A stretch of DNA of 64,000 bases from contig JACVTC010000058.1 of assembly GCA_016946835.1 (NCBI GenBank), positions 990,348 through 1,054,347 of the forward strand, given 5' to 3'. The notes under the pieces were generated by a model. That model was not told where the DNA came from. It ran no database searches and saw only the letters and a list, made by a program, of their open reading frames with translations. The position numbers were made by a program, and so were the translations under genes. Source of the stretch: Neocallimastix lanati (nom. inval.) (Eukaryota > Neocallimastigomycota > Neocallimastigomycetes > Neocallimastigales > Neocallimastigaceae). Position 1 is the first letter of the stretch. Each line of letters begins with the position of its first letter. Shown piece after piece: positions 1-64,000 of this stretch.

Positions 1-344
1 CTAGATTCATTTTATATTATCAAAATTACTTTTTTTTAAATTTTCTCTTATTATATTACATTAACTTTATTTTTTATTAAAGCTTATTTTATATATTTTT
101 TTATTTAATACATTTTTTATATATTCTTTTTTTTTTTTTTAATACATCTATAATGTATTTATTAATTGTATACAATATTTTAATAATTAATAAATAAAGT
201 AATTTTTTTTTACATTCCTCGTAAGTATATTAAATGATAGTACTTGCGTAACCTTCTTAGGCCCCCGTTATCTTGTTTATATTACTTAAGAGATTGAGAA
301 TAATATATACAAAAGGGTAAAATACTTAATTGTAATCTTAACCA
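1..344. other. AT-rich intergenic sequence
   Basis: Mostly T-rich homopolymer and AT sequence. A GC-richer patch at about 212-275 (containing GGCCCCCG) could be the start of the structured island to its right or a degraded repeat. No reading frame or recognisable RNA gene is supported. Confidence 0.4.
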
Positions 345-499
345 CCATATACCGTAAAAATCTCTTGTGAGGAAAACCCGAACTTCAAAGGGCGGGATTT
401 ATGCATGCTAGCATACGGACTGTTGAGGGTACTAATAGGAAATATGTACCCATTATGTGTGATTATGTGTGTATCTATGTATTTTTTTTTTTTTTTTTT
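345..499 (+). ncRNA. Possible structured RNA followed by a T-run
   Basis: This is a GC-richer island in very AT-rich DNA with several inverted repeats: CTC/GAG at about 362-371, CCCG/CGGG around 378-397, ATGCTAGCAT near 405-414, a longer CCGTA/TACGG pair enclosing these (about 354 and 415), and GGGTAC/GTACCC at 427-451. An 18-T run at 482-499 would suit a Pol III terminator on the plus strand. I could not match it to U1-U6, SRP, RNase P/MRP or 5S RNA. A weak minus-strand reading frame crosses it, so a coding exon or dispersed-repeat fragment remains possible. Confidence 0.3.
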
Positions 500-968
500 A
501 TTTCTCATATAAACTACTATATGATAAAATTTTACTGTTTTATATTTCATATTATTTAGTTTTTTAAAACCACTATAAATTATATTATATCATTCATTCA
601 TATACAAAAAATCCATTGAAATTTGAAAATCTTACTTTATAGCCCATTCATTAAAACAAGACATGAAGGATAAAAGATTTGTTCAGAATATATAATTCTT
701 CATATTTAATCTTTTTCAAAATATATATAGGAAAATATTTTCGTAAGAATTTCTTAGGAAATACAAAAAAAAGTCATAATAGGTTAGGATATTTAATATA
801 ATCAGCCACATTTTAAAATATAAGTATGTTTTATGGTTTAATATATTATGATTTATTGGACTAAAAACATATGTAAAATTTAACTATTTTTAGTAATAAA
901 ATTATTTTCAAACTTTTTTTTTTTAAAAATTTCATCAATAATTGAAATTTTTCAAATAATTTAAGGAA

Positions 969-1717
969 ATGGTTTGTAAAAAATGTAAATATTATTATTA
1001 AAAATGAGTTAATAATCATTAATAGATAATATTGCATTTATAATAACTATTTATTTATTGAAAATAATATTTTAAATATATAGGTGAAAAAAAATTAGCA
1101 ACTGTCATTTGTCCTGATAAATGGAAAGATGGCTCTAAAAATTCTAAAGGTAATTCATTTTGAAATTTTAAATCAAAATTTGTAATAAATTTTATATATT
1201 TAATAAATTATTGATAATTTCTTAAATTATTTAAAATATAAAATTAATAGTGGGTTCTGCAGGAAGAAAATTAAATGAAAATAAACTTTTATCAAAAAAA
1301 TATAAAAATAAATTTGCTCCATATGAAAACAAATGTAGAATTTGTAAATCAAGAGTTCACCAAGAAGGAAGTCATTATTGTCAATCATGTGCATATAAAA
1401 AAGGTATATATTATTAGTTGTAATTATATATAAAAACTTTTTACAAATTCAAAGATATAATAATTTACTTTTTTTTTTTTTTATTTAAAATTAATTAAAA
1501 ATTTCAAAATTTAAAATTATATTATTATATAATTTATATTTGATATAATGGATTTATTTAATAACAAAAATGCTCTGATATTTCTAATCATTTAATCAAA
1601 TTTAAATTACTTTAAATTTCTTATAAAATATACATTTATATATAACATAAAGGAATTTGTGCAATGTGTGGAAAACAAATTTTAGATGTATCTCAATATA
1701 AGCAAAGTTCAAAATAA
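969..1717 (+). CDS. CRIPT: CRIPT family zinc-binding protein (4 exons)
   Basis: Exons are 969-984, 1084-1149, 1251-1403 and 1653-1717, all with GT-AG introns; they join into one frame of 99 residues, close to the 101 of human CRIPT. The Cys at residue 6 is split across intron 1. The protein starts MVCKKCEKKL, then has WKDG, the GRKLNEN motif, CRICKS, HYCQSCAYKKG and ICAMCGK, so all the CxxC pairs expected of this family are present. CRIPT was named for binding PDZ domains in animals; in other eukaryotes it is a small conserved Cys-rich protein associated with the minor spliceosome. Its exact job in this organism is not shown by the sequence. An (AAT)n tract begins just after the stop. No upstream ORF competes with this start. 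Confidence 0.93.
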
Positions 1718-1738
1718 AATCATAAAAATAAAATAAAA

Positions 1739-1741
1739 TAA

Positions 1742-1802
<61 letters not shown>

Positions 1803-1805
1803 TAT
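1739..1805. repeat. (AAT)n trinucleotide microsatellite
   Basis: About 20 near-perfect AAT units immediately 3' of the CRIPT stop codon, probably in its 3' UTR or downstream flank. Shorter ATT runs follow at about 1960-2100. The rest of 1718-2487 is AT-rich; a 68-codon frame at 2156-2362 is Ile-rich low-complexity sequence and I do not support it as a gene. Confidence 0.8.
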
Positions 1806-2487
1806 TATATACTTTTATAATATTATTATTTATGTTTTTTTAATAATTGTAAATATTATTTTAATTTAATAAAAATAAATATTTAACTATAAAATAATAG
1901 TTTGTGGTAATATAATATTAGAATATTTTTTTAAAAAAAATAATAAATTTTTATAATTATTAATTATTATTGTTATTAGTATTAGTATTATTATTATTAA
2001 CATATTATTAAAAAACTTATTCCTGTATTAATTATTATTATTATTATTATTAACAAACTTATTCTGGAATTAACAATTATTATTATTATTTACATTTATC
2101 TTTTATAAAATAAAAATTATTATTAATTTCATAAAATCATTTAATAATTTTTTGTATGAGTAATATATATAAAATTTTTATTAATATATATTCAAAATAT
2201 CACATATCCAAAATTTTTATAAAAAACATACAAACAAGCAAATATATAAAATATTATCAAAATTGTTTAAATGAAATTATTATTATTATTATTATTATAA
2301 TTATTACATTGTTTATAGTATATTTTATTGATATTGTTTTACAATTAATAGTAACTATATAAAAATATAAAATCTTGTTGAAATTTTAAATAACATATTT
2401 ATTACTAAGTCCTTTTATTTATATTAAGATTTATAATATGATTATATAATATATAGTATTTATATATTATAAATATCACTTTCTTAT

Positions 2488-4343
2488 TTATTGCTTAACA
2501 GAAGTTGGAATATAATGAAAACTATGATTACTTCTTGTTCTAATATGATTTTTATTTTCCATGATTGGATTTATATTACTGAATGATCTTATACTACTTC
2601 TAGAATTAATATGAGATGGTGGTGGTACGTAGTTATTTCCAATTGATGGGAAGTTATTATATGAAGAGTCATATTCTGTAATAGATTCAGTTTCAGTAGT
2701 TGTTTCAAAGTTATCATCATCATTATTTTCATCATCACTATCAAGACTATGGCTACGATGAATATGATTACTAGGATTCATTGGAATTGGACTTCTTGGA
2801 TTATGTATACTTAATTCATATTCATTTTTTCTGATGTTATATTCATTTATTAAATTACGTTGAGGTGTTGATGGTGGCATTTGTAATATTTGTGAATTAT
2901 TTTTAATTGAATTTGAAGATCGTATATCATTACCATAATTTATCATACTTTTGTTATTGTTATTATTACTAGTATTATTATATACAAATGAATAACTATT
3001 TGGATCATTTGTTTTGATAATGTTAAAAGATTCATTATGTTCCTTATTATCAGTTGTAGTTGCATATTTATAATCATAAATACGTGGTGAATTATGCGAG
3101 ATACTAGTGTTAAAATTTCTGTAAGAATTAAAACATTCACTTGGTTCCAAACTACTTTCAGTTATCATACTTGATTCATTAGCATCAGTTTCATCTATAG
3201 TTGTATCAAGGTTACTTCCATTATCATCTTCTTCATCGTCTTCTTGAGTACTAAGATCATCTAAAATATGACTTTGATTTTCTAATCTTGTTGGTGCATT
3301 AGTAAATAATCTCCCTAATGTAGGCTGTTGTTGAGTATCATTTATAAGAGAATTATTTTCATTAATATTTAAACCACTTTTGTTATATGGGAAATTCATT
3401 AAAGAATTATTATGAGAATTTGGATTAGATATTTTTTTGTCAGAAGAATGTGTAGAATAAATTAAAGAGGTTTTTGATGCATGTGGTGATTGAATTAATT
3501 CACCATTATTACTATTAATATTGTTATTTGAATTAGAATCATTTTCACTTGATGGCAAAACTATTAAGCTATTTCTAGAACCTGCAAAATTTGTATTTGA
3601 TAAGATTCCCCCTGAAGGAGCTGTAATTGGATTTGGTCCTAAAAAGCTTGAACGATAAGGATTATCATTAACATTTTCTGTAGCTTTATTTAATATAGTT
3701 CGATTAGAATTGTTTTCATTTGAAGAATAATTCATATAGTTATCATTTTCATTTGCACCAGGCGCTCCGACTAATCCACCAATTAATGAAGGAGTACAAT
3801 TAATGGATGTAAGTACATTTCTACTAATTTTATAAGCTTCTTCAAAAGCTTGTATCCAAATTTGATAATCTACACTACTAGCTGCGGTAAATTTATAATC
3901 TGATTTATTTGTACAAATTGAAAGGCAACATGCTGAACGAAGTTTTGTTTCATCATTGACAGATTTTACATCAGCAAAATTAATAAATGTTGGGTTTGCA
4001 ATATTTTTTTCTGATGATAATATTATAAGTAATGGTGTTCCTTTTAATGCAGCAAATGCGATATGACCTATTTATATTATGAATTGTTAGTATTAATGAT
4101 TTTTGTTGTTAATAATAACGATTAGGAACTTTTATGAATAAATTTACCTAAGAAAGGAATAGCTTTATTTTCTATTTTATATTTTCCATCTAAAGAAAAT
4201 AAATTTTCATATACAACAGCAACGTCAGTTATAGATACTGGAGCACATAATAATAAATATTTTTTAATACCAATGAAACCAACTTTTTTTAAAGTCAAAT
4301 AACCTTTTTTCAAAAGGAAGTCTTTTTCATAATAATAAGTCAT
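2488..4343 (-). CDS. PH-domain protein with Asn/Ser-rich tail (2 exons)
   Basis: Exon 1 is 4343-4148 and exon 2 is 4067-2488 on the minus strand; the GT-AG intron splits a Gly codon, giving 591 residues. Residues about 5-165 look like a pleckstrin-homology domain: a first strand with LLKKGYLTLKK, middle strands FIGIKKYLLLCAP, an exposed loop, then SACCLSICTNKSDYKFTAAS and a C-terminal helix with the conserved Trp (VDYQIWIQAFEEAYK). The remaining 400 residues are Asn/Ser-rich and probably disordered, with an acidic patch (EDDEEDD) and Ser/Pro motifs (PRSP, RSHSLDS) that could be phosphorylation sites. PH domains usually bind phosphoinositides or proteins at membranes; the ligand here cannot be told. 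No catalytic domain is seen. It is transcribed divergently from the RING-CH gene across a 1.2-kb spacer. Confidence 0.8.
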
Positions 4344-5511
4344 ATTTTTTATTAAACTTTATAAAGTTTTCTATAATTTTAATAATTCAAATATTTTATT
4401 TATTATACTAATTTTAAAAATAAAAATGTATATTTGTAAATTTAAATTCTTATTTCGAATACTGTTCTTTTTTATCTCGGAACCTTTTTAAATAATACAA
4501 GAATAAAAATAAAAAAAAGTTTAAATGTAAAAAATAAAAAAAAACTTATAATTCTGTGATAAAATTTATTAAAACCTTTTAATAGCCATTCTTAAAAAAT
4601 TTAATTAAATTTTTAAAATTAATTTAAAAATTTTTTTAAATTAAATATTATCTTATTACTATATATTTGAGTTTTTAATTAAATTTATAATTTCATATAC
4701 AATATGAGTATTTTTAATTAAAAATTAAAATTGAAAAAAAAAAGTTAATTAAAATACAAACTATATATATAGTTTGTATTAATAATACTTTTTAGTTTTA
4801 TCATAACTTTTTAACATTTTTTTAATTATTGTTAAAATGCTTTTAATTAAAAATTATATTATATAATTCTAGTAAGCTTTAAAAAATTATAAAAGTTCTA
4901 AAATAAAAAAATATACATATAAGAATTTTTTTTTTTTTTAAATAGTGAATATAATTAAAGAATTCTGTTTTTTTCTGCATCTTTTTCTATTTTTTATAAA
5001 ATATTATTCTTTTACTTTAATATTTTATCATTTTACAAAAATTATATAAAATAATGTGGAATAATAAATTTTATAATAAGATAATCAAATTAAAATTTAA
5101 AATTAAATACTTACTATTTTAGTAAATATATTTAGTCAATAATTTATTATTTTTCTATAATATTTTGTTACAGTGTCATATAAATTATGTATATTCTACT
5201 TTTATTTATATATAATAATATATTTTCATATTTTTACAATTATTTATATATATACAATAATTATTAAATGCAATAACCAAAAGTTAATAGTAATACTATA
5301 TAAATAAAAAAATTAGTTTTTAACATTAATCTATGATAAACATAAATAAATGTAGTAAAAACACATGTACATATTATATTTATTTATTAATATAAATATA
5401 TAAAAATTTTCTTATTTTTTTTATATATTATGTAAATAAATTTTCTATAATATATAATATATTTTTTAAGTTTAATTAAAGTTGTATATTAATTATTCTA
5501 TAATATGTAAA
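4344..5511. other. Divergent intergenic spacer with 28-bp palindrome
   Basis: This AT-rich spacer separates the start of the minus-strand PH gene from the start of the plus-strand RING-CH gene and must contain both promoters. The only clear structure is a perfect 28-bp palindrome at 4753-4780, with half-site AATACAAACTATAT. No ORF or RNA gene is supported. Confidence 0.5.
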
Positions 5512-6633
5512 ATGCTCTTTAAAAGAAAAAAAAGTTCAATAAATGATATTGAAATAAATGATATAAAAAGTAACATTGAAAAAAATAGACCAGTTTGTAG
5601 AATTTGTAGAGATGATGATAGTTCCTCGGAATTAATTGTACCATGTCATTGTCGTGGTACAGTAAAATATATTCATCGAGAATGTTTAAATGAATGGTTA
5701 AAAACCGTTAATAAAGCAGTTCTACCATTCGCACATACAAGTTTAATTAATGCTAAATGTAATTTATGCAATTACAAATATCAATGGGAAGGGGGTGAGA
5801 AGCTTCTTTTCGTATTAAAATATTGTAAGTTTCAATTTAGATTTTAATATATATATTTAATAATTAAATGTTATAATAAAAGAATTAATTGAAATTCAAA
5901 AATTTTAAAATTGAATATTTTAGCAAATATGATAAGTGCAATAATTTTATGCACAATGATATTACTATTTGGTATATTATTTCATATATATACTGAACAG
6001 GAATTTAAATATAAAGCTATATTAGATATACCTATAGAAGGAATGGCCTTATGCTCTTCAATTATTTATACTTCACCTTTTTCAATTCTATTTACAATAT
6101 TGGAATTCATCATTTACTACACAACAAAACAATTAATTCCTTTCACATTCATGCTTACAATAAAAAATATAACATTAAAAACAATAAATGAATGTTCAAC
6201 AATTTCAGAAACTATTAATAAATATAAACCAAATTTATTTATTTTAATTGGAAAAGGAATTGAATTTGTATTAAGACCATTTTGTGAAAAATTAAATGGA
6301 AATGATCAAGTATATTCAGTAATTCAGAGTTCATTCAAAATTGTAATTGTATTATTAGGTATTCAATATTTCATCGTATTATGGTTTAATATTTTACTTG
6401 TTCATTTTCAAATACATTCATTTTTAATTTATCTTCTACAAAAATATGAATTAAGAATTAAAGAATATACAGGAAGTGAAGTTGAGGATGAAAATAAAGA
6501 AATTAAAAACAATGACGAAGATAATAATAAACAAAATGAAAATAATAATGAAAATAAAATTAATAAAAAAAATATTGAAAATAATAATGATGTTAATGAT
6601 GTGAACGAAAATACCGATAAAAAAAATAAATAA
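5512..6633 (+). CDS. RING-CH (MARCH-like) membrane E3 ubiquitin ligase (2 exons)
   Basis: Exons 5512-5824 and 5924-6633 are joined by a GT-AG intron that splits a Ser codon (340 residues). I start at ATG 5512 (MLFKRKKSS); the frame is open slightly upstream only through a TTG. Residues about 27-92 form a C4HC3 RING-CH finger: VCRIC, CHCRGTVKYIHRECL, then a Trp-containing helix and CNLCNYKYQW. Family members are E2-recruiting ubiquitin ligases with transmembrane anchors. Here the finger is followed by strongly hydrophobic segments (around ILCTMILLFGILFHIYT, SILFTILEFIIYYTT, IVIVLLGIQYFIVLWFNILL), consistent with an endomembrane location. The tail is Asn/Lys/Glu-rich low complexity. Substrates are unknown. 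Confidence 0.85.
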
Positions 6634-6842
6634 AATTCAAATTTATAAACATTATTAACATAATATTTAGATAATTCGTTTATTACATAATAATATTATA
6701 ATTTAAAGTAAAAATAGTAATAAATAATAAATAATTAAATAATAAATGATGAGTGAATAAATAAGTGATAAAATTAAAAAAATTTATATAGTAAAAATAC
6801 GAATATATATAATAATTTATAATCACTACCAAAAGTAAATAA

Positions 6843-6881
<39 letters not shown>

Positions 6882-7267
6882 GGGAATAGGTAAATAAATA
6901 AAATTTTTCAAAATACATACAATATATATGAAATTTATAATTATTTAAAATTTTTAGTATAAATATAATTACTAATTTATACCTATTAATTATTTCCTTA
7001 AGTGTATTGGATTAATAATTAAATTAAATAAAAATGATTGGTACTTAAAATAAATATATTATATTGTATAATAATATATTATTAAATAAATAAAAATATA
7101 ATTACTGAATTGAAAATTATAACAAAATTTAGCAAAAAAAATTATTTATAATTTCTCTCTCTTAAATTTTTATCAAAAATTGCGGGTGTAATTGGATCCC
7201 ATTTTTAAATTTTACTTAAAGGGCTAAGAACAAATTTGTCTCTTTACATCGCAAAGGAAAATCGAAA
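6634..7267. other. AT-rich intergenic, (AAAT)n tract and likely P2 promoter
   Basis: Contains an (AAAT)n microsatellite at about 6838-6882 and otherwise simple AT sequence. The last 90 bases (about 7175-7267) become GC-richer (GCGGGTG, GGATCCC, AAGGGCTAAG) and lead into the P2 gene, so they probably hold its promoter and 5' UTR. No ORF is supported. Confidence 0.5.
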
Positions 7268-7870
7268 ATGTAATTGTCGTTAAATCTTGGATGGAATCTT
7301 GTCATTAATAATAAAATTTTGATTTTTTTTTTTTAAATTATAAAAAAATAATTTTAAATTGCATTATGATTATTGTATTTTTTTTTATGAGTGTTGATGA
7401 ATGAGTACATGATATTAATAATTAAACATTATTATTTGAACAATATTTAAAAAATAACAGGAAATATTTAGCTGCTTATCTTCTCGCTACTCTCGGTGGT
7501 AACGCCTCTCCATCTGAAAAGGACATTAAGAAGATCATTAGTACCATTGGTGCTGATGTCGATGACGAAAAGGTTGCTGCCGTCGTTGCTGCCCTTAACG
7601 GTAAGGACATTGATGAAGTTATTGCTGATGGTTTCAGTAAGTTATCTGCTGCTCCAGTTGCAAGTGGTTCTTCTGGTGCTGCTGCCGCCTCTGGTGCTGC
7701 TGCTGCTGAAGAAGAAACCAAGGAAGAAGAAGAAGAAGAAGAATCTGACTCTGACATGGGTTTCGGTAAGTGTTTCATTACATAAATACATAAAATATTT
7801 ATATAATTAGTAAATAATTTAACTAATAATTATATAATATTATTATAAATTAATAGGTCTTTTCGATTAG
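7268..7870 (+). CDS. RPLP2: 60S acidic ribosomal protein P2 (3 exons)
   Basis: The coding parts are 7268-7269 (AT of the start codon), 7461-7765 and 7857-7870; both introns are GT-AG and the joined protein has 106 residues. It starts [19 protein letters not shown], the hallmark of P2 rather than P1, followed by the helical dimerisation domain to about residue 60, an Ala/Gly-rich hinge, an acidic Glu run and the invariant tail SDMGFGLFD that contacts elongation factors at the ribosome stalk. Codon use is distinctly less AT-rich than the other genes here (GCT, GTC, AAG, ACC), as expected for a highly expressed ribosomal gene. The first intron splits ATG as AT|G, so the 5' UTR and start are on separate exons; the second splits the final GFG Gly codon. 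Confidence 0.95.
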
Positions 7871-8610
7871 ATCAATTAAATACATGTAGAAATATATTAT
7901 TTAATGTCCAAATAAAAATAAAAACAAATTAAAAAATTAAAATGTTTGTTTGTGTGAAACTTTTAAATTAATGGGTTATAAAAAAGTTTATTCGAAGTTG
8001 ATAAAAATGTAATTATTGTTTGATACTTTTTTGGAGTAATAGTTACGAAAACTGGATGAAAAGATGTAAATAATTTTAAATGTATTGAAATATTTTAAAA
8101 TATTATTAATAATTATTTTTATATATAATAGAAAAATATAATAAGAAATAATGAAGTTTATATATTTTTAAAATTTATATATTTGGTTTAAAAAAAACTG
8201 ATATATACATAAAGGATATTGTTGTCAACAAATATAATTTTGTTTTCTACATGAATTATGTAATTTATATATATTTTACACTTCATAAAATATAAGGAAT
8301 AATAATTAATATTATAGTTTTTACTATTATTATTATTATAAAGTATTATTTAAACCAAGAGAAGTGTGTTCTTTTAACAATATAAAAATAAAAATAAAAA
8401 AATAAAAATAAGAATAAGAATTATTATTGTTATTATTTTGTATTAGAAATTAATTTGTTAATCAACTTTTGATAATTCATCATTTGAATTTTTTTTTTCA
8501 AAATGTTTAAATTGTGGTAAGTTGATATTCTATTTTTATTTTTGAAGCATTATCAATCAAAATTATTGGTTTTCAAGATTTTCTTCTACAATATATTCAT
8601 AATACGTTAA
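7871..8610. other. AT-rich intergenic sequence
   Basis: Includes the 3' flank of the P2 gene (AATAAAA-like sequences just after the stop, about 7910-7925) and featureless AT-rich DNA up to the left end of the MULE-like element. No supported ORF. Confidence 0.5.
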
Positions 8611-9004
8611 ATTGAAGGGGAGTGTGCATTTCGAAAATTTTTATTACAAAAATTTGTATTTTGTTGTATGGCTTAAATATTTTTAATTTTAAGCCACTTA
8701 ATTTTATTAAAAATTTAATGAATAATAATTAATTAATTAAATAAACAAAATTACAATTCTCAAAAATTTTCAAACATGTAATCTTACGTGGGGCGTATAT
8801 CTACTTGTATCATAATTTTGTGGCTTTTTTCTACAATTTTTAAAAAGCCATATATTTACAATATGGCGTGAATAATAAATGTGGTGATATTTTATAACGA
8901 AAATTTATAAGCCACCAAGAATTTGGCTAAATTCAACTGGACGAAATTCAACTTTTGGCGAAATACAACACTTCAATAAATAATAATTAGGTTAGGTATT
9001 TCTA

Positions 9005-9330
9005 TTTAACATTAAAAAATAAAATAAAAAATAAATAAGCATTTTATTTTTTAATGCTTAAAAAATAAAATAAAAATAAATTAACATTTTATTTTTTAAT
9101 GCTTAAAAAATAAAAATAAAAAAAAATAAGAAATAAGAAAACTTCTTTTTTAAACATTAAAAAATAAAATAAAAATAAATAAAAATTTATTTTTTAATCA
9201 TTAAAAAATAAATAAAATAAAATAAAATAAAAAATAAAAAATAAAAATAAAAATAAATAAAAATTTATTTTTTAAGCATTAAAAAATAAAAAAAATAAAA
9301 TAAAATAAAAAATAAAAAATAAAAATAAAA
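9005..9330. repeat. Tandem hairpin-forming A/T repeat
   Basis: About five to six degenerate copies of a roughly 55-bp unit in which TTTTATTTTTTAATGCTT faces its complement AAGCATTAAAAAATAAAA. The array could fold into a series of hairpins or cruciforms. It lies upstream of the MULE transposase relic, inside the inferred element. Confidence 0.65.
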
Positions 9331-9509
9331 ATAAATAAATAAAATAGTAAATAAAGAAATAATAAATAATTAATAATTAAATAATTATTTAAATAATTAT
9401 ATAATTAATTAAAAAAAGGTTTATTATTTTAAATATTAAAAAAAAAAAAGTTTCAAAGCATTTAAAAGTATATTTATTAAAATATTTTATTGAAAAATTT
9501 TAATTATTA

Positions 9510-10955
9510 ATGGAAGACAATATAGAAATTGAAATAAGTGAAACAAATCGAGGAAATGAACAAATTATTATTAATAAAAAACACAAATTTAATTTTTCAT
9601 TTCAAAGGAAAGATAAATCAAAAATTTATAGATGCACTGAATATAAGACTATAAATAAATGTAAATCTTTAATTATTTTAAATGATAAAAAGGAGGTTTT
9701 AAAATATGAAAGTTTACATAACCATCTCGAAAAAGAAATTGATGTGTCTATATCAGTAGCAAAGCATAAAATTAAGGAAGAAATTAAGAAAAATTCAATT
9801 ATAAAACCTATACATATATTTAATGCCGTTTCTCAAGAAATGGGACTTATATGTCCCGAATATAGTACAATTAGATCCCAAATAATAAGAAATATAAATA
9901 AATTAATTTCCTCCAAACATAAAAAGTTTTGATGATATTCCCATTGAATCAAAATATTATAAAACGAAAAGAAATGAAAATTTTATGATATTTAAAAATA
10001 CTGATCTAATAATCTTTCAATCACCATTCCAAGCATATTTATTTTCGAATTATCATAAAAATATATTTGCGGACGGTACATTTTATGCAGCACCGAAATT
10101 TAGTTATCAGTTATTTATAACAAGAACTTATGTTGGGGAATTTAATATGTTTTACACTACTTTCATTTCTATATTAAAAAATAAAAAATAATCTACATAT
10201 GAAACATTATTTAAAGAAATAAAAAAAAATGCAAATAAATTTAGGAGTAATACATTAATTACTACAATTAATTTTCATTGTGATTTTGAACAAGGTATAT
10301 CTAATGCCGCAAAAAAAGTTTTTCCCAATATAAATATTAAATATTGTGTTTGGCATTACAAAAGATCATTAGAAAAACAAAAAAATATATTATGTTATCA
10401 TGAAGTGAAGAATAATAATGATGTATATATTTATTATAAAGCTATTTCGAACTTACCGTTTATAAACCCTAACTATATATTTGATATTTATATTATAATA
10501 AAAAGAATTTGTCAAAAAAAAAAGTATAATAATTTTCTGCAATTTTTAGAATATTTTAATAAAAATTATTAAGTATAATGTTAATAATTGGAATTATTAT
10601 GAAAATATAGAGCATTTAACAAACAATGCATCAGAATCTTATAATAGCTACTTAAATAATATATTTCCAAATAAACCTTTATTTTATAAATTAATATATA
10701 TATTAAAAGAAGAAGAAAACTTATCTTATAATGATTATCAAAGGAGAACTAAAGGAAATTGGAAAAAAAAAGCAAAAAATATTTAGTGTAACTGATGAAA
10801 TTAAAATTTTAATTGAAAATTACAAAAGTAAGGAAATAAATTTATTTTATAATGGATGCAATAGAAATGAATTAGTTAAATTATGGAAAGATTGTTTAAT
10901 TGATTTAAACAATATAAATATTAAAATAAATAATCTTAATTTAAAAAAATGCTAG
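9510..10955 (+). pseudogene. MULE transposase relic with FLYWCH-type N-terminus
   Basis: Reading across breaks gives one protein-like order. Frame 1 (9510-9932) begins MEDNIEIE and carries a FLYWCH/WRKY-GCM1-like zinc finger (F-x-F..IYRCTEY..CKS..HNH). A frameshift near 9910-9930 leads to the DDE core: ADGTFYAAP with the first Asp (about 10070), an in-frame TAA at 10189-10191, CDFEQG with the second Asp (about 10280), then the family signature C-x-WH as CVWHYKR (about 10348). Another stop at about 10570 and a frameshift precede NNASESYNSYL, which is typical of the MULE C-terminal region. Two stops and at least two frame changes show it is not functional. Short frames after 10731 are remnants or shadows. 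Confidence 0.75.
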
Positions 10956-11649
10956 AAAAATACAAATTTATTTATTTTAAATTTATATTTATAATCGTTT
11001 AAATAATAATTAAATAATCTTAATTTAAAAAAATACTAGAAAAATACAAATTTATTTACCTAGTGTGTTTATTTAATAATCTTAATAGAAATTATCTTTT
11101 AGTTATTTTTAATAAGTAATTTATAACTAAAACCGATTTATTTGATACTAGTTAAAATTTTATTAATATCAATATCAATATTATATAATTATCAATATCA
11201 ATATTATTATAAATTTTATTAATATCAATATACTTTTCAAAATTAATTATGTTATTAAAAATAATAAATTCAATAAAAGATTTTTATTATTTTATTAAAA
11301 TTATAATTGTTATTATTATATTTTAATAATAATTGATTCATATTGATCAAACATTATAAATATTACTATGCAAATAATTAATTATTTTAATAGGATCAAT
11401 TATTCAACTCTTATTGTTTTAATTTTTAATTCTTATATTATTTAAATTAATATATATATATATCGTTTATGAAAATATGAATTATAAATAATTAAAATTA
11501 TTTACTTTTCATTTAAATTTTTTTATTTACTCTAATAAAGTATAATAATTAAAAGACAAACGTTATTATAACTTAAATTTTTTTTTTTAGAAAAATAAAT
11601 GAAAAAAAATTAAAATATGTAAGATTCCTATATATATAAAATAATTATT

Positions 11650-12910
11650 ATATTTTTTTTTTATTTTATTTTATTTTATTTAATTTTATTTTATTCAATC
11701 TGTACTTCATATTTATATTTCAACTATTTATTTTATTTTATTTTATTTTATTCAATCTGTACTTCATATTTATATTTCAACTATTTATTTTATTTTATTT
11801 TATTTTATTTTATTCAATCTGTACTTCATATTTATATTTCAACTATTTATTTTATTTTATTTTATTTTATTTTATTCAATCTGTACTTATATTTATGTTT
11901 CTACTATTTATTTTATTTTATTTTATTTTATTCAATCTGTACTTTATATTTATATTTCAACTATTTATTTTATTTTATTTTATTCAATCTGTACTTATAT
12001 TTATGTTTCTACTATATTTATTTATTTTATTTTATTTTATTTTATTTTATTTTATTTTATTTTATTTTATTTTATTTTATTTTATTTTATTTTATTTTAT
12101 TTTATTTTATTTTATTTTATTTTATTTTATTTTATTTTATTTTATTTTATTTTATTTTATTTTATTTTATTTTATTTTATTTTATTTTATTTTATTTTAT
12201 TTTATTTTATTTTATTTTATTTTATTTTATTTTATTTTATTTTATTTTATTTTATTTTATTTTATTTTATTTTATTTTATTTTATTTTATTTATTTTATT
12301 TTATTTTATTTTATTTTATTTTATTTTATTTTATTTTATTTTATTTTATTTTATTTTATTTTATTTTATTTTATTTTATTTTATTTTATTTTATTTTATT
12401 TTATTTTATTTTATTTTATTTTATTTTATTAAATCTGTACTTTATATTCATATTTCTACTATTTATTTTATTTTATTTTATTTTATTTTATTTTATTAAA
12501 TCTGTACTTTATATTCATATTTCTACTATTTATTTTATTTTATTTATTTTATTTTATTTTATTTTATTTTATTTTATTTTATTTTATTAAATCTGTACTT
12601 TATATTCATATTTCTACTATTTATTTTATTTTATTTTATTTTATTTTATTCAATCTGTACTTTCTTATTTAATATTCTACTTTTTATTTTATTTTATTTT
12701 ATTTTATTTTATTTTATTCAATCTGTACTTTCTTATTTAATATTCTACTTTTTATTTTATTTTATTTTATTTTATTTTATTCAATCTGTACTTATATTTA
12801 TATTCTACTATTTATTTTATTTTATTTTATTTTATTTTATTTTATTCAATCTGTACTTATATTTATGTTTCTACTATTCATTTTATTTTATTTTATTCAA
12901 TCTGTATTTT
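11650..12910. repeat. (TTTTA)n satellite with recurring 34-bp spacer
   Basis: Arrays of TTTTA are interrupted about 14 times by a conserved spacer resembling AATCTGTACTTATATTTATG followed by TTTCTACTATTTA. The longest uninterrupted array is about 12020-12430. Spacer subtypes run in order: CATATTTATATTTCAACT at the left, TCATATTTCTACT in the middle and TTCTTATTTAATATTC at the right, showing growth by local duplication. The same unit, in reverse complement, builds the array at 56646-57557 and 63885-63957. Apparent long reading frames of Leu-Phe-Tyr-Phe-Ile are products of the repeat, not genes. Confidence 0.95.
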
Positions 12911-13012
12911 CTGTTGATAATATAAACATGGTATTAATGTATTAATAATAATTAATAATATTTAAAATAAAATAAAAAAATATAATTATTATATATATGT
13001 AGTAATTATATA

Positions 13013-13255
13013 TGTTAAGGAGTCAATATAAGATATGATGTGTACACAACAAAATGTATTATTATTTAATTAAATTTAATTTATTATTTATTAATTTATA
13101 TGATTTAAAAAAGTATTTAAAAAGACTCAAAATATTAATTTCATAAAAAAATTTTCTTTTTATATTTTACATACAAATTATTACTTAATCAAATATTATA
13201 AATATTTATAATACTTTAATGTACAAAAGTTTAAATATTATGTTGAACTTTAACA
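13013..13255 (-). repeat. Copia 3' LTR
   Basis: 243 bp, starting TGTTAAGGAGTC and ending GAACTTTAACA in plus orientation, so the termini are inverted (TGTTAA/TTAACA). It is preceded by ATATA, one half of the target duplication. The polypurine tract lies at 13256-13264 on its inner side. Confidence 0.93.
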
Positions 13256-13303
13256 TTCCCCCTACATTAAGTATTATATAATATTTTAATTATTATATAC
13301 AAG

Positions 13304-13334
<31 letters not shown>

Positions 13335-13358
13335 TATATATATACAATTAAAGAAATA

Positions 13359-15289
13359 TTATTCTTTGAAAATTAAATTTGTAAATTTTGTCATTTGTAC
13401 TCCTGAGATACTTTTAGTTAATGGATCAGCTAACATGTTTTCAGTATTAATGTATTCTAATTCAATTTCGTTTTTCATAATCTCTTCTTGAATAAATTTA
13501 TATCTTAAATCTATATGTTTACATCTTCCTTTAGAATTTGTATCTTGAGCAATTGCAATGCATGCCTTATTATCTACCATAATTTTAAATTTTATATCTT
13601 GATTAAATATTTCCTTAAATAAATTTTTGAACCATAAAGCTTGTTTAGTACATTCAGTTAAACTAACAAATTCAGCTTCAGCAGTAGATAAAGTTACGTT
13701 TTTCTGTAACTGAGATTTCCATGAAATAGGGCTTTTTCCAAGTAAAAATATATATCCACTTGTAGATCTTCTCGTCTTTTCATCGTTAGCAAAATATGAA
13801 TCTGAGTATCCGATAAATTTATTATTTTTATTATAATGTAAAGATTTATTTTTTGTACCATTTAAATATTGTAAGATGCTCATTAAATTTTTATAATCAG
13901 CTTCTGTTGGATTTTCACATATTCTTGATGCTTCACTTACAGAAAACATTATATCAGGCCTTGACTTTACAGCGATATATAGTAACGCACCAAGTAAAGA
14001 TTTATATTCTTTTGGATCTATTAAATTTGAATTATTTCTTTCATGTTCTGTAATTTTCCTGCATGGTGTTTTAATTTGTTTTGTTTTCTTCATATTATAT
14101 TTTTCTATTATTTTATTAATATAATCTATCTGATTTATTTTATAACCATCACTTGTTTTATAAATATTTATACCTATTATTTTAGTTGCATTAGAATCTT
14201 TAGAAATTTTATATTTATCTTTTAATTTGCTTACTGTATAGTTTATTTCATTTTTAATTCCTGTTATTAAAATATCATCTACATATAATGTTAGTAAACA
14301 TGTTAATTTATTATTTTTATTATATTTCCCAAAGAGACATTTGTCAGTTTTGTAATTTCTAAAACCTATACTTACTAAGTAATTTGATATTTCATTATAC
14401 CACATTCTTCCAGCCTGTTTTAAACCATAAAGAGCTTTTTTAAGTAGCCAGAATTTATTAGTATTAAAATTTTTATCACCATAAGGAATCTTTGTATAAA
14501 TCTTTTCTTCCAAATTTGCATTCAAGTAAGCAGCTTTTATATCCAATTGTTTCAAATCCCAGTTGAACTTTGATGCAATAGCGACCGTAAGTCTTAGACT
14601 ATCTGCTTGGACTGTTGGGGAGTATGTCTCTATAAAGTCTTCTCCAGCAATTTGCTGACAACCAAGAGCCACTAATCTTGCCTTTTTCTTCTTTTTATCC
14701 TTTTCGGCAAAGACCCATTTAGTACCAATTATATTTGCGTCAGCTGGTATGTTTTTTACCACTTTCATAACATTGTTGTCGTACATATTTTTTAATTCGT
14801 CATCTATTGCTTCTTTCCATTCTTCACTTTCTGGTGAATTAATAGCTTGTTGATACGTTGTTGGGATATTTGTTTTAATATTTAAAATTTTAAATCTTTT
14901 ATTACTTACTGATTGTAATTTTTCTTTTCTGGAAGTTAAATTTTCTTCATCTGAATCATCTGAATTATTGCTATGTGATCTTTTCTTGTTTATATATTTA
15001 AGTTTTCTTTCATTTAAAAATTCATTATCAGATTCACTATTATATTCATTTTCTTCTATTTTAGTTTTATTATTATTATTAATAATTTTATTACTATTAT
15101 TATTATTGTCATTATTATAAATATCTTTGTAATTATCATAATTATTATTAATATCATTGTTATAAATATCGTTGTTATTATCATAATTATTATTATAATT
15201 ATTATTAATATCATTGTTATAAATATCGTTGTTGTTATCATAATTATTATTATAATTATTATTATTATTATTATTATTACTATAATTGC

Positions 15290-15350
<61 letters not shown>

Positions 15351-15918
15351 TAAAGGATTATTTAATTGTGAATGAATATTATTATTATCATTTATACTTT
15401 CCCCCTCAATTAAAGAATCCTTAAAATTAATAATAGAATCAATATATTTATCACAAAAGAATGTAGTATTAATAGTTCCAGGCATATCTTCCATAAAATA
15501 AACATCTCTTGAAGTAACTATAGAGTTAGTAGAAATATCTAAAATTTTGTAGCCAAGAGAGTCAGATGCATATCCTAAAAATATACCAGGTTTAGAGTTA
15601 TTGTCAAATTTATTCGTTTTGTGATTGTTATAGAAAAATGCTTTACATCCAAAAACTTTAAGGTGAGAAATATCAACTGATTTATTGAAAAATAATTCAT
15701 TTGGAATTTTATTATTAATACTCTGATGTGGATTCAAGTTATAGAGGTAAGCAGCACAAAGAATAGCGGAATCCCAAAACTTGTAGGGTAGCTTAGCAGA
15801 GTTTAATAGAGTAGATGCGCAACGATTAAGTGTTTGATTTAAGCGTTCAGCACGACCATTTTGTTGTGGGTAACCAGGAACTGAATGAATGAAATTAATT
15901 CCAAAATTTTCTAAATAG
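13359..15918 (-). pseudogene. pol: Copia pol, 3' half: integrase C-terminus, RT, RNase H
   Basis: This is the downstream half of the copia polyprotein, cut off by insertion of Gypsy-A in the integrase core. From the break it reads YLENFGINFIHSVPGY, then PQQNGRAERLN, which supplies the catalytic Glu of integrase. An Asn/Tyr/Asp-rich low-complexity linker follows, encoded at about 15060-15360. RT begins with WKEAIDDELKNM, keeps the active-site motif YVDDILITG (about 14270), and is followed by RNase H ending near STAEAEFVSLTE and HIDLRYKF. The first few codons of the open frame upstream of 15918 come from the inserted LTR, not from copia. It cannot be translated as part of a polyprotein now, but the reading frame is otherwise intact. 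Confidence 0.88.
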
Positions 15919-15923
15919 GTAGT

Positions 15924-16037
15924 TGTAAAAGAAAACACAAAAATAGATTACAATAACAAAATACAATAAATTTTATTTTATTAAAAAATTTTTTATTAAA
16001 ATATATTTTATTAATATTTAATATTTATTTGTTAAAA
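15924..16037 (-). repeat. Truncated Gypsy-A 3' LTR
   Basis: Only 114 bp of the 703-bp LTR remain, equivalent to 28536-28649. The break is exactly where a Gypsy-B LTR begins. In element orientation the lost part includes the TATA box and the start of the transcript, so this LTR has no promoter. Confidence 0.88.
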
Positions 16038-16809
16038 TGTAAAGATATTATTAATATCTTTAAATAATTTTAATTAAATTTAATCATAAATTTAAGTAAA
16101 ATTAAAATAAATTTATTTGAAATCACGTGTATAAAATTATTGAAAATATTTTTAACATAATTTCGATTTTTTTCCCAATCATACTAATAAATTAAAAATT
16201 TCTCTTGTGAAACTAGTATTTGAAAATCATTTCTTTTTATGTAATTTAATTTAAATAATAAGAGTTAAGGTTTTTCACAAGATAAATTAACAACATGAAA
16301 CTATGCAATTAGTCATGTTGAAACTTACGGCATTTTATGCTAAATTTATATTAAATAATTATGACAACTTTTATATTATTTTTAAATAGAAAATATATAA
16401 TAAATTTACTAATAATATTTAAATAATAAATAAATAATAAATGAACTCAATTAGAATTGATTATATTTATTTTAGTTATTAATTATAATTCTCTTTATTT
16501 AGTAATAGTTAATTATTTATTATTAGTTTAGGTTAGTATTGTTTTTAAATAAATAGCTAGATAATATAATTCAATAGGAATTATATATTATAAATGTAAT
16601 AAGATAAAAATATAAATAGTTATCAAATTTCATGTATTTTAATCGATGTAATTGTTATTAACGATTTCTTGTTAATAACACTTTAAAATAAATAAAGATT
16701 TTAATATTTAAAAAATTAATAAAACTTGTTCTTTAAAACTATTATTTTGTGTTTTAGTGTTATTATTGAAGTGTTGATTTATAATCTATTTTTTTACCAA
16801 AACTTTATA
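16038..16809 (+). repeat. Gypsy-B 5' LTR (first copy)
   Basis: It begins TGTAAAGATATTATTAATAT and ends CAAAACTTTATA, about 770 bp (TG...TA ends rather than the usual TG...CA). Its first bases form a near-perfect 11-bp inverted repeat around TAAAGATATTA/TAATATCTTTA. A TATA box (TATAAATAG) is at 16611-16619. It differs from the other copies by a few 1-bp indels, for example an extra T and C in the run at about 16168-16180. The left neighbour is a Gypsy-A LTR, the right end joins the self-primer site. Confidence 0.9.
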
Positions 16810-16820
16810 ATAACAATTAC
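16611..16820 (+). promoter_or_regulatory. Gypsy-B TATA box, R start and self-complementary primer site
   Basis: TATAAATAG (16611-16619) lies 37 nt before GTAATTGTTAT (16648-16658). The first 11 nt after the LTR, ATAACAATTAC (16810-16820), are its exact reverse complement. In Tf1/sushi elements the 5' end of the transcript folds back to prime reverse transcription at such a site, so 16648 is the probable RNA start region. The same elements recur in the 32844-33624 copy. Confidence 0.75.
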
Positions 16821-17108
16821 CTTTTAAACAAACAAAAATACGTTATAAATCAATAAAAAATATTTAAAACACGTGACTCTTTTGTGGCTTATTTGTGGCT
16901 TGAATCAAGATATTTTTACCAGATATTTTTACCAAGGATTTTTAGAAGCTACCCACTTTTGACACTACCGACTTTGGAATACTCACAATTTTAGATTATT
17001 GCTACCAGCTTTAGAATATCGCTACCAGTTTAAGGAAATATTCAACTCGATTCAGGCTATTCTACCAGTTTAAGGAAATATTCTACTCGATTCAGGCTAA
17101 TTCTACCA

Positions 17109-17158
<50 letters not shown>

Positions 17159-17490
17159 TTACCAGACTCATACCATACCATTTATCATATTGGGACACTT
17201 GTGCAAGACTTTTGAATAAAATTACCAGATTACGTGAGAAATCCATAATATTATTTGGAATTAATTTTAACCAGTAAGATACTATATTATAATATTCAGT
17301 TTACTCGACGGCACCACTACAATTGGAGAGAGCCAGTTCGACTTTACATACAATATTATAATAGAAATATCTTTTTATTAGAACATCTATTTCAAATATC
17401 ATTATTTAAAATATTCAAAAGTAAATAATAAGTTACAAATTGAACGAAGTTGAAGATTTAATTCAAAAATTCGAAAACCTTGATTTAGAA

Positions 17491-20400
17491 ATGAACCAAG
17501 CAAATAATCAAGGCTTCTTAAGAAACACTCAGAAAACAGTAAATGATCCACCACTGTTTTCTGGTATCAAGAGGGAATTCGACGGGTTCCTAACCAGAGC
17601 CGAAATTGCTATGGAATCCAACCCACATGGAATTAATAATGACATCGTAAAAGTCAAATTCATAATTTCTTATTTAATTGGAGAACCTTTAGACTGGGCT
17701 TCGTCTTTGAGACGCAACAATGACGAAATTTTGAATTCCTATGAAAATTTCATTAATGAACTTAGAGCTCGTTATGGTGAAGAAGAAGTTAATACTGTAA
17801 TTGCTAATGGGAAACTTTGTTCAATCCGTCAACATAAGTTTGGCCGCGTTAACGATTACATTAATGAATTCAATAAAGTTGCAAGAAACTCAGACTTCAA
17901 CGAGTCTGCAAAAATATACATGTTTATCAAAGGATTACATTATAAAATGAGAGAACATCTTGCCGTGGTCAATCCGAACCCAAACAATTTAAGAGCTTTG
18001 TTTACTGACGTTATTAGCATTGAGAGTTTAACCAAAAGACACAGTATTAATGAATTTTATTTTCATCAATACAATCACCGAAACAACGCTAGTTCCAGTA
18101 CACAACTCACTAATAATGATCCCATGGAAGTTGACCTCTATCGAATCAAGAGAGGTCAAAGGAATACCAACTATTTCCCATCCAACAAGAAATTGTACCA
18201 GGAGAATGTTAACTCTAAGGAAGAAGAAAGAAGAAAAGGTCTTTGCTACTATTGTAAGCAACCAGGGCATCTTAAATTTAATTGCCCGAACAAGAAGAGG
18301 CCCGCTACAGTTAAAATGATCAACAAGAAAGAAAGAAATGATAATATTGCATCTACTAGCTTAAGAAGAATCAGAAGAATCAACAGCCAAGAAGATATTT
18401 TGAAAGTCAGAAAAATTGTTGAAGAGCAAAACTCACTCTTGACCAAGAAAAGTAACATTATTGATTTTTATATCAAAACAAACGATACAGAAGAAGTAAA
18501 GGCAAGAGTTTTGATTGATTCTGGATCAGATCTTAACTTTATTCACCCAGAATTTGCGAAGGCTTTTGGAATCAAAACCCAACAAATTGAAGAACCATTC
18601 CGTGTTACTGGTCTTGGTTACGGAATATCAACAGTTAAAAAGGAAACGGAGAAGTGCATTTTACGTTTAAAAAATCACTTAGAAATCATTCAATTGTATG
18701 TACTCAGAATTCCTGATGTTGATATTATTTTAGGTCTACCTTGGATTGAGAAGCATTCGCCTTATAATTACCACGACGCAAAGAAGATCTCCTTTGGCTC
18801 AGGATTTTGCGCTAGACACTGTAATAACGGTAAAAGAAAAAGAAAGAACAAGATCAAGAACAAGAAAAAGAACAAAGGAAAAGAATCTGCTACCGACTTG
18901 GAAGAAAATAAAATTATTGAAGACTCAAGAAAAAGAAAATCTTTCTTTGAATCCGATTCCGAATCTGATTCTGAAGAAGAAATTTCTATTCGTGGCCGCC
19001 GAACTCGTATTAGAACTTGTACTGAATTTATTAATAGTGATAGCGATAGTGATATTAATGATACTTTTATGTTAGATAATTTTAGTGATAGCATTAGTGA
19101 TAGCGATAATTTTAGTGATAGTGATGATATTATTGTTATGAATTGTGATAGTAAAATTAGTAAAAATAGTTTAAAGATCTTAAAGAAAATTTGTGAATCA
19201 AGTAAATGTAAGAAATTAAATGTAATTGAAAAATGTAATAATGAAAATAATAATTTAAATAAAGATGATGAAAAGGTCGAAGTACCTGAAATCTATTTGA
19301 TGTTTAAAGAAGTGTTTAATGAAAATAATTGTAATGTGTTACCTCCGCATCGTAATTATGATTGTGAGATTAAATTAAAAGATAATTGTAGTTTATTTTA
19401 TGGACCGTTGTATCCTTTAACTGAGACGGAGAGAGAAGAATTAAAGAAATATTTAGAAGAAAATTTAAAAAAGGGTTTTATTAGAAAATCTTCTTCTCCC
19501 GCTGGAGCACCTATTTTATTTGTTAGAAAAAAGGATGGTACATATAGACTAGTTATTGATTATAGAAAATTAAATGAAATGACCATCCGTAACTCTTACC
19601 CTCTTCCTTTAATTAGTGAATTGTTGGATAGAGTTAAAGGTGCTAAATATTTTACTAAGTTAGATTTAAAATCTGCCTATAACTTAGTAAGAATTAAAGA
19701 AGGTGACGAGTACAAAACTGCCTTTCGCACAAGATATGGGCACTTTGAATATCTCGTTATGCCTTTTGGGCTTAAGAATGCCCCTGCTACATTCCAACAT
19801 TTTATAAATGATGTTCTCAGTGATTACTTAGATGATTTTGTAATCTCTTATATTGATGACATTTTAATTTATTCTAATACTTTAGAAGAACATCATGTAC
19901 ATGTCAAGAAAGTTTTAAGAAAATTGTTAGAGAATCATTTAGTTGTTAAATTAGAAAAGTGTGAATTTGATGTAACTGAAACTACTTTTCTTGGTTATGT
20001 TTTATCAAGAGATGGAATTAAAATGGATAAAGAAAAAGTTAAAGCAATTTTAGATTGGCCTGTTCCAACAAACGTTAAAGAAATTCAATCGTTTATTGGA
20101 CTTTGTAATTATTACAGAATTTTTATTAAAGACTTTGCGAAAATTGCAAATCCTCTCCACAAATTAACTAGAAAAAATGTTCCTTTTAATTGGAGTTCTG
20201 AACAACAAAAAGCGTTTGATACTTTAAAAGAATTATTTACTACTGCTCCTATTTTGAAACATCCTGATAGCAACAAACAATTCATTGTTGAAACTGATGC
20301 TAGTAATTTTGCTGTTGGTGCAATTCTTTCTCAGGAATTTGATGGGCATTTGCATCCAATTGCTTTTATTTCTACTAGCTTAACTAAATCCCAAAGAAAT

Positions 20401-20769
20401 TACCCTATCTATGACAAAGAACTTCTTGCTATTAAAGTTGCATTGGAAGGATGGAGACATTACTTAGAAGGAGCTCGCCATCAGTTTATTATTTATACTG
20501 ATCATAAGAATTTAACTTTCCCTCGAAAACCTGAACTTCTTTCCCAACGCCAAATTCGTTGGTATGAATTCTTATCTAGATTTGATTTTAAACTAATTTA
20601 CAGAGCTGGTAAAAAGTCAGGTAAACCAGATATTTTATCCAGACGTAGTGATCATTTATTTGCTAGTGTTCGTCCTATTTCATGCGTTATTAATTCATGT
20701 AGTTTTAAGAATGATTCTTTAATCTCCTCTATTCATGATTCTCTAGCTAATGATGAATTTAATATTTAA
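17491..20769 (+). pseudogene. gag-pol: Gypsy-B gag-pol, truncated copy (gag, PR, RT, RNase H)
   Basis: This copy matches the full one in sequence through the end of RNase H, then enters a 60-bp altered patch (20760-20819) with an early stop at 20767. Matching pol sequence resumes briefly to about 20873, and then the sequence jumps to a second Gypsy-B leader with a 3-bp overlap (TTA). It therefore has CCHC, protease and RT/RNase H but no integrase or chromodomain. The frame is open from a TTG at 17440; the first ATG is 17491. It is left over from recombination between Gypsy-B copies rather than a separate insertion. Confidence 0.85.
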
Positions 20770-20870
20770 AAAATTAATGAATTTCTTTAAAATGATAAAT
20801 TTGTGATTTAGTGTTTTAGTAAAATCGATAAATTTTCTCTTGACAAAAATGGTTATTTACTTTTTGAAAA

Positions 20871-21137
20871 TTTATAAATCAATAAAAAATATTTAAAACA
20901 CGTGACTCTTTTGTGGCTTATTTGTGGCTTGAATCAAGATATTTTTACCAGATATTTTTACCAAGGATTTTTAGAAGCTACCCACTTTTGACACTACCGA
21001 CTTTGGAATACTCACAATTTTAGATTATTGCTACCAGCTTTAGAATATCGCTACCAGTTTAAGGAAATATTCAACTCGATTCAGGCTATTCTACCAGTTT
21101 AAGGAAATATTCTACTCGATTCAGGCTAATTCTACCA

Positions 21138-21184
<47 letters not shown>

Positions 21185-21465
21185 TTACCAGACTCATACC
21201 ATACCATTTATCATATTGGGACACTTGTGCAAGACTTTTGAATAAAATTACCAGATTACGTGAGAAATCCATAATATTATTTGGAATTAATTTTAACCAG
21301 TAAGATACTATATTATAATATTCAGTTTACTCGACGGCACCACTACAATTGGAGAGAGCCAGTTCGACTTTACATACAATATTATAATAGAAATATCTTT
21401 TTATTAGAACATCTATTTCAAATATCATTATTTAAAATATTCAAAAGTAAATAATAAGTTACAAA
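20871..21465 (+). other. Second Gypsy-B 5' leader
   Basis: A repeat of the leader at 16843-17439, without an LTR before it. It holds two direct repeats of about 40 bp (CTACCAGTTTAAGGAAATAT...), a poly-A run of 41 (44 in the other two copies) and several TACCAG motifs. No ATG occurs in it. Confidence 0.85.
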
Positions 21466-21516
21466 TTGAACGAAGTTGAAGATTTAATTCAAAAATTCGA
21501 AAACCTTGATTTAGAA

Positions 21517-24500
21517 ATGAACCAAGCAAATAATCAAGGCTTCTTAAGAAACACTCAGAAAACAGTAAATGATCCACCACTGTTTTCTGGTATCAAGAGG
21601 GAATTCGACGGGTTCCTAACCAGAGCCGAAATTGCTATGGAATCCAACCCACATGGAATTAATAATGACATCGTAAAAGTCAAATTCATAATTTCTTATT
21701 TAATTGGAGAACCTTTAGACTGGGCTTCGTCTTTGAGACGCAACAATGACGAAATTTTGAATTCCTATGAAAATTTCATTAATGAACTTAGAGCTCGTTA
21801 TGGTGAAGAAGAAGTTAATACTGTAATTGCTAATGGGAAACTTTGTTCAATCCGTCAACATAAGTTTGGCCGCGTTAACGATTACATTAATGAATTCAAT
21901 AAAGTTGCAAGAAACTCAGACTTCAACGAGTCTGCAAAAATATACATGTTTATCAAAGGATTACATTATAAAATGAGAGAACATCTTGCCGTGGTCAATC
22001 CGAACCCAAACAATTTAAGAGCTTTGTTTACTGACGTTATTAGCATTGAGAGTTTAACCAAAAGACACAGTATTAATGAATTTTATTTTCATCAATACAA
22101 TCACCGAAACAACGCTAGTTCCAGTACACAACTCACTAATAATGATCCCATGGAAGTTGACCTCTATCGAATCAAGAGAGGTCAAAGGAATACCAACTAT
22201 TTCCCATCCAACAAGAAATTGTACCAGGAGAATGTTAACTCTAAGGAAGAAGAAAGAAGAAAAGGTCTTTGCTACTATTGTAAGCAACCAGGGCATCTTA
22301 AATTTAATTGCCCGAACAAGAAGAGGCCCGCTACAGTTAAAATGATCAACAAGAAAGAAAGAAATGATAATATTGCATCTACTAGCTTAAGAAGAATCAG
22401 AAGAATCAACAGCCAAGAAGATATTTTGAAAGTCAGAAAAATTGTTGAAGAGCAAAACTCACTCTTGACCAAGAAAAGTAACATTATTGATTTTTATATC
22501 AAAACAAACGATACAGAAGAAGTAAAGGCAAGAGTTTTGATTGATTCTGGATCAGATCTTAACTTTATTCACCCAGAATTTGCGAAGGCTTTTGGAATCA
22601 AAACCCAACAAATTGAAGAACCATTCCGTGTTACTGGTCTTGGTTACGGAATATCAACAGTTAAAAAGGAAACGGAGAAGTGCATTTTACGTTTAAAAAA
22701 TCACTTAGAAATCATTCAATTGTATGTACTCAGAATTCCTGATGTTGATATTATTTTAGGTCTACCTTGGATTGAGAAGCATTCGCCTTATAATTACCAC
22801 GACGCAAAGAAGATCTCCTTTGGCTCAGGATTTTGCGCTAGACACTGTAATAACGGTAAAAGAAAAAGAAAGAACAAGATCAAGAACAAGAAAAAGAACA
22901 AAGGAAAAGAATCTGCTACCGACTTGGAAGAAAATAAAATTATTGAAGACTCAAGAAAAAGAAAATCTTTCTTTGAATCCGATTCCGAATCTGATTCTGA
23001 AGAAGAAATTTCTATTCGTGGCCGCCGAACTCGTATTAGAACTTGTACTGAATTTATTAATAGTGATAGCGATAGTGATATTAATGATACTTTTATGTTA
23101 GATAATTTTAGTGATAGCATTAGTGATAGCGATAATTTTAGTGATAGTGATGATATTATTGTTATGAATTGTGATAGTAAAATTAGTAAAAATAGTTTAA
23201 AGATCTTAAAGAAAATTTGTGAATCAAGTAAATGTAAGAAATTAAATGTAATTGAAAAATGTAATAATGAAAATAATAATTTAAATAAAGATGATGAAAA
23301 GGTCGAAGTACCTGAAATCTATTTGATGTTTAAAGAAGTGTTTAATGAAAATAATTGTAATGTGTTACCTCCGCATCGTAATTATGATTGTGAGATTAAA
23401 TTAAAAGATAATTGTAGTTTATTTTATGGACCGTTGTATCCTTTAACTGAGACGGAGAGAGAAGAATTAAAGAAATATTTAGAAGAAAATTTAAAAAAGG
23501 GTTTTATTAGAAAATCTTCTTCTCCCGCTGGAGCACCTATTTTATTTGTTAGAAAAAAGGATGGTACATATAGACTAGTTATTGATTATAGAAAATTAAA
23601 TGAAATGACCATCCGTAACTCTTACCCTCTTCCTTTAATTAGTGAATTGTTGGATAGAGTTAAAGGTGCTAAATATTTTACTAAGTTAGATTTAAAATCT
23701 GCCTATAACTTAGTAAGAATTAAAGAAGGTGACGAGTACAAAACTGCCTTTCGCACAAGATATGGGCACTTTGAATATCTCGTTATGCCTTTTGGGCTTA
23801 AGAATGCCCCTGCTACATTCCAACATTTTATAAATGATGTTCTCAGTGATTACTTAGATGATTTTGTAATCTCTTATATTGATGACATTTTAATTTATTC
23901 TAATACTTTAGAAGAACATCATGTACATGTCAAGAAAGTTTTAAGAAAATTGTTAGAGAATCATTTAGTTGTTAAATTAGAAAAGTGTGAATTTGATGTA
24001 ACTGAAACTACTTTTCTTGGTTATGTTTTATCAAGAGATGGAATTAAAATGGATAAAGAAAAAGTTAAAGCAATTTTAGATTGGCCTGTTCCAACAAACG
24101 TTAAAGAAATTCAATCGTTTATTGGACTTTGTAATTATTACAGAATTTTTATTAAAGACTTTGCGAAAATTGCAAATCCTCTCCACAAATTAACTAGAAA
24201 AAATGTTCCTTTTAATTGGAGTTCTGAACAACAAAAAGCGTTTGATACTTTAAAAGAATTATTTACTACTGCTCCTATTTTGAAACATCCTGATAGCAAC
24301 AAACAATTCATTGTTGAAACTGATGCTAGTAATTTTGCTGTTGGTGCAATTCTTTCTCAGGAATTTGATGGGCATTTGCATCCAATTGCTTTTATTTCTA
24401 CTAGCTTAACTAAATCCCAAAGAAATTACCCTATCTATGACAAAGAACTTCTTGCTATTAAAGTTGCATTGGAAGGATGGAGACATTACTTAGAAGGAGC

Positions 24501-26286
24501 TCGCCATCAGTTTATTATTTATACTGATCATAAGAATTTAACTTTCCCTCGAAAACCTGAACTTCTTTCCCAACGCCAAATTCGTTGGTATGAATTCTTA
24601 TCTAGATTTGATTTTAAACTAATTTACAGAGCTGGTAAAAAGTCAGGTAAACCAGATATTTTATCCAGACGTAGTGATCATTTATTTGCTAGTGTTCGTC
24701 CTATTTCATGCGTTATTAATTCATGTAGTTTTAAGAATGATTCTTTAATCTCCTCTATTCATGATTCTCTAGCTAATGATGAATTCTATTGCAAAATAAC
24801 TGAATTTCTTAAAAATGATAAATCAAAAGATCCCCCTTTTAGTAAAATCGATAAATTTTCTCTTGACAAAAATGGTTATTTACTTTTTGAAAATTTAATT
24901 TATGTTCCCAATAAAATTAGAATAAGAGTTTTAGAACTCCATCATGACTCTATTTCTGCTGGTCATTTTGGAATTAATAAAACTATTGAACTTATTTCTC
25001 GTAATTTCTGGTGGCCTAAATTACAAAAAGATGTTAAAATGTTTATTAAATCTTGTGAAATTTGTTCAAAATCCAAAATCCCAAGACATAAGCCATATGG
25101 TTTACTTTCTCCACTTTCTACACCCAATAGAGCCTGGTCTGCTATCTCTATGGATTTTATTGTTGAACTTCCGAAATCCAAAGATATGACCACTATAATG
25201 GTTGTTGTGGATCGCTTAACTAAAATGGCTCATTTTATACCATTTAGATGTCTTCCTACTGCTTCTATTGCTGCTGATTCTTTCATTGCTAATATTTTTA
25301 AACTTCATGGTTTCCCCGATTCTATTATTTCTGATCGTGGTTCTCAATTTACCTCTGATTTTTGGAATCGTCTTTGCTCTCTTTTAAATATTAAGCATTC
25401 TTTTTCTACTGCTAATCACCCGCAGACTGATGGTCAAACGGAGAGGGTGAACTCGATATTGGAACAATATCTTCGTTGTTTCATTAACGAAAAACAAAAT
25501 AATTGGTTTGATTTATTACCTTTTGCAGAATTTTCTTATAACAATACTTTACAACAATCAATAAATCAATCACCATTTTTTGCAAATTATGGATTTAATC
25601 CAAAGTTTAATCCTGAGATTCCTTCAAACGAGAATCCACATAGAGCTGAAAAAAGAATATTGAATATTAACGAAAACATAAAGTTTTTAAAAGAAAATTT
25701 AGAACAAGCGAAAAAGACTTATAAAAAATATGCAGATTTAAAAAGAATGGATTCTCCTGATTTTAAAGTAGGAAATAAAGTTTATCTTTTAAAGGGTAAT
25801 ACAACAAAGAAAAATAAAAAATTATCTGATCAACTAATAGGACCCTTTGAAATCATTAGAAAAGTTAGTGATTTAGCGTATGAACTTAAACTTCCTAATA
25901 ATATGCGCTGTCACCCTGTATTCCATGTTTCGCTCCTCGAACCTTACCATGAAAATGAATTCCCAAACAGAAGAAATACTCGTAGAAGAAATATTAATCT
26001 TACTACGGATACAATTAATAGAAGTCCTGAAAGAATAATTAAAATGAAAACTTTTAACAATAAAAATCGTTACTTGATTAAATGGAAAGGATGCGATTCT
26101 AATGAAAATACTTGGATCGATGAAGATCAAATTTTTGATAAACAATTAATACAAGAATACTATAGAAAAGAAAAGAAGAATAAATCTTCGAATATTAACA
26201 ATGAATTTTGCCAACTACCTGAAGATTCGAACGAGTATTATGTTAGGCATAAATATCAACCTTTTGTGATCGATCTTCCTTCCTAA
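21517..26286 (+). CDS. gag-pol: Gypsy-B Gag-Pol polyprotein, chromovirus (intact)
   Basis: One frame of 1589 codons from the first ATG (21517); it is open 17 codons further, from a TTG at 21466, and those codons resemble the start of Gypsy-A Gag. Domains in order: capsid-like gag; zinc knuckle CYYCKQPGHLKFNC (about 252-265); aspartic protease DSGSD (343); an acidic Ser/Asp-rich linker; RT with YIDD (787-790); RNase H with ETDASN (about 934); integrase zinc finger (HH..CEIC) and core D1213-D1273-E1309, spaced D59D35E; chromodomain with YLIKWKGC and ENTWI (about 1502-1542). A single gag-pol frame, chromodomain and self-primer site place it with Tf1/sushi-like chromoviruses. All catalytic residues I checked are present, so the protein could be active although its 5' LTR is displaced. 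Confidence 0.93.
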   Translation: MNQANNQGFLRNTQKTVNDPPLFSGIKREFDGFLTRAEIAMESNPHGINNDIVKVKFIISYLIGEPLDWASSLRRNNDEILNSYENFINELRARYGEEEVNTVIANGKLCSIRQHKFGRVNDYINEFNKVARNSDFNESAKIYMFIKGLHYKMREHLAVVNPNPNNLRALFTDVISIESLTKRHSINEFYFHQYNHRNNASSSTQLTNNDPMEVDLYRIKRGQRNTNYFPSNKKLYQENVNSKEEERRKGLCYYCKQPGHLKFNCPNKKRPATVKMINKKERNDNIASTSLRRIRRINSQEDILKVRKIVEEQNSLLTKKSNIIDFYIKTNDTEEVKARVLIDSGSDLNFIHPEFAKAFGIKTQQIEEPFRVTGLGYGISTVKKETEKCILRLKNHLEIIQLYVLRIPDVDIILGLPWIEKHSPYNYHDAKKISFGSGFCARHCNNGKRKRKNKIKNKKKNKGKESATDLEENKIIEDSRKRKSFFESDSESDSEEEISIRGRRTRIRTCTEFINSDSDSDINDTFMLDNFSDSISDSDNFSDSDDIIVMNCDSKISKNSLKILKKICESSKCKKLNVIEKCNNENNNLNKDDEKVEVPEIYLMFKEVFNENNCNVLPPHRNYDCEIKLKDNCSLFYGPLYPLTETEREELKKYLEENLKKGFIRKSSSPAGAPILFVRKKDGTYRLVIDYRKLNEMTIRNSYPLPLISELLDRVKGAKYFTKLDLKSAYNLVRIKEGDEYKTAFRTRYGHFEYLVMPFGLKNAPATFQHFINDVLSDYLDDFVISYIDDILIYSNTLEEHHVHVKKVLRKLLENHLVVKLEKCEFDVTETTFLGYVLSRDGIKMDKEKVKAILDWPVPTNVKEIQSFIGLCNYYRIFIKDFAKIANPLHKLTRKNVPFNWSSEQQKAFDTLKELFTTAPILKHPDSNKQFIVETDASNFAVGAILSQEFDGHLHPIAFISTSLTKSQRNYPIYDKELLAIKVALEGWRHYLEGARHQFIIYTDHKNLTFPRKPELLSQRQIRWYEFLSRFDFKLIYRAGKKSGKPDILSRRSDHLFASVRPISCVINSCSFKNDSLISSIHDSLANDEFYCKITEFLKNDKSKDPPFSKIDKFSLDKNGYLLFENLIYVPNKIRIRVLELHHDSISAGHFGINKTIELISRNFWWPKLQKDVKMFIKSCEICSKSKIPRHKPYGLLSPLSTPNRAWSAISMDFIVELPKSKDMTTIMVVVDRLTKMAHFIPFRCLPTASIAADSFIANIFKLHGFPDSIISDRGSQFTSDFWNRLCSLLNIKHSFSTANHPQTDGQTERVNSILEQYLRCFINEKQNNWFDLLPFAEFSYNNTLQQSINQSPFFANYGFNPKFNPEIPSNENPHRAEKRILNINENIKFLKENLEQAKKTYKKYADLKRMDSPDFKVGNKVYLLKGNTTKKNKKLSDQLIGPFEIIRKVSDLAYELKLPNNMRCHPVFHVSLLEPYHENEFPNRRNTRRRNINLTTDTINRSPERIIKMKTFNNKNRYLIKWKGCDSNENTWIDEDQIFDKQLIQEYYRKEKKNKSSNINNEFCQLPEDSNEYYVRHKYQPFVIDLPS

Positions 26287-26323
26287 AGTTAATCTCGCAG
26301 GAGCTCGACTTAAAGGGCGAGAT

Positions 26324-27092
26324 TGTAAAGATATTATTAATATCTTTAAATAATTTTAATTAAATTTAATCATAAATTTAAGTAAAATTAAAATAAATTT
26401 ATTTGAAATCACGTGTATAAATTATTGAAAATATTTTTAACATAATTTCGATTTTTTCCAATCATACTAATAAATTAAAAATTTCTCTTGTGAAACTAGT
26501 ATTTGAAAATCATTTCTTTTTATGTAATTTAATTTAAATAATAAGAGTTAAGGTTTTTCACAAGATAAATTAACAACATGAAACTATGCAATTAGTCATG
26601 TTGAAACTTACGGCATTTTATGCTAAATTTATATTAAATAATTATGACAACTTTTATATTATTTTTAAATAGAAAATATATAATAAATTTACTAATAATA
26701 TTTAAATAATAAATAAATAATAAATGAACTCAATTAGAATTGATTATATTTATTTTAGTTATTAATTATAATTCTCTTTATTTAGTAATAGTTAATTATT
26801 TATTATTAGTTTAGGTTAGTATTGTTTTTAAATAAATAGCTAGATAATATAATTCAATAGGAATTATATATTATAAATGTAATAAGATAAAAATATAAAT
26901 AGTTATCAAATTTCATGTATTTTAATCGATGTAATTGTTATTAACGATTTCTTGTTAATAACACTTTAAAATAAATAAAGATTTTAATATTTAAAAAATT
27001 AATAAAACTTGTTCTTTAAAACTATTATTTTGTGTTTTAGTGTTATTATTGAAGTGTTGATTTATAATCTATTTTTTTACCAAAACTTTATA
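26324..27092 (+). repeat. Gypsy-B 3' LTR (first copy)
   Basis: 769 bp, directly after a purine-rich tract (AAAGGGCGAGAT). It ends in TTTATA followed by GATCC, the same Gypsy-A gag site found at the end of the other Gypsy-B. No matching GATCC lies at the left end of this Gypsy-B block. Confidence 0.92.
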
Positions 27093-28129
27093 GATCCAGA
27101 GTCAATAAGAACCTTAACCTTGCTTTCTTCAATCTCATTAGTCTTGATAAAAAAATCTAAAATATTTGTTTTTTGTTGATTTTTGTCTTCACAAGTAACT
27201 TCTCTCATCATTACAAGTTCTTCTTGTTCAGTAAGTCTTCTTATTCTACGCATATTTGAAAAGTTACCCATAACACTATCATCGGTATCTTTTCCCTTCA
27301 TAATTAACCTTAAGTTTTTTGGCTTTATCTTATTTGGACAATTGAATTTAAGATGTCCGGGTTGCTTACATAGGAAACAAACGCCCTTCTTTCTTTCTTC
27401 TGAATAATCTCTCTTTTCTTCTTTATACTTTATTGGACGGTAAGTATATTTTCTCTCGTTGGGACCTCTTTTTATACGGTAAAGGTCAATGTCCATTGGG
27501 TCGTTATGCGCAGCAGTATTACTAAAAAATTCTACCTTTTCGTTTCTTCTAATTAAGCTTTCTATATTTAATACTGTAGTAGTTAACCTATCAAGAGATC
27601 TAGGATTTGGATCGATTAAAGCAAGTTTCTCTCTTAAAGGTTGTTTTAATCCTCTAATGAACATATATATTTTTGCACTTTCATTAAAGTCAGAGTATTG
27701 AGCGATCCTTTGGAACTCTGAAATATATTCAAATACGTGCCCTTTCTTCTTCTGATAAATACTACACAGTTTACTATTGGCAACAATGGATTCGCTGGTA
27801 TAATCACCGAAGTTTGATTTTAACTCTTTCACGAAGTCATCGTATGAGTTAAGTAATGGACTATTATTCCTACGCAAGCAAGAGACCCATTCCAAAGGTT
27901 TCCCAAGCATGTAAGACATTAGGAATCTTACTCTTGCTGCATCGTTATTAAATTGATTTGGTCGGGATTCCATTGCTAGTTCTGCCCTTGTAAGGAATCC
28001 CTCAAGGTCGCATTTTCTTCCAATAAATGATGGCGGCTTATTAATTACACCAAATGCATTGTTTTCTTCGTGATTCTCCATTATCTCTTCCAAGGATAAT
28101 GTTTCAAAGAGTCTTTCTAAGTCTTCCAA
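27093..28129 (-). pseudogene. gag: Gypsy-A gag, interrupted copy 1
   Basis: Starts at ATG 28129 (MEDLERLFETLSLEE) and reads through a capsid-like region, zinc knuckle CFLCKQPGHLKFNC and the first residues of protease (VLIDSGS), where the Gypsy-B LTR cuts it; the open frame then runs a few codons into the LTR and stops at 27077. It is clearly related to Gypsy-B Gag, sharing the knuckle, ESAKIYMFI and DLYRIKRG motifs. It looks identical to 39871-40907 because both lie in the duplicated block. No pol follows it, so it could make only a Gag-like product. Confidence 0.88.
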
Positions 28130-28535
28130 TTTAAGAAAATTTATTAATTATTTATTTATTTATTTTTTGCTTTGTTTTGTTTTGTTTTCTCAAAATTAAT
28201 AACTTTATAATTATATTAGTAAAGTCGACCAGGTCTCTATCCAATTATGTATGGTGACGGTCGAGTAAACTAATTTTTTATAAATGACTTATTAATTTTG
28301 AAGAATTATATTTTTTCTGGTTATTAGAAGGAGTTTTTTCACTTGTTTTAGTCTGTATTACTAGATACAATGTTCATTTAAGCCCTGAATTGTGGTCCTC
28401 GATTACAGTCCAATTATTGATTCCAAATTGGTTAGCTCTGAATAAAAACTCTTGACCGGCGGTAGACCAAAAAAATCTTCAGCTTGCGGATTCTGTTATT
28501 GCAACGTATTTTGTAAAATAAAAGGTAATTGTTAT
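28130..28535 (-). other. Gypsy-A 5' leader (copy 1)
   Basis: About 400 nt between the internal Gypsy-A LTR and gag on the minus strand. Directly after the LTR it holds ATAACAATTACC (28535 downward), the self-primer site. There is a single ATG in the leader (CAT on plus near 28374), a very short upstream frame. It looks identical to 40908-41313. Confidence 0.8.
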
Positions 28536-29238
28536 TGTAAAAGAAAACACAAAAATAGATTACAATAACAAAATACAATAAATTTTATTTTATTAAAAAA
28601 TTTTTTATTAAAATATATTTTATTAATATTTAATATTTATTTGTTAAAATAACAATTACATCGAGAAAAAATGTGAAAAGTATCTTCTATTTATACTTTT
28701 CCTAAATACATTGATAATATATTATTTTATTTAAATTACATATATTTTAATTTAAAACTATCCTAATGAATTTTATTAAATAATAAATTTATAAACTATA
28801 GCTAAATTTAGAAAAATATAATTATTAATTAAACTAAATACTAAATAATTAAAATTAAGTACATTTATTATCTATTTATTATTTTAATATTATAAGTAAA
28901 GTCTTTATTTATTTTCGATTTAAAAACAATGTTAAAGGAGTCATGATTAAATTTTGAAACTTAATTTTCACAAAATAAATTATTAATTTATTTTGTTTTA
29001 AACTTTAATTAATTCATTTAAATTATTTTACAACAATAATTTTCTCAGAATTAAATTTTATAAAAATTATTACATTAAAAATTTATCTTGTGGCTTAAAG
29101 AATATAATTCAAAAATTTAGTTCATATGATTTATTTACTTTGTTTATTATTTTATAAATCAAAGATTAATTTACATTTTTGAATTACACAAGAAAAATTT
29201 TTAATTTAAAATGTGATTGGGATAATCACATCTTTACA
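28536..29238 (-). repeat. Gypsy-A LTR, internal copy
   Basis: 703 bp, TGTAAAAG...CATCTTTACA in plus orientation. On the minus strand a TATAAATAG box (28695-28687) lies 36 nt before GTAATTGTTAT (28659-28649). One side joins Gypsy-A leader and gag, the other joins the Gypsy-A pol end through a polypurine tract (AAGGAGGGAGAT, 29250-29239), so it acts as both the 3' LTR of one unit and the 5' LTR of the next. It appears identical to 41314-42016. Confidence 0.92.
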
Positions 29239-29269
29239 ATCTCCCTCCTTAAATCGAGCTCCTGCGAGA

Positions 29270-30364
29270 TCAAAGTTTTCTCGAAGGTATATCTATCGTA
29301 AAAGGTTGATACTTATGCCTGACATAATATTCCGGTTCAACGGATTCTTCAGTATCAGTTGATTGTTTTCCTTTTCTGCATCTTTTCTGATATTCTTGAA
29401 TTAACTGTGGATCAGGGATTTGACTTTCTTCAATCCAGTTGTTTTCGACAATGTCACGACCTTTCCAAGGTAAAAGTTTTTTCCATTACGTCTCTTCATG
29501 TCGTTAATTCTTTCCTAAATTCTTTCTTCATAATCAGTTGTTAAACGTATATTTTTTCTTTTGCAATTTCTCCTATCTTTAAATTCGTTTTCATAGTAAG
29601 GTTCAAGTAATGAAACATGAAAAACTGGATGGCAACGCATTCCCTTTGGAAGATTAAGTTCATAAGCTAAATCACTTATTTTCTTACTAATTTTGAAGGG
29701 ACCTGCCATTTGATTAGAAAGTTTCTTTTTCTTATTTTTTACGTTAATTCCTTTAAGTAACCAAACTTTATCACCAACTTCGAATTTAGGAGGATCCATT
29801 CTTTTTTGATCAGCATATTTCTTATAAGTTTCTTTTGCTCTATGTAAATTCTCTTTTAAAAAATTTATATTTTCATTAATCTCAATTACACGTTTTTCCG
29901 CCCTACTAGGTCTTTTATTAGATGGAATTTCTGGATGAGCTTTAGGATTAAATCCATAATTTGCAAAAAATGGTGTTTGATTAATTGATTGCTGTATAGA
30001 GTTATTATATGAGAACTCAGCAAATGGTAAAAGATCAGCCCAATTGTTTTGTCTTTCATTGATGAAGCAACGGAGATATTGTTCCAATATCGCGTTCACC
30101 CTCTCCGTTTGACCATCTGTTTGAGGATGATTAGCAGTAGAAAGAGAATGTTCAATGTCATAAAGGCTACATAGTCTGTTCCAAAACGCAGAAGTAAACT
30201 GAGAACCTCTGTCAGAAACAATAGATTCCGGTAAGCCGTGCAAACGAAAAATAGTAGAAAGAAAAGCATCAGCAGCAATGTCAGCGGTAGGAAGACAGCG
30301 AAAGGGAATAAAATGTGCCATTTTAGTTAAACGATCTACAACAACCATAATACAAGTAAGATCT
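29270..30364 (-). pseudogene. pol: Gypsy-A pol, 3' part: integrase core and chromodomain relic
   Basis: Reads from IMVVVDRLTKMAHFIPF through SDRGSQFTS and TDGQTERVN (second Asp and Glu of integrase), then the integrase C-terminal region up to RNIRLTTDYEERI, where TAG stops it at 29515. Beyond, shifted frames keep chromodomain remnants (ENNWIEESQ) and a tail like that of Gypsy-B (YYVRHKYQPF), ending at 29270 next to the polypurine tract. The first Asp of the integrase core is missing because the adjoining segment has been deleted (see 30365-30402). Confidence 0.85.
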
Positions 30365-30402
30365 TATAAAGTTTTGGTAAAAAAATAGATTATAAATCAA
30401 CA
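30365..30402 (-). repeat. 38-bp Gypsy-B LTR remnant in Gypsy-A pol
   Basis: Reverse complement of the last 38 bp of the Gypsy-B LTR (TATAAAGTTTTGG...ATCAACA). It replaces roughly 50 codons of Gypsy-A integrase, between WPKL (30420) and IMVVVD (30354). It marks a former minus-oriented Gypsy-B insertion removed by deletion. Confidence 0.85.
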
Positions 30403-32843
30403 TCATTGAATAATTTTGGCCATCAAAAATTACGGGAAATAAGTTCGGACGTCTTTTTAATACCAAAGTGACCAGCAGAAACTGAATCATGATGGAGTTC
30501 AAGAATCCTTGTTCTTAATGATTCAGGAACATAAATCAAATTATCAAAAAGTAGAAATCCTTCCACATCAATTTTTACTTTATTTATATTATTTATAGGA
30601 GGCGAAGATGAGGAATTGTTGCTTAAATAAGTTTTAATTTTACAAAATAATTCATCCGAATTTAATGAAGACAATATGGAATTAATGAGAGAATCACTAG
30701 ATTTTTTACTAATTGTTAAACAACATTTTGGCGCAGTTCGTAAATTGGCGAATAAATGATCACTTCTTCTTGAGAGTAAATCAGGTTTGCCAGACTTCTT
30801 TCCAGCACGATAAATAAGCTTAAAATCAAATCTAGATAAAAATTCGTACCAACGAATTTGTCGTTGAGAGAGCATTTCTGGTTTTCTAGGGAAAGTAAGA
30901 TTTTTATGATCAGTATAAACGATAAATTGATGTCGAGCACCTTCTAAGTAATGTCGCCATTCCTCAAGTGCTAATTTGATTGCTAACAATTCTTTATCAT
31001 AAATTTGGTAATTCCTCTGACATTTAGTTAAACTTTTCGAGAGAAATGCAACGGGATGTAATTTACCTTCAAATTCTTGAGATAATACAGCACCAACAGC
31101 AAAGTTACTAGCATCAGTTTCAACTATAAAAGGTTTATCGCTGTCAGGATTTCTTAAGATAGGAGCAGAAGTAAATAAATGCTTTAACTTATCGAAAGCG
31201 TCTTGTTGATCTTTACCCCAAACAAATTCAACATTTTTTCTAGTGAGTTTGTGAATAGGATTTGCGATTTTAGCAAAATCTTTTATGAAAAGACGATAAT
31301 AATTGCAAAGACCGATGAACGATTGGACTTCCTTAACGTTTGTTGGAGAAGGCCATTCTAAAATTGCTTTAACTTTTTCATTATCCATTTTTAATCCATC
31401 TTTCGAAATTACATAGCCATGGAAAGTGGTTTCCGATTTATCAAATTCACATTTTTCCAATTTCACAACTAAATTATTTTCAAGTAATCTTTTTAATACC
31501 TTTTTAACATGTATGTGATGCTCTTCGATATTATTGGAAAAGATAAGAATATCATCAATATAAGAAATGACAAAATCATCTAAATAATCACTGAGAACAT
31601 CATTGATAAAGTGCTGAAAAGTAGCAGGTGCATTCTTTAGTCCGAAAGGCATAACTAAGAATTCAAAATGCCCATATCTGGTTCTAAAGGCAGTTTTATA
31701 TTCATCGCCTTCTTTAATACGGACTAGATTATATGCGGATTTTAAATCTAGTTTCGTAAATATTTTAGCACCTTTAACTCTATCAAGTAGTTCACTAATT
31801 AAAGGTAAAGGATATGAATTACGTATCGTCATTTCATTTAACTTTCTATAATCAATAACTAAACGTAATGTACCATCTTTTTTTCTAACAAATAGAACTG
31901 GAGCACCAGCAGGAGAAGTGGATTTTCTAATGAATCCTTTATCTAATAATTCCTTTAATTCTTCACGCTCTAATTCCGTCAAAGGATACAAAGGACCATA
32001 AAATAAAATTGAATTATCTTTTAAATTTATCTCACAATCATATACTCTATGTGGAGGTAACACACTACAATTTTTTTCATTAAACACTTCTTTATAATCT
32101 AAATAGATGATTGGTACGGTGACCGAATTTTGATTTTTATTTAAATTTTCATTTTCGTTACACGATTTAAATTTTTTACATGAAACATTAATATTATTAC
32201 ATGAATTAATATTATTACATGAGTCATTTTTAACTATACTATCACTATTATTTTCACATTCTAAACTTTTTTCTAATTCACTTTCACTAATACTATCGTA
32301 CATAAAATTATCATCTAAATCATAATCACTATCGGATTCATCATTTATAGTTAGAACAACTCGTCCTTTGAAATATGGTTCGGGTTCGGATTCGGAGTCA
32401 GAATAGTATTTTATAGTGGATCTTGAACAGGATGGTTCTTCCCTTTTTTCTTCATCAGTTACTTTAAGTTCTTGTTCAAGAATAGCCATCTTATTTCTCT
32501 TAGTAGTCCTTTTTCTTTTGCTTCTTCTTCTTTTTCCATTATTACAATGGCGAGCACAAAAACCAGAACTAAAAGCGATTTTCTTAGCATCATGGTAATT
32601 ACTTGGACTGTGCTTATCAATCCAAGGTAGTCCTAGAATCACATCTACATCTGGGATTCGGAGAACATAAAATTGAATAATTTCTAAGTGGTTCTTATAA
32701 CGTAGAATACATTTTTCAGTTTCTTTAGTGACATTAGCGATTCCATATCCAAGTCCTGAGACGCTAAAAGACTTGTTGATCCTTTCGGTCTTAATACCAA
32801 GTTTCTTTACGACCTCCGGATGGATAAAATTTAAGTCGGATCC
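30403..32843 (-). pseudogene. pol: Gypsy-A pol, 5' part: protease, RT, RNase H, start of integrase
   Basis: Begins inside the protease motif at the GATCC junction (GSDLNFIHPE) and continues the frame cut from gag at 39871. It holds GLPWIDKHSP, an acidic Ser-rich linker shorter than that of Gypsy-B, RT with YIDDILIFS (about 31560), RNase H with ETDASNFAVGA (about 31120), and the first integrase zinc-finger part (HHDSVSAGHFG). The frame stops at TGA 30425-30423, where the Trp-Trp of FWWPKL reads Trp to stop, and then meets the Gypsy-B LTR scar. It is interrupted at both ends and cannot give a complete Pol. Confidence 0.88.
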
Positions 32844-33613
32844 TGTAAAGATATTATTAATATCTTTAAATAATTTTAATTAAATTTAATCATAAATTTA
32901 AGTAAAATTAAAATAAATTTATTTGAAATCACGTGTATAAAATTATTGAAAATATTTTTAACATAATTTCGATTTTTTCCAATCATACTAATAAATTAAA
33001 AATTTCTCTTGTGAAACTAGTATTTGAAAATCATTTCTTTTTATGTAATTTAATTTAAATAATAAGAGTTAAGGTTTTTCACAAGATAAATTAACAACAT
33101 GAAACTATGCAATTAGTCATGTTGAAACTTACGGCATTTTATGCTAAATTTATATTAAATAATTATGACAACTTTTATATTATTTTTAAATAGAAAATAT
33201 ATAATAAATTTACTAATAATATTTAAATAATAAATAAATAATAAATGAACTCAATTAGAATTGATTATATTTATTTTAGTTATTAATTATAATTCTCTTT
33301 ATTTAGTAATAGTTAATTATTTATTATTAGTTTAGGTTAGTATTGTTTTTAAATAAATAGCTAGATAATATAATTCAATAGGAATTATATATTATAAATG
33401 TAATAAGATAAAAATATAAATAGTTATCAAATTTCATGTATTTTAATCGATGTAATTGTTATTAACGATTTCTTGTTAATAACACTTTAAAATAAATAAA
33501 GATTTTAATATTTAAAAAATTAATAAAACTTGTTCTTTAAAACTATTATTTTGTGTTTTAGTGTTATTATTGAAGTGTTGATTTATAATCTATTTTTTTA
33601 CCAAAACTTTATA
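32844..33613 (+). repeat. Gypsy-B 5' LTR (complete copy)
   Basis: 770 bp, TGTAAAG...CTTTATA, followed at once by the self-primer sequence ATAACAATTAC (33614-33624). Preceded by the target duplication GATCC. Confidence 0.93.
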
Positions 33614-33912
33614 ATAACAATTACCTTTTAAACAAACAAAAATACGTTATAAATCAATAAAAAATATTTAAAACACGTGACTCTTTTGTGGCTTATTTGT
33701 GGCTTGAATCAAGATATTTTTACCAGATATTTTTACCAAGGATTTTTAGAAGCTACCCACTTTTGACACTACCGACTTTGGAATACTCACAATTTTAGAT
33801 TATTGCTACCAGCTTTAGAATATCGCTACCAGTTTAAGGAAATATTCAACTCGATTCAGGCTATTCTACCAGTTTAAGGAAATATTCTACTCGATTCAGG
33901 CTAATTCTACCA

Positions 33913-33962
<50 letters not shown>

Positions 33963-34294
33963 TTACCAGACTCATACCATACCATTTATCATATTGGGAC
34001 ACTTGTGCAAGACTTTTGAATAAAATTACCAGATTACGTGAGAAATCCATAATATTATTTGGAATTAATTTTAACCAGTAAGATACTATATTATAATATT
34101 CAGTTTACTCGACGGCACCACTACAATTGGAGAGAGCCAGTTCGACTTTACATACAATATTATAATAGAAATATCTTTTTATTAGAACATCTATTTCAAA
34201 TATCATTATTTAAAATATTCAAAAGTAAATAATAAGTTACAAATTGAACGAAGTTGAAGATTTAATTCAAAAATTCGAAAACCTTGATTTAGAA
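33614..34294 (+). other. Gypsy-B 5' leader, ATG-free
   Basis: About 680 nt between the LTR and the first ATG. It starts with ATAACAATTACC, includes two direct repeats of about 40 bp at about 33827-33905, a 44-A run at 33917-33960, and repeated TACCAG motifs. There is no ATG in any frame until 34295. Confidence 0.85.
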
Positions 34295-37200
34295 ATGAAC
34301 CAAGCAAATAATCAAGGCTTCTTAAGAAACACTCAGAAAACAGTAAATGATCCACCACTGTTTTCTGGTATCAAGAGGGAATTCGACGGGTTCCTAACCA
34401 GAGCCGAAATTGCTATGGAATCCAACCCACATGGAATTAATAATGACATCGTAAAAGTCAAATTCATAATTTCTTATTTAATTGGAGAACCTTTAGACTG
34501 GGCTTCGTCTTTGAGACGCAACAATGACGAAATTTTGAATTCCTATGAAAATTTCATTAATGAACTTAGAGCTCGTTATGGTGAAGAAGAAGTTAATACT
34601 GTAATTGCTAATGGGAAACTTTGTTCAATCCGTCAACATAAGTTTGGCCGCGTTAACGATTACATTAATGAATTCAATAAAGTTGCAAGAAACTCAGACT
34701 TCAACGAGTCTGCAAAAATATACATGTTTATCAAAGGATTACATTATAAAATGAGAGAACATCTTGCCGTGGTCAATCCGAACCCAAACAATTTAAGAGC
34801 TTTGTTTACTGACGTTATTAGCATTGAGAGTTTAACCAAAAGACACAGTATTAATGAATTTTATTTTCATCAATACAATCACCGAAACAACGCTAGTTCC
34901 AGTACACAACTCACTAATAATGATCCCATGGAAGTTGACCTCTATCGAATCAAGAGAGGTCAAAGGAATACCAACTATTTCCCATCCAACAAGAAATTGT
35001 ACCAGGAGAATGTTAACTCTAAGGAAGAAGAAAGAAGAAAAGGTCTTTGCTACTATTGTAAGCAACCAGGGCATCTTAAATTTAATTGCCCGAACAAGAA
35101 GAGGCCCGCTACAGTTAAAATGATCAACAAGAAAGAAAGAAATGATAATATTGCATCTACTAGCTTAAGAAGAATCAGAAGAATCAACAGCCAAGAAGAT
35201 ATTTTGAAAGTCAGAAAAATTGTTGAAGAGCAAAACTCACTCTTGACCAAGAAAAGTAACATTATTGATTTTTATATCAAAACAAACGATACAGAAGAAG
35301 TAAAGGCAAGAGTTTTGATTGATTCTGGATCAGATCTTAACTTTATTCACCCAGAATTTGCGAAGGCTTTTGGAATCAAAACCCAACAAATTGAAGAACC
35401 ATTCCGTGTTACTGGTCTTGGTTACGGAATATCAACAGTTAAAAAGGAAACGGAGAAGTGCATTTTACGTTTAAAAAATCACTTAGAAATCATTCAATTG
35501 TATGTACTCAGAATTCCTGATGTTGATATTATTTTAGGTCTACCTTGGATTGAGAAGCATTCGCCTTATAATTACCACGACGCAAAGAAGATCTCCTTTG
35601 GCTCAGGATTTTGCGCTAGACACTGTAATAACGGTAAAAGAAAAAGAAAGAACAAGATCAAGAACAAGAAAAAGAACAAAGGAAAAGAATCTGCTACCGA
35701 CTTGGAAGAAAATAAAATTATTGAAGACTCAAGAAAAAGAAAATCTTTCTTTGAATCCGATTCCGAATCTGATTCTGAAGAAGAAATTTCTATTCGTGGC
35801 CGCCGAACTCGTATTAGAACTTGTACTGAATTTATTAATAGTGATAGCGATAGTGATATTAATGATACTTTTATGTTAGATAATTTTAGTGATAGCATTA
35901 GTGATAGCGATAATTTTAGTGATAGTGATGATATTATTGTTATGAATTGTGATAGTAAAATTAGTAAAAATAGTTTAAAGATCTTAAAGAAAATTTGTGA
36001 ATCAAGTAAATGTAAGAAATTAAATGTAATTGAAAAATGTAATAATGAAAATAATAATTTAAATAAAGATGATGAAAAGGTCGAAGTACCTGAAATCTAT
36101 TTGATGTTTAAAGAAGTGTTTAATGAAAATAATTGTAATGTGTTACCTCCGCATCGTAATTATGATTGTGAGATTAAATTAAAAGATAATTGTAGTTTAT
36201 TTTATGGACCGTTGTATCCTTTAACTGAGACGGAGAGAGAAGAATTAAAGAAATATTTAGAAGAAAATTTAAAAAAGGGTTTTATTAGAAAATCTTCTTC
36301 TCCCGCTGGAGCACCTATTTTATTTGTTAGAAAAAAGGATGGTACATATAGACTAGTTATTGATTATAGAAAATTAAATGAAATGACCATCCGTAACTCT
36401 TACCCTCTTCCTTTAATTAGTGAATTGTTGGATAGAGTTAAAGGTGCTAAATATTTTACTAAGTTAGATTTAAAATCTGCCTATAACTTAGTAAGAATTA
36501 AAGAAGGTGACGAGTACAAAACTGCCTTTCGCACAAGATATGGGCACTTTGAATATCTCGTTATGCCTTTTGGGCTTAAGAATGCCCCTGCTACATTCCA
36601 ACATTTTATAAATGATGTTCTCAGTGATTACTTAGATGATTTTGTAATCTCTTATATTGATGACATTTTAATTTATTCTAATACTTTAGAAGAACATCAT
36701 GTACATGTCAAGAAAGTTTTAAGAAAATTGTTAGAGAATCATTTAGTTGTTAAATTAGAAAAGTGTGAATTTGATGTAACTGAAACTACTTTTCTTGGTT
36801 ATGTTTTATCAAGAGATGGAATTAAAATGGATAAAGAAAAAGTTAAAGCAATTTTAGATTGGCCTGTTCCAACAAACGTTAAAGAAATTCAATCGTTTAT
36901 TGGACTTTGTAATTATTACAGAATTTTTATTAAAGACTTTGCGAAAATTGCAAATCCTCTCCACAAATTAACTAGAAAAAATGTTCCTTTTAATTGGAGT
37001 TCTGAACAACAAAAAGCGTTTGATACTTTAAAAGAATTATTTACTACTGCTCCTATTTTGAAACATCCTGATAGCAACAAACAATTCATTGTTGAAACTG
37101 ATGCTAGTAATTTTGCTGTTGGTGCAATTCTTTCTCAGGAATTTGATGGGCATTTGCATCCAATTGCTTTTATTTCTACTAGCTTAACTAAATCCCAAAG

Positions 37201-39064
37201 AAATTACCCTATCTATGACAAAGAACTTCTTGCTATTAAAGTTGCATTGGAAGGATGGAGACATTACTTAGAAGGAGCTCGCCATCAGTTTATTATTTAT
37301 ACTGATCATAAGAATTTAACTTTCCCTCGAAAACCTGAACTTCTTTCCCAACGCCAAATTCGTTGGTATGAATTCTTATCTAGATTTGATTTTAAACTAA
37401 TTTACAGAGCTGGTAAAAAGTCAGGTAAACCAGATATTTTATCCAGACGTAGTGATCATTTATTTGCTAGTGTTCGTCCTATTTCATGCGTTATTAATTC
37501 ATGTAGTTTTAAGAATGATTCTTTAATCTCCTCTATTCATGATTCTCTAGCTAATGATGAATTCTATTGCAAAATAACTGAATTTCTTAAAAATGATAAA
37601 TCAAAAGATCCCCCTTTTAGTAAAATCGATAAATTTTCTCTTGACAAAAATGGTTATTTACTTTTTGAAAATTTAATTTATGTTCCCAATAAAATTAGAA
37701 TAAGAGTTTTAGAACTCCATCATGACTCTATTTCTGCTGGTCATTTTGGAATTAATAAAACTATTGAACTTATTTCTCGTAATTTCTGGTGGCCTAAATT
37801 ACAAAAAGATGTTAAAATGTTTATTAAATCTTGTGAAATTTGTTCAAAATCCAAAATCCCAAGACATAAGCCATATGGTTTACTTTCTCCACTTTCTACA
37901 CCCAATAGAGCCTGGTCTGCTATCTCTATGGATTTTATTGTTGAACTTCCGAAATCCAAAGATATGACCACTATAATGGTTGTTGTGGATCGCTTAACTA
38001 AAATGGCTCATTTTATACCATTTAGATGTCTTCCTACTGCTTCTATTGCTGCTGATTCTTTCATTGCTAATATTTTTAAACTTCATGGTTTCCCCGATTC
38101 TATTATTTCTGATCGTGGTTCTCAATTTACCTCTGATTTTTGGAATCGTCTTTGCTCTCTTTTAAATATTAAGCATTCTTTTTCTACTGCTAATCACCCG
38201 CAGACTGATGGTCAAACGGAGAGGGTGAACTCGATATTGGAACAATATCTTCGTTGTTTCATTAACGAAAAACAAAATAATTGGTTTGATTTATTACCTT
38301 TTGCAGAATTTTCTTATAACAATACTTTACAACAATCAATAAATCAATCACCATTTTTTGCAAATTATGGATTTAATCCAAAGTTTAATCCTGAGATTCC
38401 TTCAAACGAGAATCCACATAGAGCTGAAAAAAGAATATTGAATATTAACGAAAACATAAAGTTTTTAAAAGAAAATTTAGAACAAGCGAAAAAGACTTAT
38501 AAAAAATATGCAGATTTAAAAAGAATGGATTCTCCTGATTTTAAAGTAGGAAATAAAGTTTATCTTTTAAAGGGTAATACAACAAAGAAAAATAAAAAAT
38601 TATCTGATCAACTAATAGGACCCTTTGAAATCATTAGAAAAGTTAGTGATTTAGCGTATGAACTTAAACTTCCTAATAATATGCGCTGTCACCCTGTATT
38701 CCATGTTTCGCTCCTCGAACCTTACCATGAAAATGAATTCCCAAACAGAAGAAATACTCGTAGAAGAAATATTAATCTTACTACGGATACAATTAATAGA
38801 AGTCCTGAAAGAATAATTAAAATGAAAACTTTTAACAATAAAAATCGTTACTTGATTAAATGGAAAGGATGCGATTCTAATGAAAATACTTGGATCGATG
38901 AAGATCAAATTTTTGATAAACAATTAATACAAGAATACTATAGAAAAGAAAAGAAGAATAAATCTTCGAATATTAACAATGAATTTTGCCAACTACCTGA
39001 AGATTCGAACGAGTATTATGTTAGGCATAAATATCAACCTTTTGTGATCGATCTTCCTTCCTAA
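34295..39064 (+). CDS. gag-pol: Gypsy-B Gag-Pol polyprotein, chromovirus (intact, in complete element)
   Basis: The predicted protein is the same, residue for residue as far as I can see, as that at 21517-26286: gag with CCHC knuckle, DSG protease, RT (YIDD), RNase H, D59D35E integrase and C-terminal chromodomain in one frame of 1589 codons from ATG 34295 (open from TTG 34244). The chromodomain is expected to direct integration to particular chromatin. Unlike the other copy, this one has both LTRs and a target duplication, so it could be the autonomous source copy. Confidence 0.94.
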   Translation: MNQANNQGFLRNTQKTVNDPPLFSGIKREFDGFLTRAEIAMESNPHGINNDIVKVKFIISYLIGEPLDWASSLRRNNDEILNSYENFINELRARYGEEEVNTVIANGKLCSIRQHKFGRVNDYINEFNKVARNSDFNESAKIYMFIKGLHYKMREHLAVVNPNPNNLRALFTDVISIESLTKRHSINEFYFHQYNHRNNASSSTQLTNNDPMEVDLYRIKRGQRNTNYFPSNKKLYQENVNSKEEERRKGLCYYCKQPGHLKFNCPNKKRPATVKMINKKERNDNIASTSLRRIRRINSQEDILKVRKIVEEQNSLLTKKSNIIDFYIKTNDTEEVKARVLIDSGSDLNFIHPEFAKAFGIKTQQIEEPFRVTGLGYGISTVKKETEKCILRLKNHLEIIQLYVLRIPDVDIILGLPWIEKHSPYNYHDAKKISFGSGFCARHCNNGKRKRKNKIKNKKKNKGKESATDLEENKIIEDSRKRKSFFESDSESDSEEEISIRGRRTRIRTCTEFINSDSDSDINDTFMLDNFSDSISDSDNFSDSDDIIVMNCDSKISKNSLKILKKICESSKCKKLNVIEKCNNENNNLNKDDEKVEVPEIYLMFKEVFNENNCNVLPPHRNYDCEIKLKDNCSLFYGPLYPLTETEREELKKYLEENLKKGFIRKSSSPAGAPILFVRKKDGTYRLVIDYRKLNEMTIRNSYPLPLISELLDRVKGAKYFTKLDLKSAYNLVRIKEGDEYKTAFRTRYGHFEYLVMPFGLKNAPATFQHFINDVLSDYLDDFVISYIDDILIYSNTLEEHHVHVKKVLRKLLENHLVVKLEKCEFDVTETTFLGYVLSRDGIKMDKEKVKAILDWPVPTNVKEIQSFIGLCNYYRIFIKDFAKIANPLHKLTRKNVPFNWSSEQQKAFDTLKELFTTAPILKHPDSNKQFIVETDASNFAVGAILSQEFDGHLHPIAFISTSLTKSQRNYPIYDKELLAIKVALEGWRHYLEGARHQFIIYTDHKNLTFPRKPELLSQRQIRWYEFLSRFDFKLIYRAGKKSGKPDILSRRSDHLFASVRPISCVINSCSFKNDSLISSIHDSLANDEFYCKITEFLKNDKSKDPPFSKIDKFSLDKNGYLLFENLIYVPNKIRIRVLELHHDSISAGHFGINKTIELISRNFWWPKLQKDVKMFIKSCEICSKSKIPRHKPYGLLSPLSTPNRAWSAISMDFIVELPKSKDMTTIMVVVDRLTKMAHFIPFRCLPTASIAADSFIANIFKLHGFPDSIISDRGSQFTSDFWNRLCSLLNIKHSFSTANHPQTDGQTERVNSILEQYLRCFINEKQNNWFDLLPFAEFSYNNTLQQSINQSPFFANYGFNPKFNPEIPSNENPHRAEKRILNINENIKFLKENLEQAKKTYKKYADLKRMDSPDFKVGNKVYLLKGNTTKKNKKLSDQLIGPFEIIRKVSDLAYELKLPNNMRCHPVFHVSLLEPYHENEFPNRRNTRRRNINLTTDTINRSPERIIKMKTFNNKNRYLIKWKGCDSNENTWIDEDQIFDKQLIQEYYRKEKKNKSSNINNEFCQLPEDSNEYYVRHKYQPFVIDLPS

Positions 39065-39101
39065 AGTTAATCTCGCAGGAGCTCGACTTAAAGGGCGAGA
39101 T

Positions 39102-39870
39102 TGTAAAGATATTATTAATATCTTTAAATAATTTTAATTAAATTTAATCATAAATTTAAGTAAAATTAAAATAAATTTATTTGAAATCACGTGTATAAAT
39201 TATTGAAAATATTTTTAACATAATTTCGATTTTTTCCAATCATACTAATAAATTAAAAATTTCTCTTGTGAAACTAGTATTTGAAAATCATTTCTTTTTA
39301 TGTAATTTAATTTAAATAATAAGAGTTAAGGTTTTTCACAAGATAAATTAACAACATGAAACTATGCAATTAGTCATGTTGAAACTTACGGCATTTTATG
39401 CTAAATTTATATTAAATAATTATGACAACTTTTATATTATTTTTAAATAGAAAATATATAATAAATTTACTAATAATATTTAAATAATAAATAAATAATA
39501 AATGAACTCAATTAGAATTGATTATATTTATTTTAGTTATTAATTATAATTCTCTTTATTTAGTAATAGTTAATTATTTATTATTAGTTTAGGTTAGTAT
39601 TGTTTTTAAATAAATAGCTAGATAATATAATTCAATAGGAATTATATATTATAAATGTAATAAGATAAAAATATAAATAGTTATCAAATTTCATGTATTT
39701 TAATCGATGTAATTGTTATTAACGATTTCTTGTTAATAACACTTTAAAATAAATAAAGATTTTAATATTTAAAAAATTAATAAAACTTGTTCTTTAAAAC
39801 TATTATTTTGTGTTTTAGTGTTATTATTGAAGTGTTGATTTATAATCTATTTTTTTACCAAAACTTTATA
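39102..39870 (+). repeat. Gypsy-B 3' LTR (complete copy)
   Basis: 769 bp after the purine tract AAAGGGCGAGAT, ending TTTATA and followed by GATCC (39871-39875), the second half of the target duplication. Confidence 0.93.
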
Positions 39871-40907
39871 GATCCAGAGTCAATAAGAACCTTAACCTTG
39901 CTTTCTTCAATCTCATTAGTCTTGATAAAAAAATCTAAAATATTTGTTTTTTGTTGATTTTTGTCTTCACAAGTAACTTCTCTCATCATTACAAGTTCTT
40001 CTTGTTCAGTAAGTCTTCTTATTCTACGCATATTTGAAAAGTTACCCATAACACTATCATCGGTATCTTTTCCCTTCATAATTAACCTTAAGTTTTTTGG
40101 CTTTATCTTATTTGGACAATTGAATTTAAGATGTCCGGGTTGCTTACATAGGAAACAAACGCCCTTCTTTCTTTCTTCTGAATAATCTCTCTTTTCTTCT
40201 TTATACTTTATTGGACGGTAAGTATATTTTCTCTCGTTGGGACCTCTTTTTATACGGTAAAGGTCAATGTCCATTGGGTCGTTATGCGCAGCAGTATTAC
40301 TAAAAAATTCTACCTTTTCGTTTCTTCTAATTAAGCTTTCTATATTTAATACTGTAGTAGTTAACCTATCAAGAGATCTAGGATTTGGATCGATTAAAGC
40401 AAGTTTCTCTCTTAAAGGTTGTTTTAATCCTCTAATGAACATATATATTTTTGCACTTTCATTAAAGTCAGAGTATTGAGCGATCCTTTGGAACTCTGAA
40501 ATATATTCAAATACGTGCCCTTTCTTCTTCTGATAAATACTACACAGTTTACTATTGGCAACAATGGATTCGCTGGTATAATCACCGAAGTTTGATTTTA
40601 ACTCTTTCACGAAGTCATCGTATGAGTTAAGTAATGGACTATTATTCCTACGCAAGCAAGAGACCCATTCCAAAGGTTTCCCAAGCATGTAAGACATTAG
40701 GAATCTTACTCTTGCTGCATCGTTATTAAATTGATTTGGTCGGGATTCCATTGCTAGTTCTGCCCTTGTAAGGAATCCCTCAAGGTCGCATTTTCTTCCA
40801 ATAAATGATGGCGGCTTATTAATTACACCAAATGCATTGTTTTCTTCGTGATTCTCCATTATCTCTTCCAAGGATAATGTTTCAAAGAGTCTTTCTAAGT
40901 CTTCCAA
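39871..40907 (-). pseudogene. gag: Gypsy-A gag, interrupted copy 2
   Basis: Same as 27093-28129: ATG 40907, capsid-like region, CCHC knuckle, break in the protease DSG at the Gypsy-B LTR; the open frame runs on to a stop at 39855 in the LTR. Here the rest of the polyprotein continues on the far side of Gypsy-B (32843 downward), so this copy shows the original gag-pol continuity: removing Gypsy-B restores the GSDLNF protease sequence. Confidence 0.9.
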
Positions 40908-41313
40908 TTTAAGAAAATTTATTAATTATTTATTTATTTATTTTTTGCTTTGTTTTGTTTTGTTTTCTCAAAATTAATAACTTTATAATTATATTAGTAA
41001 AGTCGACCAGGTCTCTATCCAATTATGTATGGTGACGGTCGAGTAAACTAATTTTTTATAAATGACTTATTAATTTTGAAGAATTATATTTTTTCTGGTT
41101 ATTAGAAGGAGTTTTTTCACTTGTTTTAGTCTGTATTACTAGATACAATGTTCATTTAAGCCCTGAATTGTGGTCCTCGATTACAGTCCAATTATTGATT
41201 CCAAATTGGTTAGCTCTGAATAAAAACTCTTGACCGGCGGTAGACCAAAAAAATCTTCAGCTTGCGGATTCTGTTATTGCAACGTATTTTGTAAAATAAA
41301 AGGTAATTGTTAT
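40908..41313 (-). other. Gypsy-A 5' leader (copy 2)
   Basis: Leader of the outer Gypsy-A unit, with ATAACAATTACC directly after the LTR (41313 downward on the minus strand). Same as 28130-28535. Confidence 0.8.
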
Positions 41314-42016
41314 TGTAAAAGAAAACACAAAAATAGATTACAATAACAAAATACAATAAATTTTATTTTATTAAAAAATTTTTTATTAAAATATATTTTA
41401 TTAATATTTAATATTTATTTGTTAAAATAACAATTACATCGAGAAAAAATGTGAAAAGTATCTTCTATTTATACTTTTCCTAAATACATTGATAATATAT
41501 TATTTTATTTAAATTACATATATTTTAATTTAAAACTATCCTAATGAATTTTATTAAATAATAAATTTATAAACTATAGCTAAATTTAGAAAAATATAAT
41601 TATTAATTAAACTAAATACTAAATAATTAAAATTAAGTACATTTATTATCTATTTATTATTTTAATATTATAAGTAAAGTCTTTATTTATTTTCGATTTA
41701 AAAACAATGTTAAAGGAGTCATGATTAAATTTTGAAACTTAATTTTCACAAAATAAATTATTAATTTATTTTGTTTTAAACTTTAATTAATTCATTTAAA
41801 TTATTTTACAACAATAATTTTCTCAGAATTAAATTTTATAAAAATTATTACATTAAAAATTTATCTTGTGGCTTAAAGAATATAATTCAAAAATTTAGTT
41901 CATATGATTTATTTACTTTGTTTATTATTTTATAAATCAAAGATTAATTTACATTTTTGAATTACACAAGAAAAATTTTTAATTTAAAATGTGATTGGGA
42001 TAATCACATCTTTACA
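41314..42016 (-). repeat. Gypsy-A 5' LTR
   Basis: 703 bp, abutting the GTAGT duplication (42017-42021) and copia integrase sequence. It carries the TATA box and the GTAATTGTTAT site at the positions matching the internal LTR (offset 12778). Confidence 0.93.
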
Positions 42017-44004
42017 GTAGTTAAAGTTTTGTTGATATACTCAGTACCATTGTCAGATTTGAAATTTATAATTTTATATGAAGTAGTATTGGAAATAAAT
42101 TTATGAAATTTAATAAATATGTTAGGAACATCAGACTTATTCTTGATAAGGTAGACCCAAATTTTTCTAGAGAAATCATCAAGAAAAGTAACATAATAAT
42201 TGAAATCATTATATGATGTTTCCAATTTTCCAACTACATCAGAATGAACTAGTTCCATAGGTTTTGAAGCATTATTAGGGGAAGAGTAGAATGGTTTTCT
42301 CTTTAATTTAGTGATTTTGCATTGGCGACAATTTTTATCATTATGGTATTTAGTATGCTCAATGACAAAATCTTTGATATCATTATTATAAAAGTGTCCC
42401 AAACGAGCATGCCACAAGTTAGTATCAATGCTGAAAACATAATTCTTAGATATAGTATTATTTGAAGGTATTGTATCAAACACGAATAAATTTTCATCAT
42501 TCGCAAAAATATTTGCAATTAACTTATTATTTTTGAATATTTGTAAACGGTCTTTGTTATTTACGCGTTTCATTATAATAGTGCATCCATTTTTTAATAT
42601 TGAATGAGTGGAAATTAGATTGTTTTGAATATTTGACGCGTAATAAACATTTGATAATATAAAATCTTTATTTTTAAATTTACCATTGTAAGTACCTACA
42701 TTTTCGACCTTGTCTAAATCACCATTTGGATAAATGATATTTTTATTATTTACTTTATTTATATTGTTTAAATTGTTGATGTTATTAGTTAAGTTGATGC
42801 CAGTACCACTATCAATAATCCAATGTGTGGAATTATTATTATTATTTATTGTTGTATAATTACAATTTTGAATTACTGAAATACTTATTGTAAAATCAAT
42901 GTATACCTCATCTTCATTTTCATTATTATTTTCAAAAAAATTATTGTTATTATTATTAGATTTATCATTGTTCTTATTAATAATATTTCCAGAGTAATAA
43001 TTATTTTTGTTATTATATCTTTTATAATAATTTTTATTTTTGTAATTATTATTTTTATAATTTTTATCATTATCATCTGATTTATTATTTTCTCTAATTA
43101 AAAGATTATATTTACAATGATCAGTAGTGTGACCTTTAGTTTTGCATATATGACAATAATATTCGTTAAGAATTTTATTAGTATTATTATAATTTTTATT
43201 ATTATTTGGTTTATTTTTATTTATATTATTGACATTTGAATCGTTTATAACGGTAGTTTTTGACCTTAAAATTTCGGCTTTTTCAAAAAAGTCATGCCTT
43301 TTGTTTAATTCTTTAATAAGATCATCAAAAGTTTTATAACTATAAATTGGTGGTGAATTTATACCAATTCTATCTAATTCATTTACTGCAAATAAAAGTT
43401 TAGTTTCCTCATCAAAAGGAATTCTTTTTAATTTATTAGATTCAAATTTATGTTGTTCGAAAAGATTGTTTAATTCATTAATATATTGAATATAGTCATT
43501 GTTTATTAACTTAAGATTAATAATTTTATATTCGAGAATATTTAATAGTGCTTGGCCAGATTGATAGAAACGGTTTTTTAATCTATCAATCATACTATAA
43601 GCAGTTTTACATCCTCGTAAATATTCTTGGTTTGATTTTTCTAAACTATTTATTATGATAGATTGAACCGCATTATCCGATTTTATTTGACCTCTGTTCA
43701 TATTTGAATATTGGATTTCTTTTTCAATATAAATATCTAAATCATTGGCAATGAGATGCCTCTTTAAAGGCTCATACCAATCTAAGAAATTTTCTTTATT
43801 TAATACGAAATCTTTAATTTCAAAAACAGATTTAGTTATATTTCCATAATATTTGTTTATGATAATCCTTTTATCATTGGATTCATCATCTTCATATGAA
43901 GAAATCGATTCATCGTCCTTATTTTCAGTTGGATTCGATGAACTCGAACTCTCTTCAATATGATTATTATTGTTATTCTTTCTTTTAGCCATTCTTTGGA
44001 ACAT
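42017..44004 (-). pseudogene. gag-pol: Copia gag-protease-integrase, 5' half of polyprotein
   Basis: From ATG 44004 (MFQRMAKRK). It contains a UBN2/gag-like capsid region, an Asn/Lys-rich stretch, zinc knuckle CHICKTKGHTTDHC (about 43140), protease DSGTG (about 42800), integrase zinc finger (WHARLGHF...CRQC) and two integrase core Asp motifs (HSDVVGK, SDNGTEY). It is cut at KTLTT by Gypsy-A; the frame then reads four codons into the LTR and stops at 42004. Its continuation is at 15918 downward. It might still make a Gag-protease product. Confidence 0.9.
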
Positions 44005-44091
44005 TAATATAAAATAATTAATTATATTATAAAGTCATTAAAATCATTAAAATGTTTTAAAAATTAAAATTAATAATAGGTCTCTTGATAT

Positions 44092-44106
44092 ATGAGACTC
44101 TTAATC
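44092..44106 (-). promoter_or_regulatory. Copia primer-binding site for a tRNA-Lys(CUU) internal fragment
   Basis: The 15 bases next to the 5' LTR read ATGAGACTCTTAATC on plus, which is the sequence of the anticodon arm of eukaryotic tRNA-Lys(CUU) as I know it (anticodon CTT in the middle). The minus-strand RNA would therefore pair with that arm, as Drosophila copia and Ty5 do with half-tRNA-iMet. Confidence 0.65.
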
Positions 44107-44349
44107 TGTTAAGGAGTCAATATAAGATATGATGTGTACACAACAAAATGTATTATTATTTAATTAAATTTAATTTATTATTTATTAATTTATATGATTT
44201 AAAAAAGTATTTAAAAAGACTCAAAATATTAATTTCATAAAAAAATTTTCTTTTTATATTTTACATACAAATTATTACTTAATCAAATATTATAAATATT
44301 TATAATACTTTAATGTACAAAAGTTTAAATATTATGTTGAACTTTAACA
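44107..44349 (-). repeat. Copia 5' LTR
   Basis: 243 bp, apparently identical to 13013-13255, followed by ATATA and an (AT)n run. The run makes the outer target duplication less decisive than usual. Confidence 0.93.
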
Positions 44350-44384
44350 ATATATATATATATATATATTTTTATTTAATTTTC

Positions 44385-44590
44385 TAAAAAAATTTTTTTA
44401 GTCATAATAAACGTTTGTCTTAATTATTTTTATTATTATTTAAAAATTTATTTATTCATTTATAATTTATTTATTCATTTATTTATTTATTACATTATAA
44501 TACGCCATGTTTTCCGAAATGCACTACAACAAAATACAAATTTATGTAATAAAAATTTTCGAAATGACACACCCCCTAAATTGAAAAAAT
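44385..44590 (-). mobile_element. Short derivative of the MULE-like element (MITE-like)
   Basis: About 205 bp that holds both flanks of the 8.6-11.6 kb transposon, in order on the minus strand: the left-flank match (44585-44510, with CATTTCGAAAATTTTTATTA) and the right-flank match (44430-44388, with GACAAACGTTTATTATGACT), but none of the transposase. An internally deleted derivative is the simple reading. Confidence 0.5.
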
Positions 44591-45704
44591 TCCGTTTCAC
44601 AAATTTTTAAAATAAATTTATGGATACTTCAATATTTAATTTTAATAATATATTAATTAATACCTTTTTTTTTTTTAATTCAATTCAGGATATTGATATA
44701 GAATACTACATTTATGTTTTTGATTTGATTTGATATTTTTTTAAGTTTTAAATTCTTTAAATTTATTTTTTTTTTTTTACGTTATTATTAAAATCAGTTG
44801 TTGTTTTTCAAATCTAAAGAAATATGCACTTTTATGGGTGTGCTGCATTTCAGAATGTGGCTTTAGTTGAAATGAGATATATTTAATTAAACCATTTATA
44901 TAAGAGTGGCTTAAATTATGTTATATAAATAAATATTTAGTAATATTTAATTTAAAGATATATTTTAATTTCTTTTTATTAAATAATATTTAATAATATT
45001 TAATAGTATTAATAATATTCAATTTTAATGATATAATATTTTTTTTGTTATAATAAAAAAATAATATTTAATAATATATTTTAATATTTTTTTTTATTAA
45101 AATAATATTTAACAATATTTAATTTTATAATAATTTGTTATTTTGCTTTATTTGTGTCACTTTTTTCTATTTTTAGAATTTTTTCCTTTTTTTGATGGTT
45201 AAAAATAAAATATATTTAATTTTTTTATTATTTATTATATATTATTTAATTTAATTTTTTATTATTTATTTTATTTATTGTTTATTTATTTAATTAAATC
45301 GTTTTTTTTTTTTTTTTTAAAAAAAAAAAGTAACAATTAAAAAAAAAAGAGTTTTTTAGAATTTTTTTTTTTTTTTTGATGTTTAAAATTTAAAAATAAA
45401 AAAAAAATTAAGCCGTTTATATTTCTTTTCAGTTTTATTTATTTATTTTATTTATTTGCAATTATTTAAAAAGAATTAAAAATGTAGGGCATTAAATTAC
45501 AATTTAAAATTTATTTAAAAGTCACGTTACGAAATGCAACTTATTCACTTTTATAATGATTAATGTTACCATAACTATAGAAATATGCACTTTTAATAAA
45601 CAATAAATAATTTAAAAGGTTAATTTTTTTTTTTTAATATATTTAATTATATTTTCTATGTTTTTAATATTTTTTTTCCCTTACTATTTATAGATTTATA
45701 TATT

Positions 45705-45736
<32 letters not shown>

Positions 45737-47214
45737 TTGAACCTTATTAATCAACTTTAATAACTATTATTAAATAATGTCATTTTATTTATTATTAAAA
45801 ACTTTTCCTTAAGGCTGATTTGATATATTGACTTAGTCAATGTATTATATATATAAACCATTTATTCTTTACTATATCGTCGATATAATTAATTTATATC
45901 AAAACTATTTACGGTTTGTTTTATATCTACACCACCTATATTTTATTTTAGGTCTAAACAATTTATCTTTTATTTTATATATATATATATATATATATTT
46001 TTAAGCATATTCTATAATATGTTATGTATTAATATCTCTCCTTTACTATTAAATTCTTCATAAATTTTGGTTTAGTATACGAATCTCTATAGTTATGTAT
46101 GCAATTTTAAATACTATTTTTATTATTTTAAATTATCAAACCAAAGTTTAATTTAAATACTTTTTATTACTTTTTTTTAGTTTATTAAATATAACTTAAT
46201 TGTTAATTGTTATCATTAATTAAAATCTAATTTTTAAGTACTAATATTTTTTAATTAAAAAATTTTTTTTAATTAACAATATATAGAATAACCCTAAACA
46301 TCCTAACCATCAAATTATGATATTTATTTATGCTTTTTTTTTTTTTAAATATATGAATCTTCTATATTTTCTATATATATCATTATATTAATAATTTTTT
46401 TAATTAATTAATTATGCTAGTTGTAATATAAATTTTTACATTAAATTTTTCAAACATGCTTTTATTAAAATTTTAATTTAATAATAAACAAAAATCATTA
46501 TATAAAATAAATTCAAAAGTTTTTTTTTTTTTTTTTTTTTTTTTTTTCGATTGTAATTATTTAAATAAAAATAAATTTATTTTTATTCATGTCATATTAT
46601 TAATTTTATGTAAATATATTTATTTTTTTTTAATTTTTTTATTTTATTATTTTTTTTTAATATAATATTATAATAAAATAATTTTTATTTATTAATAATA
46701 CTATCACATTTAACATATGATTTTAGACGGACTTTATATGAATTATATTAAGTTCTTACATATTAAATACAAAATCTCCAAATTTGTGACAGAAGCCATA
46801 ATAACAAGCAAGTAATTCCATACAATTCCATAAAATAAAATTAAACTTCAAATAATAATAAACTTTTTTTAATTTTAATTTATACGAAAAATTGTTTTTT
46901 CGTAATTAATTTATATTTTAAATATATTTATTTATTTATTTAATTTTTATTTTATTTTATTTAATTTTATTATTATTGTTATTATTATTATTATTATTTT
47001 TATTTTTATTTTTATTTTTATTTTTATTTTTATTTTTATTTTTATTTTTTTTTATTCAATATTTATTTTATCTTAATTTTTTTTATTTTTATGAATAAAT
47101 GCATATATATATATATTTTGATAAAATAATTAAAAAAAAAAAATAGAAAGTTGACAATAATATTAATAATAATAATAATACTTAGGTAAAAGATAATAAT
47201 AATAATAATAAAAA
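44591..47214. other. AT-rich intergenic with degraded repeat fragments
   Basis: Long T and AT runs and (TTTTTA)n near 46997-47050. Small pieces resembling the MULE-like flank occur near 44832-44880 (GGTGTGCTGCATTTCAG, TGTGGCTT) and 45530-45595 (GAAATGCAAC; AAATATGCACTTTTA is also at 44820). No ORF is supported. The final part must include the promoter and 5' UTR of the RhoGEF gene. Confidence 0.5.
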
Positions 47215-54959
<7,745 letters not shown>

Positions 54960-55849
54960 ATCTAAAAATCTTATAAATATTTTTAATTTTTTTAATGTTT
55001 TAATTTTTTTTATATTTTAATTTTTTTTATATTTAAATTTTTTTATATTTATTTTTTTTAAGTTCCTTGTATTTTTAATTTGAATAATTAAATTTATAAT
55101 TTAATTATTTTTATATTAAAAAATTAACAAATATATAATATATGTTTTTTATTTTTTTAGTATTTATTTATTTATACATATTTATATTATTTTCTATATT
55201 CTTATTTAAATTCTTGTTTATATTCTTATTTATTATTCTTATTTATTTATTATTTTAACTTTGATTATTAAACATTTTACTTTTTATTCTATATACAATA
55301 TTATTATTAATTTTTGAAATAAATATATATATATGAATAATGTATATATTATCAAACTTTTTTTTTTTTTTTTATCTATTATAATTTATTTATTGCAATT
55401 AATTAAATAATATATTATAATTGAATATAGAATATTATTAAAACAATAAATAATATTAAAAAAATTTTATTAAATAAAATTATATATTATTATTCAAGTT
55501 TTATTTGTAGTCTTTTTTTTTTTTTTTTTTATATTGTTTTAATTTTGCACAAACCCAATAATTCTTTAGAATACAATTATTTAAATTATTTAAAGATTGA
55601 TAAATCTATATAAAATTTTGCAATGTTTTATTTAATTAAAAAATGATTTTGATAACAATAAATTTGATCCATATATAATAATAATTGTTAAATATCACAG
55701 TTTTGTATTTAATTACATTTTACATTATATTATATTATTAAGTGTAAAATATTTTTATTCAATAAAATAATGCAGCATAACTTTAAATGTTACCAATGTT
55801 GTCAAAATTAGTAAGTATTTTATAAAGACAATAGTCGTAGTTAACGTTG
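54960..55849. other. AT-rich intergenic sequence
   Basis: 3' flank of the RhoGEF gene with T-rich and TTTATATTT-like short repeats (about 55000-55070) and several T-runs. No supported ORF. Confidence 0.5.
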
Positions 55850-56640
55850 TCAAAAGAAGATATCTAAATTTGCATATTCAGTTTCTACTCTTCATCTGGC
55901 TAAGTCTAAATCTGATTAGGATCTATTTGATCCCAATGATCAACTTAAACTTTGGGCTGAACATTGCAATGACTTAGCGTCTGATTCTACTGGTCACAAC
56001 TTAAACCAAGATTATTGATCAAATCTTTTCTGTAATAATCTTCATAATCCAAATACATGGAATATAAATGATCCTATTTCACTCTCGGATATATGAAACA
56101 CATTATTTTCTCTGATGCATAACAAAGCTCCTGGACCTGATGATATTCCTATTAAATTTTATAAAGCTTTCTTCTGTAATCATGATCTAGAAGAAAGATT
56201 TCCTTCTGCTGGTAAATATCTTAAGATTATTTTTAACAAAATTTGGGAAGGTTCTTTTCCTAATTAATGGAAATCTGCATCCATTGTTTCTATTCCAAAG
56301 GCGATCAATACTGAATGGGATACCTATGAAAATATACACAGATTCTTTAGGGAATATATGCCAAGATGAAATGTAGGTTCTTCATAACCAGGATATCAAA
56401 AGGAACTCAACAATTAGTGTTTATTCCTTATCTCGTGATCTTCAAGTATTTCCAATTACTGGCTTTCGTGCTTCTTTTTAAATAAAATGCTTTTGTAAAT
56501 GGAAAAATTCAAAATGTATAATTAAAGAATTCATAAACCATATCTCTTTCATGTCACTTTATTCTTGGTAGAAAAAAATACTGGAGCTTTACAAGAAAAT
56601 TAGGAAAAAGAATATCACTAATTTCAAAGATGTTATTGAA
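55850..56640 (+). pseudogene. Non-LTR retrotransposon (LINE) reverse transcriptase relic
   Basis: In one frame, broken by several stops, it reads DLFDPNDQLKLWAEHCNDLA, then ISLSDI, NTLFSLMHNKAPGPDDIPIKFYKAF (about 56108-56175) and WKSASIVSIPKAI (about 56270). KAPGPDxIP followed by a Trp-x5-IPK pattern is the N-terminal RT signature of LINE elements (L1/I type). Fragments with YWSFTRKLGKRISLISKM-like coding occur near 56572-56635, up to the satellite. Stops at several points (TGA, TAA, TAG) and lost segments show it is inactive. Confidence 0.75.
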
Positions 56641-56645
56641 TCCTA

Positions 56646-57557
56646 TTAATATAAAATAAAATAAAATAAAATAAAATAAAATAAAATAAAATAAAATAAA
56701 ATAAAATAAAATAAAATAAAATAAAATAAAATAAAATAAAATAAAATAAAATAAAATAAAATAAAATAAAATAAAATAAAATAAAATAAAATAAAATAAA
56801 ATAAAATAAAATAAAATAAAATAAAATAAAATAAAATAAAATAAAATAAAATAAAATAAAATAAAATAAAATAAAATAAAATAAAATAAAATAAAATAAA
56901 ATAAAATAAAATAAAATAAAATAAAATAAAATAAAATAAAATAAAATAAAATAAAATAAAATAAAATAAAATAAAATAAAATAAAATAAAATAAAATAAA
57001 ATAAAATAAAATAAAATAAAATAAAATAAAATAAAATAAAATAAAATAAAATAAAATAAAATAAAATAAAATAAAATAAAATGAATAGTAGAAACATAAA
57101 TAAATAAATATAAGTACAGATTGTTGAATAAAATAAAATAAAATAAAATAAAATAAAATAAAATAAAATAAAATAAAATAAAATAAAATAAAATAAAATG
57201 AATAGTAGAAACATAAATAAATAAATATAAGTACAGATTATTGAATAAAATAAAATAAAATAAAATAAAATAAAATAAAATAAAATAAAATAAATAGTAG
57301 AAATATGAATATAAAGTACAGATTTAATAAAATAAAATAAAATAAAATAAAATAAAATAAAATAAAATAAAATAAAATAAAATAAAATAAAATAAAACAA
57401 AATAAAATAAAATAAAATAAATAGTAGAAATATGAATATAAAGTACAGATTTAATAAAATAAAATAAAATAAAATAAAATAAAATAAAATAAAATAAAAT
57501 AAAATAAAATAAAATAAAATAAAATAAAATAAAATAAAATAAAATAAAATAAAATAA
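56646..57557. repeat. (TAAAA)n satellite, inverted relative to the 12-kb array
   Basis: Pure AAAAT units from 56650 to about 57080, followed by blocks separated by the spacer GAATAGTAGAAACATAAATA...TAAGTACAGATT. That spacer is the reverse complement of the one in 11650-12910. The long Phe-Ile-Leu-Phe-Tyr minus-strand frames here are repeat products. The array is interrupted at 57558 by Gypsy-D and resumes at 63885. Confidence 0.95.
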
Positions 57558-58208
57558 TGTCAAGGATTTGATACAAATTAATTTATATTTAATACCACAA
57601 AAATAACAATTTAATTATAAATATAATTTGTACTCCTTAAATCCTTGTACCGTTCATAACCAAATTAATATTGTATTACATATTAATTAATATTATCCCT
57701 TTTATACATTATTGAACCCCTAATATATTAATTGATTAATATTGTATTACATATTAATTAACATTATCCCTTTTTATATTAATTAATATAGTTGAATATT
57801 ATTTATAAAAATTGTTTTTTATTAATTATATTATTTTATATATTTTTATTATCTTATATTATATATGTATTATTCTATTACTTTATATATTAAAATTATA
57901 TTTTATATTGTTATCTTTAAATTAGTATTTATTAAAATATATTATTAAATATTTTATATTGTTTTTCAAAATATAAAAGAACTAAAAAATATTCTTTTTT
58001 AAATCTTTGTAAGATTATTATTTACAAATAATCTGATAACTTTATAATAAAACATATTAAATAAAAATATAGTTAATTAAAAGTTTAATAATAAAATAAT
58101 ATTTTATATTTGAATAAATCAATTTATAAAAATAAAATAATATCAAAAGGTTATTAGATTAAAGGCTTCCAATCAAGTTTACCCTTTAATCTAAGTACCA
58201 ACTTAACA
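57558..58208 (+). repeat. Gypsy-D 5' LTR
   Basis: 651 bp from TGTCAAGG to CTTAACA. A TATA box (TATAAAAG, 57972-57979) lies 37 nt before GTAAGATTAT (58009-58018), the inferred start of the RNA. Confidence 0.95.
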
Positions 58209-58219
58209 ATAATCTTACC
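58009..58219 (+). promoter_or_regulatory. Gypsy-D self-complementary primer pair
   Basis: GTAAGATTAT in the LTR (58009-58018) is the exact reverse complement of the first 10 nt after the LTR, ATAATCTTAC (58209-58218). This follows the Tf1/sushi self-priming pattern. No ATG occurs between 58009 and the gag start at 58243. Confidence 0.7.
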
Positions 58220-58242
58220 GCTATTTTAGAAACTTCCTTGGA

Positions 58243-59466
58243 ATGCCTAAAATTGGCCTAAGACGCTCGGGAATGTATTCAGCTAGATCGGATGAAGAAA
58301 TGGATATGAATAAAGAAGACTCAGTACAACAATTGCGATCCGAAGCCACCCAAGCTTGTACCACCTTAGCAGAAGGTGTTCAACAGTTAAGAAATGATAC
58401 CTCACAAGCTTGTAATAGTATAGTTTCTGGGGTGAATGAAAACTTCGTTTCCAAAGAAGACTTACAAAATTACCATCAAGAGGTAATGAAACAATTCGGA
58501 GCTTATGATAAAATGAATAATGAAATATTGGCCTCTTTAGAATCTTTGAAAAAGGCTACCCTCTATTTTAAGCATGAATTATGTAATAAAACTCAAGTAG
58601 AAAATACTTCTTCTGGTGCTACCTCGTCGATACCGTTGACATCTGGAAATCCTACGGTAAACCTCCATTCTGTTTTCGATGATAATATCTCAACTACTAC
58701 AAGATATGACAATGATCATGATGTTATCATGCAATCTGCTTACCCTATTAATATTCCTCAAGTTCCCGATCCAGGTTTGTTTTCAGGTGATATTTCTGAA
58801 ACCGAACTTTTCTGTCAACTGTGTGGGGACACATTTAAAACCTATCCATGTAAGTCTTGGCCTGAAGATTCGAAAATCAACTTTGTGCAATCAAGATTAA
58901 GAGAAGCTGCTAGAAGTTGGTACCAAACAAAATATTCCAGTAGTCCTCCTGCTTCCCTAGAGGCTCTTCTTAATGAATTAAAAGAAGCTTTTCCTGATGT
59001 TGTCAGCAAAAAGTTAAAGAAAATTAATTTAATAAATCTTAAACATTCTCATGGTAATATTAAGGACTATATCGATTCTTTCCGTAAACTAACAGCTGAT
59101 CTTGGTTGGCCTGAAGAACCATTAGTATTATTTTTCTATAATGGTCTTCATCCAAAATTTAAAGAAGAAATTAATAAAATGGAGAAGTTTCCAGAGAAAA
59201 TAGAAGAAATTACAACAAAGTGCATATTGTTTGAATCTTCTCAAGAAACTAAATTAAAGATAAATCAATTAACCAGCAATAAAAATTATAAGAGAAAGAA
59301 CTCTCATTCTTATCCCAATAGTGAAAACAAGAATAAGAAGAATAACAATTATTACAATCATAGTAAAAATAATAACTTCCATAATAATAAATCTAAGGTT
59401 AATTCCAGTTACAACAACCGAGAAAATTATGTTACCGAAGTCCAAAAAATTAACTCAAAAAACTAG
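58243..59466 (+). CDS. gag: Gypsy-D Gag
   Basis: 407 residues from ATG 58243, the first ATG of the inferred transcript. The N-terminal half is helical (repeats of QLR..TQAC/EGVQQLRND). A retrotrans_gag capsid-like domain spans about 180-350 (PDPGLFSGD, FVQSRLREAARSWYQ, INLKHSHGNIKDYIDSFRKL, FYNGLHPKFKEEI). The C-terminus is rich in Lys and Asn and lacks a CCHC zinc knuckle; it may bind RNA through basic charge instead. It ends in TAG directly after the slippery site, so Pol is expressed as Gag-Pol by -1 frameshift. Confidence 0.9.
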   Translation: MPKIGLRRSGMYSARSDEEMDMNKEDSVQQLRSEATQACTTLAEGVQQLRNDTSQACNSIVSGVNENFVSKEDLQNYHQEVMKQFGAYDKMNNEILASLESLKKATLYFKHELCNKTQVENTSSGATSSIPLTSGNPTVNLHSVFDDNISTTTRYDNDHDVIMQSAYPINIPQVPDPGLFSGDISETELFCQLCGDTFKTYPCKSWPEDSKINFVQSRLREAARSWYQTKYSSSPPASLEALLNELKEAFPDVVSKKLKKINLINLKHSHGNIKDYIDSFRKLTADLGWPEEPLVLFFYNGLHPKFKEEINKMEKFPEKIEEITTKCILFESSQETKLKINQLTSNKNYKRKNSHSYPNSENKNKKNNNYYNHSKNNNFHNNKSKVNSSYNNRENYVTEVQKINSKN

Positions 59467-59489
59467 ATAATGGACTTCCCAAGAAGTCC
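59457..59489 (+). promoter_or_regulatory. -1 programmed ribosomal frameshift signal (gag/pol)
   Basis: The slippery heptamer A AAA AAC (59457-59463) is in the gag frame, followed at once by the gag stop TAG (59464-59466). After an 8-nt spacer comes a perfect 7-bp hairpin, GGACTTC (59472-59478) with GAAGTCC (59483-59489) and loop CCAA. A -1 slip continues with CTA GAT AAT GGA, which is the pol frame. Confidence 0.8.
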
Positions 59490-62400
59490 TCTCCGATTAA
59501 AACTATTCAATATAATTATCCAACTTTAAACCCTCCTCTTCCTAATTCTTTCTTTTTGTTTAAATCATTTATCCCAACAATAAACAAAAGGAACAAAAAC
59601 ATTAAATTACAAACCAAATCAATGTTAGATTGTGGTTCTTACTGCAATTTTATTTCTACCAATTTAATCTCTCGGTTAAATCTTGTACCTCAAAAACTTA
59701 ATAATAAAATATATATAAAAGGTATTAGTGGTGATACAGATTCCATTAATGAATTTGTGTCTTTAAATTTTCAACTAAAAATCAAAATTAACAATACGTT
59801 TCATTTAATCAAATTTAAAGAAAAATTCCTTGTGTCAAAACATATTCCAGTGGATTTACTCCTTGGAAATCAATTTATGAAAAACTATAAAATACATTTT
59901 AGTTATGATAATCATTATCTTTACTCTACTTTTAAAATCTCAAAATTTAAATCAAGAATTATAAAGAATTTTAAACAAAATGCGAATTCAATTAATTTTT
60001 ATGAAGGATTACCCTATAATTACAACTTTTTAATCTATTCTTTTCTTTCAAATAAGGTATCAGAGGATTCTGAAGAACCTGATATTGAGCGTATTCCTGA
60101 ACAGTATAAAGACCTTGCAATAGTCTTCAGTAAAAAGGAAGCAGATAAGCTTCCTCCCCATCGTTTAACGGACTGTGAGATCAATCTTCAACCAGGTGCT
60201 ACTTTACATTATGGACCAATCTACCCGCTTACATTGGAAGAATCAGAAGTTTTAAAAGATTACATAAAGGAAAACGAAAAGAAAGGATTTATTAGAGAAT
60301 CTCACTCCCCAGCCAGCTATCCTGTTCTCTTTCAAAAAAAGAGTGATGGTTCTCTCCGACTCTGCGTTGACTACAAACGTTTAAATGCGGTTACTATTAG
60401 AAATTCCTATCCTTTACCGCTCATCAACGACATTATTGAACGAGTCAAAGGAGCCAAGTACTTTACTAAATTGGACTTGCGCTCCGCATATAATTTAATT
60501 CGTATAAAGGAAGGCGATGAATATAAAACAGCTTTCCGTACTAAGTATGGACATTACGAATATTTAGTAATGCCATTTGGTCTTAAAAATGCACCTGCAA
60601 TCTTCCAATCTTTTATTAACTCTGTCCTTCGTCCATTCTTAGAGAAATCGGTAATACTCTACCTAGATGACATTCTAATTTATTCTAATTCATTAGATGA
60701 TCATCATCAAACTGTACGTGAGGTTCTCAAAAAGCTTATTGACAATAATTTATATGCTAAACTTTCGAAATGTGAATTCGATAAAGAGGAAGTCGAATTC
60801 CTTGGACATATCATTTCTGGTTCTGGTGTGTCCACTGATCCAAAGAAGATCAAATCAATCAAAGAATGGTCCATTCCAAAAAACGTAAAAGAGGTTCAAA
60901 GGTTTCTTGGTCTTTGCAATTACTATAGAAGATTCGTAAGGAATTTTGCTGCTATTGCTAAACCTTTGCATGCTTTAACCAAGAAAGGAAGGAAGTTTGT
61001 TTGGTCTAAAGATTGTGATACCTCCTTCTCAATTCTCAAAAAACGTTTAACTTCTTCCCCTCTCCTCATGCATCCTGACTTAACAAAACCTTTTATTGTT
61101 GAGTGCGATGCTAGTAACTTTGCTATTGGAGCAGTTCTTTCCCAGTATGATAATGATAATAAGCTTCATCCTATTGCTTATTTTTCTCGTAGTCTTAACA
61201 ATGCCGAAATAAACTATTCGATTACCGATAAGGAACTTTTATCAATTAAAGAAGCTTTCTCATCATGGCGTCACCTTTTGTTAGGTGCTAAATTCAAGAT
61301 TAAAGTTTTTACTGACCATAGAAATCTTCTATATACCCTTGGAGGGAAGATAGGTAATCAACGTCAACATCGTTGGCATCTATTCTTCCAAGAATACGAC
61401 TTTGAACTTATCTATCGCCAAGGTAAAAAGAATGGCAAACCCGATTCGTTATCCAGAAGACCAGACTACCAAAAGGAAGATATAGAGGATAAACCTGAGT
61501 TTATCTTAGACAGTAAGAATATTGGTAAAATCCCATGTTTAATTAGTATAACTAACGATCTTCTCAATAATATTAAAATAAACTTAAAGAATGATAAGGT
61601 TGCTGAGGATCTTCGTATATATTTTTCTGAAAATAATGTCTCTCAAGGTTTCCCTTATAAACCATTTCGCAAAATGAATAAGTTTAAATTAGAAAATGAT
61701 TTAATATTATACAACAATCTTATTTACATATCAGATCAACTTCGTTTAGATATTTTAACTCGTTATCATGAGAAACCTGCTGCGGGTCATTTTGGTGTCA
61801 AAAGAACTTTGGAGTTGATCTCAAGAAACTTTTGGTGGCCCAAGATGGAAGATGATGTTAAGAATTTTGTAAAGTCGTGTGAAACATGTATGAGAAACAA
61901 AAAATCTAGGCACCGAAAATTTGGGTTACTTCAACCGCTTGACGTTCCAGAAAGACCTTGGAAATCAATCGAAATTGATTTCTTATGTGGTCTTCCACCA
62001 TCCAAAGGTAATGCGGTGATTATGGTTGTAGTTGATAGATTTTCAAAAATGATACACCTTATTCCCTTCAAAGATATTCCAAATTCCGTACAAACAGCCA
62101 AAGCTTTTATCAATAATATCTATAAGCTCCATGGTCTACCCTATGATATTATTACGGATAGAGGTTCACAGTTTACGAGTGAACTTTGGCAAGAATTTCT
62201 ATTCTTATTAAATATTAAATCGAAAATAGCTACTACTGACCACCATGAAACCGTAGGTCAAGTTGAACGATGCAATTCTTTCATCGAACAATACCTTCGC
62301 TGTTTCTCAAGATCTTTCTATCATGATGATTGGGTTGATTTTCTTCCACTTGCTGAATTTGCTTATAACAACTCAATTCACCCTTCCACTAACGAAACTC

Positions 62401-63032
62401 CCTTTTTTATCAACTATGGATTTCATCCTTACATGGATGAATATACACTACTCCCTACTTGTAACATTAATCATAAAATGGTTCAAAAAGTTTATGAAAG
62501 TTTTAATCATGTTAAAGAAGTTCTTCTCCGATCCCAAGAGCTATATAAACGTTCTGCTGATAGAAAAAGAATTACCGCTCCTTCTTACAACATTGACGAT
62601 TTGGTGTGGATTCAAGCTCCCCCTTCGTTAAATATAGAATCAAGCTCAAAACTAGCTCCATGCAAATTTGGTCCATACAAAGTAACCAATGTTTTACATA
62701 ATAATAATTATGAAATTGAACTTAAAAATTCACCCTTTCCTAAGCATCATAATGTTTTCCACGTCTCTGAACTCGAACCATTCACACCAGTGCCTGAAAA
62801 GTTTAGAAAACGATATAAAGATCCTGAGTCTATTAAGGATATTATTGAAATTGCGGGTTTTAGAACTAACTATAAGAAGAAACAATACGAATATAAAATC
62901 CGTTATAAATATCGTTCCTCCTATAATTGGGTATCTTCTTCTGAAGTTGAAGATAATCCAAGAAACCAAAATATTTTTATTAAATACATTAATAATAATA
63001 GGAAACCAGTCTCGATCTCATATAGTAATTAA
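59463..63032 (+). CDS. pol: Gypsy-D Pol (protease, RT, RNase H, integrase, chromo-like)
   Basis: The frame is open from the frameshift site; the first ATG-type start (about 59556) need not be used. Domains: protease with the unusual active-site triad DCGS (SMLDCGSYCNFIS) instead of DSG/DTG; RT with YLDDILIYS (about 60660); RNase H with ECDASNFAIGA (about 61101); integrase zinc finger (HEKPAAGHFG...CETC), core Asp motifs EIDFLCGLP and TDRGSQFTS and the Glu in VGQVERCN, where most relatives have DGQTERVN; C-terminal GPYKV module, HVSELEPF, and a weak chromodomain (YEYKIRYKYRSSYNWVSSSEVED). About 1190 codons. It is more distant from Gypsy-A and -B than these are from each other. Confidence 0.9.
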   Translation, partial: LDNGLPKKSSPIKTIQYNYPTLNPPLPNSFFLFKSFIPTINKRNKNIKLQTKSMLDCGSYCNFISTNLISRLNLVPQKLNNKIYIKGISGDTDSINEFVSLNFQLKIKINNTFHLIKFKEKFLVSKHIPVDLLLGNQFMKNYKIHFSYDNHYLYSTFKISKFKSRIIKNFKQNANSINFYEGLPYNYNFLIYSFLSNKVSEDSEEPDIERIPEQYKDLAIVFSKKEADKLPPHRLTDCEINLQPGATLHYGPIYPLTLEESEVLKDYIKENEKKGFIRESHSPASYPVLFQKKSDGSLRLCVDYKRLNAVTIRNSYPLPLINDIIERVKGAKYFTKLDLRSAYNLIRIKEGDEYKTAFRTKYGHYEYLVMPFGLKNAPAIFQSFINSVLRPFLEKSVILYLDDILIYSNSLDDHHQTVREVLKKLIDNNLYAKLSKCEFDKEEVEFLGHIISGSGVSTDPKKIKSIKEWSIPKNVKEVQRFLGLCNYYRRFVRNFAAIAKPLHALTKKGRKFVWSKDCDTSFSILKKRLTSSPLLMHPDLTKPFIVECDASNFAIGAVLSQYDNDNKLHPIAYFSRSLNNAEINYSITDKELLSIKEAFSSWRHLLLGAKFKIKVFTDHRNLLYTLGGKIGNQRQHRWHLFFQEYDFELIYRQGKKNGKPDSLSRRPDYQKEDIEDKPEFILDSKNIGKIPCLISITNDLLNNIKINLKNDKVAEDLRIYFSENNVSQGFPYKPFRKMNKFKLENDLILYNNLIYISDQLRLDILTRYHEKPAAGHFGVKRTLELISRNFWWPKMEDDVKNFVKSCETCMRNKKSRHRKFGLLQPLDVPERPWKSIEIDFLCGLPPSKGNAVIMVVVDRFSKMIHLIPFKDIPNSVQTAKAFINNIYKLHGLPYDIITDRGSQFTSELWQEFLFLLNIKSKIATTDHHETVGQVERCNSFIEQYLRCFSRSFYHDDWVDFLPLAEFAYNNSIHPSTNETPFFINYGFHPYMDEYTLLPTCNINHKMVQKVYESFNHVKEVLLRSQELYKRSADRKRITAPSYNIDDLVWIQAPPSLNIESSSKLAPCKFGPYKVTNVLHNNNYEIELKNSPFPKHHNVFHVSELEPFTPVPEKFRKRYKDPESIKDIIEIAGFRTNYKKKQYEYKIRYKYRSSYNWVSSSEVEDNPRNQNIFIKYINNNRKPVSISYSN

Positions 63033-63094
63033 AAAAAAAAAAAAATTTTTTTCTTTAAAAATATATATTCAACACAATTTATTTCTCCAACTAA

Positions 63095-63225
63095 TTTGAA
63101 ATTCACATGGCCAATTGAACATTTATGTTCAAGTGAATTTCAAATACTTCTTGAGTACTCTTTTGAATAAACTAATATCAAAAATATTAGTATTCTTGAA
63201 TTCGCCTGGAATGCGAATTCTTGGA
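63095..63225 (+). promoter_or_regulatory. Three-hairpin cluster and purine tract before the Gypsy-D 3' LTR
   Basis: Inverted repeats in order: TTTGAAATTCAC with GTGAATTTCAAA (12 bp, enclosing TTGAACAT/ATGTTCAA), ACTAATAT with ATATTAGT (8 bp), and GAATTCGC with GCGAATTC (8 bp). They are followed by a purine-rich GGAGAGAG next to the LTR, which probably primes plus-strand synthesis. Confidence 0.65.
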
Positions 63226-63233
63226 GAGAGCGT

Positions 63234-63884
63234 TGTCAAGGATTTGATACAAATTAATTTATATTTAATACCACAAAAATAACAATTTAATTATAAATAT
63301 AATTTGTACTCCTTAAATCCTTGTACCGTTCATAACCAAATTAATATTGTATTACATATTAATTAATATTATCCCTTTTATACATTATTGAACCCCTAAT
63401 ATATTAATTGATTAATATTGTATGACATATTAATTAACATTATCCCTTTTTATATTAATTAATATAGTTGAATATTATTTATAAAAATTGTTTTTTATTA
63501 ATTATATTATTTTATATATTTTTATTATCTTATATTATATATGTATTATTCTATTACTTTATATATTAAAATTATATTTTATATTGTTATCTTTAAATTA
63601 GTATTTATTAAAATATATTATTAAATATTTTATATTGTTTTTCAAAATATAAAAGAACTAAAAAATATTCTTTTTTAAATCTTTGTAAGATTATTATTTA
63701 CAAATAATCTGATAACTTTATAATAAAACATATTAAATAAAAATATAGTTAATTAAAAGTTTAATAATAAAATAATATTTTATATTTGAATAAATCAATT
63801 TATAAAAATAAAATAATATCAAAAGGTTATTAGATTAAAGGCTTCCAACCAAGTTTACCCTTTAATCTAAGTACCAACTTAACA
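63234..63884 (+). repeat. Gypsy-D 3' LTR
   Basis: 651 bp, same limits as the 5' LTR (TGTCAAGG...CTTAACA) and followed by AATAA and the resumed satellite. Confidence 0.95.
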
Positions 63885-63957
63885 AATAAAATAAAATAAA
63901 TAGTAGAAATATGAATATAAAGTACAGATTTAATAAAATAAAATAAAATAAAATAAA
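63885..63957. repeat. (AAAAT)n satellite, right part
   Basis: Continuation of the 56646-57557 array beyond Gypsy-D, with one spacer copy (AATAGTAGAAATATGAATAT...). Confidence 0.9.
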
Positions 63958-64000
63958 GCCATGTTGGTCCAGTCGGTTAGGACGATACAGGTCACTGTAG
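63958..64000 (+). tRNA. Partial tRNA-like sequence (cut by window end)
   Basis: GCCATGTTGG continues into a good Pol III A box (TGGTCCAGTCGG) and a D arm with GTCC/GGAC stem and GGTTA loop. It resembles the first half of Asp/Glu-type tRNAs. The anticodon region (ATACAGGTCACTGTAG) does not fold into a normal 7-nt loop with U33 as far as it is visible, and a Tyr-like CTGTAG reading with intron is also possible. It may be a real tRNA, a tRNA pseudogene or the head of a tRNA-derived SINE. Confidence 0.4.

What the first reader, a model, noticed from the sequence alone, without database searches (positions are those of the whole stretch)
57972..58219. A third family, Gypsy-D, carries a different but matching self-primer pair
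Here the pair is GTAAGATTAT (58009-58018) and ATAATCTTAC (58209-58218). Its sequence differs from the A/B pair but is complementary to itself and lies at the same 37-nt distance from a TATA box. Independent covariation of both halves across families is strong evidence that pairing matters, and suggests self-priming is the rule for gypsy elements in this genome.
Basis: partly seen in the sequence, partly recalled or inferred. Interest (0 to 1): 0.75.

Follow-up and report, generated by a model that had tools for sequence, protein, structure and literature searches.

The report
Retrotransposon primed by its own RNA
A virus-like jumping gene in what looks like a gut-fungus genome carries, just after its left repeat, a short site that exactly matches the expected start of its own RNA, so it can probably start copying itself into DNA without borrowing a cell tRNA; one extra, always identical letter next to that site may be a trace of the RNA's chemical cap.

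Summary
GTAAGATTATT (58009-58019) and AATAATCTTAC (58208-58218) are an exact 11-nt self-complement, 37 nt after TATAAAAG, in the 5' LTR and at the LTR end of a Ty3/gypsy element (57558-63884). The same layout holds in 13 gypsy families sampled from this genome, with 8 primer sequences: 12 exact (10-13 nt), 1 with one G:U. Shuffled LTRs and swaps between families almost never give it. Best reading: Tf1/sushi-type self-primed reverse transcription, a known mechanism. 'The rule for gypsy elements' is too wide: one Ty3/gypsy family has a tRNA-Ala primer site instead, and the copia elements looked at match the tRNA-Lys(CUU) anticodon arm. New regularity: one extra C directly after the PBS, opposite a T or C in the LTR, in 13 of 13 families. 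Of PBS-word sites fetched, 30 of 32 with the C and 0 of 30 without it have a matching RNA start upstream. I propose that the m7G cap of the self-primer templates this C. That fits cap copying by MMLV reverse transcriptase (PMC6885630) but is untested here.

The parts
57558..58208 (+). 5' LTR of the D element (TGT...ACA)
   Evidence: matches the 3' LTR at 99.5%
57972..57979 (+). TATA box TATAAAAG
58009..58019 (+). inferred transcript start and self-primer GTAAGATTATT; preceded by T (pyrimidine-purine initiator)
   Evidence: the start site is inferred, not measured
58012..58034 (+). local hairpin at the start of R (58012-58019 with 58027-58034) that could compete with PBS pairing
   Evidence: -4.9 kcal/mol, z -1.7: weak
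58208..58218 (+). primer binding site AATAATCTTAC, overlapping the last A of the LTR
58219..58219 (+). extra C directly after the PBS; not complementary to the T at 58008; would face the cap G of the self-primer
   Evidence: C in 13 of 13 families
58243..59466 (+). gag ORF, 407 aa (PF03732)
59556..63032 (+). pol ORF: protease (weak), RT, RNase H, integrase, SH3_Tf2-1, degenerate chromodomain-like C-terminus
63234..63884 (+). 3' LTR with a second copy of the R start (63685-63695), not followed by a PBS
33452..33464 (+). family A self-primer GTAATTGTTATTA (LTR 32844-33613)
33612..33625 (+). family A PBS TAATAACAATTAC plus extra C at 33625
28648..28659 (-). family B self-primer GTAATTGTTATT (LTR 28536-29238)
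28524..28536 (-). family B PBS AATAACAATTAC plus extra C at 28524

Best explanation
D is a Ty3/gypsy LTR retrotransposon that primes its own reverse transcription. Transcription starts at the G of GTAAGATTATT, 37 nt after the TATA box. [quoted passage not shown] RNase H is thought to cut after nt 10 or 11, and the freed 3' end starts minus-strand DNA at the end of the LTR. Shown: the exact complement, its place at the LTR end, the TATA spacing, its covariation across families, and the constant extra C. Inferred: the start site, the cut, the priming, and the origin of the extra C. For that origin I propose that when plus-strand DNA copies the still attached capped primer, the reverse transcriptase also copies the m7G cap as C; that C then enters the PBS and is renewed each cycle. 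The confidence given here is for self-priming; the cap part is rated in the section on the most novel reading.
For: Exact complements of 10-13 nt in 12 of 13 families (11, L111), and 10 of 11 plus one G:U in the thirteenth, 1406. Eight primer sequences; shuffles and family swaps almost never reproduce them. The LTR base before the start is T in 11 and C in 2 of 13, and the start is a purine in 13 of 13, as for a Pol II initiator. Extra C in 13 of 13 families, against C frequency 0.194 at +2 to +30 and a variable +2 base (G2 T5 C4 A2). Genome-wide word test: 102 places read ACAATAATCTTACC and 32 read ACAATAATCTTAC + A/G/T. Of the 32 +C places fetched, 30 have GTAAGATTATT with at most 1 mismatch 80-400 nt upstream; of the 30 non-C places fetched, none does. 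The extra C is also present where the RNA would start with A (family 1542). PMC6885630 (passages) argues that the m7G cap can template a single C. The same inspection of LTR ends did bring out tRNA-type sites in other elements of this genome.
Against: No transcript ends, reverse transcription products or transposition were seen. Predicted folds favour the primer:PBS helix strongly in only 2 of 11 families (D 0.93, 1542 0.97), weakly in 1439 (0.34), and below 0.05 in 8 of 11, where other structures win. The PBSs were not compared with a full tRNA set of this genome. The families are related, so 13 of 13 is not 13 independent events. Two of the 32 +C places fetched have no R start by the criterion (L161, L180), and one of the 30 that do (L169) lacks a TATA box and may be chance. 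The extra C could be conserved for another reason. Whether Tf1 and sushi elements elsewhere have it was not checked.
Confidence: 0.88

Rival explanations
1. Self-priming is right, but the extra C has nothing to do with the cap: it is a conserved contact for reverse transcriptase, integrase or RNA folding, or simple inheritance from one ancestor.
For: The self-primed families compared share RT kinship (D to A 59%, to 1301 80%, to 1338 76%).
Against: The base next to it varies within and between families, and the PBS itself has changed several times while the C stayed. Simple inheritance alone does not explain why one site is frozen between a co-varying helix and a free flank.
Confidence: 0.4
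2. The PBS pairs with a tRNA or another cellular RNA and the LTR match is a by-product.
For: tRNA-type sites exist in the same genome in copia elements and in one gypsy family. A full comparison of the PBSs with this genome's tRNAs was not made.
Against: None of the 13 PBSs starts with TGG at the LTR end (for 12 families, for L111), and the eight primer types each match their own LTR at the inferred RNA start.
Confidence: 0.04
3. Chance complementarity in AT-rich sequence.
For: Single 10-nt matches do arise by chance in such LTRs: 774 of 26,000 shuffles. A 13-nt low-complexity match misled a first search in family 1492.
Against: With position, TATA spacing and start type added: 50 of 26,000 shuffles and 0 of 142 family swaps, against 11 of 13 real families by the same test. 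Of the two that fail, 1542 does so because the 10-nt test window begins one base inside its primer, and 1406 because of its G:U.
Confidence: 0.01

Closest known systems
Tf1/sushi group of Ty3/gypsy retrotransposons (Tf1, Tf2, Tj1, Tosmo1-3, Tcry1)
   Same: PBS next to an LTR ending in CA, complementary to the start of the element's own RNA; SH3_Tf2-1 domain; chromodomain in family A. PMC10085805 and PMC4600332, passages read.
   Different: D has two ORFs and only a degenerate chromodomain-like end. The primer:PBS helix of the 'pretzel' is not predicted in most families. Whether Tf1-group PBSs carry the extra C was not checked.
Tcn1 chromoviruses of mosses and club-mosses, and TAR (Ty1/copia) of plants
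   Same: Self-priming predicted from sequence (PMC6317226, passages read).
   Different: Other hosts; TAR is Ty1/copia; no extra C is mentioned in the passages read.
Cap-templated +C addition by MMLV reverse transcriptase (template switching, CAGE)
   Same: One C added opposite the m7G cap (PMC6885630, PMC6280763, passages read).
   Different: A laboratory observation with a retroviral enzyme, not a retrotransposon PBS.

Membership tests
Tf1/sushi self-primed Ty3/gypsy elements | PBS complementary to about the first 11 nt of the element's RNA | tested here: met
   11 nt exact in D; 10-13 nt exact in 12 of 13 families. The RNA start itself is inferred.
Tf1/sushi self-primed Ty3/gypsy elements | No tRNA-type (TGG) PBS at the LTR end; LTR ends in CA | tested here: met
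   exception to CA among the 13: family A ends in TATA
Tf1/sushi self-primed Ty3/gypsy elements | Ty3/gypsy pol order and Tf2-1-like SH3 domain | tested here: met
   D and A:
Tf1/sushi self-primed Ty3/gypsy elements | Chromodomain at the integrase end | tested here: inconclusive
   Family A: Pfam Chromo 1.2e-11. D: no Pfam Chromo hit at E up to 1. Profile comparison of the C-termini of D and A relatives gives 97% probability, but it includes part of the SH3 region.
Tf1/sushi self-primed Ty3/gypsy elements | Three-duplex 'pretzel' structure of the RNA leader | tested here: inconclusive
   Primer:PBS helix predicted in D and 1542, partly in 1439, not in 8 of 11; the two flanking duplexes were not scored.
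Tf1/sushi self-primed Ty3/gypsy elements | Groups with Tf1/sushi in an RT-IN tree | not tested
   No Tf1 or sushi reference sequence was on hand and no tree was built.
Tf1/sushi self-primed Ty3/gypsy elements | RNase H cut of the primer and priming in particles | not testable with these tools
   needs experiment
tRNA-primed LTR retrotransposons | PBS complementary to a tRNA 3' end or half | tested here: inconclusive
   No TGG at the LTR end in D, so no ordinary 3'-end site; a match to an inner part of some tRNA was not searched for. A tRNA site is present in family 1366 and in copia of the same genome.

The most novel reading that the evidence does not exclude
The primer binding site of these elements encodes the cap of their own messenger RNA. 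The self-primer keeps its m7G cap, reverse transcriptase copies the cap as a C during plus-strand synthesis, and this C must match, or is fixed into, the PBS. An RNA modification that no genome encodes would thus leave one heritable DNA letter in every copy and would mark the transcription start to the base.
Probability: 0.42. Interest if true: 0.8.

Novelty: new member of a known kind. Interest (0 to 1): 0.55.

Why it matters
Self-priming is demonstrated in fission yeast Tf1 and inferred from sequence in other groups (PMC4600332, PMC6317226, passages read). Here it can be read from sequence in 13 families of one genome, beside two tRNA-type sites, so three priming modes can be compared in one host. 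If the extra C is a copy of the cap, it is sequence evidence for a step of the cycle (copying the capped primer), and it gives an annotation rule for finding self-primed elements and their transcription starts from DNA alone.

Tried and rejected
A free longest-match search picked a low-complexity 13-mer in family 1492; restricting it to the LTR end gave GAGTTTTTATT. The 1532 rve family proved to be copia. Relatives in viral contigs: none confirmed in two scans. Forty-three gypsy-bearing contigs from bacterial and archaeal assemblies showed no LTR pair, and the scan gave no convincing PBS, so the extra C could not be tested in other species. A tRNA family search returned 63 scored places, nearly all with the same score and length, and was of no use for matching primers; pattern searches plus ARAGORN settled the two tRNA cases. 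R-start hairpins: z below -2.5 in 4 of 12 families, so not general. Of 20 5' pieces fetched in the hope of a gypsy junction, 15 showed the pair (for 1301 with the 3' LTR), 1 (1366) had a tRNA PBS, 1 (L059) was copia, and 3 (L041, L045, L110) had no recognisable LTR in the piece. The 1406 junction comes from a 3' piece (L042), not from a 5' piece.

Full report
What is there. The finding lies in an LTR retrotransposon at 57558-63884, near the right end of the window. Its LTRs (57558-58208 and 63234-63884) are 99.5% identical. Between them are a gag ORF (58243-59466) and a pol ORF (59556-63032) with RT, RNase H and integrase in Ty3/gypsy order and a Tf2-1-like SH3 domain. Forty places in the genome, the window's own copy among them, match a 501-base query across the LTR-PBS junction over its full length at 95-100% (only 40 candidates were scored). 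The genome has 199 Mb in 762 contigs. Pol relatives at 64-68% identity carry the label Orpsp1_1 in EukProt, which I take from memory to be Orpinomyces, and the window is 77% A+T.

The pair. The match is 11 nt: GTAAGATTATT at 58009-58019 with AATAATCTTAC at 58208-58218, the latter overlapping the last A of the LTR. TATAAAAG starts at 57972. The base before the R start is T and the start is G, the pyrimidine-purine step of a Pol II initiator. Seven other D copies (L001, L003-L008) and the window's own copy fetched again (L002) have the same R start, PBS and following C.

Other families. I sampled gypsy families through domain searches that score only the best candidates and fetched short 5' and 3' pieces. 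Thirteen families were scored. LTR ends were fixed by comparing LTR copies in nine (D, A, 1645, 1416, 1439, 1542, 1492, 1345, 1301) and not independently in four (B, 1338, 1406, L111). Twelve have an exact complement of 10-13 nt beginning 0-2 nt before the end of the LTR, with the R start 34-54 nt after a TATA[AT]A box; 1406 has one G:U in 11. There are eight primer types: GTAAGATTATT (D, 1338, L111), GTAAGGTTAT (1301), GTAATTGTTATT (A, B), GTATTAGTTATT (1645), GTGTTTTTATT (1416), GTGCTTTTATT (1439, 1345, 1406), GAGTTTTTATT (1492) and AGTTGGAAAAT (1542). The number names are open-frame lengths from the search tables; L111 is a locus id.

Controls. Dinucleotide-shuffled LTRs gave mean longest complements of 6.2-8.0 nt. 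Over 13 families, 774 of 26,000 shuffles gave any 10-nt complement at the LTR end, and 50 of 26,000 gave one with a TATA box and a pyrimidine-purine start. Of 142 swaps of PBS and LTR between families of different primer type, 1 gave any 10-mer and 0 gave one with TATA and start. By the same strict test 11 of 13 real families pass; 1542 fails because the 10-nt test window begins one base inside its primer, and 1406 because of its G:U.

Not the rule for all gypsy elements. Family 1366 has a gypsy-type RT (my reading of the translation; about 41% identical to D and A over RT). Eight nt after its LTR it carries TGGTGGAGAATCCGGGCG, the complement of the 3' end of the genome's tRNA-Ala(AGC) plus CCA. 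Three copia elements were looked at. The window's and L116, after verified LTR ends, and L118, by the word only, carry GATTAAGAGTCTCA, complementary to the anticodon arm of the nuclear tRNA-Lys(CUU). A paper on ascomycete copia elements gives ATTAAGAGTCT as the PBS of FunCo1 (PMC5445492, passage read). So three kinds of primer site coexist.

The extra C. In all 13 families the base just after the PBS complement is C, although the LTR base at that place is T (11) or C (2), so it does not pair with the DNA-encoded RNA. C frequency at +2 to +30 is 0.194, and the +2 base is G2 T5 C4 A2. If the eight primer types were independent this would have a chance of about 2 in a million; they are related, so the true figure is weaker. 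As a further test I searched the genome for the PBS word. ACAATAATCTTACC occurs 102 times (control, pattern reversed: 8). ACAATAATCTTAC followed by A, G or T occurs 32 times (control 10). I fetched 29 regions holding 30 of the 32 non-C places, and 31 regions holding 32 of the 102 +C places. Of the 100 +C places listed, I left out 37 that lie on D copies and 14 that lie on 1338-type copies, by coordinates, and 17 others for lack of calls (one of these is the L111 junction already seen). With at most one mismatch to GTAAGATTATT 80-400 nt upstream as the criterion, 30 of 32 +C places and 0 of 30 non-C places have an R start (L169 among the 30 lacks a TATA box and may be chance; L161 and L180 are the two without). 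The 30 fall into 6 clusters with varied bases after the C. The C therefore goes with genuine self-primed junctions.

Mechanism. Self-priming of the Tf1 type explains the pair. PMC10085805 (passages) describes it: the RNA's 5' end pairs with the PBS within a three-duplex 'pretzel', and the LTRs shown there end in CA. That RNase H cuts the primer is in the title of a Levin paper cited there (seen in a reference list); that the primer stays on Tf1 cDNA is recalled. [quoted passage not shown] also PMC6280763). The C would then have to match the minus strand at the plus-strand jump, or be written into one strand of the new copy, which would keep it C. This last chain is inference. The extra C in 1542, whose RNA would start with A, fits a cap rather than a run of G.

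Results against. RNA folding predicts the primer:PBS helix with high probability only in D and 1542, at 0.34 in 1439, and below 0.05 in 8 of 11 families. D's chromodomain is not recognised by Pfam. The extra C could not be tested outside this genome. The PBSs were not compared with a full tRNA set. Literature searches (listings; passages of eight papers read) showed no report of such a C. The one original Tf1 paper that I asked for (PMC230564) is not held and I did not try the others, so novelty of the C is not established.

Noticed in passing
44092-44106 (minus), LTRs 44107-44349 and 13013-13255: A copia element, split by later insertions, has a PBS complementary to the anticodon arm of nuclear tRNA-Lys(CUU), which suggests half-tRNA priming; the 14-mer GAGACTCTTAATCT occurs 1889 times in the genome, in contexts not all checked.
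   Followed up: partly
L061/L114/L062/L115/L122 (G000:C312): A Ty3/gypsy family with a canonical tRNA-Ala(AGC) 3'-end PBS 8 nt after the LTR, unlike its self-primed relatives in the same genome.
   Followed up: yes
20872-29238 and 33647-42016: An 8.4-kb stretch is repeated at 99.96% identity, and 16843-20874 is repeated again at 20872-24897: recent duplication or assembly effect around nested gypsy elements.
   Followed up: no
G000:C287, C340, C173: Small contigs hold gypsy RNase H domains at a constant period (about 6,912 and 5,677 nt), as in head-to-tail arrays of elements: recombination products, circles or assembly artefacts.
   Followed up: no
LTRs of 1416 (L044), 1406 (L042) and 1492 (L051), near their 5' ends: The U3 part looks like a tRNA-derived stretch (box A- and box B-like words), by eye only; ARAGORN and Rfam (E up to 0.1) found no tRNA in these LTRs.
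   Followed up: partly
L058:1633-1691: A tRNA-like match (RF00005, 47 bits) lies about 75 nt downstream of the 3' LTR of a 1301 copy; possible integration near Pol III genes, one case only.
   Followed up: no
58154-58194: A strong inverted repeat (TTAGATTAAAGG / CCTTTAATCTAA) in U5 just before the PBS, possibly like the U5 stem described for Tf1 and retroviruses.
   Followed up: no
G000:C188, C251, C266, C350 and others: The tRNA-Lys(CUU) and tRNA-Ala(AGC) words recur together at regular spacings on many small contigs, which suggests tandem tRNA-gene arrays.
   Followed up: no
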